Origin: Thiomonas sp. FB-6
GTDB lineage: Bacteria; Pseudomonadota; Gammaproteobacteria; Burkholderiales; Burkholderiaceae_C
DNA: 64,000 nt
Reading direction: 5' to 3'
Assembly (NCBI RefSeq): GCF_000377645.1
Contig: NZ_KB898474.1
Coordinates: forward strand, 62,001 to 126,000
The stretch's first letter is position 1; each line of letters begins with the position of its first letter. The translations under genes were made by a program, and so were the position numbers. Below the pieces are notes generated by a model that saw only the letters and a program-made list of their open reading frames with translations, made no database searches and was not told the DNA's origin. Positions 1 through 64,000 of the stretch are shown piece by piece.

Positions 1-1
1 G

Positions 2-397
2 GCCGACCTGCACACCGTGGGCGGCCCGCTCGATGCGCGTGAGCCGGGGCGCACGCTGGAGTTCCACCTCACCGGCAACATGGAGCGTTACGTCTGGTCC
101 ATCGACGGGGTGAGCTTCGGCGACTCCGCGCCGATCCTGTTCCACCACGGCGAGCGCCTGCGCGTCACCCTGGTCAACGACACCATGATGACCCACCCGA
201 TGCACATGCACGGCATGTGGAGCGAGGTCGAGGATCCGGACGGCCATTTCCTGGTGCGCAAGCACACGGTGCCGGTGCAGCCGGCGCAGCAGATCAGCTA
301 CCGGGTCAGCGCCGATGCCGTGGGGCGCTGGGCCTGGCACTGCCATCTGATGATGCACATGGATGCGGGCATGTTCCGCGAAATCCTGGTGGCCTGA
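2..397 (+). CDS. copA: Copper resistance multicopper oxidase CopA, C-terminal part
   Basis: This is the 3' end of a periplasmic multicopper oxidase of the CopA/PcoA type; the start lies outside the window. The last cupredoxin domain is visible. HPMHMHGMW supplies ligands to the type 1 and trinuclear copper sites, and HCHLMMHMDAGM is the closing HCH...H...M motif, with the final Met as the likely axial ligand of the blue copper. The family oxidises Cu(I) and contributes to periplasmic copper tolerance. Its stop is followed 10 bp later by copB, so the two are almost certainly one operon, as in other cop/pco loci. The first complete in-frame codon is at base 2. Confidence 0.93.
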   Translation, partial: ADLHTVGGPLDAREPGRTLEFHLTGNMERYVWSIDGVSFGDSAPILFHHGERLRVTLVNDTMMTHPMHMHGMWSEVEDPDGHFLVRKHTVPVQPAQQISYRVSADAVGRWAWHCHLMMHMDAGMFREILVA

Positions 398-407
398 GGA
401 AACGACC

Positions 408-1361
408 ATGCACAAGACGATCCACACGACGTTTCACGCGAGCATCCTTGCGGCAGCCATGGGTTCCGCGATCCCCGCCGCGGCACAGGCGATGGACATG
501 CAAGGCATGGCCATGCCGGCCAGCCCCGACGCCGCGAAGCCTGCCATGGCCGCGCCGGACCCGGGCGCATCCATGCCCGCGGGCGCGTCGGACGCTGCGA
601 TGCCCGCGAGTACGGTCCCGGCTCCCGCGCAGGCCACGCCTCGTACGGCCAACGCCGATTCGGGCGGCTACACGCTGAGCACCGGCCCCTACATCCCGGC
701 CGGCGTGAAGCCGCCGCGCCTGGCGGACCAGGAGAGCTTCGGCTCGGTGTTGGTGGACCGCCTGGAGCGCGCCTACAGCCACGACTCCGGCAACTGGACC
801 ACCTACGACGTACAGGCCTGGTACGGGCATGACTTCAACCGCGCGGTGCTCAAGGCCGAGGGGCAGGCCTCGCAGGGGCGCCTGCAGGACGCGCGCACCG
901 AACTGCTGTGGGGCCACGCCATCGCCGCGTACTGGGACTCGCAGCTCGGCGTGCGCCACGACAACGGCGGCGGCCCGGACCGCAACTGGCTGGCCTTCGG
1001 CGTGCAGGGCCTGGCGCCGTACTGGTTCAACGTCGAGGCCACCGGCTACCTGGGCGACCAGGGCCGCAGCGCCTTGCGCCTGAGCGCCAGCTACGAACTG
1101 CTGCTGACCCAGCGCGTGGTGCTGCAACCGCAGCTCGAGCTCAACGCCTACGGCAAGGACGATCCGGCGCGCGGCATCGGCAGCGGCCTGTCGGACGCCA
1201 CCGCGGGGCTGCGGCTGCGCTACGACATCTCGCGCCAGTTCTCGCCTTACATCGGCGTGGAGTGGAGCGGGCGCTTCGGGCGCACTGGTGACTACGCGCA
1301 GGCGGCGGGCGAGCGCCGCGACACCGCGGACGTGGTCGCCGGTGTGCATTTCTGGTTCTGA
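408..1361 (+). CDS. copB: Copper resistance outer-membrane protein CopB
   Basis: A 317-residue CopB/PcoB-family protein. It has a signal peptide (about residues 1-28, ending in a run of Ala) and then a Met-rich, low-complexity segment containing MDMQGMAM, the sort of Cu-binding stretch known in this family. A Pro/Ala linker leads to the conserved C-terminal beta-barrel domain of about 220 residues, beginning near DQESFGSVLVDRLE and ending in a terminal aromatic (HFWF), the usual outer-membrane assembly signal. The ATG at 408 is preceded by GAGGAA. An in-frame start at 363 would overlap copA and lacks a signal peptide at its N-terminus, so it was not used. It probably stores or exports copper at the outer membrane together with CopA. 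Confidence 0.93.
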   Translation: MHKTIHTTFHASILAAAMGSAIPAAAQAMDMQGMAMPASPDAAKPAMAAPDPGASMPAGASDAAMPASTVPAPAQATPRTANADSGGYTLSTGPYIPAGVKPPRLADQESFGSVLVDRLERAYSHDSGNWTTYDVQAWYGHDFNRAVLKAEGQASQGRLQDARTELLWGHAIAAYWDSQLGVRHDNGGGPDRNWLAFGVQGLAPYWFNVEATGYLGDQGRSALRLSASYELLLTQRVVLQPQLELNAYGKDDPARGIGSGLSDATAGLRLRYDISRQFSPYIGVEWSGRFGRTGDYAQAAGERRDTADVVAGVHFWF

Positions 1362-1385
1362 TGGACTCCGCAGGGCAGTCCGAGG

Positions 1386-2840
1386 CTAGGTTCCGGTGCC
1401 GAGCGGCTCGACACAGTACAGGCGCCCCGGACGGGCGTATTCGGGGCTGAAGCCCACGTCGGAACCGGGCCTGCACTGCTCGGCATAGGCCAGGCGCAGG
1501 TCGGCGGCACCGGTGTCGAGGCAGCCGCAGCGCGCCTGCAGTATGCCGTCCGCGTAGCGCAGGTCGCGGCAACTGCGGCGGTAGGGGCCCGAGGGCAGCC
1601 AGGGCTGGTCGCAGCGCAAGCGGCCGTCGACGTTGGAGATGCCGGAGCCGGCCGCGCAAGCCTGGGCCACGTCCAGGCTGGAGCGCAGCTGGGTGGTGGT
1701 GCCGCTGCGGGTGCACAGGGCCTGCAGCACCCCACGGCGATAGCGCAGCGGCGCGCAGCTGCGCTGGTAGCTTCCCGCGGGCAGCTCGCAGCGCAGCGTG
1801 CCGTCATCGTTGGCGACGTCGCCCCCGAAGCAGCTCGCGGCACTCAAGCTCGCGCGCACGGGCGCGCCGCTGGAGCTCTGGCATTGCGCGGACAACTCCT
1901 GGCTGCGGGGGTCGTACGCGATGTCGCTGCAGCTTGCGCGGTAGCTTCCCATGGGGCTTTGCCGGAGCTTGCCAGAGCCCTGAAAGCTGCCCCAGTTCAA
2001 GGCCGCGCCGATGCTGGGGCCCAGTCCGACGAATTGCCCGATGTTCTCCAACGGGGAGTCGGAGTCGGGGCCCAGCTGGGCGAGGAACTTGAAATAGGCC
2101 CCGACCAGCGGCTGGAAGGTGTAGAGGGTGACGGGGAATGGCTGCGCCAGGGCCTGCGGCGTCAGCGGGCTCCAGAAGTAGCCGAGCGTCAGCCCCAGGT
2201 TCAAGCCATAGCCCAGCGAGGAAAAGCTCAGCGAGCCGCTCCTGCAGCCGAGGAAGGACAGGCCGGGGCCGATGCCGCCGCAGATCATGAATTCGGAAAG
2301 CCCGGCCAGCTCCGCCGGCACCTCCACCAGCGGCAGGCGCGGATCGGGAGCGAGGCGGCTCGCACCAGTGGCCGAGGCCCTCGCGGGCTCGAACGTGAAG
2401 GAGCCCTGTGCGGCCGGCTGCGTCCGGCCGTCGACGCTGCCGGGCTGCCCGGAAAGCTCGATGAGCACGGTGCCGTCCTCGCCGCGGGCATAGGCGCCGA
2501 GCAGGTAGTCCGCATCGCCCGGCCACGCCTCGCGCAGGAACTCGAAGCTGCCCAGGCCGGCCTTCGACGGCGCCGCCACGGTGAAGCGGCTCTCCCCCGG
2601 CGGCAGCTCGCCGATCTCGGCCCAGCGCCCGTGGCCGCTGCGGATGCGAAAGCCGTGCAAGGTGCCGTGCAGGCGGTTGCGCACCGTGAAGGACGTCGGG
2701 CTCGGCAGCGGCTCGCCGGCGGGGGAGTCCGCGCCCGATGCGGGCGCCGGGCCGGCCGCCGCGTTCAGGGCCGCCAGGCAGCCGGTGAGCGCGAGCGCCG
2801 CCGCCGGGCGGACGGCAGACGATGGGGCGAGCGCTGGCAT
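1386..2840 (-). CDS. Putative lipoprotein with three tandem cyanovirin-N-like repeats
   Basis: A 484-residue exported protein. The N-terminus has a hydrophobic segment ending in L-T-G-C (Cys21), a lipobox, so it is probably a lipoprotein. Residues 50-180 look like a beta-rich domain of no family I recognise. Residues 185-285 are Gly-rich and hydrophobic. The C-terminus carries three repeats (about 298-351, 356-410, 418-476). Each has the CVNH pattern: G-S-Y-x-x-S-C, then L-x-A-x-C, then a C about 15 residues on, then (in the first two) N-x-D-G-x-L-x-C. CVNH domains in cyanovirin bind mannose-rich glycans through two such repeats; three here is one and a half domains. The ATG at 2840 has AGGAG upstream. 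Binding function is inferred from the fold only. Confidence 0.72.
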   Translation of the reverse strand: MPALAPSSAVRPAAALALTGCLAALNAAAGPAPASGADSPAGEPLPSPTSFTVRNRLHGTLHGFRIRSGHGRWAEIGELPPGESRFTVAAPSKAGLGSFEFLREAWPGDADYLLGAYARGEDGTVLIELSGQPGSVDGRTQPAAQGSFTFEPARASATGASRLAPDPRLPLVEVPAELAGLSEFMICGGIGPGLSFLGCRSGSLSFSSLGYGLNLGLTLGYFWSPLTPQALAQPFPVTLYTFQPLVGAYFKFLAQLGPDSDSPLENIGQFVGLGPSIGAALNWGSFQGSGKLRQSPMGSYRASCSDIAYDPRSQELSAQCQSSSGAPVRASLSAASCFGGDVANDDGTLRCELPAGSYQRSCAPLRYRRGVLQALCTRSGTTTQLRSSLDVAQACAAGSGISNVDGRLRCDQPWLPSGPYRRSCRDLRYADGILQARCGCLDTGAADLRLAYAEQCRPGSDVGFSPEYARPGRLYCVEPLGTGT

Positions 2841-2987
2841 CCCGGGCTCCTGGGGGTGAGAGGCGCAGGGATCGTAGGTCCGTACGCTTTTCCGCGGATG
2901 CCGTGGGTGATTGACAGGCCTGGCGCTCTGCCCGGGCGCTGGCATGCCGGGTCCGCAAGGCTCCCCCCGGGCCATGGCCGCGGCGCC

Positions 2988-3416
2988 TCAGCCGCCTTGC
3001 CGGATGGCAGCCAGCTGTTCGCGGATGATGCGCTCGGCGTCCTCCGGCGGAAGGTCGACGCCGCCCATCAGCGGGCGCACCTCGATGCAGCAGGCCTGGC
3101 CAGGGAAGGGCGCCGGAAAGCGCCGCGCCCAGGCCAGCGCCTCGTCGTGCGAGGACACCTGGATCAGCGTGTAGCCGGCGATCAGTTCCTTGGTCTCGGC
3201 GAAGGGGCCGTCGACGACCCGCGCCCGGCCGGCGGCGTCGTAGTCCACGCGAAAGCCCTGGCTGCTGGGCTGCAGGCCGGCGCCGTCGAGCAGCACCCCG
3301 GCCTTGGCCATTTCCTCGTGAAAGGCCATCATGCGCGGCACCAGCGTCGGGTCGTCGGGGAAGTCGCCGGCTTCGCTCATCGCGGTGGCGCGAACCTGGA
3401 TCATGTATCGGGGCAT
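2988..3416 (-). CDS. YCII-related (DGPF) family protein
   Basis: A 142-residue cytoplasmic protein of the YCII-like/DGPF superfamily. It starts MPRYMIQVRAT, has a central D-G-P-F-A-E-T-K-E motif that defines the group, and a downstream I-x-G-Y-T-x-I-x-V strand. The family folds as a ferredoxin-like dimer; most members have no proven reaction. The ATG at 3416 follows AGGAG; an earlier in-frame ATG at 3446 has no ribosome site. It is transcribed away from the patatin gene, sharing a 123-bp divergent region. It is not next to an ECF sigma gene, a common partner of this family. Confidence 0.82.
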   Translation of the reverse strand: MPRYMIQVRATAMSEAGDFPDDPTLVPRMMAFHEEMAKAGVLLDGAGLQPSSQGFRVDYDAAGRARVVDGPFAETKELIAGYTLIQVSSHDEALAWARRFPAPFPGQACCIEVRPLMGGVDLPPEDAERIIREQLAAIRQGG

Positions 3417-3539
3417 GGAAGTCTCCTGGAAGGGTGGATCTTGCACGACGAACGGCGCGGGCGTGTTTCGACACGATCCCGGTCGTCATCGCTGCTGTGG
3501 CATGCTCCGGTTCACGCCCGTTTCAACCGGATGGGAGCG

Positions 3540-4580
3540 ATGAAGCTCGAGCCTTGGCTGCCGCGCCGCGGCGCGGCCCTGAATCTTGCCCTGCAGGGCG
3601 GCGGCGCGCACGGCGCGTTCACCTGGGGCGTGCTCGACGCGCTGCTGGAACACGGGCGCTGGCGCTTCGGCGCGCTCAGCGGCAGCAGCGCCGGGGCCCT
3701 CAACGCGGTGATGCTGGCCCAGGGCCTTCGGCAGGGAGGCGCCGATGCCGCGCGTGAGCTCCTGGAGCGTTTCTGGACGCGACTGGCGGCGTGCATGCCG
3801 GTCGGCGGCGCCGGCCATGCCGGCGAGGAACTCGCGCTGAGGCCGGCCATGCACCTGGCGCTGCAGTGGGCGCAGCTGCTGTCGCCCTATCAGTTCAACC
3901 CGCTGGGCTTGAATCCGATGCGCGAGCTGCTCGCCGGGCTCGTGGATTTCGAGCTGCTGCGCCACCCTGCGGCGCCGCGCCTGTACATCGGTGCCACGCA
4001 TGCGGGAAGCGGGCGGCTGCGCCTGTTTGGCAACGCGGACCTGAGCCTGCAGGCGCTGCTGGCCTCCACCTGTCTGCCCAACGTCCATCACGCCGTCGAG
4101 ATCGACGGCCAGCCCTACTGGGACGGCGGCTTCTCCGCCAACCCTCCGCTGCTGCCGCTGGTGTTCGAGCAAGCCTGCGCCGATACCCTGCTCGTGCTGC
4201 TGAGCCCGCTGGATCTCGGTGCCGCGCCGCGCAGTGCAGAGGGCATCCGCTCGCGCATGCTCGAACTGGCCTTCGGCGGGCCGCTGGTGCGCGAGCTGCA
4301 GTTGCTGCACGAGGCGCGGAGTCGGCTCGCGCGTGAACTCTGGCCCTGCGGGCGCCTGCCCCGCCGCGTGGCGCGGGCCAGGCTGCACTGCGTCGACGCG
4401 GACGAGCCCCTGCGCGAGCTCGACGGCCACAGCCGCATGGTGGTGCACCTGGGCTTTTTCCAGCGCCTGCGCGACCAGGGCCGCGAGCAGGCCTTGCGCT
4501 GGCTGCGTGAACACGGCGAGGCGGTGGGGCGCCGGTCCAGCATGAGCGGCTGGGCACCGGCCTCGCCGCTGCATGCCTGA
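3540..4580 (+). CDS. Patatin-like phospholipase
   Basis: A 346-residue patatin-family lipid acyl hydrolase, probably cytoplasmic since no signal peptide is present. The three defining elements are in order: the oxyanion-hole loop GGGAHG near residue 20, the nucleophile elbow GSSAG near residue 44, and the catalytic D-G-G in YWDGGFSANP near residue 195. These give the Ser-Asp dyad expected for phospholipase A activity. The start ATG at 3540 has GGAG just upstream; an ATG at 3531 is also possible and would add three residues. No secretion partner or cognate regulator is adjacent, so the substrate is unknown. Confidence 0.9.
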   Translation: MKLEPWLPRRGAALNLALQGGGAHGAFTWGVLDALLEHGRWRFGALSGSSAGALNAVMLAQGLRQGGADAARELLERFWTRLAACMPVGGAGHAGEELALRPAMHLALQWAQLLSPYQFNPLGLNPMRELLAGLVDFELLRHPAAPRLYIGATHAGSGRLRLFGNADLSLQALLASTCLPNVHHAVEIDGQPYWDGGFSANPPLLPLVFEQACADTLLVLLSPLDLGAAPRSAEGIRSRMLELAFGGPLVRELQLLHEARSRLARELWPCGRLPRRVARARLHCVDADEPLRELDGHSRMVVHLGFFQRLRDQGREQALRWLREHGEAVGRRSSMSGWAPASPLHA

Positions 4581-4606
4581 GCGGCGCGCCGAGTCAGCCG
4601 CCGGCT

Positions 4607-4747
4607 TCAAATCCACGGGTCGTTGTCGAAGGTGCGCTGCCCGCGGGCTCCGTCGCCCGTGTTCACCACGCCGCGCGGCTCGATGAGCAGCACCTTCACC
4701 TCGCCCATCGCATGCGGCTTCTCCTCGGTGGAATTGGTACCCGCCGA
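4607..4747 (-). pseudogene. Remnant of a cupin-domain gene (C-terminal end only)
   Basis: Reading the minus strand, the last 47 codons encode the end of a small cupin protein. It has an E-K-P-H-A start, then G-E-V-K-V-L-L-I-E-P-R-G and V-V-N-T-G-D, with an R-T-F-D-N-D tail, matching the closing strand of single-domain cupins. Directly upstream in frame is a TAG codon (4748-4750), and about 100 bp further the stop of the yghU-like gene is reached, so there is no room for the roughly 70 missing residues. It is best read as a truncated gene left by a deletion. It accounts for most of the gap between the patatin gene and yghU. Confidence 0.66.
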
Positions 4748-4847
4748 CTACAGATCCTCGCGCCGGCGCAGCGCCCACGCTGTCCGCGTCGCTCCAGGCC
4801 CGCTCCGTGGTGCTCGCCTGACCGGCCTTGCGCCATCCGGGAAATGT

Positions 4848-5726
4848 TCAGTCCGCGGCAGCCGCCAGCTTGTCCTGGGTCCTGCGTTCGAAATCGCTGG
4901 CGTCGTGGCGCTCGTGCAATTGTTCGGAGGGCTCGCCGCGGGTGCGGTTCACCATGCGTCCGCGGCGCACGGCGGGCCGCTCGTACACCGCCTCGGCCCA
5001 GCGTTGCACGTTGCGGTAGTCCTGCACCGAGAGGAACTCGGCGGCGCCGTATTGCCAGCCCTTGACCAGCCCGCCGTACCAGGGGAAGGCGGCGATGTCG
5101 GCGATGGTGTAGTGCGGGCCGGCGAGATACTCGCTCTCGCTCAGGCGCCGGTCGAGCACGTCGAGCTGGCGCTTGACCTCCATCGCGTAGCGGTCGATGG
5201 CGTATTCGATCCTGGTGGGCGCGTAAGCGTAGAAATGCCCGAATCCCCCGCCCAGGAAGGGCGCGCTACCCATTTGCCAGAACAGCCAGTTCAGGGTTTC
5301 GGTGCGTGCCGCCGCATCCGGGGGCAGCAGCGCGCCGAATTTCTCCGCGAGGTACAGCAGGATGGAGCCCGACTCGAACACCCGGATGGGCGAGGGGCCG
5401 CTGAGGTCCAGCAGCGCCGGAATCTTGGAATTCGGGTTGACGGCGACGAAGCCGCTGCCGAACTGCTGGCCCTGGCCGATGTCGATCAGCCATGCGTCGT
5501 ACTCGGCGCCTGCGTGGCCCAGGGCCAGCAGCTCCTCCAGCATGATCGTGACCTTCACGCCGTTGGGTGTTCCCTGGGAGTACAGCTGCAAGGGGTGGCG
5601 TCCTCGCGGAAGCTCCGCCTCGTGGGTCGGACCGGCCGTGGGCCGATTGATGCCGGCAAAGGAGCCGCCGCTGGGCCTGGACCAGCTCCAGACCTTCGGG
5701 GGTACGTATTCGGGCGTATTCGCCAT
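4848..5726 (-). CDS. yghU: YghU-type glutathione S-transferase / disulfide reductase
   Basis: A 292-residue protein matching the YghU (Nu-class GST) family in length and layout. It has a long N-terminal extension (residues 1-45), then a thioredoxin-fold GSH-binding domain with Q-L-Y-S-Q-G-T-P-N-G-V-K and the cis-Pro/ES motif (SKIPAL...ESGSILLYL). An alpha-helical domain follows with YTIADIAAFPW and GLVKGW. Known members bind two glutathiones and reduce small disulfides or organic peroxides. It diverges from the TetR gene at 5818, and the 91-bp interval holds a palindrome, suggesting direct control by that regulator in response to an electrophile or thiol stress (inference). Confidence 0.88.
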   Translation of the reverse strand: MANTPEYVPPKVWSWSRPSGGSFAGINRPTAGPTHEAELPRGRHPLQLYSQGTPNGVKVTIMLEELLALGHAGAEYDAWLIDIGQGQQFGSGFVAVNPNSKIPALLDLSGPSPIRVFESGSILLYLAEKFGALLPPDAAARTETLNWLFWQMGSAPFLGGGFGHFYAYAPTRIEYAIDRYAMEVKRQLDVLDRRLSESEYLAGPHYTIADIAAFPWYGGLVKGWQYGAAEFLSVQDYRNVQRWAEAVYERPAVRRGRMVNRTRGEPSEQLHERHDASDFERRTQDKLAAAAD

Positions 5727-5746
5727 GTCGGGATATCCGTGGCTGG

Positions 5747-5768
5747 TTTTAGTATGAGTATTCTAAAA
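5747..5768. promoter_or_regulatory. Palindromic operator candidate between yghU and tetR
   Basis: A 22-bp inverted repeat with perfect 6-bp arms TTTTAG and CTAAAA and additional inner AT/AT symmetry. It is strikingly AT-rich against a GC-rich background. It sits 20 bp upstream of the yghU-like start and 49 bp upstream of the TetR start, the position expected for an autoregulating TetR repressor. Binding is inferred. Confidence 0.55.
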
Positions 5769-5817
5769 TGCATCCAGCGCGGGTGCAGGCCCGGCGATTC
5801 GAGTGGTGGATGGAACG

Positions 5818-6423
5818 ATGGCGAGACCGAGACAGTTCGACCAGGTGCAGCTGCTGGAAGCCGCGGTGCAGTGTTTCTGGGACCGGGGCTACGCGGCCAC
5901 GTCGGTGCAGGATCTGGTGCGCGGCAGCGGGGTCACCGCCGCCAGCCTGTACAACGCCTTCGGCGACAAGCGGGCGATCTTTCGCGCGGCGCTGGAGCAT
6001 TACGTGGACACCCGCCTGGGCGAGCGCATGCGCCGTTGCGACGCGCTGCCCCCGGAGCAGGCGATCCGCGGGTTTTTCGAGGAGGTCGTGCGGGCCTCGT
6101 TGAACGATCCGGCGCACAAGGGGTGCATGCTGGTCAACACGGCGCTGGAACTCGCGCCCCACGACGCCGAGCTGCGCGCGCGGGTCTGCTCCTTGCTCAG
6201 GCGCCTGGAGCGCTTTTTCCTCCGCCATGTGGAGGCCGGACAGGCGGCCGGAAGCTTCACGCGGGCGCTGCCGGCCCAGGTGCTCGCGGGCCATCTGGTG
6301 GGCGTGCTGATGGGTCTGCGCGTGCTGGCCCGCGCGCGCCCCCGGCGCGGCGTACTGGACGACGTGGTGGCCCCGGCGCTGGCCCTGCTCAGCGGAGCCG
6401 GCGTCGGTGCCGCGGCACGATGA
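5818..6423 (+). CDS. TetR/AcrR-family transcriptional regulator
   Basis: A 201-residue TetR-type repressor. The N-terminal helix-turn-helix spans about residues 8-55 (QLLEAAVQCFWDRGYAATSV...VTAASLYNAFGDKRAIF), followed by a TetR_C-type ligand-binding domain. A KGCMLVNTALELAP segment near residue 100 resembles the YxaF/LmrA-type subgroup seen next to oxidoreductase and GST genes. The ATG at 5818 was chosen because it begins the canonical MARPRQF; an in-frame start at 5803 lacks a ribosome site. It is divergent from the yghU-like gene, its likely target. The inducer is unknown. Confidence 0.88.
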   Translation: MARPRQFDQVQLLEAAVQCFWDRGYAATSVQDLVRGSGVTAASLYNAFGDKRAIFRAALEHYVDTRLGERMRRCDALPPEQAIRGFFEEVVRASLNDPAHKGCMLVNTALELAPHDAELRARVCSLLRRLERFFLRHVEAGQAAGSFTRALPAQVLAGHLVGVLMGLRVLARARPRRGVLDDVVAPALALLSGAGVGAAAR

Positions 6424-6573
6424 TGGGCGTACGCCGCCCAGGGTCAAATCCGGTACTGTCGCCTATTGACAAGGAGTTCGTTTGCGAATCAACTCGTTTC
6501 AAGCAGCAACCAGAGCCGGGACTCGACGTTTCTTGCCGCGGGTCCTTCAATGCCCTTGAAATGGAGTGGTGAA

Positions 6574-7395
6574 TTGAAAGTATCGTCGCTGATTCAAAGC
6601 CTGGCCTTCGGGCTGGTGCTCACCGCCGGGGTCGTGCAGGCCGCGCAGGCCAGTGAGATCGACACCATCAAGCATCGCGGAACCCTGATCGTCGGCGTGA
6701 AGGCCGACTACCCGCCCTTCGGCTTCCGGGCGCCCGACGGCAGCATCGTCGGCATCGAGCCGTCGCTGGCCGCCCAGGCCGCCAAGAAGCTCGGGGTGAA
6801 GGTCGAATACGTGCCGGTCAACGCCTCGAACCGCATGCAGTTCCTGGAGCAGGGCAAGATCGACCTGCTGATCGCCACCATGAACGTGACGCCCGAACGC
6901 GCGAAGGACGTCTGGTTCGTCGAGCCCTACTACTACGCCTCGGGCTACAACGTGCTGCTGTCCGACAAGGTCAAGGCGCACCAGTGGTCCGATCTCAAGG
7001 GCCAGTCCGTGTGCGGCATCCAGGGGACCTACTACAACAAGGACTCCGAGCAGAAGTACGGGGTGCACATCGTGGCCTTCACCGGCACCGCCGAAGCGCT
7101 GACGGCGCTCAAGCAGGGCCGCTGCATCGGCTTCATCTTCGACAACACCTTCATCCTGGGCAAGCTGCTGGACAAGGAATGGAGCGGCTACGGCATGCCG
7201 CTGGAGACCCTGGACGCCAAGCCCTGGGGCATGGCCACGCGCCTGGGCGACAAGGACTTCCACGCCTTCATGGACCAGATGTCGCAGGACTGGGCCAAGA
7301 CCGGCGAGGTGCTCAAGCTCGAGACCCAGTTCGGCATCACCCAGCACTCGGCCTACGTGGAGAAGGTGCACGAGCAGTACAAGAGCGGCAAGTAA
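6574..7395 (+). CDS. Amino-acid ABC transporter, periplasmic substrate-binding protein
   Basis: A 273-residue solute-binding protein of the polar amino acid uptake family. A signal peptide (about residues 1-25, ending AAQA) precedes I-D-T-I-K-H-R-G-T-L-I-V-G-V, the first strand of this fold, and D-Y-P-P-F-G-F, the typical ligand loop. Two Cys residues (SVCGIQG and GRCIGF) probably form a disulfide. The start is best placed at TTG 6574, since GGAGTGGTGA lies just upstream and the signal peptide then begins with MK. Upstream in-frame codons give an implausible N-terminus. It is followed by two permeases and an ATPase, forming a complete importer whose exact amino acid cannot be read from sequence. 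Confidence 0.9.
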   Translation: MKVSSLIQSLAFGLVLTAGVVQAAQASEIDTIKHRGTLIVGVKADYPPFGFRAPDGSIVGIEPSLAAQAAKKLGVKVEYVPVNASNRMQFLEQGKIDLLIATMNVTPERAKDVWFVEPYYYASGYNVLLSDKVKAHQWSDLKGQSVCGIQGTYYNKDSEQKYGVHIVAFTGTAEALTALKQGRCIGFIFDNTFILGKLLDKEWSGYGMPLETLDAKPWGMATRLGDKDFHAFMDQMSQDWAKTGEVLKLETQFGITQHSAYVEKVHEQYKSGK

Positions 7396-7426
7396 GTAGC
7401 CGGCCGCGTACCGAGCGGCCGTCCAC

Positions 7427-7464
7427 CCGCCGCCCGGCTCCGGGGAGTGCCCCCGGGCGGGCGG
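7427..7464 (+). other. Intercistronic stem-loop after the binding-protein gene
   Basis: CCGCCGCCCGG (7427-7437) pairs with CCGGGCGGGCGG (7453-7464) with a single bulge, giving an 11-bp GC stem and a 15-nt loop in the gap between the binding protein and the first permease. There is no T-run, so it is unlikely to be an intrinsic terminator. Such hairpins commonly protect the upstream mRNA so that binding protein is made in excess over the membrane parts. Confidence 0.5.
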
Positions 7465-7501
7465 CGTTTCCGCGACTTCGCGGCCTCGCATCCACCCGCG
7501 C

Positions 7502-8251
7502 ATGATGATCGACATCGCAGGCTGGTTCCGGCATCTGTACCAGACGACCGGAATCAACCTCACCATCGTCTACGACCCCTTCGACCGCTCCAGGTTTCTG
7601 CACGGCTTCCTGGTGACCGCGGAGCTCTCCGTGGTCTGCGTAGTCGGTTCGGTGCTCGTCGGCGTGGTGGGCGCCTGGCTGCAGGGGTCGAAGATGGTCT
7701 GGACCCGGCGCATCGTGCAGGGCTACATCCAGGTGTTCCGCAACACGCCGCCGCTGGTGCAGATGTATTTTTTCTATTTCGGCATCAGCAACCTGCTGCC
7801 CAGGACCACCAACGCCATCGGCCTTCCCGAGCCCCTGGTGAGCGGCTTCGTCTGGGCCTGCGTTTCGCTGACCTTTTTCGCCGGCGCCTTCAACGTGGAG
7901 ATCTTCCGCGCGGGCATCGAGGCGGTTCCCTCCGCCACCGTCGAGGCCGCGGAGGCGCTCGGCTACACCCGTCTGCAGTCCTATGTGCACATCGTGCTGC
8001 CGCTGGCCCTGCGCGTGTGCCTGCCGGCGCTGAACAACAACCTGGTGAACCTGATCAAGACCACCACGCTGGCCTATGCCATCGCCGTGCCCGAGCTGCT
8101 GTACGCATCGGCGCAGATCTGGTCGGACGAATCCAACGTGACGGTGATGATGTTCGTGTTGCTGTTCGCCTACGTGGCGCTGGTCGGGCTGCTGGTGTAC
8201 ATGATGCACAAGCTCGAGCACCGCCTGCGCCTTCCGGGATATTCGCGATGA
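7502..8251 (+). CDS. Amino-acid ABC transporter permease 1
   Basis: A 249-residue inner-membrane permease of the HisM/GltJ type with about five or six hydrophobic segments. The family motifs are F-R-N-T-P-P-L-V-Q near residue 80 and the EAA loop near residue 140 ([25 protein letters not shown]), which docks on the ATPase. It begins at ATG 7502 (7505 also possible). Its stop overlaps the start of the second permease by four bases (ATGA), indicating translational coupling. With the partner permease it forms a heterodimeric channel. Confidence 0.92.
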
Positions 8252-9108
8252 GCGCGCGCACCGAGGACGGGGGCAAGCCCTTGCCGGTGCTGCTGGCCTG
8301 CGCCGCGCAGCCTGGCGCCGGCGCGTGGCAGGCACCGCGCCTGCGCCTGTGGCATGGGGGCGCGCTGGTCCTGCTGGTGCTGCTCGGCGCGGGCTTCGCC
8401 GACGCTGCGGCCTCGCCGCCGCGGGCAGGGGTGCTGTCCGTGCTCGTGCGCTGGACCCCGCTGCTGCTGCGGGGTTTCGGCTTCAACATCCTGATCAGCT
8501 TCCTGTCCATGGGCCTGGGCACGCTGCTGGGCGTGGCGCTGGGCCTGGGGCTGATCTCCCCGCACGGGGGCGCCCGCAAGCTGGCCTGGAGCCTGACCCA
8601 GTTCTTCCGCAACGCGCCCTGGCTGGTGCTGCTGTTCTTCGCCATCTTCCTCATCCCCTTCCAGCTGCGCCTGGGCGGGCTGACGATTCCCCTGCCCGGG
8701 TGGTTCAAGGCCGTGGTGGGGCTGAGCCTGCCGGTGATGGCCAACGTGGCCGAGATCCTGCGCGGGGCCGTGGCCTCGATTCCCTCGGGCCAGTGGGAGG
8801 CCGCCGAATCCCTGGCCTTCAGCCGGCGCCAGCAGCTGTGGCTGGTCATCCTGCCGCAATGCGTCAAGCGCATGCTGCCGCCGTGGATGAACCTGTATTC
8901 GATTCTCACCACCTCCACCGTGCTCGCGTCCATCGTGGGCGTCAGCGAGGTGATGACCCTGGCGTCGCAGATCACGGCGGCCGAAGGGGGGCGTACCGAT
9001 ATCCTGGCGCCCCTGTACGGCTACATCATGCTGTGGTTCTTCGCCTACTGCTATCCCATTGCCCGCTATACGCTGCGTCTCGAGCGCCGCTTCGCGGTGA
9101 AGATCTGA
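8248..9108 (+). CDS. Amino-acid ABC transporter permease 2
   Basis: A 286-residue permease, paralogous to its upstream neighbour. It has a longer N-terminal cytoplasmic part (about 40 residues) before the first membrane helix. It carries [10 protein letters not shown], the counterpart of the partner's RNTPPL motif, and an EAA loop ([22 protein letters not shown]) near residues 185-205. The start overlaps the stop of permease 1 by four bases. It completes the transmembrane heterodimer. Confidence 0.92.
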
Positions 9109-9119
9109 GCAGCCATCCC

Positions 9120-9863
9120 ATGAGCACTTCCGACGAAATCGCAGTCGTCATTCAGGACCTGCACAAGTCCTATGGGGACGCCGAAGTCCTCAAGGGCGTC
9201 TCGCTCACGGTGAAAAAGGGCGAGGTGGTCTGCATCATCGGCCCGTCGGGTTCCGGCAAGTCCACGCTGATCCGCTGCATCAACGCGCTGACGCCCTTCG
9301 ACAGCGGCAGCATCCGCGTGTTCGACATCGACGTGCACGACCCCAAGCTCGACAAGCTGGCCCTGCGCCGGCGCGTGGGCATGGTGTTCCAGCAATACAA
9401 CCTGTTCCCGCACCGCACGGCGTTGCAGAACGTGATGATGGCGCCCATCCACGTGCTGGGCCAGGATCGCAAGCAGGTGGAACAGCGGGCCTTCGCCTTG
9501 CTGAAGAAGGTGCGCCTGGCCGGGCGCGAGCACGCCTACCCGGGCGAGATGTCGGGCGGGCAGCAGCAGCGGGTGGCCATCGCGCGCTCGCTGGCCATGA
9601 ATCCCGAGGTCATGCTGTTCGACGAGGTGACGGCGGCGCTGGATCCGGAAACCGTGGGCGAGGTGCTGCTGACCATCAAGGAACTCGCCGCCGAGGGCAT
9701 GACCTGCATCCTGGTCACCCACGAGATGGGATTCGCGCGCGAGGTGGCCGACCACGTCTACTTCACCGACCGCGGTGTCATCGTCGAGCACGGCCCGCCT
9801 TCCGAACTGTTCGGCGCACCCAAGGACCCGCGCACCCGCGAGTTCCTGGGCAAGGTGATGTAG
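9120..9863 (+). CDS. Amino-acid ABC transporter ATP-binding protein
   Basis: A 247-residue nucleotide-binding subunit of the GlnQ/HisP class. Walker A is GPSGSGKST (near residue 42), the Q-loop FQQYNLFPH follows, the signature is SGGQQQR, Walker B is VMLFDE with V-T-A-A-L-D-P-E (this subfamily usually reads S in that VTAALDP D-loop), and the switch His is in VTHEMGFA. It begins 11 bp after the permease stop and closes the four-gene importer. Nearly all residues needed for ATP hydrolysis are present. Confidence 0.94.
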
Positions 9864-9971
9864 CGGAAGCGCGGCTGGACAAGGCGTTGCCGCTTCGGGG
9901 TGCCGCGGCCTACCATCGGCCCCATCGAAGGACCACGGTCCGGCGCCGCCCCAGTGTTCGAGGACCCAGCG

Positions 9972-12281
9972 ATGGCCAGCCGCAGAAAACCGCCGTCTTC
10001 CACCGCCGCGGCAAGCGCCAGGGGCGCCGCCCCTGCCGTGCGCGCCCCCTTGCCGGGGGAACTGCGGGACTACGTCGTGGATGCGGGGCAGCGCACGGCG
10101 CTGTTCCTGGATGCGCTGCTCGACCGGGGCAACGCCTACCGCGAGCATCTGCAACGGGGCACTCCGGCCCTGCTCAAGTTCAAGCACGAACTGGTGCTCG
10201 ACGGCGCGAGCTTCGAGCGTCCCTGCAACTACGCCTTGCTGCGGGTGGTCCCTCCGAAGGATCTGCCGGTCCGCGACGACCTGCGCCCGCTGGTGGTGGT
10301 CGATCCCCGCGCCGGCCACGGGCCGGGCATCGGGGGTTTCAAGAACGACTCCGAGGTGGGCGTGGCCATGCGTGCCGGGCACCCGGTGTATTTCGTCAGC
10401 TTCCGGCCGCAGCCCGAGGAGGGGCAGACCCTGCAGGACGTGATGCACGCGCAGGCCCGGTTCCTGGAGGCGGTGATCGAGCGCCATGCCCACTGTCCGG
10501 ACAAGCCGGTGGTGGTGGGCAACTGCCAGGCCGGCTGGGCGATGATGGCGCTCAACGCCACGCGCCCCGAACTGTTCGGGCCGCTGATGGTGGTGGGCGC
10601 GCCGCTGTCCTACTGGGCCGGCGCCTCCACCCTCAACCCCATGCGCTACGCGGGCGCGACGCTGGGCGGCAGCTGGCTGGCCTCGCTGGCCGCGGACCTG
10701 GGGGCCGGGCGCTTCGACGGCGCCCACCTGGTCGACAATTTCGAGAAGCTCAACCCGGCCAACACGTTGTGGAGCCGCTACTACAAGCTGTGGTCGGAGG
10801 TGGACGGCGAGGCTTCGCGCTTCCTGGACTTCGAGCGGTGGTGGGGGGGCTACTTCCGCATGAGCACCGCCGAGATCGAGACCATCGTGGAAGATCTGTT
10901 CGTGGGCAACAAGCTGGCCCGCGGCGAGTTCCTGGACGGCGGGCGCCCGGTCGACCTGCGCGCCATCCGTGCGCCCGTCGTGGTGTTCGCCTCGCACGGC
11001 GACAACATCACTCCGGTGCCCCAGGCGCTGAACTGGATCATCGACACCTGGGGCGACGAACGCGCCATCGCTGCGTCCGGGCGCACCATCGTCTACGTGC
11101 TGCATGAAAGCGTGGGCCATCTGGGCATCTTCGTGGGCGGGGAGATCGCCCGCAAGGAGCACGACCAGCTGGTCGGTTCCCTCGACGTGATCGAGAGCCT
11201 TCCGCCCGGCCTGTACGAAATGAGGCTGCAGGCCAAGGACGGCATCGATGTGCAACGCTGGGACTGCCTGGAGCCGGGCGACTACAGCGTGCACTACGAA
11301 CATCGCACCATGCAGGACATCCTGGACCTCAACCCCGAGGGGCGCGACGAGGAGGCGCTGTTCTCCACCATCGCCAAGGTCTCGGCCTTCAACGCGCGGT
11401 GGTACAAGGCCTGCGTGCGCCCCTGGGTGGGGGCGCTGGCGAACCGGGCGACGGGCGACGCCGTGGGCCGGCTGCATCCGCTGCGCCTGCAGCGCGAACT
11501 GCTCAGCGATGCGTCGCCGGCGGCCCCCGCGCTGCGGCGCCTCGCCCGCCAGGCGCGGGAGCGGCGCGCACCGGCGGCGCCCGGCAACCCCCTGCTCGCG
11601 CTGCAGCAGCAGCTCGACGCCGGCATGCGCGCGAGCCTGGACCGGCTGCGCGAGCAGCGCGATGCCTTCACGGTCGCGTGGGCGCGCCAATGCTTCGGCG
11701 CGGCCGGACTCGGACGCTGGTTCCCGCCGGACCCGCCCGATTCGGCTCGCGCCCAGGCGTGGGCGCTGCGGCAACTCGAACAGGCCCGCGCGCGGGCGCT
11801 GGAGAAGGTGGAGCAGGGCGGCTTCGCCGAGGCCGTGTGCCGCATCGTGCTCGCCGGCATGGCATCGATCGGCGCCTTCGAGCGGCGCAGCCTGCGCCTG
11901 GCCCGCCTGCTGGCGCGCATGCCCGCGCAGGGGGCCGGGGGCAAGCCGGTGGACGTGGACTGGACGCGCCTGCTGAAGGACCAGGCGCGCATCACCGCGG
12001 TGGTGCCCGTCGAAGCGCTCAACGCGCTCGAACGCATGCTGCCCGACCGCGCCGCGCGCGAGCGCGCGCTGGCGCTGGCCGCGGCGGTGATGATGATCGA
12101 GCCCACGCTGCACAACCCGCGCTCGGAGATCATCGAGTTCCTCATGGGCACCCTGGGCGCCGACCCGCAGCGGGTGATCGGGCTGGCGCGCAGGCTCACC
12201 GGAGCGCTGGAGGCGCCGCCCCGCCGGCCCGCGCGCGCTCCTGCGGCGCGGCGCGGGCGCCGCGTGCCGGCCGCGGACTGA
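9972..12281 (+). CDS. DUF3141 family alpha/beta hydrolase (PhaC-like)
   Basis: A 769-residue protein of the DUF3141 family, which is related to polyhydroxyalkanoate synthases. The N-terminal 430 residues contain an alpha/beta-hydrolase core: V-V-V-D-P-R-A-G-H-G-P-G-I-G-G-F is the oxyanion region, and V-V-G-N-C-Q-A-G-W is the nucleophile elbow with Cys in the position that PhaC also uses. A-S-H-G-D-N-I-T-P supplies the Asp and E-S-V-G-H-L-G-I-F the His, completing a Cys-Asp-His triad. The C-terminal 330 residues are helical and Ala/Arg-rich and have no fold I can name. The ATG at 9972 has AGGA upstream. No phasin, depolymerase or phaAB gene is adjacent, so a role in polyester metabolism is only an inference. 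Confidence 0.78.
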   Translation: MASRRKPPSSTAAASARGAAPAVRAPLPGELRDYVVDAGQRTALFLDALLDRGNAYREHLQRGTPALLKFKHELVLDGASFERPCNYALLRVVPPKDLPVRDDLRPLVVVDPRAGHGPGIGGFKNDSEVGVAMRAGHPVYFVSFRPQPEEGQTLQDVMHAQARFLEAVIERHAHCPDKPVVVGNCQAGWAMMALNATRPELFGPLMVVGAPLSYWAGASTLNPMRYAGATLGGSWLASLAADLGAGRFDGAHLVDNFEKLNPANTLWSRYYKLWSEVDGEASRFLDFERWWGGYFRMSTAEIETIVEDLFVGNKLARGEFLDGGRPVDLRAIRAPVVVFASHGDNITPVPQALNWIIDTWGDERAIAASGRTIVYVLHESVGHLGIFVGGEIARKEHDQLVGSLDVIESLPPGLYEMRLQAKDGIDVQRWDCLEPGDYSVHYEHRTMQDILDLNPEGRDEEALFSTIAKVSAFNARWYKACVRPWVGALANRATGDAVGRLHPLRLQRELLSDASPAAPALRRLARQARERRAPAAPGNPLLALQQQLDAGMRASLDRLREQRDAFTVAWARQCFGAAGLGRWFPPDPPDSARAQAWALRQLEQARARALEKVEQGGFAEAVCRIVLAGMASIGAFERRSLRLARLLARMPAQGAGGKPVDVDWTRLLKDQARITAVVPVEALNALERMLPDRAARERALALAAAVMMIEPTLHNPRSEIIEFLMGTLGADPQRVIGLARRLTGALEAPPRRPARAPAARRGRRVPAAD

Positions 12282-12290
12282 TCACGCCCC

Positions 12291-13142
12291 ATGCCGGCCT
12301 CGAAGCTCCCCATGCCGACCCTGCGCGGTCTGCTCGACCAGCCCCACAAGCTCCCGACCATTCCCAAGGTCGCGCAAGAGCTCATGCGCAGTTTCAGCGA
12401 CGAGGACGTGTCCTTCGCCGCCGTCGCCGCGCAGATCTCGGCCGATCCGGTGCTCAGCGCCAAGCTGCTGCGCCTGGCCAATTCCGCCTATTTCCATTTC
12501 TCGCGCACCATCGGCTCGGTCGACGATGCCTTGCGCATGCTGGGTTTCGTGATGGTGCGCAACCTGGTGCTGGGCAACGGGCTGGCCGCCGCCTTCCGCA
12601 ACACCCGCGGCATGGACCTGCGCGAGTTCTGGCACTACAACCTGTACACCGCCTGCGCGGCGCGCTGGCTGGCGGCCGAGGCCGGCGTGCAGGCCGACAC
12701 GGTGTTCACGGTCGGACTGATGCACGGCATCGGCCAGTTGCACCTGCATGCCGCGGCCGCCGAGGCGATGGCGCCGCTGGACCGGAGAATGGACGTGCTG
12801 GAAGCCGGGCGCGCGGCGCTGGAACGCCAGGAGCTGGGCTTCCACCACGGCGACGTGGCGGCGGAGCTGGCGCGCTGCTGGCATTTCCCCGAGCCCATCG
12901 CCTTTGCGCTGCGCCAGGTTCCGCTGCCGCTGGAGGGCCGGGAGTTCTCCGACACGGCCGCCTGCGTGCACCTGGGCGCGTGGCGGGCGCGCGCGGAGCT
13001 GCGCGCCACGGCGCCCGAGGAACGGGCGGCCGCCTTTCCGGAAGTCGTGGCCCGGCGCCTGGGACTTTCGCTGCAAGGCATCGACGCGCGCATGCCGGTG
13101 CTGACCGAGCTCACCGAGGGCCTGCAGGCCATGCTCGAATAG
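12291..13142 (+). CDS. HDOD-domain signalling protein
   Basis: A 283-residue single HDOD domain. It begins with the usual LPTIPKVAQEL entry helix, then ISADPVLSAKLLRLANSAYF and the RMLGFVMVRNLVLG segment typical of the family, and later L-M-H-G-I-G-Q in the degenerate HD position. HDOD proteins are non-catalytic relatives of HD hydrolases and serve in signal transduction, often near c-di-GMP genes. The start at 12291 is nearest to the upstream stop; ATG 12312 is an alternative seven residues in. It follows the DUF3141 gene by 9 bp, so they are likely co-transcribed. Confidence 0.85.
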   Translation: MPASKLPMPTLRGLLDQPHKLPTIPKVAQELMRSFSDEDVSFAAVAAQISADPVLSAKLLRLANSAYFHFSRTIGSVDDALRMLGFVMVRNLVLGNGLAAAFRNTRGMDLREFWHYNLYTACAARWLAAEAGVQADTVFTVGLMHGIGQLHLHAAAAEAMAPLDRRMDVLEAGRAALERQELGFHHGDVAAELARCWHFPEPIAFALRQVPLPLEGREFSDTAACVHLGAWRARAELRATAPEERAAAFPEVVARRLGLSLQGIDARMPVLTELTEGLQAMLE

Positions 13143-13188
13143 GCCGGCAGGGCGCCGGCCGCGCTACGCCTCGGGCCGCGCGGGTGGG

Positions 13189-13884
13189 TCAGTCCTCCGG
13201 CCAGTTCCCGAAGCGCTGCCGCAGTCCGCGGTGTCCGGCCGGCGTGAGGCTGACGGCCCGGCTGTCCAGGTCCTGGCGGATCCAGCTTAGCTGCTCCAGG
13301 CGGCGCAGCAGCGCCACGCCCAGCGGCCCCGAAAGATGATGCCGGCGCTCGCTCCAGTCGATGCAGGTCTTCGACGTGGGGTTGCGTTCCCAGGTGCGCA
13401 TGTCCAGCCCGAATTCCCCCAGGAAGGCCAGGCCCTGCGGCGTCAGGCGGGCCACGTCCTCGTCGATGCGCAGGCAGTCTCGGCGGATCAGGGCATCGCA
13501 CAGGCCCACGCCCAGGCGGCCGGCCAGATGGCTGTAGCAGGTACGCCCGGCCTGCAGGCGCGGCGCCACGCGCGAGGCGGGGCCGGAAGGCGGCTGCTGC
13601 GCGGCGACCAGCATCAGCGATTCCAGCAGCGCGCCGACCTGCGGCGACGCCAGGCGGTGATAGTGGTGCCGCCCCTGCCTGAGCATGCTCAGCAGCCCGG
13701 ACTCGCGCAGCAGGCGCAGATGTTCGCTGGCGGTGGCCGCGCTGATGCCGGCGCAGGCGGCCAGCTCGCCGGCGGGCAGCGCGCGGCCGTCGCCCAGCGC
13801 GAGCAGCATGGCCGCGCGCGCCGGCTCGCCCACCAGCGCCGCGACGCGCGCGATGTCCACATCCTGGGTCATGTTCGGTGCCAT
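13189..13884 (-). CDS. ArsR-type winged-helix transcriptional regulator
   Basis: A 231-residue regulator. Residues 10-95 form an ArsR-like winged helix (ARVAALVGEPARAAMLLALG...LAACAGISAATASEHLRLLRESGLL) with the recognition helix in SAATASEHLRLL. The remaining 130 residues are an extra domain with scattered Cys (RTCYSH, GLCDALI, RRDCLR, KTCIDW) seen in a subgroup of ArsR-like proteins; whether they bind metal is not known. The ATG at 13884 follows AGGAG. It lies 83 bp downstream of the GST gene on the same strand, which may be a target or just a neighbour. Confidence 0.82.
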   Translation of the reverse strand: MAPNMTQDVDIARVAALVGEPARAAMLLALGDGRALPAGELAACAGISAATASEHLRLLRESGLLSMLRQGRHHYHRLASPQVGALLESLMLVAAQQPPSGPASRVAPRLQAGRTCYSHLAGRLGVGLCDALIRRDCLRIDEDVARLTPQGLAFLGEFGLDMRTWERNPTSKTCIDWSERRHHLSGPLGVALLRRLEQLSWIRQDLDSRAVSLTPAGHRGLRQRFGNWPED

Positions 13885-13967
13885 GGGCTTGCTCCTGCCC
13901 TGGATTGTCCCAGGCCCTTTCGCCCTGGCTTCGGCCGCCGACGAAGCATGGGCGTTCGAGGGCTTGT

Positions 13968-14648
13968 TCAGCCGCGGGCGCTGCGGTAGGGTTCCTCGAA
14001 GGGCCGGAAATCCTGCTCGGCCAGGGCCTGCTCGATCCAGGCCGCCACCGAAGGCAGCGCGAGCACGCGTCCGACATAGGCCTCGGCCGGCCCGCCCAGC
14101 GGCAGCGCGTAGCTGCGCAGGCGCAGGCACACCGGGGCGAAGCAGGCATCGGCGTAGCTGAAGCCGCCGAACAGCAGCGGCCCGCCGTGCGCGGCCAGCG
14201 CCTCGTTCCACAGTTGCTCGATGCGCGCCACGTCGGCACGCACCGCGGACTGGTCGCGCCAGATCTCGCGCCCCACCTCGGGCAGCCTGGCCTCGACGTT
14301 CAGCGGGCAGTGCGAGCGAAGGGCCTCGAAGCCGCTGTGCATCTCTGCGCACAGGCTGCGGGCGCGCGCCCGGGCTCGCGCATGCGCCGGCCACACGCCG
14401 GGGTGGGATTCATGCAGGTACTCGGCGATGGCCATGGTGTCCCAGACCACGAAGCCCTGATCCAGCAGCAGCGGGACCTTGCCCGCGCCGCCGACCTCGC
14501 GCAGCGCCGCCTTGAATTGCGATGCGGGCTCGAAGCCGTCGAAGCGCACCATCACCTCCTCGAACTCGATGCCCAGCTCGCGCATCAGCACCCAGGCCCG
14601 CATCGACCAGGACGAGTAGTTCTTGTTGCCGATCAGCAGCTTGAGCAT
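13968..14648 (-). CDS. Glutathione S-transferase
   Basis: A 226-residue soluble GST. The thioredoxin-fold domain starts LKLLIGNKNYSSWSMRAW, whose Ser cluster supplies the catalytic hydroxyl, and carries V-P-L-L-L-D and D-T-M-A-I-A-E-Y-L for glutathione binding. The C-terminal helical domain has a F-S-Y-A-D-A-C-F-A-P-V motif. It resembles the family often listed as YfcF/YliJ-like GSTs. It is divergent from arfB, and its substrate is unknown. Confidence 0.87.
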   Translation of the reverse strand: MLKLLIGNKNYSSWSMRAWVLMRELGIEFEEVMVRFDGFEPASQFKAALREVGGAGKVPLLLDQGFVVWDTMAIAEYLHESHPGVWPAHARARARARSLCAEMHSGFEALRSHCPLNVEARLPEVGREIWRDQSAVRADVARIEQLWNEALAAHGGPLLFGGFSYADACFAPVCLRLRSYALPLGGPAEAYVGRVLALPSVAAWIEQALAEQDFRPFEEPYRSARG

Positions 14649-14753
14649 GGAGGTCTCGGGAGCAACGGGACAGGGCTTTCAGGTGCGGCCATGCCGGCCG
14701 CAGAGCCATGACGACCATGGTAGTGGTGCGGTGCGTGTGTGGACGAGCGTACG

Positions 14754-15179
14754 ATGCGTCGCGTCATGCAGGCCGCCATCACCATCGCTCCGGAGGAAGT
14801 CGAGCTCAAGGCGATCCGCGCCCAGGGCCCGGGCGGACAGAACGTCAACAAGCTGTCCAGCGCGGTGCAACTGCGTTTCGACGTGGGCGCGTCGTCGCTG
14901 CCCGAGGACCTGAAGCAGCGCCTGCTGGCGCTGCGCGACCATCGCATCACCGAGGACGGCGTGGTGCTGATCAAGGCCCAGTCCCACCGCAGCCAGGAAC
15001 TGAACCGGCAGGACGCGATGCGCCGCCTGGAGGACCTGGTGAACTCGGTGGCGCGGCCTCCCCGCAAGCGCCGCCCCACGAAGCCCACGCTCGCATCCCG
15101 TCGACGCCGCCTGGAGGGCAAGGCCGAGCGCGCGCAAGTCAAGGCCGCGCGTGCACGCGTGCATCGTTCCACCTGGTGA
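14754..15179 (+). CDS. arfB: Alternative ribosome-rescue factor ArfB (YaeJ)
   Basis: A 141-residue peptidyl-tRNA hydrolase of the class I release factor type. The catalytic G-G-Q sits in A-Q-G-P-G-G-Q-N-V-N-K near residue 30, and the C-terminal tail is very basic (RPPRKRRPTKP...RRRRLEGKAERAQVKAARARVH). That is the tail ArfB inserts into the empty mRNA channel of stalled ribosomes. The codon-recognition domains of true release factors are absent. The start is ambiguous between ATG 14754 and ATG 14766; the first is given. It is followed 22 bp later by the nitronate monooxygenase gene on the same strand. Confidence 0.92.
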   Translation: MRRVMQAAITIAPEEVELKAIRAQGPGGQNVNKLSSAVQLRFDVGASSLPEDLKQRLLALRDHRITEDGVVLIKAQSHRSQELNRQDAMRRLEDLVNSVARPPRKRRPTKPTLASRRRRLEGKAERAQVKAARARVHRSTW

Positions 15180-15201
15180 GCGCCGCGATGAAGGAGTCCT
15201 G

Positions 15202-16290
15202 ATGCAAGCGGATCACCCGAGCCGGCGGCTGTTCGAGTTGCTGGGCATGCGCAAGCCCGTCGTGCAGGCCCCGATGGCCGGCGTGAGCACGCCGGCGATG
15301 GCCGCGGCGGTCAGCGCCACCGGCGCGCTGGGCTCGCTGGGGCTGGGGGCCATGCAGGCCGAGCAGGCGCGCGAAGCCATCCGCGCCACCCGCCGGCTGT
15401 GCGACGCGCCCTTCAACGTGAATGTGTTCTGTCACGCCCCCGCGCGCAGGGACCCGGCGGTGGAGAAGGCCTGGCTGCGCTGGCTGGCGCCGCGCTTCGC
15501 CGAATTCGGGGCCTCGGCGCCGGCGCAGCTGCGCGAGATCTACGCGAGCTTCGTCGACGACCGGCGCATGCTGGACATGCTGCTGGCCGAACGCCCGGCC
15601 GTGGTCAGCTTTCACTTCGGGCTTCCCGGCGCGCCCGCGATCGCCGCGCTGCAGGCCGCGGGAATCCGCCTCATGGCTTCGGTGACCGATGTGCGGGAGG
15701 CGGAGCTGGCGGTGCGGGCCGGCGTCGACGTGCTGGTGGCGCAGGGCATCGAGGCCGGCGGGCACCGTGGGGTGTTCGACCCCGGCGAGCCCGACCAGGG
15801 CCTGGGGGTGCTGGCCCTGACGCGCCTGCTGGTGCGCCGGTTTGCGCTGCCGGTGATCGCCGCCGGGGGCATCATGGATGGCGCCGGCGTGGCCGCGGTG
15901 CAGGCCCTGGGGGCGCAGGCGGCGCAGCTGGGCACGGCCTTCGTCGCCTGCCCCGAATCCGCCGCCGACCCGGCCTACCGCGCGGCGCTGCTGAGTGAGC
16001 AGGCGCTGCACACCACGCTGAGCGCCGCCATTTCCGGACGCCCGGCGCGCGGGCTGCTCAACCGCATGGCGCGGCTGGGGCAGGCCGCCGACAGGCCCGC
16101 GATTCCCGCCTATCCGTTGGCCTACGACTCGGCCAAGGCCCTGCACACCGCCGCGAAGGCGCGCGGGGAAGCGGGCTACGGGGCGCAGTGGGCCGGGCAG
16201 GCGGCGGCGCTGGCGCGCAGCCTGCCGGCCGCGCAACTGGTGGAACAGCTCGAGCGCGAACGCCTGCAGGCACTGGCGGACCTGGCCTGA
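15202..16290 (+). CDS. Nitronate monooxygenase (2-nitropropane dioxygenase family)
   Basis: A 362-residue FMN-dependent TIM-barrel enzyme. Features are Q-A-P-M-A-G near residue 24, the FMN-phosphate-binding G-G-I-M-D-G, the catalytic-region A-Q-G-I-E-A-G-G-H-R-G, and L-G-A-Q-A-A-Q-L-G-T-A-F. The family oxidises nitronates such as propionate 3-nitronate to the corresponding aldehyde plus nitrite or nitrate. The ATG at 15202 is preceded by AAGGAG. It is roughly 14 kb from the nitrite reductase locus, so a metabolic link is possible but not shown. Confidence 0.88.
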   Translation: MQADHPSRRLFELLGMRKPVVQAPMAGVSTPAMAAAVSATGALGSLGLGAMQAEQAREAIRATRRLCDAPFNVNVFCHAPARRDPAVEKAWLRWLAPRFAEFGASAPAQLREIYASFVDDRRMLDMLLAERPAVVSFHFGLPGAPAIAALQAAGIRLMASVTDVREAELAVRAGVDVLVAQGIEAGGHRGVFDPGEPDQGLGVLALTRLLVRRFALPVIAAGGIMDGAGVAAVQALGAQAAQLGTAFVACPESAADPAYRAALLSEQALHTTLSAAISGRPARGLLNRMARLGQAADRPAIPAYPLAYDSAKALHTAAKARGEAGYGAQWAGQAAALARSLPAAQLVEQLERERLQALADLA

Positions 16291-16305
16291 GGCGCGGCGC
16301 CCGGT

Positions 16306-16935
16306 TCAGCCCCGGCGGCGCACGGCGCGCAGGCACCCGCTCTCGGCTCCGCCGCAGAACCAGGTATCACGGCCGTCCGACTCGAGGCCCGAGACGACCA
16401 TGCCGGGCGGCAGGTCCAGCTGCTCCAGCAGCTCGCCGCTGGCGGGGTCGATGCGGCACAGGGCGCTGTCCTGCTGCTCGCGGCTGCCGTGCCAGAGCTC
16501 GCCGTCCACCCAGCTCACACCGGTCACGAAGCGCTGGCATTCCAGGGTGCGCAGGACTTTGCCGGTGTCGGGGTCGACCTGGTGGATGCGCCGGTTGCGG
16601 TACTGCCCCACCCACAGGCTGCCCTCGGCCCAGGCCATGCCCGAGGCTCCCTCCCCGGGCGTGGGGATGGTGGCCACGACGACGCCGGTGCGCGGATCCA
16701 CCTTCTGGATGCGCGGGCCGGCGATCTGGTAGAGGTGGGTGCCGTCGAAGGCGGTTCCCGCCTGCGCGGGCAGGCGCAGGCGCCGCAGCTCGGCGCCGCT
16801 CGCCGGGTCCAGCGCCCGCAGCGCCTCGCCGGTGGCGATCCACACCCGCGTGCCGTCGTGGCTGACGCCGTGGACATGGGTCACGTCGGGCCAGGGCCCG
16901 TATTCGCGGACGATGATCGCGGCGCTTCGTGGCAT
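16306..16935 (-). CDS. Beta-propeller (glutamine cyclotransferase / Vgb-like) protein
   Basis: A 209-residue protein built from about four to five repeats of the form ...W-I-A-T-G-E-A-L-R-A-L-D-P-A-S-G or L-W-V-G-Q-Y-R-N-R-R-I-H-Q-V-D-P-D-T-G. These are the blades of a small beta-propeller like those of YncE/Vgb proteins. No signal peptide is present, so it is probably cytoplasmic. GGAG precedes the ATG. It lies 30 bp downstream of the winged-helix regulator gene on the same strand, and opposite DUF899, suggesting a small functional module of unknown chemistry. Confidence 0.74.
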   Translation of the reverse strand: MPRSAAIIVREYGPWPDVTHVHGVSHDGTRVWIATGEALRALDPASGAELRRLRLPAQAGTAFDGTHLYQIAGPRIQKVDPRTGVVVATIPTPGEGASGMAWAEGSLWVGQYRNRRIHQVDPDTGKVLRTLECQRFVTGVSWVDGELWHGSREQQDSALCRIDPASGELLEQLDLPPGMVVSGLESDGRDTWFCGGAESGCLRAVRRRG

Positions 16936-16965
16936 GCTCGGCTCCAGGGGGTTGGCGTCTCGATG

Positions 16966-18186
16966 CTAGCCGCCGATCAGCGCCCCGGGGAGTAACAAAC
17001 TCGTCGGGAATCCGGGAACGGGCTCGGCGGTCCAGCGCCTTGCGCGCCCCTGCCCCACGGGCCTGGCCTTGCCCTGGCCGGCGAGTTCCTGCAGCGCGCG
17101 TTGCAGGCTGCGCTGGCTCAGGCCCAGCGCGATCGCCAGCGCCGAACTGGACCACGCCTGGCCGTCGGCGAGCAGGGACAGGAGTTCCGCGTGGGCGCCT
17201 TCGGTGGGCGGCTCCAGCACCACCACCTCGCCGGCCTGCGCGGGCTCCAGCGCGAAGCCGTCGCGGGTGGCGCGAATCCCGGCACAGCCGCGCAGTGCGG
17301 CGCGCAGGCGCGCGAGTTCGACCCGCAGGCGCGCACGATGCGAGTCGTCCACCAGCCGGGCACGGAACACGCGCAGCAGCAGCGCGGTCCTGGGCACGTC
17401 GCCCGGCCAGGCCTCGGCGAGCGCGTGCGCCAGTGCGAACAGCACCGGCCGCGAGGCCAGCGCGACGGCCTGGCCGCGATGCAGCACCCGGTGCCGGCAG
17501 GCGTCCACCACCAGGGCCTGCGAGGCGGCGATGCGCTCGACCTCGTCCAGCGCCACCAGTCGCCCTTCGCCGCGGCGCACGCAGCGCGCCGCGGGCTGCT
17601 CCAGCGCGAGCCGGGCCTCGCGCACCTCGGCCTGCAGCGAGGCAATGCCGCAGGAGTCCGCCAGCGCCGAGGCGCGCGCCAGTGCCGCGCGGGCCTCGGC
17701 GACGCGCAGGCGCCGCATCGCCAGGCCCGCGAGCACCAGCGCGTGGCCCGCGCGCGACGGGGGGGCGAGCCTGGCGGCATCGAGTCCCGCGAGCAGCTGC
17801 TCCGCCTGGTCGAGTCGGCCGAGCAGCAGCATCTGCCTGGCTTGCAGGTAGCCCGCATGCGCGGCATTGGCGCTGTCGCCATGGCCGGCCAGGCTCGCGC
17901 GCGCGGCCTCCAGCGCCCGCGCGGGGCCGCGCAGATCCCGGCAGACCAATGCGATCTCGGCCTGCGCGAGCACGCAGCGTGCGCGGGACAGGCCGTCGCG
18001 CGGCCCGAAGCCGCGCACCGCGCGCCCGAGCAGCAGGCGCGCGCGCTCCAGGTCCCCGAGCTGGGCCATCGCGACGCCGCGCAGCGCCAGCGCCGCCGCG
18101 TCGTCGCGGCGGGCGATGCGGTTGAGCGCGCCCAGCGCGTCGCCGGCGCCCAGGGCCTGCGCCGCGGCCCGGATCAGCAGGTCCAT
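16966..18186 (-). CDS. Transcriptional regulator with TPR-like N-terminus and C-terminal winged helix
   Basis: A 406-residue protein. The N-terminal 200 residues are helical repeats (ARDDAAALALRGVAMAQLG-like, TPR-style). The middle (200-320) is of uncertain fold and contains RVFRARLVDDSHRARLRVELARLRAALR, reminiscent of an OmpR/SARP-type DNA-binding helix pair. The C-terminal 70 residues have a clear winged helix (S-S-S-A-L-A-I-A-L-G-L-S-Q-R-S-L-Q-R-A-L-Q-E-L). It diverges from DUF899 at 18291, with a 104-bp shared control region. It likely regulates that gene and the beta-propeller gene behind it. The signal is not known. Confidence 0.72.
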   Translation of the reverse strand: MDLLIRAAAQALGAGDALGALNRIARRDDAAALALRGVAMAQLGDLERARLLLGRAVRGFGPRDGLSRARCVLAQAEIALVCRDLRGPARALEAARASLAGHGDSANAAHAGYLQARQMLLLGRLDQAEQLLAGLDAARLAPPSRAGHALVLAGLAMRRLRVAEARAALARASALADSCGIASLQAEVREARLALEQPAARCVRRGEGRLVALDEVERIAASQALVVDACRHRVLHRGQAVALASRPVLFALAHALAEAWPGDVPRTALLLRVFRARLVDDSHRARLRVELARLRAALRGCAGIRATRDGFALEPAQAGEVVVLEPPTEGAHAELLSLLADGQAWSSSALAIALGLSQRSLQRALQELAGQGKARPVGQGRARRWTAEPVPGFPTSLLLPGALIGG

Positions 18187-18290
18187 GGCAATCGCGCCAA
18201 ACTTGTCACTCCCTCCGCCAGCATGGTGGCTCCTAATCTAGTAGCCACTTCAACGCCCGGCAAGCGCCGGGATTCCCAAGGAGAGAGATC

Positions 18291-19067
18291 ATGGAACTGC
18301 AACGGACGGTGACGCGCGAGCAGTGGCTCGACGCGCGCCTGGACCTGCTGGCCGCCGAGAAGGACCTGACCCGCCACGGCGATCGCGTGGCGCGCCTGCG
18401 CCGCGAGCTGCCCTGGGTGGAGATCGACAAGACCTATGTCTTCGAAGGGCCCGAGGGCCGCGTGGCCCTGGGGGATCTGTTCGGCGCACGCCGGCAATTG
18501 CTGGTGCAGCATTTCATGCTGGGCCCGGACTGGGAGGAGGGCTGCAAGGGCTGCTCCTACATGGCCGACCACGTGGACGGCATGCTCGTGCATCTGGCGC
18601 AGCGCGACACGGCCTTCGTCGCGGTCTCGCGCGCGCCCTACGCGCGCATCGAGCGCTTCCGACGGCGCATGGGCTGGCGCTTTCCCTGGGTGTCCTCCCA
18701 CGGCAGTTCCTTCAACTACGACTTCGGCGTCAGCTTCACGCCCGAGCAGGTGGCCGCGGGACCCCTGCCGTACAACTACGGCGAATGGCCTTTGTCCGGC
18801 GAGGATTGGCCGGGGGTGAGCGTGTTGTTCCGGGACGAAGCCGGACGCGTGTTCCATAGCTACTCGACCTACGGGCGGGGCGTGGAGGTCATGATGGGGG
18901 CCTACCGCATGCTCGACCTGACGCCGCTGGGGCGCGGCGAGCGCGAGGACGCGCCGAACAAGATGGAGTGGGTGCGTCACCACGACCGCTATGAAGACGC
19001 TCCGGCGTCCCGGCCCTGCTGCGCCGCGCATGACCGCGCGGCGCCGGACAGCGGCCACCGCGCCTGA
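18291..19067 (+). CDS. DUF899 thioredoxin-like family protein
   Basis: A 258-residue DUF899 protein. It begins with the family's L-D-A-R-L-D-L-L-A-A-E-K-D-L-T-R helix, then D-K-T-Y-V-F-E-G-P-E-G. A thioredoxin-like core has H-F-M-L-G-P-D-W-E-E-G-C-K-G-C-S-Y, where the CKGC pair is in the redox position, and later a Y-S-T-Y-G-R-G strand near the C-terminus. The reaction is not established. The end is extended by about 25 residues containing a CC pair. A GGAGAG ribosome site precedes the ATG. The small membrane protein gene starts 8 bp after the stop. Confidence 0.85.
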   Translation: MELQRTVTREQWLDARLDLLAAEKDLTRHGDRVARLRRELPWVEIDKTYVFEGPEGRVALGDLFGARRQLLVQHFMLGPDWEEGCKGCSYMADHVDGMLVHLAQRDTAFVAVSRAPYARIERFRRRMGWRFPWVSSHGSSFNYDFGVSFTPEQVAAGPLPYNYGEWPLSGEDWPGVSVLFRDEAGRVFHSYSTYGRGVEVMMGAYRMLDLTPLGRGEREDAPNKMEWVRHHDRYEDAPASRPCCAAHDRAAPDSGHRA

Positions 19068-19075
19068 GCGGGACC

Positions 19076-19363
19076 GTGGAACCGCGCACACGGGCGGCGC
19101 CGCGAGCCGGCGCCGGCGGGGCGCGGGCTCGCGAGGGCGGGCCGGCGCGCTGGCTCGGGCTGGCCGCCGCCCCCACCTTCGCCGCCATGGCCGTGGGCTC
19201 GGCGCTGGCCGGCGCGCATGCCGACTGGATGTGCACGGCCATGCGGGGGCCCTCGGCCCTGTTCGGAATGACGGCCATGTACGCGCTGATGGCGCTGTTC
19301 CACCTGCCGCCATGGCTGCGCATGCTGCGCGTGCCGGGTGCCCGGCGCCGCGGCGTGGGCTGA
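19076..19363 (+). CDS. Small two-helix membrane protein downstream of DUF899
   Basis: A 95-residue protein of no named family. Residues 1-25 are Arg/Ala-rich and basic. Two hydrophobic helices follow (about residues 27-45, LGLAAAPTFAAMAVGSALA, and 62-80, FGMTAMYALMALFHLPPWL), joined by a loop with an M-C-T-A motif. The GTG at 19076 is assumed as start because it follows the DUF899 stop closely; a later ATG at 19187 would remove most of the first helix. It is probably co-expressed with DUF899 and acts in the inner membrane. Function unknown. Confidence 0.58.
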   Translation: MEPRTRAAPRAGAGGARAREGGPARWLGLAAAPTFAAMAVGSALAGAHADWMCTAMRGPSALFGMTAMYALMALFHLPPWLRMLRVPGARRRGVG

Positions 19364-19400
19364 GGCGGCGGGCCCCGACTTGGGCTATGTTCGTGGCATC

Positions 19401-20075
19401 ATGGATGCGATGAACCAGGTTGCGGTGCGGATTTTCGTGGGCGGGGTCCGGCCGCTGGCGGACTCGGGCAAGCTCAGCGGCATTTTCAAGCTGCCGGTGC
19501 AGGGGCCCGTGCATCTGGGGCCCGAGGGTTTCGACGGCGACGTGCAGGCCGACCGCCGCGTGCATGGCGGGCCGGACAAGGCGGTGCAGCTGTTCCCGGC
19601 GGCCCACTACGCCGGACTCGAGGCGCTGTTCCCGGTGCTGCGCGGCAGTCTCGGCGCGGGCGCGATCGGCGAGAACCTGTCCTGCGAGGGCCTGGACGAA
19701 AGCGGCGTGCGGGTGGGCGACGTCTGGCGCCTGGGCGAGGCGCTGTTGCAGGTGTGCCAGCCGCGCAACCCCTGCTGGAAGATCGACGAGAAGCTGGGGT
19801 GCCCGGGGGTGGCCGCGGCCATCGCGCAAAGCCGGCGCACCGGTTGGTACTGGCGGGTGCTTCGCACGGGCAGGGTGGGTCCCGGCGACGCGCTGGAACT
19901 GCACGATGCGGGCGACCCGGCGCTGCGCCTCGACGCGATGCTGGAACTGGTGCAGCGCGAACACCCGCCGCTGGAGGACTTGCAGCGCCTGGCGCGGGCA
20001 CCGGCCATCGCGCAGAACTGGCGCCGCAAGATCGAGCAGCGCATCGCCTGGCTGCGCGAGCAGGGCCGGGGCTGA
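19401..20075 (+). CDS. MOSC-domain protein (YiiM-like)
   Basis: A 224-residue MOSC protein. The core shows G-D-V-Q-A-D-R-R-V-H-G-G-P-D-K-A-V and I-G-E-N-L-S-C-E-G, and the conserved Cys in Q-P-R-N-P-C-W-K-I, the proposed sulfur or molybdenum-site residue of MOSC proteins. The C-terminal helical tail resembles the 3-alpha domain of YiiM. YiiM-like enzymes bind Moco and reduce N-hydroxylated compounds. ATG 19401 or 19410 may be the start. It overlaps nothing and is followed 8 bp later by the DUF488-hemerythrin fusion. Confidence 0.87.
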   Translation: MDAMNQVAVRIFVGGVRPLADSGKLSGIFKLPVQGPVHLGPEGFDGDVQADRRVHGGPDKAVQLFPAAHYAGLEALFPVLRGSLGAGAIGENLSCEGLDESGVRVGDVWRLGEALLQVCQPRNPCWKIDEKLGCPGVAAAIAQSRRTGWYWRVLRTGRVGPGDALELHDAGDPALRLDAMLELVQREHPPLEDLQRLARAPAIAQNWRRKIEQRIAWLREQGRG

Positions 20076-20083
20076 GAACCACC

Positions 20084-20932
20084 ATGTCCCCCGCACCCGC
20101 AGCGCCGAGGCTGTCCATCCGCCGCGCCCACGAGGCGCCTTCCGGCGACGACGGCTACCGCGTGCTGGTGGACCGGCTGTGGCCGCGCGGGCTGCGGCGC
20201 GAGCAGGTGGCCGCCGATCTGTGGCTGAAGGACATCGCGCCCTCCACCGAACTGCGCCGGTGGTTCGGCCACGATCCCGCCAGGTGGGCGCAGTTCGTCG
20301 AGCGTTACCGCGCGGAACTCGACGCCAACCCGGCGGCGGTGCGGCGCCTGCGGGCGCTGTTGCGCGCGCACGGGCGCCTGACCCTGGTGTACGCGGCGCA
20401 CGACCCGGTGCACAACCATGCCGCCGCGCTGCTCGACTACCTGCACCAGCCCGCGACGGATCCGGACGAGCCCGTGGCGGCGCATGCCCCGCGCGCCGCC
20501 GCCGGCCTGCGCGAGCGCCTGCTGGGCGAGCATGCGCGCATCCTGTCGGGCCTCGACGATGCGCGCCTGGCCCTGCTGCGCGGCGACGCGGCGGGAGCGC
20601 GCGCGGCGCTGGACGCGCTGGCGGTCGTGCACGCCGAGCACGCGCGCCTGGAGGAGACGCTGCTGTTTGCGGCGCTGCCGCGCGCGGCACGCTGGCCGCG
20701 GCGCACCTACGAGGCCGAGCACGCGGCCCTGGCGCGGGCGCTGGGGGCCCTGCGCGACAGCCTGCGCGAGCTGCCCGCGCGCCTGCGCTCGCCGCGTCAG
20801 CGCCTGCAACTGGTCGACTCCGCGCTGCCCTTGCGGCACCTGCTCGAGCACCACTTCGAGCGCGAGGAGAAGGGCTTGTTCGAGGAAGTCGACCTCAATC
20901 CAGACGAACCTGCCCGACCAGCCAGTCGGTGA
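20084..20932 (+). CDS. DUF488-hemerythrin-like fusion protein
   Basis: A 282-residue protein with two parts. Residues 1-120 are a DUF488 domain (SIRRAHEAPSGDDGYRVLVD, LWPRGL, LKDIAPS, LRRWFGHDPARW, TLVYAAHD). Residues 140-275 are helical and carry spaced His/Glu residues (L-G-E-H-A-R-I-L, V-V-H-A-E-H-A-R-L-E-E-T, E-A-E-H-A-A-L, L-L-E-H-H-F-E-R-E-E) arranged as in the HHE/hemerythrin cation-binding domain, which holds a di-iron site. DUF488 proteins are normally about 120 residues and free-standing. The 3' end overlaps the convergent cyclase gene by 38 bp. An oxygen or NO sensing role is inference. Confidence 0.76.
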   Translation: MSPAPAAPRLSIRRAHEAPSGDDGYRVLVDRLWPRGLRREQVAADLWLKDIAPSTELRRWFGHDPARWAQFVERYRAELDANPAAVRRLRALLRAHGRLTLVYAAHDPVHNHAAALLDYLHQPATDPDEPVAAHAPRAAAGLRERLLGEHARILSGLDDARLALLRGDAAGARAALDALAVVHAEHARLEETLLFAALPRAARWPRRTYEAEHAALARALGALRDSLRELPARLRSPRQRLQLVDSALPLRHLLEHHFEREEKGLFEEVDLNPDEPARPASR

Positions 20933-23900
20933 GCAGCGCGGCGTGGCGTTCGGGCTCGCGGCCCTCGGCCAGGGCGGCCTGCCAGCGCAGGGCCTGTGCG
21001 GCGGTCTCCCCCCGCTCTCGCAGGTAGTCGCGCAGGCGCTCGTCGTCGCTCGCGGCGCGTGCGCCGGCCACGTGCAGGCCGCGCCAATGCTGCGCCAGCG
21101 CGCCCAGCGCGGTGCGGATGGCGCCATCGCCCGAGCTGCGCGCGCAGGACGCAAGCCAGGGCAGCAGGGTGTCCGCGGGCATGGGGCGGGCGAGGCCGTA
21201 GCCCTGGCCGTAGGTGGCGCCCAGCAGCCTGGCGGCCTCGATCATGCCCTCGTCCTCCAGCCCCTCGACGACCACCGTGCGCTCGAAGTCCTTGCCGATC
21301 TGGATCGCGCTGTGGATCAGGCTGAGCGTGCGCACCGGATCCTCGCGGATGCGTACCAGCAGGCTCTGGTCCACCTTGACCGTGTCGAAGGGAAGCGAGG
21401 CCAGGCGCTGCAGGTTGCTGTAGCCCGAGCCGAAATCGTCCATCGACAGACGCACGCCGATTTCCGTCAGGCGCCGGATCGCGAGGTCCTGCACCTGGGA
21501 TTCGATGTCCTGCGACTCCAGCAGTTCCAGGGTCAGGCGCCGCGGCTCGATGCGGTGCTTGTGCAGGGCCTGCTCCACCCAGTGGGGGCAGGCGGGGTCG
21601 AGCAAGGTGCCGGGCGCGATGTTCACCGCCACCTCGATGGCCAGCCCGGCCGCGTCCCAGGCCACGAGCGAGGCCAGCGCGAGGTCGAGCCCGGCGCGGA
21701 ACAGGCGGTCCAGCTCGGCGGTTCCCAGCAGCGGCAGGAACTCGCCGGGCCCGACGATGCTGCCGTCGCTCATCACCAGCCTGGCCAGGGCCTCCACGCG
21801 GGCCAGCGCGCCGCTGGCCAGCTCGACCACCGGCTGCACGTCCATGCGCAGCCCGCCGGCGCTGAACAGCCGGTCGCGGTAGGCGGTGGCCACCCGGGCG
21901 GGTACCGCGTTCAGCGCCGGGGCCCTGCAGCGCAGCCACAGCGAGGTCCAGCGCTGCTGCAGGCCGACCGCGAACTGGCGCATCCAGTCGCTCTCGAACT
22001 GGTTCAGGCGCGCACCCAGCAGGCGCACCACCGCCACCGTGTGGCCCGCCGCCGACAGCACCGGGAAGGCCATGGCGCTGCGCACGCCGAGCCCGAGCAC
22101 GGCCTGCGCCCACGAGGCGTCCTCGTCGTTGGCGTAGGCCGTGCGGTAGGAGGCCAGGGTGGCGATGGTCTCGGTGCGCCAGGCCCGCACCACCATGGTC
22201 TGGACCTCCACCGGCGCATCGCCGCCCGCCGGGGAATAGCGGTGATCCAGCACGATGGCGCGAATGGCCGGGCTCTGCGGGCCGGCATCGGCCTCGAGCT
22301 GGAACACGCCTCCCGAGTCCAGGCGGAAGCAGGCGGCGGAGACGATTCCCGGCAGCGCCCCCAGGCGTTCGATCTCCTCGCGCATCGCGTCGATCCACAG
22401 CGTCCCCGGCGGCGGCAGGGTGTGCGCGAGAATGCCCATGTAGTCCGCCACGGCCTGCTGGCTGGCGCGAAGCTGGGCATGCAGGTCGTCCTGCAGGCGG
22501 GACTCGACGATGGCCAGCAGGTGGTGGCGCTCGCGCGGCGGCATCAGCGTGCGCCCCAGGCGCTCCCCCAGCAGGTTGCGATAGCTCATCTGGCTTTGCG
22601 CGAGCCAGGCACCGCTGACGCCGGCCAGGGCATGGGCGACCCCCAGCGCAGCGCCGGTGCTGCGCACCAGTTCCTCGGTGGTGTCCGGGTGCAGCAGCAG
22701 GCGCACGTGCGCGCGCTGGCGCTTTTTCAGCTCGGCGAGTTCCCCTGCGTCGAGCACCGCCAGCAGCGCCTGCATGTCCGGATTCTGGTTGAGGTTCGCG
22801 TAGAAGCTCTCGACGAAGTCCCATTCGACGACTTCCAGGTGCAGCTGGGCCCCCGCGAGCAGCGTGCGCGCCTGGGCGCCGTAGGGGTCGAGCGCCGGCA
22901 CCGCGGGGCCCTGCGCGTCGGACGCGGTGTGCGCGCGCCACCACAGGCCCTCCGATTTGTACTGCTTGGTCAGGTACATCGCGGCGTCGGCCTGGCGCAG
23001 CAGGGCATCGGCGTCGCTGCCGTCGTCCGGGCACAGCGCGATGCCCGCGCTCAGCCCGATGGTCACGGGGGGAATGGAGTCGAACTCGAAGGGCCGCTCG
23101 ACCGCGCCGTGCAGGCGCTTGAGCGCGGCGGCCACGCTGTCCAGCGGGCGCAGGGCGTCGAGGTCCTCGATGACCACCACGAACTCGTCGCCGCCCATGC
23201 GCGCCAGGAAGTCCTGCGCCCTGAGCAGGCCGGACAGGCGCCGCGCCACCTCCACCAGCAGGCGGTCGCCGGCCACGTGGCCCCAGGTGTCGTTGACCGG
23301 CTTGAAGTCGTTGAGGTCCATCATGCCCACCGCCAGCGAGCGGCCGTGGCGCGTGGTGCGCGCGATCGCCGAGTTCAGGTGCTGGGTGAGCGCCAGGCGA
23401 TTGGGCAGGCCGGTGAGCGAGTCGTGCAGGGCCGCGTGGCGCAGGCGCTCCTCGGTGCGCTTGGACTCCGTGATGTCCAACGCGGTGCCGACCGCGCGTT
23501 TCGCGCTGCCGTCGGCCAGGCGTTCGACCACGCGCCCCGCGCAGCGCAGCCAGCGCCAGGCCTCGTCGCCGTCGCGAATGCGGAACTCCGCGTGGAACCC
23601 GGCCTCGCCACCCTCCAGCGCCTGCGCTGCCAGCCTGCGCACGCGGCCCAGGTCGTGCGGATGCACGGCAAGCTCCAGATCCGCCACCGCCACGCCGCCC
23701 GGCTCCAGCAACTTTGCGGGCAGGCGTGTCGCGCTCTCCTCGAGACGCAGCAGGGCGTGTTCGGCGTCGTAGTCCCACAGGCTCAGGTCGGAGGCGCTGA
23801 TCGCCGTGGCCAGGCGTGCGTTGACCAGCGCCAGGCGATCGGCGGCTTCGCGTGCCGCGCGCTCCGCCTCATAGCGTTCGCTCAGGTCGGTGTAGGAACA

Positions 23901-25523
23901 GACGAAGCCGCGCACGTCGCCGTGAGCATCCCGCAGCACGTTCAGCGAGATCAGCACGGGGAACACGCGTCCGCTGCGCGAGCGCCGCAGCACCTCGCCG
24001 CGGAAGGAACCCGCGGCCACGGCCTCGCGCACCAGGGCATCGGCCGAGCGCCCGGGATCGCCCTGCGGCGGCTGCAGCGCCTCGGGGCCCTGGCCGATGA
24101 TTTCCTCGGCGCTGAATTCGAACAGCCGGGTGAAGGCGGGATTGACGAAGCGGTACTGCAGGTCGGGCCCGGTGATGGCGAAGGCGTCCCGGGTCTGGCG
24201 CAGCGCCTGGTCGAACAGGCGCAACTCCGACAACGCATGGAGTTCCTCGCGCAGGCGCCGGTTCTCCAGCGCCGCGGAGGCCGAACGGGACAACTCCCGG
24301 CCCAGCACCAGCACCGACACGCTGGCGTTGTTGTAGCGGCTGACGCCGTCGTCGGCGACGCCGCCCTCGCCGAAACTGCAAAAGCCCGCCAGAGCCGCCT
24401 GCGGGGCCAGGCGCGCCATGTGGGCGATCTCCGCCGCGGCCTCCTGCTCGCCGAGGATCGAGGAGCGGATCGCGCAGTCGTGCACCAGCACCAGCGCCGG
24501 GCTGCTGGTGGCCGCGCGCAGCAGCGCCTTGCGCAGGGCCTGCGATCCGGCTTCGCGCGTGGCCTCGCTCGGGCTCATCAGGTACAGCGGGGCTCCTGGC
24601 GCGACCGGCTGGGTCAGCAGCACGCCATCGCGCTCGGTGGCGTAGCTGGCCACGTTGATCGAATACTGTTCCAGCGGGTCGCGCGTGCCCAGCACGGCGC
24701 GCGTGCTCCGCGTGATGTGCTGGCCGCGCAGGCCTTGCGCGGGCCGGCCCAGGCGCCGCGCCAGCGCCGGCAGCGCGGGTTCGCCGTCCAGCGAGAGCAG
24801 CTCCCGGCCGGTGCTCCCCGTCACGGCAAGGGCTTGCGGGGAGGGCTGGAAACCGTGGCTCATGCCGATGCCGAAGCTGAGTTCGGTTTCGAACACGGCC
24901 ACCAGCAGCCCGTCGGCATGCACGGAGCTCCCGTGGAACACGGCGTTGCCCTGCATGTTCCAGTCGTCGGCGCTGGCGCCGGCGATGAGCGCGACGCTGC
25001 CCAGGGTGCGCAGCTTGAAGGCCTCGACGATCTCGTAGCCGGGGGACGGGTGGCGGCGCGTGTTGCCGGGCACGAGCAGCAGCGCGAACAGCTGGGATCC
25101 GCGCTCGGCGCGCGCGCGCACGAGTTCCTCGTCGGGGTCCAGCGCGGCGCGCAGTTCGGGGGCCGCCAGCGCCTGGTCCAGGGCTTCGCGCCAGTTCGCG
25201 GCGGCGTCGTCCCCCACGCCCACGCTGCAGCGCAGGTGGGGGGAGGCGAGCGCGGTGACCACCACGCTGCCGCGGTGGATCCCCCCGTCGATCTCCCCGC
25301 AGGTGCTCGCGCCGATCAGTACCGGATCGGGGAATACCTCGCGCACGCCGGCGAGCACGCCGGCCAGGTCATGCTGCACCGAAGCGTGCACCAGCAGCAC
25401 CGAGGCCGGGTGCACGCGCAGCCCCGCCAGGCTGGCGCGGGCCGCGTCCGTGCCGGCCGCGGAGCCCGCCCCGCGGCCCACCGCCACTTCGATCCGTGCC
25501 GCCCCGGATGGGTCTTCGACCAT
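20895..25523 (-). CDS. Giant FIST-PAS-PAS-GGDEF-globin-GAF-EAL protein
   Basis: A 1542-residue soluble protein. In order: FIST_N/FIST_C sensor (about 35-410; SASTCGEI-type GASTCGEIDGG at 71-81), PAS (435-550), PAS/PAC (565-690), GGDEF (695-865; intact GGDEF at 777-781), a globin-sensor-like segment (880-1030), GAF-like (1035-1240) and EAL (1260-1490). In the globin segment F907-Y908 matches the B10 Tyr position and H964 the proximal His position. The EAL domain keeps VEAL, VNIAP, LELLES, MDDFGSG, VKVD, VEGLE and YGQG, so both c-di-GMP synthesis and breakdown are plausible. The tail lacks the His/Cys set of its neighbour. Start ATG 25523 has a weak ribosome site. It follows the paralogue by 71 bp. 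Confidence 0.84.
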   Translation of the reverse strand: MVEDPSGAARIEVAVGRGAGSAAGTDAARASLAGLRVHPASVLLVHASVQHDLAGVLAGVREVFPDPVLIGASTCGEIDGGIHRGSVVVTALASPHLRCSVGVGDDAAANWREALDQALAAPELRAALDPDEELVRARAERGSQLFALLLVPGNTRRHPSPGYEIVEAFKLRTLGSVALIAGASADDWNMQGNAVFHGSSVHADGLLVAVFETELSFGIGMSHGFQPSPQALAVTGSTGRELLSLDGEPALPALARRLGRPAQGLRGQHITRSTRAVLGTRDPLEQYSINVASYATERDGVLLTQPVAPGAPLYLMSPSEATREAGSQALRKALLRAATSSPALVLVHDCAIRSSILGEQEAAAEIAHMARLAPQAALAGFCSFGEGGVADDGVSRYNNASVSVLVLGRELSRSASAALENRRLREELHALSELRLFDQALRQTRDAFAITGPDLQYRFVNPAFTRLFEFSAEEIIGQGPEALQPPQGDPGRSADALVREAVAAGSFRGEVLRRSRSGRVFPVLISLNVLRDAHGDVRGFVCSYTDLSERYEAERAAREAADRLALVNARLATAISASDLSLWDYDAEHALLRLEESATRLPAKLLEPGGVAVADLELAVHPHDLGRVRRLAAQALEGGEAGFHAEFRIRDGDEAWRWLRCAGRVVERLADGSAKRAVGTALDITESKRTEERLRHAALHDSLTGLPNRLALTQHLNSAIARTTRHGRSLAVGMMDLNDFKPVNDTWGHVAGDRLLVEVARRLSGLLRAQDFLARMGGDEFVVVIEDLDALRPLDSVAAALKRLHGAVERPFEFDSIPPVTIGLSAGIALCPDDGSDADALLRQADAAMYLTKQYKSEGLWWRAHTASDAQGPAVPALDPYGAQARTLLAGAQLHLEVVEWDFVESFYANLNQNPDMQALLAVLDAGELAELKKRQRAHVRLLLHPDTTEELVRSTGAALGVAHALAGVSGAWLAQSQMSYRNLLGERLGRTLMPPRERHHLLAIVESRLQDDLHAQLRASQQAVADYMGILAHTLPPPGTLWIDAMREEIERLGALPGIVSAACFRLDSGGVFQLEADAGPQSPAIRAIVLDHRYSPAGGDAPVEVQTMVVRAWRTETIATLASYRTAYANDEDASWAQAVLGLGVRSAMAFPVLSAAGHTVAVVRLLGARLNQFESDWMRQFAVGLQQRWTSLWLRCRAPALNAVPARVATAYRDRLFSAGGLRMDVQPVVELASGALARVEALARLVMSDGSIVGPGEFLPLLGTAELDRLFRAGLDLALASLVAWDAAGLAIEVAVNIAPGTLLDPACPHWVEQALHKHRIEPRRLTLELLESQDIESQVQDLAIRRLTEIGVRLSMDDFGSGYSNLQRLASLPFDTVKVDQSLLVRIREDPVRTLSLIHSAIQIGKDFERTVVVEGLEDEGMIEAARLLGATYGQGYGLARPMPADTLLPWLASCARSSGDGAIRTALGALAQHWRGLHVAGARAASDDERLRDYLRERGETAAQALRWQAALAEGREPERHAALLTDWLVGQVRLD

Positions 25524-25594
25524 GGTTTGCCGACGCCGACTGGCCACTGGATGCACCGCAGCGTATCGCGAATCCGCGCCGCCGTGCAGGAGGT

Positions 25595-28500
25595 TTACCG
25601 CATGCCGGCCGCGGCGCGCACCCGCTCGACCAGCCAGGCCGTGAGCTGGTCGCCCGCGGCCTTGCGCTCGGCGGTGTCGGGCCCGCCGTGCACCCGGGCG
25701 TGCCAGGCGGCGGCCTCGCGCGCGTCCTCGCCCAGGCCGGCGAGGAAGTGCGTGAGCGGGCAATTCGCGATGGAGGCTTCGCGGTGGGGTTGCTCCTCGT
25801 GCATGGACAGCCAGTGGAAGGCCAGCGCGCCGAGCGGGCTGGAAATCGCCGCGGCCGCCGGGCCCGCGCCCGGCCGCCGCGCATAGGCGGCCGCCCAGGC
25901 CGCCAGCTCGGGGGCGGGCAGCGGGCGCGCGATGCCGAAGCCCTGGCCGTAGCGCGCGCCGAGCAGGGTGGCGGCTTCCTGCACGGCCGCCGTCTCCACG
26001 CCCTCGACCACCACTTCCTTCTCGAAATCGCGGCCGATCTGCACCACCGTGCGCATCAGGCTCAACGCCTTCACGGGGTCGCGGTCGATGTCGAGCAGGA
26101 TGCTGCGGTCCACCTTGACCACGTCGAAAGGCATGCTGGCCAGGCGCTTGAGGCTGCTGAAACCCGAGCCCAGGTCGTCGATGGCCAGGCGCACGCCCAC
26201 GCGCCGCAGCGTGGCTACCGCCTCATCGCGTACCGATTCGTCCACTTCCTGCGATTCCAGCAATTCCAGCGTCAGGTGGCGCGCCGCGATCGAATGCGCG
26301 CGCAGCGCGTCCTCGATCCACACGGCGCACTGCGGGTTGAGCATGGTCGACGGCGGCAGGTTCAAGGAAAGGTCCAGTTCGAGCCCCTGGGCGTGCCAGG
26401 TGGACAGCCACTGCAGGCTTTGCACCAGCCCGAGCCGGAACAGGCTATCCAGGTCGGCCTCGCGCAGGGCGGCCAGGAAATGCGCCGGGCTCAGGATCTC
26501 GCCTTCGGGCGAGGCCAGCCGCGCCAGGGCTTCCACCTTGACCAGTCGCCCGTCGCGCAGGTCCACGATGGGTTGCACGAACATGCGCAGGCCGTCCGCG
26601 TACAGCCACTGGCGAACCAGCGCCGCGTCGTGCGGATCGATGCTCGGCAGCCCGCGGCGCATCAGGTCGTCGATCAGGTTCCAGCGGTTCTGCACCGCCG
26701 TCACGAAGGTGCGCCCCTGCACGGTGTCGAACTGATTCGGGTAGGCGCCGTAGAGCACCATCACCGCATCGGTCTGGCCGGCGCGCATCAGCGGGATGGC
26801 CGCCACGCTGTGGATGCCCAGCGCACGCGCCGAGTCGCGCCAGGTGGCCAGGCCCGGCTCGGCCTCCAGGCTGCGCGCCGTCATGATGGAATCGCTGCGC
26901 CAGGCCAGCGCCGCCATGCCCATGCCGGTGGGCTGGTTGAAGTCCAGGGCCATCTGCAGGCCCGGGGCGGTCAGGGATCGGGCCAGCTCGACGGCGCGGC
27001 CTCCCTCGCAGGCGACCAGCTCGAACAGGCCCTGCGCTCCCGGCCGCAGCATGGCGCAGCCGACGATGCCGGGCAGGCCGGCCAGCGCGCGAAGCTTGGA
27101 CGGTGCGATCCCGCGCGGGTCGGCGGCTGCCCGGGTCAGGGGGTGCGCCAGGTAGGCGCTGTAGGCGTTCTGCACCTCGAGCATGGCGTCGAGCTGCGCC
27201 TGCAGGTCGATCTGGATGCGCGCGCCCAGGATGCGCTGCAGGCGGTTGCGCTGGCGCGCCGACAGTTCCGCGGCATCGAGGTGCCAGTGCAGCAGGTCGC
27301 GGTAGAACTGCATGGAGGCGCTCAGCCACGACGGCGCGACCCCCACCAGCGCGTGCACCATGCCGAGATGGCGCGTGCGAGTCTGGATGCGCACGGCCGT
27401 CGCCTGGGCCTCCAGCATCGACCGCAGGTGCTGCGCCAGGCTGGTCTTGAGCCGGCGCAGGCGCTGCTCGCCGAAGCTGGCAAGAATCGCGGCCTGCTCG
27501 CCGTGGGAGGCGATCTCCGCGAAAAAGCCTTCGGCGAATTCCTGTTCGACCCGTTCGACCAGAGGAGCCACGCGCTCGAGCAGGGCCTGGGCCTCGGTGG
27601 AAAAGGGGTCGAAGGCCGGCTCGGGGACTTCGTCGTCGGGGCCGGAGCCGGCGCGCGCCCACCACTGGGTGCGCCCGGCCTTGCGCACCTTGATGCGGTA
27701 CATCGCGGCGTCGGCCAGGCGCAGCAGGGCGTCCGCGCTGGCGCCGTCGGCCGGCCCCAGCGCCACGCCCATGCTCATGCCCAGCGTCGCCGCGCGTCCC
27801 GCGCCCAACTGGAAGGGCGCTTCCACCGCTTCATGCACGCGGGCCAGGATGCCGGCCAGCTGTTGCTCGGCGTGGTCGGGCTCCAGGTCCTCGATCACCA
27901 GCACGAACTCGTCCCCGCCCAGGCGCGCGACCATGTCCGAGGCGCGCGCCAGGGCGCGCAGGCGCTCGCCCAGCTGGCGCAGCAGCGCGTCGCCGATCTC
28001 GTGCCCCCAGCGGTCGTTGACCGGCTTGAAGTCGTCCAGGTCGATGAGGCCGACGGCGAGCGCGGTGCCCATGCGGACGGCGCGCGCCACCGAGCGCTCG
28101 AGGTGGAAGTCCAACGCCCTGCGGTTGGGCAGCCCGGTCAGGGGATCGGCCTGGCTCAGGCGCTCGAGCTGGCGCAGCAGCCGCTGGTGCTCGGTCACGT
28201 CCACCACGGTCCACACCACGTCGGTGCAGCCCTCCACGTCGGAGTCCATGCGCCGTCCCGACACCGAGATGCTGGCGGGTTTTCCGTCCAGGCGCACGAT
28301 GTCCAGCGCCTCCAGGTGCACGCGCCCCTGCTTGAGCACCTGCTGCGCGGCCGCGACCATCGCGTCCTGCGCCATCACCGGCGCCGCGTCGCCCACGGTC
28401 ATGCCGATGACCGAGCGCAGATCCGGCGCGCCGAAGATGCGCGCGATGGCCGCATTGGCCTCGACCACCACGGCGCCCGGATGACGCACCAGCGCGATGC

Positions 28501-29620
28501 CGGCCACCGAGTTGTCCAGCACGCTGGCGCGCTGACGCTGCAGCTGCGCCTGGGCCCGCAGCACGTCCAGGCGGTCGAGCCCCTTGGAGACGTCGGCCGC
28601 GAGTTCCTGCACGGCGTGGCGCATGTCCGGATCGAAGGTCCCGGGCTCGGTGCTGTACAGCTGCAGCAGCGCCCACACCTTGCCGGCGCGGCGCAGCGGC
28701 ACGCTGGCCGCCGCATGCAGGCCGAAGCGCTGCAGGCGCTCGCGCCAGGGGCGCGAGCTCGGGGTGGTGGCGCTCAGCGCGGTGAACTCCGCGCGGCCCT
28801 CGTGCCAGGCCGCGGCCGCGCTGCCCTGGCCGCCGGGCAGTGCCGGGTCGGTGGCGATCGCGAGTCCGTCCAGGTAACCCAGGGGTTCGCCTTGGGCCGC
28901 CAGCGCGTGGAACCTGCCGGTGGTGTCCGGGCGGGCGATCCAGGCCAGCGCGATGGCCGGCTCGGACGCGGCGATGCGGCACACCTCGCGCAACAGCTCG
29001 GGGACCTCGGTCGCGCGCACGATGGCCTGGTTCACATGCGCCTGCACCGTGCGCAAGCGGGCCAGCCGGGCGCTCTGCGCCAGCAGCGCCTCGCGGCTGC
29101 GCAGCAGGCGCCCGATGAGCACGGCGCCCAGCGCGAACAGCGCGAGCAGGGCGCTGCGCGCCGGCAGGCGCCAGGCCATGTCGCGTCCATACAGCTCCCG
29201 CACCCTGAGTTCCGGCCAGCCCACGTTGACCGTCAGGGGCAGGCCCATCAAGGGTTCGCGTACTTGCCGCGACGTGCCGGGGCCTGCACCCGCTGGATGG
29301 ACCCTGACCTGCCAGCCCGCGGCCGGCGCCGGGGCGAGCAGCTCGGGATGGCGCAACGCGAAGGCTTGAAGCCGCGCGGGGAGCGAGGCCGTGTCCGGCC
29401 CCGACGAGTTGGCGCCCGACATGGCGTCCAGCAGGCGCAACTCGATGCGCTGGCCTTCCCGCACGGCCAGCCGGCGCGCCTGGGCCTGCACCTGCAGGCG
29501 CGCACGCTGGTATTCCAGGCGTTCCTGGTTGCCGAACCAGACCACGACCAGTCCGACCGGGATCCACAAGGCGGCCTGCAGCAGCCAGCGGCGCAGGGCC
29601 AGGCGGCTCATGCGCTGCAT
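25595..29620 (-). CDS. Giant membrane-bound GAF-PAS-GGDEF-globin-GAF-EAL protein
   Basis: A 1341-residue paralogue of the downstream giant. Two transmembrane helices (about 13-29 and 153-171) flank a 120-residue periplasmic sensor. Then GAF (195-345), PAS (365-478), GGDEF (485-650; intact GGDEF at 568-572), globin-like segment (670-825), GAF-like (840-1010) and EAL (1030-1270) with VEAL, LNLPP, LELLES, IDDLGSG, VKVD, VEGVE and YGQG all present. The globin segment has H756 in the proximal position but Phe700 where the neighbour has Tyr. The last 65 residues have an H-W...H...C-P-L-T-H-F-L...H-A-R-V-H pattern like a divergent CZB zinc domain. ATG 29620 or 29611 may be the start. It diverges from nirB across a 447-bp region. 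Confidence 0.84.
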   Translation of the reverse strand: MQRMSRLALRRWLLQAALWIPVGLVVVWFGNQERLEYQRARLQVQAQARRLAVREGQRIELRLLDAMSGANSSGPDTASLPARLQAFALRHPELLAPAPAAGWQVRVHPAGAGPGTSRQVREPLMGLPLTVNVGWPELRVRELYGRDMAWRLPARSALLALFALGAVLIGRLLRSREALLAQSARLARLRTVQAHVNQAIVRATEVPELLREVCRIAASEPAIALAWIARPDTTGRFHALAAQGEPLGYLDGLAIATDPALPGGQGSAAAAWHEGRAEFTALSATTPSSRPWRERLQRFGLHAAASVPLRRAGKVWALLQLYSTEPGTFDPDMRHAVQELAADVSKGLDRLDVLRAQAQLQRQRASVLDNSVAGIALVRHPGAVVVEANAAIARIFGAPDLRSVIGMTVGDAAPVMAQDAMVAAAQQVLKQGRVHLEALDIVRLDGKPASISVSGRRMDSDVEGCTDVVWTVVDVTEHQRLLRQLERLSQADPLTGLPNRRALDFHLERSVARAVRMGTALAVGLIDLDDFKPVNDRWGHEIGDALLRQLGERLRALARASDMVARLGGDEFVLVIEDLEPDHAEQQLAGILARVHEAVEAPFQLGAGRAATLGMSMGVALGPADGASADALLRLADAAMYRIKVRKAGRTQWWARAGSGPDDEVPEPAFDPFSTEAQALLERVAPLVERVEQEFAEGFFAEIASHGEQAAILASFGEQRLRRLKTSLAQHLRSMLEAQATAVRIQTRTRHLGMVHALVGVAPSWLSASMQFYRDLLHWHLDAAELSARQRNRLQRILGARIQIDLQAQLDAMLEVQNAYSAYLAHPLTRAAADPRGIAPSKLRALAGLPGIVGCAMLRPGAQGLFELVACEGGRAVELARSLTAPGLQMALDFNQPTGMGMAALAWRSDSIMTARSLEAEPGLATWRDSARALGIHSVAAIPLMRAGQTDAVMVLYGAYPNQFDTVQGRTFVTAVQNRWNLIDDLMRRGLPSIDPHDAALVRQWLYADGLRMFVQPIVDLRDGRLVKVEALARLASPEGEILSPAHFLAALREADLDSLFRLGLVQSLQWLSTWHAQGLELDLSLNLPPSTMLNPQCAVWIEDALRAHSIAARHLTLELLESQEVDESVRDEAVATLRRVGVRLAIDDLGSGFSSLKRLASMPFDVVKVDRSILLDIDRDPVKALSLMRTVVQIGRDFEKEVVVEGVETAAVQEAATLLGARYGQGFGIARPLPAPELAAWAAAYARRPGAGPAAAAISSPLGALAFHWLSMHEEQPHREASIANCPLTHFLAGLGEDAREAAAWHARVHGGPDTAERKAAGDQLTAWLVERVRAAAGMR

Positions 29621-29819
29621 GTTCGGAACTCGGTCTCGCGGGGAACGGGACGATGCATGGCTTCGTGCGGCGATGCTTGCATTTGTAAATCAATCGCCTT
29701 GTCGCCGGTGTGCCCCGCGATAAAAATCGGCGCTGAGCGTGACAAATCTCACAAGGTTCCGCTCCCATCCAAGCGGCTGAACGAAATTCGCCACGCCTCG
29801 CCCGTTCCCGGGGCGATCC

Positions 29820-29836
29820 TGCACCGCTGCCGTGCG
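29820..29836 (+). promoter_or_regulatory. NtrC-like enhancer dyad
   Basis: TGCACCGCTGCCGTGCG fits GCAC-N7-GTGC, the core of the NtrC upstream activating sequence (TGCACC-N5-GGTGCA); the left half is perfect and the right half matches GTGC. It lies about 80 bp upstream of the sigma-54 promoter, a typical enhancer distance. A second, wider-spaced GCACC/GGTGC pair (29841-29857) follows. Confidence 0.6.
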
Positions 29837-29900
29837 CGCGGCACCCCATGGCGGTGCACGGCGGGCATGCGCCGCAGCGCGCGCCCCCCGGTGCCGGGGC

Positions 29901-29916
29901 TGGCACGCCGATTGCT
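29901..29916 (+). promoter_or_regulatory. Sigma-54 promoter of the nir-nas operon
   Basis: TGGCACGCCGATTGCT matches the consensus TGGCACG-N4-TTGCW at every defined base. The GG (29902-29903) and GC (29914-29915) are exactly 10 bp apart, as RpoN requires. Transcription would begin about 12 nt downstream of the GC, near 29927, giving a leader of roughly 140 nt before nirB. Together with the NtrC-like dyad this predicts nitrogen-limited expression. Confidence 0.78.
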
Positions 29917-29949
29917 GGTCGGGTACCGGGCGGGCCAACGGCGGCCGGC

Positions 29950-29963
29950 CCGTGCAGTCACGG
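29950..29963 (+). promoter_or_regulatory. Leader hairpin 1 (candidate NasT/ANTAR target)
   Basis: CCGT pairs with ACGG around the six-base loop GCAGTC (or CCGTG/CACGG with loop CAGT). Flanking CCGG repeats (29945-29948 and 29965-29968) can extend the stem. It begins about 20 nt from the predicted transcript start. Confidence 0.52.
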
Positions 29964-29966
29964 TCC

Positions 29967-29984
29967 GGGCGCGAAGCCGCGCCC
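29967..29984 (+). promoter_or_regulatory. Leader hairpin 2 (candidate NasT/ANTAR target)
   Basis: GGGCGC pairs perfectly with GCGCCC around the six-base loop GAAGCC, three bases after hairpin 1. The two loops share the pattern GNAGNC. Paired hairpins with hexanucleotide loops ahead of a terminator are the known target of ANTAR proteins such as NasR/NasT. Confidence 0.55.
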
Positions 29985-30000
29985 CGGCCCAGGCAACGAC

Positions 30001-30045
30001 GCCTTCGCGAACTCCGCAACCGGAGCTCGCGGAGGCTTTTTTTTT
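30001..30045 (+). terminator. Intrinsic terminator in the nir-nas leader
   Basis: A 16-bp stem (GCCTTCGCGAACTCCG with CGGAGCTCGCGGAGGC; one wobble and one mismatch) has a CAAC loop and nine T residues directly after. It ends 22 nt before the nirB ATG and downstream of a perfect sigma-54 promoter, so it must be bypassed for nirB expression. It is therefore an attenuator. Confidence 0.85.
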
Positions 30046-30067
30046 GTTCCGCATCCGGCGTCATCGC

Positions 30068-32500
30068 ATGAAACCCAGACTCGTCCTCGTGGGCAACGGC
30101 ATGGCCGGGGTACGCACCCTGGAAGAGTTGCTCAGGCTCGCCCCCGGCATGTACGACATCACCGTGTTCGGCGCCGAGCCCTACCCGAACTACAACCGCA
30201 TCCTGCTCTCGCCGGTGCTGGCCGGAGAGCAGACGGTCGAGCAGATCGTGCTCAATCCCCGCGCCTGGTACGAGGAGCACGGGGTCACGCTGCACACCGG
30301 GGCCACCGTGGTCGACGTCGACAGGCGCCGGCGCGTGGTGCGGGCGGCGGACGGGCGTGAAGCGCCCTACGACCGGCTGCTGCTGGCCACGGGTTCGCGC
30401 TCCTTCGTGCTGCCGGTGCCGGGGCACCAGCTCGACGGTGTGCTCGGCTACCGCGACATCGCCGACACGCAGGCCATGATCGACGCGGCCGCGCGCCATG
30501 TCCACGCGGTGGTCATCGGCGGCGGACTGCTGGGCCTGGAGGCGGCCAACGGCCTGATGCTGCGCGGCATGCAGGTGACGGTGGTGCACCTGATGCCCTG
30601 GCTGATGGAACGCCAGCTGGACGAGAGCGCCGCGGGCCTGCTTCGCGCCAGCCTGGAGCAGCGCGGGCTGCGCCTGCTGACGGGAGCGCGTACCCGCGCG
30701 CTGCTGGCCGGGCCTTCGGGCCGCGTGCGCGCCGTGCAGCTCGACGACGGTGCGGAGATCCCCGCCGACCTGGTGGTGATGGCCGCCGGCATCCGCCCCG
30801 AGACCGCACTGGCCGAGCGCATCGGCCTGCACTGCCGCAACGGCGTCGTGGTCGACGACACGCTGCAGACCGTCACCGACCCGCGCATCTACGCGGTGGG
30901 CGAATGCGCCGCGCACCGCGGCACCAGCTACGGCCTGGTCGCGCCGCTGTTCGAGCAGGCCAAGGTCTGCGCCACGCACCTGGCCTGCTTCGGCATCGGG
31001 CGCTACGCCGGCTCGGCGGTGTCGGCCAAGCTCAAGGTCACGGGCATCGACCTGTTCTCCGCCGGCGAATTCATGGGCGGCCCGGGTAGCGAGGACATCG
31101 TGCTCGCGGACCCGGGAGCAGGGGTCTACAAGAAACTGGTGCTGCGCGACGACCGGCTGGTCGGTGCCTGCCTGTACGGCGACACCGTGGACGCGGCCTG
31201 GTACTTCAAGCTCATGCGCGAGGCGCGCCCGGTGGGCGCGTTGCGCGAGCGCCTGATGTTCGGCGAGTCGGGGCTGGGCGACGCCGGCCACCAGGGGCAG
31301 AGCAAGGCCCTGGCCCTGGCCGACGACGCCGAGGTCTGCGGCTGCAACGGCGTGTGCAAGGGCGCCATCGTGCGGGCCATCAAGGAGCAGGGCCTGTTCA
31401 CGCTGGAGGAGGTGCGCAGGCACACCAAGGCCAGCGCCAGCTGCGGGTCCTGCACCGGGCTGGTCGAGCAGATCCTCATGTTCACGGCCGGCGGCGACTA
31501 CTCGGCGGCGCCCAGGGCGAAGGCCCTGTGCGCCTGCACCGACGCCACCCACCAGCAGGTGCGCGACGCCATCCGCGAGCAGCACCTGCTGGCCGTGGAT
31601 GCCGTGATGCGCTTCCTGGAATGGCGCACGCCCAACGGCTGCGCCAGCTGCCGCCCGGCCATCAACTACTACCTGCTGTCGACCTGGCCGCGCGAGGCGG
31701 CCGACGACCCGCAGAGCCGTTTCATCAACGAACGCGCCCACGCCAACATCCAGAAGGACGGCAGCTTCAGCGTGGTGCCGCGCATGTGGGGCGGCGAGAC
31801 CAGCGCGGCCGAGCTGCGGCGCATCGCCGACGTGGTCGAGCGCTACGCCATTCCCTCGGTGAAGGTGACCGGCGGGCAGCGCATCGACCTGCTGGGCGTG
31901 CGCAAGCAGGACCTGCCCGCCGTGTGGAAGGACCTGGGCATGCCCAGCGGCCACGCCTACGCCAAGGCGCTGCGCACGGTGAAGACCTGCGTGGGCAGCC
32001 AGTGGTGCCGCTTCGGCACCCAGGACAGCACGCGGATGGGGCAGCAGCTCGAGCGCGCGCTGTGGCGCATGGTCGCGCCGCACAAGGTCAAGCTCGCGGT
32101 GTCGGGCTGCCCGCGCAATTGCGCCGAGTCGGGGATCAAGGACGTCGGGGTGATCGGCGTCGAGTCGGGCTGGGAGATCTACGTCGCCGGCAACGGCGGC
32201 ATCAAGACCGAGGTCGCGCAGTTCCTGGTGAAAGTGGCCACCCACGAGCAGGTGATCGAGCACGCCGGCGCCTTCCTGCAGTTGTACCGCGAGGAGGGCT
32301 GGTACCTGGAGCGCACGGTGCACTACGTGGCGCGCGTGGGCCTGGAACACGTGCGACGCCGCGTGGTCGACGACGCGGCCGGCCGCCAGGAGTTGTGGGA
32401 ACGCCTGCAGTTCGCGCTGGCCGACCTGCCCGACCCCTGGCATGAACCCGAACGGGCCGCCGTGGACACGCGCCAGTTCCTTCCCCTGCTTCCCACATGA
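30068..32500 (+). CDS. nirB: Assimilatory nitrite reductase [NAD(P)H] large subunit NirB
   Basis: An 810-residue cytoplasmic enzyme reducing nitrite to ammonium with six electrons. Order: FAD/NAD(P)H-binding pyridine-nucleotide oxidoreductase (1-300; VLVGNGMAGVRT and VVIGGGLLGLEAA), two BFD-like [2Fe-2S] modules (C-G-C-N-G-V-C-K...C-G-S-C, and C-A-C-T...C-A-S-C), then ferredoxin-like and sirohaem-[4Fe-4S] domains with cluster ligands in CVGSQWC and SGCPRNC. Length is normal. No obvious ribosome site lies between the attenuator T-run and the ATG, which is itself unusual. First gene of nirB-nirD-nasA-cobA-transporter. Confidence 0.95.
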   Translation: MKPRLVLVGNGMAGVRTLEELLRLAPGMYDITVFGAEPYPNYNRILLSPVLAGEQTVEQIVLNPRAWYEEHGVTLHTGATVVDVDRRRRVVRAADGREAPYDRLLLATGSRSFVLPVPGHQLDGVLGYRDIADTQAMIDAAARHVHAVVIGGGLLGLEAANGLMLRGMQVTVVHLMPWLMERQLDESAAGLLRASLEQRGLRLLTGARTRALLAGPSGRVRAVQLDDGAEIPADLVVMAAGIRPETALAERIGLHCRNGVVVDDTLQTVTDPRIYAVGECAAHRGTSYGLVAPLFEQAKVCATHLACFGIGRYAGSAVSAKLKVTGIDLFSAGEFMGGPGSEDIVLADPGAGVYKKLVLRDDRLVGACLYGDTVDAAWYFKLMREARPVGALRERLMFGESGLGDAGHQGQSKALALADDAEVCGCNGVCKGAIVRAIKEQGLFTLEEVRRHTKASASCGSCTGLVEQILMFTAGGDYSAAPRAKALCACTDATHQQVRDAIREQHLLAVDAVMRFLEWRTPNGCASCRPAINYYLLSTWPREAADDPQSRFINERAHANIQKDGSFSVVPRMWGGETSAAELRRIADVVERYAIPSVKVTGGQRIDLLGVRKQDLPAVWKDLGMPSGHAYAKALRTVKTCVGSQWCRFGTQDSTRMGQQLERALWRMVAPHKVKLAVSGCPRNCAESGIKDVGVIGVESGWEIYVAGNGGIKTEVAQFLVKVATHEQVIEHAGAFLQLYREEGWYLERTVHYVARVGLEHVRRRVVDDAAGRQELWERLQFALADLPDPWHEPERAAVDTRQFLPLLPT

Positions 32501-32880
32501 GGCCCGCCATGGATGCCTGGACCGAGATTTGCCGCGTCGACGAGTTGCCGCGCCTGGGTGCGCGCACGCTGCGGCGCCCCCATGGGGGCGACATCGCCGT
32601 GTTCCGCACCGAAGGCGACGAGGTGTTCGCGCTGCTCGACCGCTGCCCGCACAAGGGCGGTCCGCTGTCGCAGGGCCTGGTGTTCGGGCGCGCCGTGGCC
32701 TGCCCGCTGCACAACTGGACCGTGGCGCTGGACAGCGGCTGCGCCGTCGCGCCCGACCACGGCTGCACGCCGGCCTTCGAGGTGCGCGTGGAGCAGGGGC
32801 GGGTGTACCTGCGCGCGCAGGCGCTGGCCGGCGGGGCCGGTACCTTGCCCGAGGCGGCGGGGAGCAGCGGCGATGTCTGA
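32497..32880 (+). CDS. nirD: Nitrite reductase small subunit NirD (Rieske type)
   Basis: A 127-residue Rieske-fold protein with C50-P-H52 and C69-P-L-H72, the two Cys and two His that would hold a [2Fe-2S] cluster (some NirD proteins lack them; here all four are present). It is the small partner of NirB. It overlaps nirB by four bases (ATGA at 32497); ATG 32509 is an alternative start. Its stop overlaps the nasA start by 8 bp, so translation is tightly coupled. Confidence 0.92.
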   Translation: MRPAMDAWTEICRVDELPRLGARTLRRPHGGDIAVFRTEGDEVFALLDRCPHKGGPLSQGLVFGRAVACPLHNWTVALDSGCAVAPDHGCTPAFEVRVEQGRVYLRAQALAGGAGTLPEAAGSSGDV

Positions 32881-35665
32881 GACCGCGTCCACCTGCCCCT
32901 ACTGCGGCGTGGGTTGCGGAGTGCTGATCGACGCCGAGGGCGGCGCGATCCGCGGTGTGCGCGGCGACCCCGCGCATCCGGCGAACCTCGGGCGCCTGTG
33001 CAGCAAGGGCGCCACGCTGCACCTGAGCGCGCAGCCGGGCGTGCTGGCCTCGGCTCGCGCGCTGCATCCGCGCATGCGCGCATCGCGCGAGGGCCCGATG
33101 CGGCGCGTGGGCTGGGACGAGGCCCTGGAACACCTGGCCGGCCGCTTCGCGGACATCGTCGCCCGGCACGGGCCGGACGCCGTCGGCTTCTACGTCTCGG
33201 GTCAGTTGCTGACCGAGGACTATTACGTGTTCAACAAGCTGGCCAAGGGACTGATCGGCACCAACAACATCGACACCAACTCGCGCCTGTGCATGTCCAG
33301 CGCGGTGGCCGCCTACAAGCGAGCGCTGGGCGCGGACGCGCCGCCCCCCTGCTACGAGGACCTCGACGCGGCGGACTGCCTGTTCATCGCGGGCTCCAAC
33401 ACCGCCTGGGCGCACCCCATCCTGTTCCGGCGCATCGAGCAGGCGCGGCGCGAGCGCCCGCAGCTGAAGATCGTGGTCGTCGACCCGCGGCGCACCGAGA
33501 CCGCGGAAATCGCCGACCTGCACCTGGCGCTGCAGCCGGGCACCGACGTGGCCCTGTTCCACGGCATGCTGCACGCGATGCTGTGGGACGGCCTGGTCGA
33601 TACCGCGTACATCGCGCGCCACACCGCGGGCTTCGAGGCCCTGCGCGAGGCCGTGCGGCCCTTCACGCCGGCCTTCGCGGCCCAGCTGTGCGGGCTGCGC
33701 GAACAGGACGTGGTGCAGGCGGCCCGCTGGTTCGCCGGCTTGCGTGACGACGGCGGCCGCGGCGCGACGCTCTCGCTGTACTGCCAGGGGCTCAACCAAT
33801 CCAGCGCCGGCACTGACAAGAACCTGGCGCTGCTCAACCTGCACCTGGCCTGCGGGCAGATCGGACGCGAAGGCGCCGGCCCGCTGTCGCTGACCGGGCA
33901 GCCCAACGCCATGGGCGGCCGCGAGGTGGGCGGCATGGCCAATCTGCTCAGCGGCCATCGCGATCTCGCGAACGCCGGCGACCGCGCGGAGGTCGCCGCC
34001 TTGTGGGGCGTGGACCAGGTGCCCGCGCAGCCGGGCCTGACGGCGGTGGACATGTTCCGCGCCGCGGCGCAGGGACGGCTCAAGGCGCTGTGGATCGCCT
34101 GCACCAATCCACTGCAGTCGCTGCCCAACGCGGCCCTGGTGCGCGAGGCCCTGCAGCGCGCGGAACTGGTGGTCGTGCAGGAGGCCTTCGAGCACACCGC
34201 CAGCGCCGGCTACGCGCACGTGCTGCTGCCGGCCGCCAGCTGGGGCGAGAAGCAGGGCACGGTGACCAATTCCGAGCGCCGCATCTCGCGCGTGCGCGCC
34301 GCGGTGGCGCCGCCCGGGCAGGCGCGCGCGGACTGGGAGATCGCCGCCGATTTCGGGCGCCGCCTGGAAGCGCGCATGCGCCCGGGCCGGGCGTCGATGT
34401 TCGCGTGGCCGGATGCCCGCGCGGTGTGGAACGAACACCGCGAGAGCACGCGCGGGCGCGATCTGGACATCACCGGGCTGAGCTGGGATCTGCTGGAGCG
34501 CGAGGGGCCGCAACAGTGGCCCTTCCCGACGGGGGCCGCACGCGGCCGCCAGCGCCTGTACGCGGACGGCCGCTTCGCCACGCCCGACGCGCGCGCCCGC
34601 CTGTGCGCGGTGGAGTACCGGCCGGTGGCCGAGGCACGCGACGCGCGCTTCCCCTTCGCGCTGAACACGGGGCGGCTGCGCGACCAATGGCACGGCATGA
34701 GCCGCAGCGGCAGCGTGCCGCGCCTGTTCGCCCACCGGCCCGCGCCCAGCGTGGACCTGCACCCCGGCGACATGGCGCGCCGCGGCCTGGCCGAAGGGGA
34801 TCTGGTGCGCCTGAGCTCGCGCCGCGGCACGCAGGTGCTGCCGGCGCGCGCCGACCCCGGGCTGGCGCCGGGACAGGCCTTCGTCGCCATGCACTGGGGC
34901 CCCGAATACCTGGGCGGCACGGCCGGCAACGGCAAGCCGACGCTGGGGGTCAACGGCCTCACGCTGGACGTGCTGGACCCGGTGTCGCGCCAGCCCGAGC
35001 TCAAGCACGCGGCGGTCAAGGTGTTGCGGGCCGAGCTGCCGTGGCGCCTGTGCGCCTTCGGCTGGCTGGAGCAGGGCGGCGAAGCGCCGCTGCGCCGCGC
35101 CTTGATGGATGCGCTGCGCGGCCTGGACTACCTGAGCTGCGTGCCCTTCGGGCGCGAGCGCTGCGGACTGGCGCTGCATGCGGCGGGCCACGAGCCGCCC
35201 GACGAGGCCAGCCTGCGCTTCGTGGCCGGGGTCTTCGGCCTGGACGCGCCGCAGGTGCTGCGCTACCGCGACAGCCGCACCCGCGATGAACGCCGTGTGC
35301 TGCTGCGGGGCGATGCGCTGCACGCGGTGCTGCTGTGCGGCGGCCCCGGCGCGGTCGCCGCCGAGGCCTGGTTGCGCGAACTGCTGGAATCGCAGGCCCC
35401 CGCACGGACCCTGGGGCGCCTGCTGCTGGCGCCGGGCGCTCGCGCGCCGCTGCCCGCGGCTGGCGCGCGAGGCGCCCAGGTGTGCAACTGCCTCGACGTG
35501 CGCGCCGGCGACATCGCGCGTGAACTCGCGGCTTCGACAGGGGATGCCGCCGACAGGCTGGCGGCGCTGCAGCGCCGCCTGGGCTGCGGCACGCAGTGCG
35601 GTTCCTGCCTGCCCACGCTGCGGCGCATGGCCGCCGAGGCTTCGTCCCTCGGGGTCCCGGCATGA
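32873..35665 (+). CDS. nasA: Assimilatory nitrate reductase catalytic subunit
   Basis: A 930-residue cytoplasmic molybdoenzyme of the Nas/NapA type, reducing nitrate to nitrite. The N-terminus has C-P-Y-C-G-V-G-C and L-C-S-K-G, the four-Cys [4Fe-4S] site. The bis-MGD-binding domains show T-N-N-I-D-T-N-S-R-L-C-M-S-S, where the Cys is the expected Mo ligand, then G-Q-P-N-A-M-G-G-R-E-V-G-G and the C-terminal molybdopterin domain (LNTGRLRDQWHGMSRSG). A final BFD-like module (C-N-C-L-D...C-G-T-Q-C-G-S-C) adds a [2Fe-2S] site. No Tat signal is present. It overlaps nirD by 8 bp and cobA by 4 bp. Confidence 0.94.
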   Translation: MSETASTCPYCGVGCGVLIDAEGGAIRGVRGDPAHPANLGRLCSKGATLHLSAQPGVLASARALHPRMRASREGPMRRVGWDEALEHLAGRFADIVARHGPDAVGFYVSGQLLTEDYYVFNKLAKGLIGTNNIDTNSRLCMSSAVAAYKRALGADAPPPCYEDLDAADCLFIAGSNTAWAHPILFRRIEQARRERPQLKIVVVDPRRTETAEIADLHLALQPGTDVALFHGMLHAMLWDGLVDTAYIARHTAGFEALREAVRPFTPAFAAQLCGLREQDVVQAARWFAGLRDDGGRGATLSLYCQGLNQSSAGTDKNLALLNLHLACGQIGREGAGPLSLTGQPNAMGGREVGGMANLLSGHRDLANAGDRAEVAALWGVDQVPAQPGLTAVDMFRAAAQGRLKALWIACTNPLQSLPNAALVREALQRAELVVVQEAFEHTASAGYAHVLLPAASWGEKQGTVTNSERRISRVRAAVAPPGQARADWEIAADFGRRLEARMRPGRASMFAWPDARAVWNEHRESTRGRDLDITGLSWDLLEREGPQQWPFPTGAARGRQRLYADGRFATPDARARLCAVEYRPVAEARDARFPFALNTGRLRDQWHGMSRSGSVPRLFAHRPAPSVDLHPGDMARRGLAEGDLVRLSSRRGTQVLPARADPGLAPGQAFVAMHWGPEYLGGTAGNGKPTLGVNGLTLDVLDPVSRQPELKHAAVKVLRAELPWRLCAFGWLEQGGEAPLRRALMDALRGLDYLSCVPFGRERCGLALHAAGHEPPDEASLRFVAGVFGLDAPQVLRYRDSRTRDERRVLLRGDALHAVLLCGGPGAVAAEAWLRELLESQAPARTLGRLLLAPGARAPLPAAGARGAQVCNCLDVRAGDIARELAASTGDAADRLAALQRRLGCGTQCGSCLPTLRRMAAEASSLGVPA

Positions 35666-36597
35666 ACCCGGGCCCGGGCACGAAGCCAGGCGCGAAGCCC
35701 AGGCCGCGGGTGCTGCTGGTGGGGGCCGGGCCAGGCGACCCCGAGCTGCTCACCGTGAAAGCCGTGCGGGCGATCCGCCAGGCCACGGTGATCCTGGTCG
35801 ACGATCTCGTGGCGCCCGCCTGCCTGCGCCTGGCGCGCCGCGCCTGCCGCATCGTGCAGGTGGGCAAGCGCGGCGGCTGCGCCAGCACGCCGCAGGACTT
35901 CATCCAGCGCCTGATGGTCGTCGAGGCGCTGCGCGGCGAACGCGTGGTGCGGCTCAAGGGCGGCGATCCCTCGGTGTTCGGGCGCGCGGGCGAGGAACTG
36001 GCCTGCCTGCGCGCCGCCGGCATCGAGGTGGACATCGTGCCGGGGATCACCGCGGGCCTGGCCGCGGCGGCGGCCGCCGGCGCCTCGCTCACGCACCGCG
36101 AGCACAGCCACGGCGTGGCGCTGGTGGCCGGACACACCGCGGCCGACAGTCCCGTGGACTGGGCCTCGCTGGTGCGCTCGCGCATGACCCTGGTGGTCTA
36201 CATGGGGGTGTCGGCGGCCGCGTCCATCCGGCGCGAACTGCTGGCCGCGGGCCTGGAGCCAGGCACGCCGGTGCTGCTCATGCATGCCGTGGCAAGCGCC
36301 TCGCAGCGACGCGTCGACAGCAGCCTGGGCAGGCTGGAGGCCGACCTGCGCGCCGCCGGCCTGGCCAGCCCCTGCGTGATGCTCATCGGCCGCGCGCTGG
36401 GCGCCGATGCGCAGGGCCTGGCCGCATCCCCTTCCCGTCCTGCTTCTTCCCCCTCGCTTCAGGAGAACGCGTCATGCAGACCCCTTCGATTCGCGGCAGT
36501 TCCCGCCGGGCCCTGTTCGGCGCCACCGTCGGATTCTTCATCGGCTTCGGCGCCGTCTCGCTGTTCGGCCCCACGGCGCAGAGTTTCGTCAAGCTGA
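35662..36597 (+). CDS. cobA: Uroporphyrinogen-III C-methyltransferase, with 3' overlap into the transporter
   Basis: A 311-residue SUMT that makes precorrin-2 for the sirohaem of NirB. Motifs are LLVGAGPGDPELLTVKAV, VGKRGG, VRLKGGDPSVFGRAGEE, VVPGITAGLAAAAAAG-like DIVPGITAG and VVYMGV. The conserved domain ends near residue 255 (MLIGRALG). The reading frame then continues about 55 residues of Ser/Pro-rich sequence with no homologue character, reaching TGA at 36597, 124 bp inside the next gene. A lost stop is likely. The start ATG overlaps the nasA stop (ATGA). Confidence 0.9.
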   Translation: MNPGPGTKPGAKPRPRVLLVGAGPGDPELLTVKAVRAIRQATVILVDDLVAPACLRLARRACRIVQVGKRGGCASTPQDFIQRLMVVEALRGERVVRLKGGDPSVFGRAGEELACLRAAGIEVDIVPGITAGLAAAAAAGASLTHREHSHGVALVAGHTAADSPVDWASLVRSRMTLVVYMGVSAAASIRRELLAAGLEPGTPVLLMHAVASASQRRVDSSLGRLEADLRAAGLASPCVMLIGRALGADAQGLAASPSRPASSPSLQENASCRPLRFAAVPAGPCSAPPSDSSSASAPSRCSAPRRRVSSS

Positions 36598-37784
36598 TGG
36601 ACCTGGGCCCGCAGCAGGTCGGGCTGCTGGTGGCCATGCCCATGCTCACGGGGTCGCTGCTGCGCATCCCCTTCGGCGCCTGGGTCGATCGCAACGGGGG
36701 CAAGCTGCCCTTCCTGGTGCTGCTGCTGGCCTCGGTGCTGGGCATCGCGGGCCTGTACTGGATGCTGCTCAGCCGCTATCCCGATCACCTGAGCCAGGCC
36801 CAATACCCGTTGCTGCTGGCCTGCGGAGCCCTGGGCGGCTGCGGCATCGCCACCTTCTCGGTGGGCATCGGCCAGGTCTCCTACTGGTTCGAGCGTTCGC
36901 GCCAGGGGCGCGCGCTCGCCTTCTACGCCGGGCTGGGCAACACCTCGCCCGGGCTGGTGGCCATCGTGCTGCCGCTGATCATCGCCTACGGCGGCTTGCG
37001 CGCGGGCTACCTGGTGTCGCTGGCCATCGTGCTCACCGGTCTGGTGCTGTACGTCGTGCTGGGCTTCGACGCGCCCTATTTCCAGCTGCGCCGCGGGGGC
37101 GCGAGCCGCGAGCAGGCCATGGCGCAGGCCCGCGCGGCCGGCCAGGAACTGCTGCCCGCCGCAGGGGCCGCGCGCAGCCTGCGGGATGCCGCCTTCAGCT
37201 GGCGCACCTGGCCGCTGGTCGGGCTGTACTTCACCTCCTTCGGCGGCTTTCTCGCGCTGACCGCCTGGTTGCCCACCTTCTGGGGCGCCTACTACCACGC
37301 GCCGCACTGGCTGGCGCTGGCGCTGACCGCGGGCTTTTCGCTGTTTTCCTCCCTGATCCGCGTGCCCGGCGGGGCCTGGGCGGACCGGCTGGGCGGCGAG
37401 AAGGTGGCCTTCGCGGCTTTCCTCAGCGTGCTCGCCGGCGCGCTGCTCATGAGCGGGGCCAGCGTGCTCGGGCTGACCGTGCTGGGCGAATTCCTGATGG
37501 GTGCCGGCATGGGCGTGGCCAACGCCGCCGTGTTCCGACTGGTTCCGCAGTACGTACCCGATGCGGTGGGCGGCACGGCCGGCTGGGTGGGCGGCCTCGG
37601 CGCGCTCGGCGGCTTCGTCGTGCCGCCGCTGCTGGGGCGGGTGGCGCAGAGCCTGGGCCCCGTGGGCTACGCGCGCGGCTACCTGGTGTACGTGGTGCTC
37701 GCCCTGCTGTGCCTGGGGCTGACCGGCCTGCTGGCGCGCACCCGCGCCGGAGTCGCGCGCGCCGCGCGCCCGCTGGCGGCTTGA
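36474..37784 (+). CDS. NarK/NasA-type nitrate/nitrite MFS transporter
   Basis: A 436-residue major facilitator with about 12 transmembrane helices. The nitrate-signature-like segments are G-A-L-G-G-C-G-I-A-T-F-S-V-G-I-G-Q-V-S (helix 5 region) and G-A-G-M-G-V-A-N-A-A-V-F-R-L-V-P (helix 11 region), and F-G-A-W-V-D-R-N-G-G-K between helices 2 and 3. AGGAG sits 8 nt before ATG 36474, so the start is well supported even though it lies inside the cobA reading frame. It imports nitrate (and perhaps exchanges nitrite) for NasA. Confidence 0.93.
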   Translation: MQTPSIRGSSRRALFGATVGFFIGFGAVSLFGPTAQSFVKLMDLGPQQVGLLVAMPMLTGSLLRIPFGAWVDRNGGKLPFLVLLLASVLGIAGLYWMLLSRYPDHLSQAQYPLLLACGALGGCGIATFSVGIGQVSYWFERSRQGRALAFYAGLGNTSPGLVAIVLPLIIAYGGLRAGYLVSLAIVLTGLVLYVVLGFDAPYFQLRRGGASREQAMAQARAAGQELLPAAGAARSLRDAAFSWRTWPLVGLYFTSFGGFLALTAWLPTFWGAYYHAPHWLALALTAGFSLFSSLIRVPGGAWADRLGGEKVAFAAFLSVLAGALLMSGASVLGLTVLGEFLMGAGMGVANAAVFRLVPQYVPDAVGGTAGWVGGLGALGGFVVPPLLGRVAQSLGPVGYARGYLVYVVLALLCLGLTGLLARTRAGVARAARPLAA

Positions 37785-37790
37785 CGCCCT

Positions 37791-38966
37791 TCAGCCGGCC
37801 AGGGCTCCAAGCTCGAAGGCACGCGCGTAGCCGGCGGGGTCGCTGCCGTCCCAGACCATGCCGTCGAGCAGGGTGGAACTGCGCAGCGTGCCCGCGGGCG
37901 CGACGACCTCCAGCGCCTCGGCCACCTCGCGGTACAGGCCGATGCGGTGGATCTCGCGGGCCACGCCGAGATAGTCCGGCTCGCTCCTGAGCAGGCCCCA
38001 GCGGCGGAACTGGGTGAGGAACCACATGCCGTCGGACAGCCAGGGAAAGTTGACCTGGCCGTCGGCATGGAAGCGCATCGGGTGCGCGTCGCCGCGCCGC
38101 GCGCCCAGGCCGTCGGCATGCTCGCCGAGGATGCGCGGCAGGATGGTGCCGACCTCGGTGTCGACGTAGTCCGGGCCGGCGATGCAGCGCGCCATCTCGG
38201 CCCGGTGGGCATCGGAGGCGTCGATCCAGCGGCAGGCCTCGAGCACCGCCGCGGTCACGGCGCGGGCGGTGTTCGGGTAGGCCCGCACGAACTCCGAGGT
38301 GGCTCCGAGCACCTTTTCCGGATGCTCGGGCCAGACTTCCTGGCTGGTCGCCACCGTGAAGCCCACCTGCTGGGCGGCGGCGACGGCGTTCCAGGGTTCG
38401 CCGACGCAAAAGCCGTCCATCGCGCCGGAGCGCAGGCTCAGCACCATCTGGCGCGGCGGCACGGTGATTCGGCGCACGTCGCGCAGCGGGTCGATGCCGG
38501 CGCTGGCCAGCCAGTAGCACAGCCACAGGGTGTGGGTGCTGGTCGGGAAGGTCTGGGCGAAGGTGTAGCCGCGTTCGCCGGCGTGGATCGCCGCCGCCAG
38601 CGCGCTCGCGTCGGTGATGCCGCGGGCGGCGAGCTGCCTCGACAGGGTGATGCCTTGCCCGTTGCGGTTCAGGGTCATCAGCAGCGCCATGTCGCGCCGC
38701 GGCCCGCCGAGGCCCAGGTGCACGTCGTACACCAGGCCGTAGAGCATGTCGGCCAGGTGGATGTCGCCGCGCAGCAGCTTGTCGCGCACGCCGGCCCACG
38801 AGGCCTGGCGGCAGGGCACGATGCGCACGCCGTGCTTGCGGTCCAGGCCCAGCCTGCTGGCCATGATCACCGGCGCGCAATCGGTCAGGGCGACGAAGCC
38901 GATGCGGACTTCCTGCAGTTCGAGGGGGCCGAAGTTCGCGGCGCTGGAAGGGGGTAGGGTTGCCAT
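37791..38966 (-). CDS. nasS: NasS-like nitrate-sensing protein
   Basis: A 391-residue protein related to the NrtA/CmpA solute-binding proteins but with no signal peptide, hence cytoplasmic. It starts VRIGFVALTDCAPVIMASRLGL and has the family's R-G-D-I-H-L-A-D-M-L-Y-G and C-V-G-E-P-W-N segments. NasS proteins bind nitrate or nitrite and, when empty, hold NasT inactive. It is convergent with the transporter gene (6 bp apart) and 110 bp downstream of nasT on the same strand. No NrtB/NrtD permease genes are nearby, which supports a sensor rather than a transport role. Confidence 0.88.
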   Translation of the reverse strand: MATLPPSSAANFGPLELQEVRIGFVALTDCAPVIMASRLGLDRKHGVRIVPCRQASWAGVRDKLLRGDIHLADMLYGLVYDVHLGLGGPRRDMALLMTLNRNGQGITLSRQLAARGITDASALAAAIHAGERGYTFAQTFPTSTHTLWLCYWLASAGIDPLRDVRRITVPPRQMVLSLRSGAMDGFCVGEPWNAVAAAQQVGFTVATSQEVWPEHPEKVLGATSEFVRAYPNTARAVTAAVLEACRWIDASDAHRAEMARCIAGPDYVDTEVGTILPRILGEHADGLGARRGDAHPMRFHADGQVNFPWLSDGMWFLTQFRRWGLLRSEPDYLGVAREIHRIGLYREVAEALEVVAPAGTLRSSTLLDGMVWDGSDPAGYARAFELGALAG

Positions 38967-39076
38967 GGTGGGTTTCAGCCGGGCCCGGGCAAGCCGCCGT
39001 GGCGTGCCCCGAGTCGGGGCGGGCGGGACCGGATTTGGTGCATGGAAGGGGTGGAATGGTCGTGGCGGTGCATGAT

Positions 39077-39715
39077 TCAGAGCAGTTCGGCTGCGTCGAG
39101 AACGCGCTGCGCGATCTCGGCGAGCTTCAGGCCTTTTTCCATCGCCAGCCTGCGCAGGCGCGCGAAGGCCTCGTCCTCGTCCACGCGCAGGCGTTTCATC
39201 AGCAGGCCCTTGGCGCGCTCGACGGTCTTGCGCTCGAGCAGTTGCCGGCGCGCGTCGTCGAGTTGCGCGCGCAGGCCCTGCTCGCGCGCGAAGCGCGCCA
39301 GGGCCACCTCGATCACCGGGCGCACGCGCCCGGGGCGCAGGCCGTCGACGATGTAGGCCGTGACGCCGGCGGCCACGGCCATGCGCGCGGTCTCCACGTC
39401 GTCGTCGTCGGTGAACAGCACGATGGGCCGCGGCGAGTCGCGGGTGACGAACACGATGTGCTCCAGCAGGTCGCGCACGCCGGACTCGGCCTCGACGATC
39501 AGCAGGTCGGGGCGCAGTTCGGCGATGCGCGCCTCCAGGTCGGCGCTGGCGGGCAGCAGGGCCACCAGCTCGTAGCCGGCCTGCGCCAGGCCCTGCGCCA
39601 GCGCGCTGCCGCGCGCGGCCTGCGCGCGCGACCCCGGGTCGCCCGCGACCAGTTCCGGGTCGGGCGTGACGACGGCCACCGTCGGCCTGCGGGCATCGCT
39701 GCGAGGCGTGGACAT
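39077..39715 (-). CDS. nasT: NasT-type ANTAR transcription antiterminator
   Basis: A 212-residue protein with an N-terminal receiver-like domain (10-135) and a C-terminal ANTAR RNA-binding domain (150-212; L-E-R-K-T-V-E-R-A-K-G-L-L-M-K and E-D-E-A-F...R-L-A-M-E-K...L-A-E-I-A-Q-R-V-L). The usual phosphoacceptor Asp in the LLIVDxES position is Glu here (L-L-I-V-E-A-E-S), in line with control by NasS binding instead of phosphorylation. It would bind the twin hairpins ahead of nirB, 9 kb away, and let polymerase pass the terminator. Confidence 0.9.
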   Translation of the reverse strand: MSTPRSDARRPTVAVVTPDPELVAGDPGSRAQAARGSALAQGLAQAGYELVALLPASADLEARIAELRPDLLIVEAESGVRDLLEHIVFVTRDSPRPIVLFTDDDDVETARMAVAAGVTAYIVDGLRPGRVRPVIEVALARFAREQGLRAQLDDARRQLLERKTVERAKGLLMKRLRVDEDEAFARLRRLAMEKGLKLAEIAQRVLDAAELL

Positions 39716-39779
39716 GCGTCTCGAGCCGCAAATTCCGTGCCGAGCCCGGGCCGCGGGGCGGGCATGCGCCCGCGCGGGC

Positions 39780-40637
39780 TCAGCCGGCGGCGCGGATGCG
39801 GCTTCCCCAGAGCGCGGCGCCCACGATCATCAGCGTGGCCGCGACGATGGAAGCGTCGGGGCGCTGGTGGTGCACCGCCATCAGCAGCGAGGTCGACAAC
39901 AGCGGCGTGAGAAAGGCCAGTAGGCCGATGCGCCGCGGATCCCCGCGCTTGAGCGCGGCGTCCCACAGGAAGAAGGCACCCCCCAGCGGGCCCAGGCCGA
40001 GCAGGGCCAGCAGCCCCCACTGCGCCGGCGACAGGCTGGCGCGGGGTTCGAGCACGGCGTGACACAGCAAGGCCAGCGCTCCGGCGATGGCCGCGAAGCC
40101 CCCGACGGCGGCGGTGGGAAAGCGAGGCAGCCTGCGGGTCATCAGCGAGTAGCAGGCCCAGCTCAGCGCGGCGGCGAAGGCGAACACGTAGCCCCAGCGG
40201 AAGCCGCCCGCCAGCAGCGAAGCGCCGCCACCGGCGCGCCCGAGAATCGCGGTGGCGGCGCCCGCGAAGCCCAGCAACGCCGCCGCCACATGCCCGGCGC
40301 GCACGCGCATGCCGGGCAGGAACAGCGGCGCCAGCACCACCATGCCCAGCGGCCACAGGTAGTTCACCAGGTTGGCCTGCACGGGTGGCGCCGTGCGCAG
40401 CCCCATGAACAGCAGGAAGTGGTAGCCGAACAGGCCGCCGGCGCCCACCGCCAGCGTGGGCAGCGGCACGCGCCAGCGGCGGATGTCGAAACCCGACAGC
40501 GGCAAGGCGATGAGGCTGCCGATCAGCAGCCCCGCGCCGGTGAGCAGGAAGGGCGGCACCTGGGCCAGCGCCACGCCCAGCGTGGCCAGTGAACTCCACA
40601 GCACGATGGCTGCGAGGGCAAGCAGGTCGGAGGTCAT
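39780..40637 (-). CDS. EamA/DMT-family exporter 1
   Basis: A 285-residue inner-membrane protein with about 10 transmembrane helices in two EamA repeats. Features such as L-W-S-S-L-A-T-L-G, L-V-N-Y-L-W-P-L and W-D-A-A-L-K-R-G-D resemble the YddG-type aromatic amino-acid exporters. Substrate not determinable. It lies 4 bp downstream of a second, only distantly similar EamA gene on the same strand; the two are likely co-transcribed. Confidence 0.86.
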   Translation of the reverse strand: MTSDLLALAAIVLWSSLATLGVALAQVPPFLLTGAGLLIGSLIALPLSGFDIRRWRVPLPTLAVGAGGLFGYHFLLFMGLRTAPPVQANLVNYLWPLGMVVLAPLFLPGMRVRAGHVAAALLGFAGAATAILGRAGGGASLLAGGFRWGYVFAFAAALSWACYSLMTRRLPRFPTAAVGGFAAIAGALALLCHAVLEPRASLSPAQWGLLALLGLGPLGGAFFLWDAALKRGDPRRIGLLAFLTPLLSTSLLMAVHHQRPDASIVAATLMIVGAALWGSRIRAAG

Positions 40638-40641
40638 CCCG

Positions 40642-41580
40642 TTAGCGTAGCGTGCCGGTCCGGCGTGGCCGCCCCACGGCCCACAGGGCCAGGCCCATCG
40701 CCAGCACCCCCAGCCACTGCAGGGGCGAGAGCCGGTGGCCGAAGGCGACCCGGTCGACCAGGATCGCGGTGATGGGATAGACGAACTGGAGCACCGCGAT
40801 CTGCCCCGCCTGCAAGCGCGGCATGCCGCTGTACAGCGCCACGTAGGCGGCCGCCGTGGGCACGAGTCCCAGCCCGGTCATCCACAGCCAGGGGGCCGCC
40901 TCGCGTGGCAGGCCGTGCAGCCAGGGCCACCAGGCCAGGCTGAGCGCGCCGACCCCGCATTGCCAGGTGGCCAGCGCGAAGCCGCTGAGCCTGCGCTGCG
41001 CCTTGGCGATCAGCGTGACCGCCGCGTAGCACAGCGAGGCCAGCAGCGCGAAGCCCGCGCCCTGAAGGTAGGCGCCCTGGGGCCGCGCCAGCACGGCCGG
41101 CCCGACGGCCAGGCCCAGCCCGAGCAGCGCCAGCGCCGCCGCCAGCATGCGCCGCGGCGACCGGGGCTCGCCCAGGAACAGCATGCCGCAGGCCATGACC
41201 CACAGCGGCTGCACGTGGAACACCAGCGTGGCCACGGCGATCGAGCTGCGCTGCAGCGCAGCGAAGAACAGCGCCCAGTTGGCCACCATCAGCGCGCCGC
41301 TGAGCAAGGCCACGCGCAGGCCGCGCCGGTCCACGCGCAGTTCGCCCAGGCGCCCCGCCGCGGCGGCGTAGGCCACCAGCGCCGCGCAGCCGATGACGCA
41401 GCGCACGAACACCTGTTCCAGCGGCGCCCGCCCGGCCTCGTCCACGAACAGCCCCACGGTGCCGAGCAGCATGCCGCCGCCGACCATGAGCCCGGCGCCC
41501 CGCAGCGGCCCGGACAGGCGGGTACGGCCGGTGGCGGAGGAGGCGGAGGCGCCGGAGGTGGCGGGTCGTGGCGTCGGCAT
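40642..41580 (-). CDS. EamA/DMT-family exporter 2
   Basis: A 312-residue DMT-superfamily protein with an unusual 28-residue Ser/Ala/Thr-rich cytoplasmic N-terminus before the first helix, then about 10 helices. Typical EamA strings include A-N-W-A-L-F-F-A-A-L-Q and the second-repeat L-G-L-V-P-T-A-A-A-Y-V-A-L-Y. A shorter start, at a Met near residue 32, is possible. It diverges from the LysR gene at 41658, which probably controls it and the second exporter. Confidence 0.85.
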   Translation of the reverse strand: MPTPRPATSGASASSATGRTRLSGPLRGAGLMVGGGMLLGTVGLFVDEAGRAPLEQVFVRCVIGCAALVAYAAAAGRLGELRVDRRGLRVALLSGALMVANWALFFAALQRSSIAVATLVFHVQPLWVMACGMLFLGEPRSPRRMLAAALALLGLGLAVGPAVLARPQGAYLQGAGFALLASLCYAAVTLIAKAQRRLSGFALATWQCGVGALSLAWWPWLHGLPREAAPWLWMTGLGLVPTAAAYVALYSGMPRLQAGQIAVLQFVYPITAILVDRVAFGHRLSPLQWLGVLAMGLALWAVGRPRRTGTLR

Positions 41581-41626
41581 GGTGCACGGAGTCTGCGCCT
41601 GGCCGATGTTTTCGCAAAGCGCATAA

Positions 41627-41654
41627 TTCGAGACATGGTCATTCGATTCTCGAA
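41627..41654. promoter_or_regulatory. Inverted repeat between EamA exporter and lysR
   Basis: Perfect 7-bp arms TTCGAGA (41627-41633) and TCTCGAA (41648-41654) with a 14-bp spacer, ending 3 bp before the LysR ATG and 47 bp from the exporter start. It has the T-N11-A-like dyad geometry of LysR-type binding sites, here overlapping the regulator's own ribosome-site region. Confidence 0.55.
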
Positions 41655-41657
41655 ACC

Positions 41658-42515
41658 ATGAACGATCTGCGCATCGACTGGCTGCGCGCCTTCGTCGCCG
41701 CCGTCGACGGCGGTTCGCTGAGCGCCGCCACGCGGGTCGTGCACCGCTCGCAGGCGGCGGTCAGCATGCAGGTCAAGAAGCTGGAGCAGGCCGTCGGCGC
41801 CCCGGTGCTGCTGCGCGACGCGCGGCGCCTGGAATTGACCCCGCAGGGGCGGCGCCTGTTGCCGCACGCGCGCCGCGTGCTGGGCGCCCACCAGGAGGCG
41901 CAGGCCGCGGTGCTGCAGCCCGGCCTGTCGGGGCAGGTGTGCTTCGGCATTCCCGAGGATTACGCCATCGGCTACCTGCAGCGCGTGCTCGGCGCCTTCT
42001 CGGCCAGCTACCCCGCGGTGGAGCTCACGCTGGTGTGCGCGCAGTCCACGGCCCTGATTCCGCAGGTCCGCGACGGTGCCGTGGACGTGGCCATCGTCAC
42101 CCAGGGCCGCCCCGGCCGCGGGCGCCTGCTGTTCCACGAGCCCCTGGTGTGGGTGGCGTCGCGCAGCACCGAGGTGTGGCGCGAGGAAACGCTGCCGGTG
42201 GCGGTGTACGAAAAGGGCGCGGTGGTGCGCGCGCTCACCGAGTCGGCGCTGGCCTCCTCCGGGCGCCGCTACCGGCTCGCGTACCACAGCCCCAGCCTGG
42301 TCGGCCAGGTGGTGGCCGCGCAAAGCGGCCTGGCCGTGGCCGTGCTGGCGCGCTGCGCGGTGCCCGAGTCGCTGCAGGTGATCGACAGCCGCCACGGGCT
42401 GCCGCCGCTGCCGCCGGTGCCCGTGGCCATGATCGCGCGGCCCCAGCAGGGGCGCAGCGCCGAGGCCAGGGCCTTGCAGGCCCAGATCGTCGCGCTGCTG
42501 TCGGCCGCCGCCTGA
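41658..42515 (+). CDS. LysR-family transcriptional regulator
   Basis: A 285-residue LysR protein. The winged helix-turn-helix spans residues 6-64 (WLRAFVAAVDGGSLSAATRVVHRSQAAVSMQVKKLEQAVGAPVLLR), followed by an effector-binding domain in the type-2 periplasmic-binding fold. It diverges from the two EamA genes, the usual setting for a LysR regulator of an amino-acid or metabolite exporter. Effector unknown. ATG 41658 was chosen because it gives the canonical M-N-D-L-R-I-D-W-L start. Confidence 0.88.
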   Translation: MNDLRIDWLRAFVAAVDGGSLSAATRVVHRSQAAVSMQVKKLEQAVGAPVLLRDARRLELTPQGRRLLPHARRVLGAHQEAQAAVLQPGLSGQVCFGIPEDYAIGYLQRVLGAFSASYPAVELTLVCAQSTALIPQVRDGAVDVAIVTQGRPGRGRLLFHEPLVWVASRSTEVWREETLPVAVYEKGAVVRALTESALASSGRRYRLAYHSPSLVGQVVAAQSGLAVAVLARCAVPESLQVIDSRHGLPPLPPVPVAMIARPQQGRSAEARALQAQIVALLSAAA

Positions 42516-42611
42516 GCCGGGCGCGGCGGCCCGTGCCGGGCGCCCAAAGACCCTACGTCATGCTTGGGTATACGCTTCGCTTCGGATGGTTTTGTCCAAG
42601 ATGAAGTCGAA

Positions 42612-42624
42612 TTGTCCTAGACAA
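42612..42624. promoter_or_regulatory. Palindrome TTGTCCTAGACAA upstream of glutathione peroxidase
   Basis: A 13-bp palindrome (TTGTC-CTA-GACAA) that overlaps the first bases of the ribosome site (AAAGGAG) of the peroxidase gene. A second TTGTCC lies 20 bp upstream at 42592-42597, as a direct repeat. Suggests a repressor site responding to redox or peroxide stress; the regulator is not identified. Confidence 0.45.
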
Positions 42625-42634
42625 AGGAGAAGTC

Positions 42635-43207
42635 ATGCGCATCCGCTCCCCCCTCGCAGCCTGGCTGCGGCCCCTCGTGCTGCTGGTGGCGCTCTCGCCC
42701 GTCGTGCCGGCCATGGCGGCGAGCTGTCCGCCGCTGCTGGACAAGAGCTTCGATTCCCTGGACACGGGCAAGAGCGTGAACCTGTGCCGCTATGCCGGCA
42801 AGGTGATCCTGGTGGTCAACACCGCCAGCCACTGCGGCTTCAGTCCCCAGGAAAAGGGCCTGCAGCACCTGCAGGCCGAGTACGGGCCGCAGGGCTTCGT
42901 CGTGCTCGGCTTCCCGTCCAACGACTTTTTCCAGGAATTGTCGAATCCCCAGAGCATCGTCTCCTATTCGAAGGCCAACTACGGCGTGCAGTTCGAGTTG
43001 TTCGCCCCCTCCCACGTGCGCGGCTCGGAGGTCAACCCGCTGTTCGCGGAGCTGATCCGCGAATCGGGCACCACGCCGAAGTGGAACTTCTACAAGTACC
43101 TGATCGGGCGTGACGGCAAGGTGGTCTCGGCCTACTCCAGCCTGACCACGCCGGAGGACAAGGACTTGAACGCGCAGATCCGCAAGCTGCTCGCGCAGCA
43201 TCCCTGA
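42635..43207 (+). CDS. Periplasmic glutathione-peroxidase-family protein
   Basis: A 190-residue thiol peroxidase with a signal peptide (about 1-29, cleavage after AMA-A). The peroxidatic residue is Cys in N-T-A-S-H-C-G-F (Sec in some relatives), and W-N-F-Y-K-Y-L completes the catalytic tetrad region. The second motif is G-F-P-S-N-D-F in place of the usual G-F-P-C-N-Q-F, so the typical resolving Cys is missing; an external thiol would have to regenerate it. Export from the cytoplasm sets it apart from most bacterial family members. AAAGGAGAA precedes the ATG. Confidence 0.9.
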   Translation: MRIRSPLAAWLRPLVLLVALSPVVPAMAASCPPLLDKSFDSLDTGKSVNLCRYAGKVILVVNTASHCGFSPQEKGLQHLQAEYGPQGFVVLGFPSNDFFQELSNPQSIVSYSKANYGVQFELFAPSHVRGSEVNPLFAELIRESGTTPKWNFYKYLIGRDGKVVSAYSSLTTPEDKDLNAQIRKLLAQHP

Positions 43208-43255
43208 CCCACGCCCCATCGGCGCCGGCCCGGCGCCGGCCCGAAAGGACGCACC

Positions 43256-44074
43256 ATGAACTCCCCCGACCTGCTGTTGCTGCGCGACAAGGCCGCAGCC
43301 CTGCCCGACGTCCAGTCCAGCCCCGACCGGCGCAGCATCTCCATCCAGAAGGTCGGGGTGCGCGACGTGCGCTACCCGATGAAGCTGCGCGGGGGCGAGG
43401 GCGAGGCGCAGTCCACCATCGGAACCTTCCAGATGACCGTGGCGCTGCCGCCCGAGGTGAAGGGCACCCACATGTCGCGCTTTCTCGAGGTGCTCGACGC
43501 GCATGCCGCCGACATGGATGCGCAGGCCCTGGGCCGCCTGCTCGACACCATGCTGCCGCGCCTGGGCGCCGAGGAAGGCGCCATCACCCTGCGCGCCACC
43601 TATTTCCGGCGCAAGAGCGCGCCGGTGTCCGGCGTGTCCAGCCTGCTCGACTACGGCGTCAGCCTGCACGCCGAGACCCGCGCCGGGCAGCGCCTGCTGC
43701 GCCAGTCGGTGGATGTGCCGGTCACCAGCCTGTGCCCGTGCTCGCGCGACATCTCAGACTACGGCGCGCACAACCAGCGCTCGATCATCAGCATCGGCGC
43801 CGAGCTGCGCGGGGCCTTCAGCCTGGACGAGCAGATCGCCATCGCCGAGACGGCGGCGTCCTGCCAGCTGTGGGGCCTGCTCAAGCGCCCGGACGAAAAG
43901 TACGTCACCGAATACGCCTACGACCATCCCAAGTTCGTCGAGGACCTGGTGCGCGACGTGGCCGTGGCGCTGCGCGGCGAGCCGCGCGTGGCGGCCTACA
44001 CGGTGGCCTCGGAGAACTTCGAATCCATCCACAACCACTCCGCCTACGCCTGGCTCGAAGGCCGCAACGACTGA
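43256..44074 (+). CDS. folE2: GTP cyclohydrolase FolE2
   Basis: A 272-residue type IB GTP cyclohydrolase, converting GTP to 7,8-dihydroneopterin triphosphate for folate and related pterins. Hallmarks are the D-V-Q-S-S-x-D-x-R start, V-G-V-R-D-V-R-Y-P, S-R-F-L-E-V-L, T-S-L-C-P-C-S-R (metal-ligand Cys) and F-E-S-I-H-N-H-S-A-Y-A near the C-terminus. FolE2 can work with Mn or other metals when Zn is scarce. It is followed by DUF2256 and a photolyase on the same strand. Confidence 0.95.
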   Translation: MNSPDLLLLRDKAAALPDVQSSPDRRSISIQKVGVRDVRYPMKLRGGEGEAQSTIGTFQMTVALPPEVKGTHMSRFLEVLDAHAADMDAQALGRLLDTMLPRLGAEEGAITLRATYFRRKSAPVSGVSSLLDYGVSLHAETRAGQRLLRQSVDVPVTSLCPCSRDISDYGAHNQRSIISIGAELRGAFSLDEQIAIAETAASCQLWGLLKRPDEKYVTEYAYDHPKFVEDLVRDVAVALRGEPRVAAYTVASENFESIHNHSAYAWLEGRND

Positions 44075-44105
44075 GCCCGCGGGCGAGCAAGGCGCCGATC
44101 CGGTC

Positions 44106-44303
44106 ATGGAGCGCGGCATGCGCGCCGGGCATCGCGGCAACAAGGCGAGCCTGCCTAGCAAGACCTGCCAGGTGTGCGGGCGTGCCATGAGCTGGCGCCG
44201 CGCGTGGGCGGCCAACTGGGAGCAGGTGCGCTACTGCTCCGAGGCCTGCCGCAAGCGCAAGGCGCGGGCGCGCGGCGCCGCGGACGCGGGCGATGCCGCC
44301 TGA
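44106..44303 (+). CDS. DUF2256 zinc-ribbon-like small protein
   Basis: A 65-residue protein with K-T-C-Q-V-C-G-R and R-Y-C-S-E-A-C-R, two CxxC/CxxxC pairs that would bind one zinc, flanked by aromatic residues (MSWRRAW). This is the DUF2256 pattern, a family often encoded next to FeS-type photolyases. It overlaps the downstream photolyase by 11 bp, so they are translationally linked. Function unknown, possibly a folding or cofactor partner of the photolyase. Confidence 0.82.
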   Translation: MERGMRAGHRGNKASLPSKTCQVCGRAMSWRRAWAANWEQVRYCSEACRKRKARARGAADAGDAA

Positions 44304-45861
44304 ATCACCCCGGCGCCTGCGCCGGCTGATCCTGGTGCTTGGCGACCAGCTCGACGCCGGCGCCGCCGCCTTCGACGGCTGCGACCCGGCGCACGATGCG
44401 ATCTGGATGGCCGAGGTGCACGAGGAGTCGGCCCACGCCGGCTCCTCGCAGCCGCGCACCGCGTTGTTTCTCGCGGCCATGCGCCACTTCGCGCGCGAGC
44501 GCCGGGAGGCGGGATGGACGGTGCACTACACCGAGCTCGACGACCCGCGCAACCGCGGCTCGCTGGGCGCGGAACTGCGCCGCGCGCTGCAGGACCTGCG
44601 TCCGGCGTCCCTGGGCATGACCGCGCCCGGCGACTGGCGCGTGTTGCGCATGCTGCGCGAGGCGGCCGCCGCCGAGGGGCACGAACTGGACGTCCGCGCC
44701 GACCGGCATTTCTTCGGCACGGTGCAGGAGTTCGCGGCCCATGCGCGGGGCCGGCGCAGCCTGCGCCTGGAGGCCTTCTACCGCGAGCAGCGGCGCCGGC
44801 ACGGCGTGCTCATGGACGTCATGGACGGTTCTCAGCCCGCCGGCGGGCGCTGGAATTTCGACGCCGACAACCGTGCCGCCTTCGCGCCCGAGGGGCCCGG
44901 CGAGGTCCCCGCGCCGCCCGTGTTCGCGCCCGACGCGCTCACGCGCGAGGTGCTGGCGCTGGTGCGCCGCCGCTACGCCGGCCACGCGGGTTCGCTGGAG
45001 GCATTCGATTGGCCGCTGACGCGCGCGCAGGCCCTGCGGGCCCTGGACGCCTTCGTGCGGGAGCGCCTGCCGCGCTTCGGCCGCTGGCAGGATGCCCTGT
45101 GGCCGGGCCAGGCGCTGCTGTGGCATTCGCGCCTGTCCGCGGCGCTGAACCTCAAGCTGCTGGGCGCGCGCGAGGTGGTCGGGGCGGCGGAACAGGCCTG
45201 GCGCGACGGAGCGGCCGACCTGGCCTCGGCCGAGGGCTTCATCCGCCAGGTGCTGGGCTGGCGCGAGTACGTGCGCGGCATCTACTGGACTCGCATGCCC
45301 GGTTACGCCGACGCCAACGCGCTGGGGGCGCAGGCCGATCTGCCGGGCTATTTCTGGAATGGCGACGCCCCCATGCCCTGCCTGGCGGATGCGCTGCGCC
45401 AGACCCTGCGCACGGGCTATGCCCACCACATCCAGCGCCTGATGGTCATCGGCCTGTACACGCTGCTGCTGGGGGTGCAGCCGCGGCAGGTGCACGGCTG
45501 GTTCCTGGCGGTCTACGCCGACGCCGTGGAATGGGTCGAACTGCCCAACGTGCTGGGCATGAGCCAGTTCGCCGACGGCGGGGTCATGGCCAGCAAGCCC
45601 TACGCGGCCAGCGGCCAGTACATCTGGCGCATGAGCGCGGGCGCCTACTGCCGGGGCTGCCGCTTCGATCCGGCGCAGCGCGTGGGCCCGCGGGCCTGCC
45701 CGTACACGCTGCTGTACTGGGACTTCCTGATGCGCCACGAGGCCCTGCTGGCGGACCATCCGCGCACCGCGATGCAGGTGCGCAACCTGCAGCGCCTGGA
45801 CGCCGGGGAGCGCGCGCGCATCGTGCGGGAGGCCGAGTCGTGGCGCATGACCCAGGCCTGA
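44293..45861 (+). CDS. FeS bacterial cryptochrome/photolyase (PhrB-like)
   Basis: A 522-residue protein of the FeS-BCP group of (6-4) photolyases. The N-terminal alpha/beta domain (L-I-L-V-L-G-D-Q-L) binds an antenna, reported in this group to be a dimethyl-ribityllumazine, and the helical C-terminal domain binds FAD. Four Cys residues (363, 453, 456 and 469) have the spacing expected for the [4Fe-4S] cluster. Conserved stretches include A-E-G-F-I-R-Q-V-L-G-W-R-E-Y-V-R-G and H-I-Q-R-L-M-V-I-G. Its upstream partners are DUF2256 and folE2. Confidence 0.92.
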   Translation: MPPESPRRLRRLILVLGDQLDAGAAAFDGCDPAHDAIWMAEVHEESAHAGSSQPRTALFLAAMRHFARERREAGWTVHYTELDDPRNRGSLGAELRRALQDLRPASLGMTAPGDWRVLRMLREAAAAEGHELDVRADRHFFGTVQEFAAHARGRRSLRLEAFYREQRRRHGVLMDVMDGSQPAGGRWNFDADNRAAFAPEGPGEVPAPPVFAPDALTREVLALVRRRYAGHAGSLEAFDWPLTRAQALRALDAFVRERLPRFGRWQDALWPGQALLWHSRLSAALNLKLLGAREVVGAAEQAWRDGAADLASAEGFIRQVLGWREYVRGIYWTRMPGYADANALGAQADLPGYFWNGDAPMPCLADALRQTLRTGYAHHIQRLMVIGLYTLLLGVQPRQVHGWFLAVYADAVEWVELPNVLGMSQFADGGVMASKPYAASGQYIWRMSAGAYCRGCRFDPAQRVGPRACPYTLLYWDFLMRHEALLADHPRTAMQVRNLQRLDAGERARIVREAESWRMTQA

Positions 45862-45947
45862 GCGTGGCGCGGCCTGCGCGGTTTCGCCCCCGACTCCGAG
45901 TTCGAACTCGCATTCGACTTCGATTCCCCCAAGCAGGAGTTCCCATC

Positions 45948-46688
45948 GTGAGCACCCCGAAAATCGTCATGGTCACCGGCGCGTCCGGAGGCATCGGCCG
46001 CGCGCTGAGCCGGCGCCTGCACGAGGCCGGCCACCACGTGGTGGTGGTCGGGCGCGACGCGCAGCGCCTGGCCGAACTGCCCGCCAGCCTGCGCATCGCC
46101 GCCGACACCACGCAGGCCGGCCAGGCGCAGGAGGCCATGGACCAGTGCGTGCGCGCCGTGGGCCTGCCCACCGCGCTGGCCCACCTGGTGGGCAACACGC
46201 TGATCGCGCCGCTGCACCGTACCCAGCCCGCGCAGTGGGAACAGGTGCTGCTGGTCAACCTGGGCAGCGCGCTGGCCGTGCTTCGCGCATGGACCGCGGC
46301 CATGCGCGAAGCCGGGGCGGCGGGGGCGGCCGTCCTGTGCAGTTCCGTGGTGGCGCGCGTGGGCGCTGCCAACCACGAGGCCATCGCGGCGGCCAAGGGG
46401 GGCGTGGAGGCGCTGGTGCGCAGCGCCGCGGCCACCTACGCGGCCTCGGGCCTGCGGGTCAATGCGGTGGCGCCGGGCCTGACCGACACGCCGATGACCG
46501 CGGGCCTGCTCAAGCTGCCCGCGCAGCGCGAGGCCGCGGGGCGTCAGTACCCGCTGGGCGGCGTGCAGCAGGCCGACGAGGTCGCGGCCGCGATCGAGTG
46601 GCTGCTGTCGGACGGCGCCTCGCGCATCACCGGCCAGGTACTGCCTGTCGACGGCGGCTTCACCGCGGTGCGGCCGCTGGTGAAATGA
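45948..46688 (+). CDS. Short-chain dehydrogenase/reductase lacking the catalytic Tyr
   Basis: A 246-residue SDR. The NAD(P)-binding T-G-A-S-G-G-I-G-R and N-x-x-x (LLVNLGSAL) elements and a final Asp-Gly-Gly-Phe are normal. At the active site the family's Y-x-x-x-K reads I-A-A-A-K (HEAIAAAKGG), so Tyr is replaced by Ile while Lys and the S-S-V-V Ser are kept. A subgroup of SDRs shares this replacement. GTG 45948 follows AGGAG. It lies 86 bp after the photolyase and may be co-transcribed with it. Confidence 0.85.
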   Translation: MSTPKIVMVTGASGGIGRALSRRLHEAGHHVVVVGRDAQRLAELPASLRIAADTTQAGQAQEAMDQCVRAVGLPTALAHLVGNTLIAPLHRTQPAQWEQVLLVNLGSALAVLRAWTAAMREAGAAGAAVLCSSVVARVGAANHEAIAAAKGGVEALVRSAAATYAASGLRVNAVAPGLTDTPMTAGLLKLPAQREAAGRQYPLGGVQQADEVAAAIEWLLSDGASRITGQVLPVDGGFTAVRPLVK

Positions 46689-46703
46689 GCGCCGGCGCGG
46701 GCC

Positions 46704-47237
46704 CTATTTCGAGAACTGCGCCCCCATGCTCGCGCCCTTGGACAGTTGCGTGAGGTAGACCACCAGGTCGACCATCTCGGGGCTGTCGTAGGCGGGGGGC
46801 TTGCCCATGATGCCGGCGCGCACGCAGTGCACGATCTGGCGCTCCAGGGTGTAGACCGCGTGCTTCTTGCCCTTGAACTTGGGGTATTTCGCGGCGGCGC
46901 CGATCAGGCTGGGAATGTGCTGTCCCGTGGGCGTGGTGCCCTCGGGCCGGCCGCCGTCGGTATGGCAGGCCGCGCAGGTCATCAGATGGTTGCTGAAGGC
47001 GTTCGGCGGCACCCAGGTCTGGCGCGTGCCGAAGGTGTCGTTGGCGAACACCTGCGCACCCTGCTCGGCGGCCTGTTCCAGCGAGGACACCCGGCGCGTT
47101 GCCGTGAACTTGCCGGCCGGCGCCGTGTCCGCGCGCGCGGGCGGGCTGCAGGCGGCGGCCAGCGCGATGCAAGCCGCGGCAAGCAGGGCGGGCAGTCCGG
47201 ACGAAGCCGGCTCAAGCAGGGAAGGCGAGCGGGGCAT
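46704..47237 (-). CDS. Mono-haem c-type cytochrome, TsdA/SoxA-like
   Basis: A 177-residue exported cytochrome c. It has a signal peptide (about 1-36; a Cys at 30 leaves a lipoprotein possible), one haem motif C88-A-A-C-H92, and T-L-E-R-Q-I-V-H-C138, aligning with the Cys that serves as the axial haem ligand in thiosulfate dehydrogenase TsdA. It matches only the first haem domain of such enzymes. It diverges from the oxyanion-binding protein gene. A sulfur or thiosulfate redox function is inferred. Confidence 0.82.
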   Translation of the reverse strand: MPRSPSLLEPASSGLPALLAAACIALAAACSPPARADTAPAGKFTATRRVSSLEQAAEQGAQVFANDTFGTRQTWVPPNAFSNHLMTCAACHTDGGRPEGTTPTGQHIPSLIGAAAKYPKFKGKKHAVYTLERQIVHCVRAGIMGKPPAYDSPEMVDLVVYLTQLSKGASMGAQFSK

Positions 47238-47354
47238 GGGTTGTCTCCTCGAAGGGGCGCGCGAAGGCTCCCCGCAGTATCGGTGCCCCGGCCCCGGCGA
47301 TCAACGTCCGGCAGGTATCCAAGTGTTCGCCGGGTTTCGGTCCAGTGGGGATGC

Positions 47355-47376
47355 GTTATATTCCGCCGTGCATAAC
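47355..47376. promoter_or_regulatory. ModE-like inverted repeat upstream of the oxyanion-binding protein
   Basis: GTTAT (47355-47359) and ATAAC (47372-47376) form a 5-bp dyad in an AT-richer patch CGTTATATT, resembling the half-site of ModE (CGYTATAT). It is 46 bp upstream of the ATG. The right half is less complete than the consensus. Would predict molybdate-responsive control. Confidence 0.38.
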
Positions 47377-47422
47377 CAAGTGCCGGCGATCGTCCGGTGC
47401 GCCACCGAACCTGGGAGCTTCC

Positions 47423-48361
47423 ATGCAGCGCAAGATGTTCAACCTGATGGCCACGCGCCTTTCGGTGCTGGCCGCGGCCCTGCTGGGAAGCTGCGGCGCG
47501 CAGGCCGCGCAGCCGGTGCTGTCGGTGGCCTATGCGGGCTCGATGGGCGCGCTGATGGACAAGGCCCTGGGGCCGGCCATCTCCGGCAAGGCCCACGTGG
47601 AGTTCCAGGGCCGCGGAGCCGGGGCCTACGGCCTGGCGCACCTGCTGGCCGACAAGCAGATCCGCGCCGACGTATTCGTGTCCATCACGCCGGGGCCGAT
47701 GGAGTTGCTGCAAAAGGCCGGACTGGTCGGCACCGCGGTGCCGGTGGCCAGCACTCAGATGGTGATCGCCTACAGCCCCGATGGCCCGCACGCGCAGGAG
47801 TTCCGCGAAGCCGCCGAGGGCCGGCGCAGGTGGTACGAAGTGCTGGAGCAGCCGGGGCTGAAGTTCGGCCGCACCGATCCGGCGACCGACCCGCAGGGCC
47901 GCAACATCGTGTTCGCCATGCTGCTGGCAGAGCACTACTACCAGCAGCCGGGGCTGGCCTCCAGGATCCTCGGGGACTACCAGCACAACACGGCGCAGAT
48001 CTTTGCCGAACCCTCGCTGCTCAGCCGGCTGGAAAGCGGCCAGATCGACGCCTCCTCCGGCTACCTGAGCGCGGTGACCTCGCACAAGCTTCCCTACGTC
48101 AAGCTGCCGGCGCAGGTGAACCTCAGCGATCCGGCGATGAGCCGGGACTGGTACGCCAAGGTGCACTTCGGCATCACCGCACCCGACGGCAAGCCGCAGA
48201 CCCTGTCCACGCAGCCGCTGGTGTTCTACGCCGCGGTGCTTCGCAACGCCGCCAACCCCGTGGCAGCGCGCGAGTTCGTGCAACTGATGCAAAGTCCCCA
48301 AGGGCGCAAGATGTTCCACGACTTCGGCTACAGCGAGCCGAAGGGCGGCGACCTGCGCTGA
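47423..48361 (+). CDS. Molybdate/tungstate-type substrate-binding protein (orphan)
   Basis: A 312-residue periplasmic binding protein with a signal peptide (about 1-28, cleavage after QA-A). It shows S-V-A-Y-A-G-S-M-G-A-L-M-D and F-Q-G-R-G-A-G-A-Y-G-L-A-H-L-L, the ligand-loop pattern of WtpA/ModA-related oxyanion-binding proteins. GGGAGC precedes the ATG. No permease or ATPase gene is adjacent on either side, so it must work with components encoded elsewhere. Molybdate supply would serve the NasA enzyme 12 kb upstream. Confidence 0.8.
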   Translation: MQRKMFNLMATRLSVLAAALLGSCGAQAAQPVLSVAYAGSMGALMDKALGPAISGKAHVEFQGRGAGAYGLAHLLADKQIRADVFVSITPGPMELLQKAGLVGTAVPVASTQMVIAYSPDGPHAQEFREAAEGRRRWYEVLEQPGLKFGRTDPATDPQGRNIVFAMLLAEHYYQQPGLASRILGDYQHNTAQIFAEPSLLSRLESGQIDASSGYLSAVTSHKLPYVKLPAQVNLSDPAMSRDWYAKVHFGITAPDGKPQTLSTQPLVFYAAVLRNAANPVAAREFVQLMQSPQGRKMFHDFGYSEPKGGDLR

Positions 48362-48376
48362 GCCCGCGGCGCGGCG

Positions 48377-48595
48377 CTATGCGCCGCGACTCGCTTCACC
48401 CCGGGTCTGGCTCAGCTGGGCCTGCAGCGCGCGGATGCGCGCGTCCTTCTCGGCCAGGGCGCGCGTCACGCGCTCCTGGGCAAGGGCCAGCTCGCGTCCG
48501 AGCATCAGGTTCTCCAGCAGCAGCGTGCGCAGTTCCATCGCGTGCACGGGCGACGGCCGCGAGGGCGGCACGTCCAGGCGCGGCTCATGGTTCAT
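48377..48595 (-). CDS. Small coiled-coil protein
   Basis: A 72-residue protein of unknown family. A Pro-rich N-terminus of 22 residues precedes a single predicted coiled coil, ENLMLGRELALAQERVTRAL and onward to residue 65, with hydrophobic residues on a heptad. The ATG at 48595 follows GGAG; an earlier start at 48763 is less likely because the extra 56 residues are low-complexity and precede no coding signal. It is convergent with the oxyanion-binding protein. Confidence 0.5.
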   Translation of the reverse strand: MNHEPRLDVPPSRPSPVHAMELRTLLLENLMLGRELALAQERVTRALAEKDARIRALQAQLSQTRGEASRGA

Positions 48596-48710
48596 CGTCG
48601 ACTCCAGGCGAGGTTCTTCAAGCAAATGCGACCCATTCGCATTTGCCCTCAATGTACACCCTGCCGGTCCCGGCGGGAAGCCGCCCCGGCGCCAGGGCTG
48701 CTCGCCTGGT

Positions 48711-48739
48711 TTGACACACGGGGGGGATAGGTTTATGTT
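48711..48739 (+). promoter_or_regulatory. Sigma-70 promoter of the MBL-hmgA-fahA operon, within an operator repeat
   Basis: TTGACA (48711-48716), then a 17-bp spacer, then TATGTT (48734-48739): a consensus -35 with a good -10. The -35 lies within GGTTTGACA (48708-48716), which is inversely repeated as TGTCAAACC (48765-48773), 49 bp apart, flanking the promoter and start site. The IclR regulator at 52412-53209 is the likely binder. Confidence 0.66.
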
Positions 48740-48799
48740 TGCTTCCCGCGAATTCGTTCGCAACTGTCAAACCAAACGCCGAACCCGGACCTCACAGCC

Positions 48800-49753
48800 A
48801 TGGCCAAGACCTTTGCCTCCGCCGCCGACCTGGTGGAAAAGCGCGTGACCTTCGAGCAGCTCTCCGAGCATGCATGGGCCTATACCGCCGAAGGCGACCC
48901 CAACACAGGCATCATCATCGGCGACGACGCGGTGCTGGTGGCCGACACCCAGGCCACGCCGGCCATGGCGGCCGACGTGATCCGGCGCATCCGCGAGGTC
49001 ACCGACAAACCCATCCGCTACGTGGTGCTGACCCACTACCACGCGGTGCGGGTGCTGGGAGCCAGCGCCTACGCGCCGCAGCAGATCCTGGCCAGCCAGG
49101 ACACCTACGACCTGATCGTCGAGCGCGGCGAGGCCGACAAGGCCAGCGAGATCGGGCGCTTCCCGCGCCTGTTCCGCGACGTCGAGACCGTGCCCGCCGG
49201 GCTGACCTGGCCCACCATGACCTTCCAGGGGCGCATGACCCTGTGGCTGGGCAAGCTGGAGGTGCAGCTGCTGCAGCTCGGGCGCGGCCACACCAAGGGC
49301 GACACCGTGGTGTGGCTGCCCGGCGAGCGCACGCTGCTGTCGGGCGACCTGGTCGAATTCGACGCCACCCCCTACGCCGGCGACGCCTACTTCCAGGACT
49401 GGCCGCAGACCCTGGACAACGTGGCCGCGCTCGAGCCGATGGCCCTGGTGCCCGGGCGCGGCCCGGCGCTCAAGGGAGAGGCCCAGGTGCAAAAGGGCCT
49501 GCAGGTCACGCGGGACTTCATCCGCGACGTCTGGACCCACGTGAAGGCCGGTGCCGACGCCGGCAAGGAGCTGGGCGCCGTCTACAAGGAAACCTACGCG
49601 GCGCTCAAGCCCAAGTACGGGCAGTGGGTGATCTTCGACCACTGCATGCCCTTCGACGTCACCCGTTGCTACGACGAGGCGACCCGCTACCGCGACCCGC
49701 GGGTGTGGACCGCCGAGCGCGACCGCCAGATGTGGGAAACCCTCGAAGGCTGA
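48800..49753 (+). CDS. Metallo-beta-lactamase-fold protein (quinoprotein-relay/SoxH-like)
   Basis: A 317-residue MBL-fold protein without a signal peptide. The first metal motif reads T-H-Y-H-A-V-R rather than H-x-H-x-D-H, so the Asp and third His are missing, while later elements remain: G-H-T-K-G-D and L-L-S-G-D-L-V-E. It is the leader of hmgA-fahA (21 bp before hmgA), so a role in the homogentisate operon is likely, though it is not part of the usual pathway. Likely a one-metal or altered-site enzyme. Confidence 0.8.
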   Translation: MAKTFASAADLVEKRVTFEQLSEHAWAYTAEGDPNTGIIIGDDAVLVADTQATPAMAADVIRRIREVTDKPIRYVVLTHYHAVRVLGASAYAPQQILASQDTYDLIVERGEADKASEIGRFPRLFRDVETVPAGLTWPTMTFQGRMTLWLGKLEVQLLQLGRGHTKGDTVVWLPGERTLLSGDLVEFDATPYAGDAYFQDWPQTLDNVAALEPMALVPGRGPALKGEAQVQKGLQVTRDFIRDVWTHVKAGADAGKELGAVYKETYAALKPKYGQWVIFDHCMPFDVTRCYDEATRYRDPRVWTAERDRQMWETLEG

Positions 49754-49774
49754 ACTCCTGACTCCACCACGGCC

Positions 49775-51061
49775 ATGACCACACGCAGCTACCTCGCCGG
49801 ATTCGGCAACCAGTTCAGCAGCGAGGCCGAGCCCGGCACGCTGCCGCAGGGGCGCAACAGCCCGCAGCGCGCGGCTCGGGGCCTGTACGCCGAGCTCGTC
49901 TCGGGCAGCGCCTTCACCGCGCCGCGCGCCCAGAACCAGCGCAGCTGGCTGTACCGCCGGCAGCCCGCGGTGGTCACGGGCGCCTACGCGCCCTACGAGC
50001 AGCCGCACTGGAAAAGCGGCGCCGCCCAGGGCGTGGACTTCCCGCCCGATCCGCTGCGCTGGCATCCGATCGCCATTCCCGAGCAGCCGCTGGACTTCGT
50101 CGACGGCCTGCGCACCATCGTGGTCAACGGCGACCCGGAGGCGCAGACGGGCGTGGCCGCGCACCTGGTGCTGATGAACCGCTCGATGCAGGCGCGCGCG
50201 CTGGTCAACGCCGACGCCGAGATGCTGCTGGTGCCCCAGCAGGGCGAGCTGAGCATCGTCACCGAGTTCGGCATCCTCGACCTGCGCCCCGGCGAGATCG
50301 CGCTGCTGCCGCGCGGCATCGCCTTCAGCGTGAAGGTGCAGGGCCCGTCGCGGGTCTACGTGTGCGAGAACTACGGCGCGCCGTTCCGGCTGCCCGAGCT
50401 CGGCCCCATCGGCAGCAACGGCCTGGCGGCCGCGCGCGACTTCCTGGCCCCGGTGGCGGCCTACGAGCAGCCGCAGGAGCAGCCCTACGAGATCGTGCGC
50501 AAGTTCGGCGGCCGCCTGTGGCACACGCGCCAGGCGCGCACGCCCTTCGACGTCGTCGCCTGGCACGGCAACCTGGTGCCGTTCAAGTACGACACGGCCC
50601 ATTTCATGGTCATCGGAACCGTCAGCTTCGATCACCCGGACCCGAGCATCTTCACGGTGCTGACCAGCCCCAGCGACACCCCGGGCACGGCGAACTGCGA
50701 CTTCGTGATCTTCCCGCCGCGCTGGATGGTGGCCGAGGACACCTTCCGCCCGCCCTGGTACCACCGCAACCTGATGAGCGAATTCATGGGCCTGGTGTAC
50801 GGCCAGTACGACGCCAAGCCCGAGGGCTTCAAGCCCGGCGGCATGAGCCTGCACGACTGCATGGTGCCCCACGGGCCCGACGCCGAGGCCTTCGACAAGG
50901 CCAGCAACGCGCCGCTGGCCCCGCACAAGCTCGAGGGCACGCTGGCCTTCATGTTCGAGAGCCGCTGGCGCTTCAAGCCCACCGCCTACGCGATGCAATG
51001 CGGCGCGCTGGACACGACCTACGCCGACTGCTGGTCCACGCTGAAGGAGGGCCTGCGATGA
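49775..51061 (+). CDS. hmgA: Homogentisate 1,2-dioxygenase
   Basis: A 428-residue Fe(II) ring-cleaving dioxygenase converting homogentisate to maleylacetoacetate in phenylalanine/tyrosine catabolism. The metal ligands are visible in P-W-Y-H-R-N-L-M-S-E-F-M and M-V-P-H-G-P-D (His, Glu, His). Opening S-Y-L-A-G-F-G-N-Q-F-S-S-E-A is diagnostic. Overlaps fahA by four bases. No maleylacetoacetate isomerase gene is in the window. Confidence 0.96.
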   Translation: MTTRSYLAGFGNQFSSEAEPGTLPQGRNSPQRAARGLYAELVSGSAFTAPRAQNQRSWLYRRQPAVVTGAYAPYEQPHWKSGAAQGVDFPPDPLRWHPIAIPEQPLDFVDGLRTIVVNGDPEAQTGVAAHLVLMNRSMQARALVNADAEMLLVPQQGELSIVTEFGILDLRPGEIALLPRGIAFSVKVQGPSRVYVCENYGAPFRLPELGPIGSNGLAAARDFLAPVAAYEQPQEQPYEIVRKFGGRLWHTRQARTPFDVVAWHGNLVPFKYDTAHFMVIGTVSFDHPDPSIFTVLTSPSDTPGTANCDFVIFPPRWMVAEDTFRPPWYHRNLMSEFMGLVYGQYDAKPEGFKPGGMSLHDCMVPHGPDAEAFDKASNAPLAPHKLEGTLAFMFESRWRFKPTAYAMQCGALDTTYADCWSTLKEGLR

Positions 51062-52380
51062 GCGGCGGACTCGACGCCACGCACGACCCGGCGCTGCGCA
51101 GCTGGGTGGCCTCGGCCAACCGGCCGGACAGCGATTTCCCGATCCAGAACCTGCCCTTCGGGCGTTTCCGGGTGGACGGCCAGCCCTGGCGCATCGGCGT
51201 GGCCATCGGCGACCAGGTGCTGGACCTGCGCCTGGCGGCGCAGGCGCGGGCGCTGCCCGAATCGCTGTCCGAATCGCTGGTTCCGCTGGCCGCGGGGGAT
51301 CTGAACGCCTTCATGGCGCTGGGTCCGGGCGCCCGCGTGGCGCTGCGCCGGGCACTGTCCGGTGCGCTGGCCGCGGGCAGCGTCGCGCAGGCGAGCCTGA
51401 GTTCCTGCCTGGTGCCGCAGGCGCGCGCGGAACTGGGCGTGGCCTGCGAGATCGGCGACTACACCGACTTCTACGTGGGCATCCACCACGCCACCGCGGT
51501 GGGCAAGCTGTTCCGCCCCGACAACCCGCTGCTGCCCAACTACAAGTGGGTGCCCATCGGCTACCACGGGCGTGCGTCGACCATCCTGCCCAGCGGGCAG
51601 GACTTCGCGCGGCCCTGGGGGCAGCTCAAGGCCGCCGATGCCGAGGCGCCGGTGCTGCGCCCCACGGCGCGCCTGGACTTCGAGCTGGAAATGGGCATCG
51701 TCATCGGCGGCGCCAACGCGCCCGGCGAGGCGGTGCCCATCGAGCGGGCCGAGGAGCAGGTGTTCGGCCTGACCCTGTTCAACGACTGGAGCGCACGCGA
51801 CGTGCAGGCCTGGGAATACCAGCCGCTGGGCCCCTTCCTGTCGAAGAACTTCGCCAGCACCATCGCGCCCTGGGTGGTCACGCTCGAAGCCCTGGCGCCC
51901 TTCCGCCGCCCCTTCGCGCGCGCCGCCGGCGAGCCCCGGCCTCTGCCCTATCTGCACTGCGACTCCGACGCCGCATCCGGCGCCTTCGACGTGGGCCTGG
52001 AGGTCTGGCTGAGCACCGCGCGCATGCGCGAGCAGGGCCTGGGGGCACACTGCATCAGCCGCTCCAACTTCGCCGACGCGGCCTACTGGAGCGTCGCGCA
52101 ACTGGTGGCCCATCACACGGTGGGCGGCTGCGCGCTGCGCCCCGGCGACCTCTTCGGCTCGGGCACGCTGTCGGGCCCGCGCCCCGAGCAGGCCGGCTCG
52201 ATGCTCGAACTCTCGCAAGGCGGCAAGCAGCCGATCCAGCTGCCCGGAGGCGAGCAGCGAAGCTTCCTCGAGGACGGCGACGAACTCAGCCTGCGTGGAG
52301 TGTGCGAGCGCCCGGGCGCGGTGCGCATCGGCTTCGGCGCCTGCAGCGCGCGCGTGCTGCCGGCGCGGCCCAGGCCCTGA
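51058..52380 (+). CDS. fahA: Fumarylacetoacetase
   Basis: A 440-residue FAH enzyme hydrolysing fumarylacetoacetate to fumarate and acetoacetate, the last step of tyrosine breakdown. Domain order is the N-terminal SH3-like domain, then the FAH catalytic domain with Y-T-D-F-Y-V-G-I-H-H-A-T, Y-H-G-R-A-S-T, D-F-E-L-E-M-G metal ligands and F-N-D-W-S-A-R-D. Start ATG overlaps the hmgA stop (ATGA). It is convergent with the IclR gene. Confidence 0.96.
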   Translation: MSGGLDATHDPALRSWVASANRPDSDFPIQNLPFGRFRVDGQPWRIGVAIGDQVLDLRLAAQARALPESLSESLVPLAAGDLNAFMALGPGARVALRRALSGALAAGSVAQASLSSCLVPQARAELGVACEIGDYTDFYVGIHHATAVGKLFRPDNPLLPNYKWVPIGYHGRASTILPSGQDFARPWGQLKAADAEAPVLRPTARLDFELEMGIVIGGANAPGEAVPIERAEEQVFGLTLFNDWSARDVQAWEYQPLGPFLSKNFASTIAPWVVTLEALAPFRRPFARAAGEPRPLPYLHCDSDAASGAFDVGLEVWLSTARMREQGLGAHCISRSNFADAAYWSVAQLVAHHTVGGCALRPGDLFGSGTLSGPRPEQAGSMLELSQGGKQPIQLPGGEQRSFLEDGDELSLRGVCERPGAVRIGFGACSARVLPARPRP

Positions 52381-52411
52381 CGGCTGGCGGCGCCCGGTCC
52401 GCGGCGCAGGC

Positions 52412-53209
52412 TCAACGCGCCGGCGGGCGCACGCCCAGGCGCTGGGAAATGCGAGCCGCGGCCTCGCGCACCGCGCGCGCCGAGGCACCGTCCCAATCGG
52501 CCGACAGGCGATCCGCGTGGTCCAGCGCGGTGACCACCAGCACCGGGGTTCCCTCGTGGTCGAAGGCGGCCGCGCTGAAGGCGTTCACCCCGGGCAGCGG
52601 GCTGCCGGCGGCGCGCGTGACGCCGTGGCGCGCCATCTCGTCGCGCACCGCCTGCAGTTCCCGCGGCGAGGGCCCGCGCCCGGCAGGGCGCCCGCGCGCG
52701 GCGAGTTCCCCGAAGGGGCCCGCCGCCTCGATCAGGCGCTCGGCCGGCAGCGTGGCCGCGAAGGCGCGGCCCGTCGCGGTCTCCAGCAGGGCCATCACGC
52801 TGCCCACGCGCAAGGCGATGTGCAAGGCCTGGCGCGCCTCGATCAGGCGCACCACGGTGGGGCCGAAGTTGCCCCACACCGCCAGCATCACCGCGTGCCC
52901 GGTCTGCGCCGCGAGTTCCTGGATCACCGGCTCGGCTTCGCGCATCGGATCGAGCTGGTGCAGGCAGGTCAGCCCGATGCGCAGCGCCGCGGGCCCCAGG
53001 CGGTAGCGCGCGCCGAGCTGCTCCTGCTCGACCAGGCCCAGGCGCGCGTAGCTCACCAGGTAGGGGTGGGCGCGCGAGGCGCTCAGCCCGGCTCGCGCGG
53101 CCAGGTCCTTCAGCGCCAGCGGCTCGGCGCTGTCGGCCAGCACCAGCAGCAGCCGGCCGCCGACTTCGATGGACTGGATGGCGCGTTGCGCCTTGTCGCC
53201 CTGCTGCAT
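52412..53209 (-). CDS. IclR-family regulator of the hmg operon
   Basis: A 265-residue IclR protein. The winged helix is in residues 12-75 (SIEVGGRLLLVLADSAEPLALKDLAARAGLSASRAHPYLVSYARLGLV) and the rest is the GAF-like effector domain. Placed directly behind the fahA gene and convergent with it, it is the natural repressor of MBL-hmgA-fahA, as HmgR is in pseudomonads. GAGG precedes ATG 53209. The effector is probably homogentisate (inference). Confidence 0.84.
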   Translation of the reverse strand: MQQGDKAQRAIQSIEVGGRLLLVLADSAEPLALKDLAARAGLSASRAHPYLVSYARLGLVEQEQLGARYRLGPAALRIGLTCLHQLDPMREAEPVIQELAAQTGHAVMLAVWGNFGPTVVRLIEARQALHIALRVGSVMALLETATGRAFAATLPAERLIEAAGPFGELAARGRPAGRGPSPRELQAVRDEMARHGVTRAAGSPLPGVNAFSAAAFDHEGTPVLVVTALDHADRLSADWDGASARAVREAAARISQRLGVRPPAR

Positions 53210-53394
53210 CGGCGGGCCTCCGAAAGAGAAAGGGGATCGGTGTAGGGGCAATGGTAAATCAATTTGCGATGAACAAATCGCGCGCCCTGGCCTGGCGCCC
53301 GCCCGCGCCGGCTTGACCCAGGTCGTCCCGAGGCGGCCTCGATACATCCTAAGATGCCTGCGTCCAGGCTCCGCAGGCGAACTCGCTCGCTCCG

Positions 53395-55773
53395 ATGTCT
53401 TCCACCCTCCAGGCGCCCGGCACGGGCGCCACCGACCGTTCCCGGGGCCTGGATTCCGCCGATGCGCGGCAGCGCGCACTGCGCTTCGGACCGAATGCGG
53501 TCGAGCCGGCCCGCAACGCCTGGTGGCGCCAGCTGCTGGGCAAGTTCTGGGGCCCGGTGCCCTGGATGCTCGAGGCGGTGGTGGTGCTGCAGCTCTTGCT
53601 GCACCGTGGGCAGGAGGCGCTGGTCATCGCCTTCCTGCTCGGCTTCAACGCCCTCGTGGCCTACGCGCAGGAACGGCGCGCCAGCGATGCACTGGCCTTG
53701 TTGCGCCGCCGGCTGCAGGTGATGGCGCGCGTGCTGCGCGACGGCAGCTGGAGCCGCCTGCCGGCCGCGCAACTGGTGCCCGGCGACGTCGTGCACCTGC
53801 GCGCCGGCGACATCGTGCCCGCCGACCTGACGCTGTTCGACGGCGGCGTCGCGCTCGACCAGTCGGCGCTCACCGGGGAATCGCTGGCGGTGGACGCGGC
53901 GCCCGGCCAGCCCGCCTACACCGGATCCATCGTGCGCCAGGGCGAAGCCAGCGGCGAGGTCACCGCGACCGGCCCGCGCACCTACTTCGGGCGCACCGCG
54001 GAACTGCTGCGCGAGGCCTCGGCGCCCAGCCACATGCAAAGGACCATCCTGGCCATCGTGCAGCGCCTCGTCGCCTTCGACCTGCTGCTGGTGCTGCTGG
54101 TGATCGTCTACGCGCTGCGCCACGCGCTGCCGCTGGGCGACACCCTGGTGTTCGCGCTGATGCTGCTGGTGGCTAGCGTGCCGGTGGCACTTCCGGCCAC
54201 CTACACGCTGGCCACCGCGGTGGCCGCGTCGCGCCTGGCGCGCCAGGGCGTGCTGGTGACCCGGCTGCCGGCGGTGGAGGAGGCCGCGGCGATGGATACC
54301 CTGCTGTCGGACAAGACCGGCACCCTCACGCGCAACGCCCTCAGCCTGGAGGCCTGCAAGGCCGTGGGCGGCGTGTCCGAGTCCGAGGTGCTGCGCGCGG
54401 CCGCGCTGGCCAGCGACGCCGCCACCCAGGATCCGCTGGACCTGGCCGTGCTCGAGGCCTGGAGCCGGCGCGCGCAGGATGCGCCGGCCGCGCCGCCGCC
54501 CGCGGCACAGGCGCCGCGCAGCGCCTTCCATCCCTTCGACCCGGCCACGCGCCTGAGCGAGGGCGTGTACGCGATCGACGGCGGGGACTGGCACGCGCTG
54601 AAGGGGGCCGCGGAGGCCGTGCTCGACCGCTGCGGTGCCGACGCCGCGCAGCGCGCCTCGGCCGCGCGGACCGAGCAGGAGCTCGCCGGCACTGGCGCGC
54701 GCGTGCTCGCGGTGGCCGCCGGGCCGCGCGGCGCACTGCGCTTGCTCGGCTGGGTCGCGCTGTCGGACCCGCCGCGCCCCGACGCCGCGCAACTGATCGC
54801 GCGCCTGCGCGAGCTCGGAGTGCGCGTGAGCATGGCCACCGGCGACGCGCTGCAGACCGCGCGCGCCCTCGGCGAGCGCATCGGGCTGGGCACGCGCGTG
54901 TGCACCGTCGACGCCGCGCATACCCTGCACCCCGAGGACTGCGACATCTTCGCCCGCGTGCTGCCGCAGGACAAGCATGCCATCGTGCGTGCCTTGCAGC
55001 GTGACGGCCACGTCACCGGCATGACCGGCGACGGCGTCAACGACGCCCCCGCGTTGCGCCAGGCGGAACTCGGCATTGCCGTGGCCAGCGCCACCGACGT
55101 GGCCAAGGCGGCCGCCGGCGTGGTGCTCACGGACCCGGGGCTGGGCGGGGTGCTCACCGTGGTCGCGGCCGGACGCGAAGTGCACCGGCGCATGCTGACC
55201 TACGTGCTCAACAAGGTGCTCAAGACCCTGGAGACCGTGGTGTTCCTCACCGCGGGCCTGTGGCTGACCGGCGGCTTCGTGATTTCGTCGCGCCTGATCG
55301 TGCTGCTGCTGTTCGCCAACGACTTCGTCACCATGAGCATCGCCGTCGACCGCGTGCGTGCGGCGCCGCGCCCGCAGCGCTGGCGCGTCGGGCAACTGGT
55401 GGGGGCGGCCTCGCTGCTGGCCGTGGTCTCGCTGCTGTTCTCGATGTCGGTCTACGCCTGGGCGCGCGCGCGCCTCGGGCTGGATGCCGCGCAACTGCAG
55501 ACCCTGGTATTCCTGCTGCTGGTGTTCACCACCCAGGCCAATGTGTACGTGCTGCGCGACGACGCGCGCCTGGGCGCCTTCGCCCCCGGCCGCGTGCTGG
55601 CCGCGGCCAGCGCCGCCGACCTGCTGCTGGTCTGCGCGCTCGCCGGCAGCGCCACGCTGATGGCCGGGCTCCCCTGGGCCCTGATCGGCTGGCTGTTGCT
55701 GCTGACCGCCGGCTTCGCGCTGACGCTCGACCAGGCCAAGCGCCTGGTCCTGGTGCGCTTCGGCCTGCGCTGA
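53395..55773 (+). CDS. P3A-type (plasma-membrane H+-ATPase-like) cation ATPase
   Basis: A 792-residue P-type ATPase with about 10 membrane helices. The actuator motif is S-A-L-T-G-E-S near residue 162, the phosphorylation site D306-K-T-G-T-L-T, and the hinge T-G-D-G-V-N-D-A-P-A-L. S-A-T-D-V-A-K-A-A-A-G and the absence of CPx metal motifs place it in the P3A group with archaeal and plant-type proton pumps. An N-terminal cation-ATPase domain (A-L-R-F-G-P-N-A-V) is present, with no HMA domain. It may export protons and fits acid or pH stress, but ion specificity is an inference. Confidence 0.9.
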   Translation: MSSTLQAPGTGATDRSRGLDSADARQRALRFGPNAVEPARNAWWRQLLGKFWGPVPWMLEAVVVLQLLLHRGQEALVIAFLLGFNALVAYAQERRASDALALLRRRLQVMARVLRDGSWSRLPAAQLVPGDVVHLRAGDIVPADLTLFDGGVALDQSALTGESLAVDAAPGQPAYTGSIVRQGEASGEVTATGPRTYFGRTAELLREASAPSHMQRTILAIVQRLVAFDLLLVLLVIVYALRHALPLGDTLVFALMLLVASVPVALPATYTLATAVAASRLARQGVLVTRLPAVEEAAAMDTLLSDKTGTLTRNALSLEACKAVGGVSESEVLRAAALASDAATQDPLDLAVLEAWSRRAQDAPAAPPPAAQAPRSAFHPFDPATRLSEGVYAIDGGDWHALKGAAEAVLDRCGADAAQRASAARTEQELAGTGARVLAVAAGPRGALRLLGWVALSDPPRPDAAQLIARLRELGVRVSMATGDALQTARALGERIGLGTRVCTVDAAHTLHPEDCDIFARVLPQDKHAIVRALQRDGHVTGMTGDGVNDAPALRQAELGIAVASATDVAKAAAGVVLTDPGLGGVLTVVAAGREVHRRMLTYVLNKVLKTLETVVFLTAGLWLTGGFVISSRLIVLLLFANDFVTMSIAVDRVRAAPRPQRWRVGQLVGAASLLAVVSLLFSMSVYAWARARLGLDAAQLQTLVFLLLVFTTQANVYVLRDDARLGAFAPGRVLAAASAADLLLVCALAGSATLMAGLPWALIGWLLLLTAGFALTLDQAKRLVLVRFGLR

Positions 55774-55840
55774 GCCATGCGGCGCGGCCTCAGGCATCAT
55801 CGGGGTTGCCGGAGCCTTCCGACGCCTCCAGGAGCCGCCC

Positions 55841-56443
55841 ATGCGCCGACGCGAGCTATGGACCCATTCCACGGTGGTGGCGATGATCGTGGTCTGCGCC
55901 GCGCTGCTGGCCGCCTCGTGGCGCCTGGGCGCGCTCGCGCGGGCCTGGCCGCTGCTGCTGCTCCCGGTGGTGCTGGCGCCCTTCGTCGAGTTCGGCCTGC
56001 ACCGCTTCGTGCTGCACGCGCCGCTGCCGGCGCGCGACGGCCTGCGCCGCAGGCTGCAGGTCGACCTGCACCATGCCCACCATGCCGAACCCCGCGACGT
56101 GGCGCGCCTGTTCTGGCCGGCCTGGGCGCTGCTGCCGCTGGCCGCGTCCACCTACGGCGCCTACGCGCTGCTGTTCGGGCCCGCCACCGCGCTGGTGCCC
56201 ATGGCGGGCAGCGTGGGCTATTTCGTGTTCTACGAGTGGATGCACTTCTCGCACCACGACCCGGCGTACCAGCCTCGTACACGCTACGGCATGCGCATGC
56301 GCCGCGCGCACATGCACCACCACTACTACAACGCCTCGTACTGGTGGGGCATCACCAACGACCTGGCCGACGTGCTGCTGCGCACCGGCGGCGGCGCCGC
56401 CTACCCCAAGCCGCCGCGCGGCGACCCGCGCAGCCTGCGCTGA
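55841..56443 (+). CDS. Fatty-acid hydroxylase-superfamily membrane protein
   Basis: A 200-residue integral membrane protein of the sterol desaturase/fatty acid hydroxylase fold. Histidine boxes are H-R-F-V-L-H, D-L-H-H-A-H-H-A-E, F-S-H-H-D and H-M-H-H-H-Y-Y-N, which would hold a di-iron site. Four hydrophobic helices are predicted. Such proteins hydroxylate fatty acids, carotenoids or sphingolipids; the substrate here is not evident. Starts 67 bp after the ATPase and may share its transcript. Confidence 0.84.
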   Translation: MRRRELWTHSTVVAMIVVCAALLAASWRLGALARAWPLLLLPVVLAPFVEFGLHRFVLHAPLPARDGLRRRLQVDLHHAHHAEPRDVARLFWPAWALLPLAASTYGAYALLFGPATALVPMAGSVGYFVFYEWMHFSHHDPAYQPRTRYGMRMRRAHMHHHYYNASYWWGITNDLADVLLRTGGGAAYPKPPRGDPRSLR

Positions 56444-56459
56444 GCCGCGGCGCCGGGCC

Positions 56460-58010
<1,551 letters not shown>

Positions 58011-58052
58011 CTAGGCGCGCACGGAAGGGGAGCCTTTGAGCTAGATGAAAGC

Positions 58053-58112
58053 TTGCGCGATTCCTGGCGCGATTCCTTGTGCGGATCCTTGCGCGGATCC
58101 ATGCCCGAATCG
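58053..58112. repeat. Tandem 12-bp repeat (five units)
   Basis: Consecutive 12-mers: TTGCGCGATTCC, TGGCGCGATTCC, TTGTGCGGATCC, TTGCGCGGATCC, ATGCCCGAATCG. Adjacent units differ at one to three positions; the last is most degenerate. It lies between the CoA-transferase start region and the end of the ammonia-lyase gene. No secondary-structure or phase-variation role is evident. Confidence 0.8.
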
Positions 58113-58116
58113 GCGT

Positions 58117-59079
58117 TCAGCTCGCCGCCAGCAGTTCGGCGAAGCGCGCCATGTCCACGTTGCCGCCGCTGAGCAGCACGCCCACGCGCTTGCCGCGCAG
58201 TTGCGCGCCCATGCGGCGGGCGGCGGCCAGGCCCAGGCAGCCGGTGGGCTCGACCACCAGTTTCATGCGCTCGGCCAGGAAACGCATGGTGTCGACCAGC
58301 TCCGCGTCGCTGGCCGTGAGAATGTCCGTGACCTCGCGGCGGATGATGGGGAAGGTCAGCGTGCCCAGGTGCTGGGTCTGCGCGCCGTCGGCAATGGTGC
58401 GCGGGGTGTCGATGTGCACGATCGAGCCGCTACGCAGCGAGCGCTGGCCGTCGTCACCGGCTTCCGGTTCCACGCCATAGAGCTGGCAGTCGGGCGCCAG
58501 CGCCGCCCTCACCAGCGCGCTGCCCGACAACAGTCCGCCGCCGCCCAGGGGCACGAACAGGGCGTCGAGCTCGCCCGCCTGCTCGAACAGTTCCCGGGCC
58601 GCCGTGCCCTGGCCGCAGATCACGTCGGGGTGGTCGTAGGGCGGGATCAGGGTCAGCCCGTCGCGCTCGGCCAGCGCCCGGCCGATCTGCTCGCGGTCTT
58701 CGCGGTAGCGGTCGTACACCACCACCTTGCCCCCGTAGCCGCGCGTGGCCGCCACCTTGGCGGCCGGCGCGTCGTGGGGCATCAGGATGGTCGCGGGCAT
58801 GTCCAGCAGGCTGGCCGACAGCGCGATGGCCTGGGCATGGTTGCCCGAGGAGAAGGCCACCACGCCGGCCTTGCGCCGCGACGGGTCCAGGCTGGCCAGC
58901 GCGTTGAAGGCGCCGCGGAACTTGAAGGCCCCCATGCGCTGCAGGTTCTCGCACTTGAGATGCACGGTGGCGCCGAGTTCGGCGTCCAGGGTGCGCGAGC
59001 TCATCACCGGCGTGCGGTGGGCATGCGCCTCGATGCGGCGCGCGGCGGCCAGGACGCCTTCGAAGGTGGGTTCGGTCAT
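58117..59079 (-). CDS. PLP-dependent threonine/3-hydroxyaspartate ammonia-lyase or serine racemase
   Basis: A 320-residue fold-type II PLP enzyme. The Schiff-base Lys is K53 in A-F-K-F-R-G-A; S-S-G-N-H-A-Q (near residue 76) and the phosphate-binding G-G-G-G-L-L (near residue 177) are intact. Length and motifs fit the threo-3-hydroxy-L-aspartate ammonia-lyase/serine racemase group better than biosynthetic IlvA, which has an extra regulatory domain. Exact substrate uncertain. Confidence 0.86.
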   Translation of the reverse strand: MTEPTFEGVLAAARRIEAHAHRTPVMSSRTLDAELGATVHLKCENLQRMGAFKFRGAFNALASLDPSRRKAGVVAFSSGNHAQAIALSASLLDMPATILMPHDAPAAKVAATRGYGGKVVVYDRYREDREQIGRALAERDGLTLIPPYDHPDVICGQGTAARELFEQAGELDALFVPLGGGGLLSGSALVRAALAPDCQLYGVEPEAGDDGQRSLRSGSIVHIDTPRTIADGAQTQHLGTLTFPIIRREVTDILTASDAELVDTMRFLAERMKLVVEPTGCLGLAAARRMGAQLRGKRVGVLLSGGNVDMARFAELLAAS

Positions 59080-59211
59080 GGGTAATTGCGGCGCGCGCGG
59101 CGCAAGCGTCGCGACTGTTGCATTCTGTCAAGCGAAAATGTAGCAGTCCGGCGGATACTTCGGGCATGGCGCGCGCAAGCGGCGCCCCCTCCATTGCCCG
59201 AGAGCCTTCCG

Positions 59212-60063
59212 ATGCGCATGTTCACCATTCTTGCCCTGGCCTTCGCGGCAACGGGCGCGGCGAAAGCCGCCACGCTGCCCGGCCTTCCCGCCGGGCCGCT
59301 CGGCCCGTCGATCCAGCGCGGCCACGACATGATCATGGAAACCGGCGCCGACCCGCGGATGAAGGCCTTCGTGGGTAACGCGCTGAACTGCGCCAGCTGC
59401 CACACCGACGGCGGCGACAACACGCACCCCGGCAATTTCCTGTCCACGGCCGGCAAGTTTCCCTCGTATTCGAAGCGTGAGAACACGGTGATCACGCTCG
59501 AGGACCGGATCGCCAACTGTTTCATGCGCAGCATGAACGGCATGCGCCCGAGCACCGACAGCAGCGTGGTGGTGGACATGGCGGCCTACATCAGCTGGCT
59601 GGACCGCGGCAAGCCGATCCTGGCCGCGCCGCCGCCCGCCGCGGCCAGCCCTTATCCGGCCATGCTCAAGCGCGCCGGCCATGCCGACGTACTCGCCGGC
59701 TCGCAGCTGTACCAGGCGCAGTGCGCGTCCTGCCACGGCGCCACCGGAGGGGGCGTGGCCGGGGCCTTCCCGCCGCTGTGGGGGCCTGACAGCTACAACG
59801 CCGGCGCGGGGCTGGCCAACGTGGCCAAGCTGGCCACCTGGGTGAAGGGAAACATGCCCCTGGGCAATGCCCACCTGAGCGAGAAGCAAGCCTTCGAGGT
59901 GGCACTGTTCGTGGATACCCAGGCGCGTCCGGATTTCGTGCTGTCGCAACACTTGCCGCCCGGCACGCGCCCCGAGGATTACAACGCCCAGGTGCGCAGC
60001 GAGACCGATACGGTCGAGAGCAACCTGCGCAAGGTGGGGTTGTCCCTGAAGACCCTGCGCTGA
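59212..60063 (+). CDS. tsdA: Di-haem c-type cytochrome, thiosulfate dehydrogenase (TsdA)-like
   Basis: A 283-residue exported di-haem cytochrome c. The signal peptide is about 1-20. Haem 1 is C60-A-S-C-H64, followed by T-L-E-D-R-I-A-N-C103, which aligns with the Cys axial ligand of TsdA; haem 2 is C171-A-S-C-H175. This is the thiosulfate dehydrogenase architecture that joins two thiosulfates to tetrathionate. ATG 59212 was chosen because it gives the signal peptide. No TsdB or sox genes are nearby. Confidence 0.88.
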   Translation: MRMFTILALAFAATGAAKAATLPGLPAGPLGPSIQRGHDMIMETGADPRMKAFVGNALNCASCHTDGGDNTHPGNFLSTAGKFPSYSKRENTVITLEDRIANCFMRSMNGMRPSTDSSVVVDMAAYISWLDRGKPILAAPPPAAASPYPAMLKRAGHADVLAGSQLYQAQCASCHGATGGGVAGAFPPLWGPDSYNAGAGLANVAKLATWVKGNMPLGNAHLSEKQAFEVALFVDTQARPDFVLSQHLPPGTRPEDYNAQVRSETDTVESNLRKVGLSLKTLR

Positions 60064-60228
60064 GCAGGTGTGCATCCTGAGCCCGGCCGAAGCGGCGTGA
60101 GCTGATCGCGGCCGGCCCGAGGCGCGGGCCGGAGCCGGGGCGGTGCAATGTCCCCATTGGCATCGCCGGCGCCAGGGTCGGCAACGCGTGGCTACAGTGC
60201 CGCGGGTGTCCCGATTCCGGAGCCCGCC

Positions 60229-62151
60229 TTGTCCTCGGATCCCCGACAAGCCTCGAACCAGTTCGCCCTGCTCGGCCAGCGGCGCTTCGCGCCGTTTTTC
60301 GCGACCCAGTTCCTCGGTGCGGCCAACGACAACCTGCTGAAGTTCGCGTTCACGGTGCTGGTGACCTACCAGCTGCAGGTGGCCTGGCTGCCCGCGCGCG
60401 CCGCGGGGCTGTGGATCGGCGCGGTGTTCATCCTGCCCTTCGTGCTGTTCTCCGCCAGCGCCGGCCAGCTGGCCGACAAGTTCGACAAGGCCTCGCTGAT
60501 CCGCGCGGTGAAGAACCTGGAGATCGCCATCATGGCGCTGGCCGCCTGGGGCTTCGCGCAGCGCCGGGCCGGCGTGCTGCTGGCTTGCGTGTTCCTCATG
60601 GGCCTGCACTCGACGCTGTTCGGGCCCGTCAAGTACGCCTACCTGCCCGCCCACCTGCGCGAGCGCGAACTCACCGGAGGCAACGGCATGGTGGAGATGG
60701 GCACCTTCGTGGCCATCCTGCTGGGCAACCTGGCCGGCGGCCTGCTGATGTCCGCTCCGGCGGCGGGGGCGCGCCAGGTGGGCTGGGCCTGCCTGGCGCT
60801 GGCGCTGCTGGGGCGCGCGGCGGCCGCGCGCATTCCCGCCACGCCGCCCACCGACCCGGCGCTGCGCCTGAACCCCGACCCCTTTTCCGAGACCTGGCGC
60901 AACCTGCGCCTGGCGCGCGGCAACCTGGTGGTGTTCCGTTCGCTGCTGGGCATCAGCTGGATGTGGTTCTTCGGCGCCGTGTTCCTGAGCCAGTTCCCCA
61001 GTTTCGCCAAGGAGGTGCTGCACGGTGACGCCCAGGTGGCCTCGCTGCTGCTGGTGGTGTTCTCCGTGGGCATCGGCGCGGGCTCGCTGCTGTGCGAGAG
61101 CCTGGGGCGGCGCCACGTGGAAATCGGCCTGGTTCCGCTGGGCGCCATGGGCATGAGCGTGTTCGCGGTCGACCTGTACTTCGCCACGCGCTCGCTGCCG
61201 CCCGGCTCCGGCACCGGCCTGCGCGACTTCCTGGCAGCCGCGCCGAACTGGCGCGTGATGGCCGACCTCGCGCTGCTGAGCCTGAGCGCCGGCCTGTACA
61301 GCGTGCCCATGTACGCGCTGGTGCAGTTGCGCGCGCAGCCCACGCACCGCGCGCGCATCATCGCCGCCAACAACATCCTGAACGCCTTGTTCATGGTGGC
61401 CAGCGCGCTGTTGGCCTCGCTGCTGCTCTGGCTGGGCTGGTCGATTCCGCAGGTCTTCCTGTTCGTGGGCCTGGCCAACGCCGCCGTCGCCGCCTACGTC
61501 TTTCTGCTGGTGCCCGAGTACCTGCTTCGCTTCGTGGCCTGGGTGCTCACCCATCTGGTCTACCGTTTCCGGGTGCGGGGCGAGGCGGCGCTTCCCGCGA
61601 CGGGTCCTGCGCTGCTGGTGTGCAATCACGTGAGCTTCGTCGACGCCGTGCTGCTGATGGCCGCCAGCCCGCGCCCGATCCGTTTCCTGATGGATCACGA
61701 GATCTTCCGCATCGCGCTGCTGGGCTGGCTGTTCCGGCTCACCCGTGCCATTCCGGTGGCCCCGCGTGGCGAGCAGCCGCTGGTCTACCAGGCCGCCTTC
61801 GATCAGGCCCTGCAGACCCTGCGCGACGGCGACCTGCTGGCCATCTTCCCGGAAGGCGGCATCACCCGCGACGGCAGCCTGCAGGAGTTCAAGCCCGGCG
61901 TGCTGCGCATCGTGGAACGCGCGCGCGCCGAGGGCCTGGACGTGCCGGTGATCCCGATGGCCCTGGGCAACCTGTGGGGCTCGTTCTTCAGCCGCATCGA
62001 GGTGCGCAACGGGCGCAACGTGGCGATGGTGCGCCCCTTGCGCAGGGGCTGCTTCAACCGCGTGGACCTGCGCGTGGGCGAGCCGCTGCCAGGAGGCGGC
62101 CTCAGTTGCGAGGCGCTGCGCGATGCCGTGCGGCGTCTCGCCGAAGCCTGA
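60229..62151 (+). CDS. MFS transporter-PlsC acyltransferase fusion (LplT-PlsC-like)
   Basis: A 640-residue inner-membrane fusion. The N-terminal 420 residues form a lysophospholipid-transporter-like MFS domain (about 11-12 helices; A-N-D-N-L-L-K-F). The C-terminal 190 residues form a PlsC-type acyltransferase with N-H-V-S-F-V-D (NHxxxxD) and F-P-E-G-G-I-T-R-D-G (variant of the EGTRS motif). Such fusions flip lysophospholipid inward and re-acylate it. TTG 60229 is preferred as start because CGGAG is 6 nt upstream. Confidence 0.88.
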   Translation: MSSDPRQASNQFALLGQRRFAPFFATQFLGAANDNLLKFAFTVLVTYQLQVAWLPARAAGLWIGAVFILPFVLFSASAGQLADKFDKASLIRAVKNLEIAIMALAAWGFAQRRAGVLLACVFLMGLHSTLFGPVKYAYLPAHLRERELTGGNGMVEMGTFVAILLGNLAGGLLMSAPAAGARQVGWACLALALLGRAAAARIPATPPTDPALRLNPDPFSETWRNLRLARGNLVVFRSLLGISWMWFFGAVFLSQFPSFAKEVLHGDAQVASLLLVVFSVGIGAGSLLCESLGRRHVEIGLVPLGAMGMSVFAVDLYFATRSLPPGSGTGLRDFLAAAPNWRVMADLALLSLSAGLYSVPMYALVQLRAQPTHRARIIAANNILNALFMVASALLASLLLWLGWSIPQVFLFVGLANAAVAAYVFLLVPEYLLRFVAWVLTHLVYRFRVRGEAALPATGPALLVCNHVSFVDAVLLMAASPRPIRFLMDHEIFRIALLGWLFRLTRAIPVAPRGEQPLVYQAAFDQALQTLRDGDLLAIFPEGGITRDGSLQEFKPGVLRIVERARAEGLDVPVIPMALGNLWGSFFSRIEVRNGRNVAMVRPLRRGCFNRVDLRVGEPLPGGGLSCEALRDAVRRLAEA

Positions 62152-62253
62152 ACCGGCCGGCGGGCGGCGAGGGCGGGCGGCGACGGTAGTCGGCGGGGAG
62201 TATGCGGCGATGGCGGGATGCCGCAGAATGGCGTCTTCGCGCCCAGGACGACC

Positions 62254-63327
62254 ATGCCCGCTCCACCCACCACGCCGCAAGCCGCGCTGCGCCCGCCCGA
62301 GGTCCGGCGCGAGCGGGCCTTCCGCCGCATCTATCCGATGCGCGTGCTCGGCATGGGGCTCGGCGGCCTGGCCATCGGCGCGGTGCTGTTCGAGCAGCGC
62401 GCGCCCTGGCCGCTGTGGGCCTGGATGCTGCTCAGCTGCTTCGCCTGGCCGCACCTGGCCTTCGCGCTCGCGCGCGGCGCGCGCGACCCGCACAGCGCCG
62501 AGCGGCGCAACCTCCTGGTGGATTCGGCGATCGCCGGCGTCGCGGTTCCGCTGATGCATTTCTGCCTGCTGCCCAGCGCGATCCTCGCCACCGTCACCAC
62601 CTTCGACAAGCTCAGCACGGGCATGCGGCGCCTGTGGCTGCAGTCGCTGCCCTTCCTGTTCGGCGGCGCGCTGCTGGGCAGCCTGGTGCTGCGGCCGCGC
62701 CCGCTGCTGGAAAGCAGCCTGCTGGTGGTCGCCTTCAGCCTGCCGCTGCTGATCGTGCATACCCTGGGAACGGGCCTGGCCAGCTACCACCTGCTGCGCA
62801 CCATCGCGCGGCAGAACCACCTGCTCGAGCAGATGCGCCGCACCGACGCGCAGACCGGGCTGATGTCGCGCGAACACCTGCTCGAGCATGCCCAGGCGGC
62901 CCTGCGGGGCTACGCGCGCGACGCCTGGCCCGCCTGCCTGCTGATGATCGACATCGATCATTTCAAGTCCATCAACGACCAGCATGGACACGGCGCCGGC
63001 GACGAGGCCATCGCGGCGGTGGCGCAGGCCATTCGCGGCTGCATCCGTGCCGCCGACGTGGCGGGGCGCTATGGCGGCGACGAGTTCCTGGCCCTGTGCC
63101 TGGGCGCGCCGCCGCAGGAGGTGCAAGGCATCGCGCAACGCATCCTCGAGGCCGTGTCGGGGCTGCGGCCGGGGCCCGCGCAGGCGCCGCTGAGCTGCAG
63201 TATCGGCATCGCCGCGCTGGGGCCGGGCATCACCGACCTGCGCGCCTGGCTGGGGGCGGTGGACCAGGCGCTGTACCGCGCCAAGGCCCAGGGGCGCAAC
63301 CGCGTCGCCCGCGCCGAGCCGGCATGA
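62254..63327 (+). CDS. MASE2-GGDEF diguanylate cyclase
   Basis: A 357-residue membrane-bound c-di-GMP synthase. The N-terminal 180 residues are a MASE2 sensor with several helices (R-A-F-R-R-I-Y-P-M-R-V-L-G-M is typical), like E. coli DgcC/AdrA. The GGDEF domain has D-I-D-H-F-K-S-I-N-D-Q-H-G-H and Y-G-G-D-E-F, both active-site motifs intact. ATG 62254 was chosen from the MASE2 start; ATG 62218 is possible. It is convergent with the EAL gene at the window end. Confidence 0.9.
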   Translation: MPAPPTTPQAALRPPEVRRERAFRRIYPMRVLGMGLGGLAIGAVLFEQRAPWPLWAWMLLSCFAWPHLAFALARGARDPHSAERRNLLVDSAIAGVAVPLMHFCLLPSAILATVTTFDKLSTGMRRLWLQSLPFLFGGALLGSLVLRPRPLLESSLLVVAFSLPLLIVHTLGTGLASYHLLRTIARQNHLLEQMRRTDAQTGLMSREHLLEHAQAALRGYARDAWPACLLMIDIDHFKSINDQHGHGAGDEAIAAVAQAIRGCIRAADVAGRYGGDEFLALCLGAPPQEVQGIAQRILEAVSGLRPGPAQAPLSCSIGIAALGPGITDLRAWLGAVDQALYRAKAQGRNRVARAEPA

Positions 63328-63382
63328 GCCGGCTAGTGTTCTGTCCCGCCAATCTCCCAGGACCGGGCCGAAGCCCCCTGGT

Positions 63383-64000
63383 TCAGCGCAGCAGTTCGAC
63401 GCTCATGTCCTGCTGGCTGGGCACGCCGGCATCGCGCATGCGCTCGGCGCTGGCCGAGAAATAGTCGATGCAGCGCGCCTCGTCCAGCGGCGCGCTGTGG
63501 TACCAGCCCTGGAACACGTCGCAACCCATCGCCTCGAGCGCGCGGCGCTGCTGCACGGTCTCGACGAATTCCGCCACCACCTGCACATCGCGCGCGCGCG
63601 CCAGCATCACGATGGTGCGGATGATGTCGGCATTCGTGGGGTTGTCCAGCAGGTCGCGGGTGAGTGAACCGTCGATCTTGATGGCATGTACTTCGAAGCG
63701 CCGCAGGTACAGCAGCGACGAGGATCCCATGCCGAAATCGTCGATGGCCAGGCGGACCCCCGTGGCCTCGAGTTCGCCCAGCACGCCATCCACCGCCTGG
63801 CCGTCGGGCAGCGCGAGAGTCTCGGTGATTTCCAGTTCGATCTCCGCGGGGTCCAGGCCGTAGCGATCCAGGCAGCGCTGCAGGTGCCGGGCCAGCAGCG
63901 GGTCGGTCAGCTGCAAGGGGGAAAGGTTGACCGCCATGGTCAGTCCGCGGTGTCCCGCCTCGTTCCAGCGCGCCTTCGCGGCACAGGCGCGCTCCAGCAC
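63383..64000 (-). CDS. EAL-domain phosphodiesterase, C-terminal part
   Basis: The 3' end of a c-di-GMP phosphodiesterase, whose start is beyond the window. Visible are V-N-L-S-P-L-Q-L, L-E-I-T-E-T, I-D-D-F-G-M-G-S-S-S-L, I-K-I-D and A-E-F-V-E-T, i.e. most catalytic positions (the canonical VEGVE reads AEFVE). The EAL loop itself lies outside. About 205 residues are present. Confidence 0.9.
   Translation of the reverse strand: MLERACAAKARWNEAGHRGLTMAVNLSPLQLTDPLLARHLQRCLDRYGLDPAEIELEITETLALPDGQAVDGVLGELEATGVRLAIDDFGMGSSSLLYLRRFEVHAIKIDGSLTRDLLDNPTNADIIRTIVMLARARDVQVVAEFVETVQQRRALEAMGCDVFQGWYHSAPLDEARCIDYFSASAERMRDAGVPSQQDMSVELLR

Follow-up and report, generated by a model that had tools for sequence, protein, structure and literature searches.

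The globin sensors that have been studied best open with the globin, which drives whatever lies behind it, and the globin of DcpG is N-terminal as well. The available part of a review of c-di-GMP globin sensors likewise places the globin at the N-terminus (PMC8846402). The original prediction for the locus described here had also held that this is the usual position, which agrees with that review but needs a qualification, as GGDEF-less relatives of the two proteins start at the globin, N-terminal of their phosphodiesterase (PDE) part. The window, that is, the whole stretch of DNA analysed, comprises 64,000 nucleotides of Thiomonas sp. FB-6 and carries two neighbouring genes, A and B. In both products, sensors and a GGDEF domain stand ahead of the globin, in place of the N-terminal globin by which globin-coupled sensors are recognized. 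The source is a mine-drainage bacterium, and A and B belong to a large family with an unusual domain order and a putatively haem-binding globin.

The two genes run in the same direction with 71 bases between them, B first and then A, and could form one transcript (Table 1). For A, the mechanical ORF call took a TTG (25763) as the start and gave a longest frame of 1622 aa. Translation probably begins at codon 81 of that frame, an ATG (25523), and yields 1542 aa; numbering from this ATG turns Tyr988 and His1044 of the ORF into Tyr908 and His964 and reproduces the residue numbers of the original prediction. Pfam placed FIST, FIST_C, PAS, PAS, GGDEF, and EAL above cut-off in A, and GAF, PAS, GGDEF, Protoglobin, and EAL in B. 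Each chain pairs intact GGDEF and EAL motifs and is, by Pfam and motif reading, a dual GGDEF-EAL protein. Over 873 columns that open shortly ahead of GGDEF and run to the C-terminus, the two proteins share 41% identity, far above chance (E 3e-168 in this single comparison). The gene coordinates and the common block GGDEF-globin-GAF-EAL that had been predicted were upheld by Pfam, modelling, and homology, and the N-terminal sensors differ as had been proposed (FIST/PAS in A; a membrane segment, GAF, and PAS in B).

Table 1. Coordinates of genes A and B and of their domains and haem-pocket positions, numbered along the window
Feature	Position	Strand	Description	Basis
Protein B	25595..29620	minus	1341 aa; membrane-type N-terminus (by eye), GAF, PAS, GGDEF, globin, GAF, EAL, C-terminal domain	ORF, Pfam, model of residues 478-1341
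GGDEF domain of B	27680..28153	minus	Residues 490-647; GGDEF motif and RxxD intact	Pfam, motif reading
Sensor-type globin of B	27146..27598	minus	About residues 675-825; Protoglobin match 673-814	Pfam, HemAT match, model helices
B Phe700	27521..27523	minus	Distal position, Tyr in most family members	Family alignment
B His756	27353..27355	minus	Opposite proximal His (DosC His98)	Alignments
GAF-like domain of B, globin-EAL interval	26654..27118	minus	About residues 835-989	GAF_2 under cut-off, model
EAL domain of B	25922..26605	minus	Residues 1006-1233	Pfam, motif reading
C-terminal helical domain of B	25601..25915	minus	Cys/His motif (possible metal site, zinc-domain-like)	Model, motif counts; no Pfam family
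Protein A	20895..25523	minus	1542 aa from ATG; FIST, two PAS, GGDEF, globin, GAF (by homology), EAL, C-terminal domain	ORF, Pfam
FIST N domain of A	24780..25400	minus	FIST_C next at 24366-24776	Pfam
GGDEF domain of A	22956..23432	minus	ORF residues 778-936; motif intact	Pfam, motif reading
Sensor-type globin of A	22431..22877	minus	ORF residues about 963-1111	Pfam under cut-off, model, family profile
A Tyr988 of ORF (Tyr908 from ATG)	22800..22802	minus	Distal-type Tyr	Family alignment
A His1044 of ORF (His964 from ATG)	22632..22634	minus	Proximal-type His	Family alignment
EAL domain of A	21183..21872	minus	ORF residues 1298-1527	Pfam, motif reading

The source genome has 46 GGDEF matches and 14 matches to the globin profile. 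Thirteen modules were read in it, nine of them, A and B included, behind a GGDEF domain and four starting at the globin without GGDEF. All 28 Thiomonas genomes hold between 2 and 19 globin segments each (globin profile, E <= 1e-10), counted as segments and not as whole proteins, which suggests that the arrangement matters for life in mine drainage. A scan of the genome collection recovered at least 80 loci. The named carriers among the loci listed are Thiomonas, Acetobacter, Gluconacetobacter, Oleiagrimonas, Aquitalea, Acidiphilium, and Ferrimicrobium, the last with a copy cut before any GGDEF; other loci listed come from genomes of mine or sediment origin, a part of which bear the label Actinomycetes. 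GGDEF, globin, and EAL follow one another in a single ORF at 72 of the 80 loci listed, counts that are not independent because near-identical contigs of related genomes are among them. The rest comprise six loci with only the GGDEF-less form (some GGDEF-less counts, e.g., L086 and L118, involve a contig end or an extended, unscanned N-terminal region), one cut locus, and one without a globin ORF. Domains in the loci were called with profiles built from the source genome paralogues, and Pfam was applied to selected proteins and to 48 selected cores (A, B, and 46 of 71 locus cores, chosen by length and non-redundancy). It found EAL in 48 of these cores, GGDEF in 48, and GAF_2 in 30. In full proteins, Protoglobin lay above cut-off between GGDEF and EAL in Acetobacter garciniae, A. 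syzygii, and Oleiagrimonas citrea; it reached just 17.1 bits in the Acidiphilium protein and was not found by Pfam in that of Gluconacetobacter sacchari. The domain order is real and conserved.

Searches further afield were sparser. Among 398 sampled Pseudomonadota, a combined globin and GAF profile matched at least 30 at E <= 1e-8, the listed matches outside the source genome being weak and largely confined to the GAF portion, and a globin-only profile matched at least 2 at E <= 1e-10, one of them the source genome; as 5 or 8 candidates were scored per genome, both counts are lower bounds. A plasmid search with the stand-alone cassette gave mostly EAL matches among the 5000 records listed, with a query coverage of at least 80% in one.

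The kinship of A and B was read from a tree of 101 rows with globin and EAL of sufficient length (quick search, LG+G4, SH-aLRT only, several long branches flagged). Five Thiomonas-group proteins cluster with A (SH-aLRT 100); B is joined by two others (SH-aLRT 100) within a separate 22-row clade (99). The pair had been taken to reflect duplication and sensor swapping; the two are indeed paralogues, but their separate, well-supported clades in this quick tree speak against a recent tandem duplication of one from the other. Two related genomes carry the A kind next to the B kind. GGDEF-less forms occupy three places in the tree, whose midpoint root fixes neither an ancestral nor a derived status for them.

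A nitrite reductase operon adjoins the pair (NirB, 30068-32500), and gating by NO or oxygen had been read from this neighbour. In the two relatives examined (G019 and G027), the stretch from 17.5 to 29.75 kb, which holds A, B, and a DUF488-hemerythrin gene, is conserved (80-83% identity), and the stretch from 29.75 to 39.78 kb with the nirB operon is missing from the B-A site. The gene for a YddG-like exporter (39780) follows directly after the 29.75-kb end in both, and NirB is encoded on another contig. Judged by these two genomes, the nitrite reductase neighbourhood is thus not a conserved feature of B-A, and its absence from the site in both relatives leaves NO or oxygen gating without support from the operon. 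NirB-type enzymes form ammonium, not NO.

Two further domains complete the shared block. The GAF-like domain of B scored weakly against GAF_2 (26.0 bits; cut-off, 28.6), and in A, where Pfam gave no GAF before EAL, the assignment follows from homology to B. EAL is followed by a helical domain, roughly 85 aa long, that was absent from the original prediction. Its Cys is conserved in 32 of the 48 cores and its later two His in 30 and 28; A has lost all three. In CZB domains, the ligands are one Cys and three His. The sequence of this domain may weakly resemble the CZB zinc domain, with a profile comparison probability of 67 for a CZB region of A. caldus and of 0.3 for paralogue p53. Tests for CZB membership were mostly negative: only p53 reached a CZB match in Pfam (E 4.5e-4, under cut-off), no such match occurred in the C-termini of B, L046, L047, L090, and L155 or among the families listed for the 48 cores, and a profile of the domain found no match in the PDB.

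Given the thirteen modules of the source genome, the presence of the segment throughout the genus, and the order kept at most of the loci listed, the most fitting reading makes the globin the input to a PDE cassette that stands behind a separately sensed cyclase. Anchor-to-anchor spacing in the 48 selected cores is nearly fixed (GGDEF to globin, 26-33 residues; globin to GAF, 46-50; GAF to EAL, 49-55), and the key residues of GGDEF and EAL are kept in 43 to 48 of them. The sensors ahead of GGDEF vary among members (FIST + PAS, MASE1 + GAF, GAF + PAS, and others), and a GGDEF-less globin-GAF-EAL protein is also encoded on a Caballeronia plasmid. In the model of the B core (864 residues; pLDDT, 89.1), the last globin helix extends over 38 residues towards GAF, and low confidence marks the stretch from GGDEF to globin (pLDDT block 56) and a second loop from globin to GAF (block 56); the domain arrangement is not readable from this model, given its pTM of 0.52. 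From the near-fixed spacing, the GGDEF-less forms, the varied front sensors, and the B core model, we infer that the globin serves mainly EAL.

On balance, we lean slightly towards the view that A and B represent a family of the form [changing N-terminal sensors]-GGDEF-[globin-GAF-EAL-C-terminal domain], in which a haem-sensing globin controls EAL and the N-terminal sensors control the cyclase. The globin would be a haem sensor of the globin-coupled-sensor type, with O2 as its likeliest ligand, and would act on the downstream EAL phosphodiesterase by way of its extended final helix and the GAF domain. The N-terminal sensors, FIST/PAS in A and the membrane segment with GAF and PAS in B, would act on the cyclase, so that one chain, if both enzymes are active, would have separate inputs for c-di-GMP synthesis and breakdown. 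More tentatively, and somewhat short of probable, a gas-gated PDE cassette (globin-GAF-EAL-metal-site domain) may have been joined behind cyclases with many kinds of sensors and then multiplied in acid-loving bacteria. If true, this would give up to nearly twenty single-chain switches per cell, in which oxygen sets c-di-GMP breakdown and another signal sets its synthesis.

Alternatively, the central globin could control both enzymes, so that a single chain alternates between c-di-GMP synthesis and breakdown. Such switching is reported for DcpG; here it would be exerted from mid-chain. DcpG is described, in the available part of the report, with O2-linked PDE and NO-linked DGC activity (PMC10882959), and a comparable dual role in A and B would suit the conservation of both the GGDEF and the EAL motifs. 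The spacing argument is shared between the two readings, as all core intervals are nearly fixed and the one from GGDEF to globin is among them, so coupling in that direction would fit too. Dual control is harder to reconcile with the existence of cassettes without GGDEF, with the other kinds of sensors that precede GGDEF in the members read, and with the low confidence of the GGDEF-globin link in the B core model. We regard it as unlikely, though as a serious contender, and keep to a globin that would act chiefly on EAL.

Control by a gas would depend on the haem pocket. His756 of B faces the His of HemAT and His98 of DosC, which the available part of PMC5549716 gives as the haem ligand; the His of A was placed through the family alignment. 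Alignment thereby confirmed the proximal-type His that had been predicted in both proteins, and the predicted Tyr908 of A and Phe700 of B were correct and lie at the distal, B10-type position, which in globin-coupled sensors carries a polar residue, usually Tyr. Across 104 family ORFs, the proximal position is occupied by His in 82, Leu in 10, Gln in 9, and Tyr in 3, and Tyr is the commonest distal residue (76/104). The 13 modules of the source genome have the proximal His in 11 cases and the distal Tyr in 8, and p50 and p51 carry Gln at the proximal position. As the proximal His is missing in 22 of the 104 ORFs, some members may not be haem-binding, and to judge from these residues haem has probably been lost in that part of the family. 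An extension of this loss to A and B, where the globin fold would then be a haem-free dimerisation or scaffold module and gas sensing would be gone, appears quite improbable. Replacement of the proximal His by Leu, Gln, or Tyr in those 22 ORFs, two of them in the source genome, is in keeping with such a module, as are the distal Phe of B and a match of the family profile to an anti-anti-sigma factor, but A, B, and 82 of the 104 ORFs in all keep the His, Tyr prevails at the distal position, and the anti-anti-sigma factor itself has a His at the equivalent place. Haem binding by the globins of A and B stays the favoured, if putative, reading. The family itself provides natural comparisons, as the proximal His and GGDEF are each present in some members and absent from others.

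The assignment of the middle segment to the globins was approached by profile and by fold. The B globin matched Pfam Protoglobin with 53.4 bits (cut-off, 25; E 3.7e-14), and phmmer matched it to HemAT in the PDB (E 2.5e-4) and more weakly to DosC (E 0.38). The A globin scored 16.7 bits against Protoglobin (E 0.0076), below the cut-off of 25, and had no match in the PDB by phmmer on its own. A profile of 77 family globins (A, B, and 75 of 84 sequences) matched Tlr1989 (1e-6), GsGCS (2e-5), HemAT (2.9e-5), and AfGcHK (0.0014) in the PDB and also the anti-anti-sigma factor (E 0.0034), with the proximal His aligned in all five printed alignments, that of the anti-anti-sigma factor included. Protoglobin was found by Pfam at E <= 0.01 in 39 of the 48 selected cores. 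The AlphaFold2 model of the A segment, built from the 77-row alignment, reached a pLDDT of 90.5 and a pTM of 0.82. Foldseek compared it with the PDB and returned the globin domains of Tlr1989, HemAT, AfGcHK, DosC, GsGCS, and BpeGReg in rows 1-23 and an archaeal protoglobin in row 24, with a best E of 1.4e-3 (probability, 1.00) and no row at E <= 0.001. A fold search with the whole B core, in which the best 50 rows were all GGDEF-EAL or EAL structures, says nothing on the B globin either way. Of the checks proposed with the original prediction, the two computational ones came out in its favour: in the profile search B passed and A, though below the cut-off, was supported by the family profile, and in structure prediction the A model has a globin fold by Foldseek. 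For practical purposes, a globin fold of the GCS/protoglobin type is established in A and B. An unrelated helical bundle, to which the sub-threshold Pfam score of A, its missing phmmer match, and the modest best Foldseek E might point, is extremely improbable and was rejected in view of the Foldseek list, which holds globins only, and the matches of the 77-globin profile, together with the Pfam score of B and the aligned His.

The domain order is apparently undescribed, within a known sensor class: no description of GGDEF-globin-EAL was found in the open-access literature searched, and domain databases may well list the architecture. A shares FIST and FIST_C at its N-terminus with the FIST/NosP proteins, and the NCBIfam model of the NO sensor NosP gave it 66.7 bits, far under the cut-off of 450. 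The nearest domain sets are those of other acidophiles. In the available part of PMC6416229, 80 GGDEF-EAL proteins with Protoglobin are reported for Acidithiobacillia. The Acidithiobacillus proteins given there as Protoglobin-GGDEF-EAL-CZB, GCS-GGDEF-EAL, and GCS-EAL draw on the same domain set as A and B, with a C-terminal CZB after EAL. These are written globin-first and are by that description set apart from A and B; some of them may already have the GGDEF-globin-EAL order, without comment in that part of the text. One A. caldus plasmid protein that was read has GGDEF, EAL, and a weak CZB, with no globin between.

Other described systems share single traits with the proposed cassette. In GCS-HD-GYP of Vibrio fluvialis, a globin regulates a c-di-GMP phosphodiesterase as the cassette reading supposes, but that protein has HD-GYP in place of EAL, neither cyclase nor GAF, and an N-terminal globin (PMC10882959, available part). 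DcpG of Paenibacillus dendritiformis, compared by description only, resembles A and B in combining one globin sensor with GGDEF and EAL in each chain (same source, available part). DosC/DgcO, BpeGReg, PccGCS, and AvGReg have, like A and B, a sensor-type globin with an aligned proximal His in a c-di-GMP enzyme. According to the available parts of PMC8846402 and PMC12805831, their globin is N-terminal and drives GGDEF, whereas in A and B GGDEF lies upstream and EAL downstream of the globin.

The globin position aligned with the haem ligand His98 of DosC is substituted in several members of the family. In two paralogues of Thiomonas sp. FB-6 the proximal His is replaced by Gln, but the GGDEF motifs are intact; judged by their sequences, these proteins could represent natural haem-free versions. 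Leu occupies the same position in a subgroup of second ORFs, in which the GGDEF domain is low scoring, the globin is weak, and the EAL domain is well preserved. This pattern suggests, at the level of sequence, that the cyclase and the globin decayed jointly. Leu also replaces the proximal His in a GGDEF-globin-EAL protein encoded on a contig (L132) from a genome labelled Bacillota, a placement that may reflect either transfer or a binning error. Another genome (G014) encodes two globin modules on opposite strands of contig C3, approximately 28 kb apart and equal in both score and frame length, perhaps the result of a recent duplication.

Features discussed and their locations
Feature	Location	Strand	Content
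FB-6 paralogue	L050:1691-5881		Gln at proximal position
FB-6 paralogue	L051:2498-6586		Gln at proximal position
Subgroup	second ORF each of L125, L127, L128, L157, L159		
Globin modules	G014:C3 2564517 and 2592420		
NirB-containing stretch	window 29753-39779		NirB, molybdopterin oxidoreductase, NarK-type transporter, NMT1_2 protein, ANTAR regulator
Fusion gene	window 20084-20932	plus	DUF488, hemerythrin HHE domain

Within the NirB-containing stretch upstream of B, the molybdopterin oxidoreductase resembles nitrate reductases, and the transporter match falls below the family cut-off. The stretch is absent from the B-A site in the two genomes compared (G019 and G027), where a gene for a YddG-like exporter adjoins the upstream region of B; either an insertion in FB-6 or a loss in these relatives may account for the difference. 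At the A end of the pair, the fusion gene and the 3′ end of A share 38 bases, and the fusion gene is retained next to A in both relatives.
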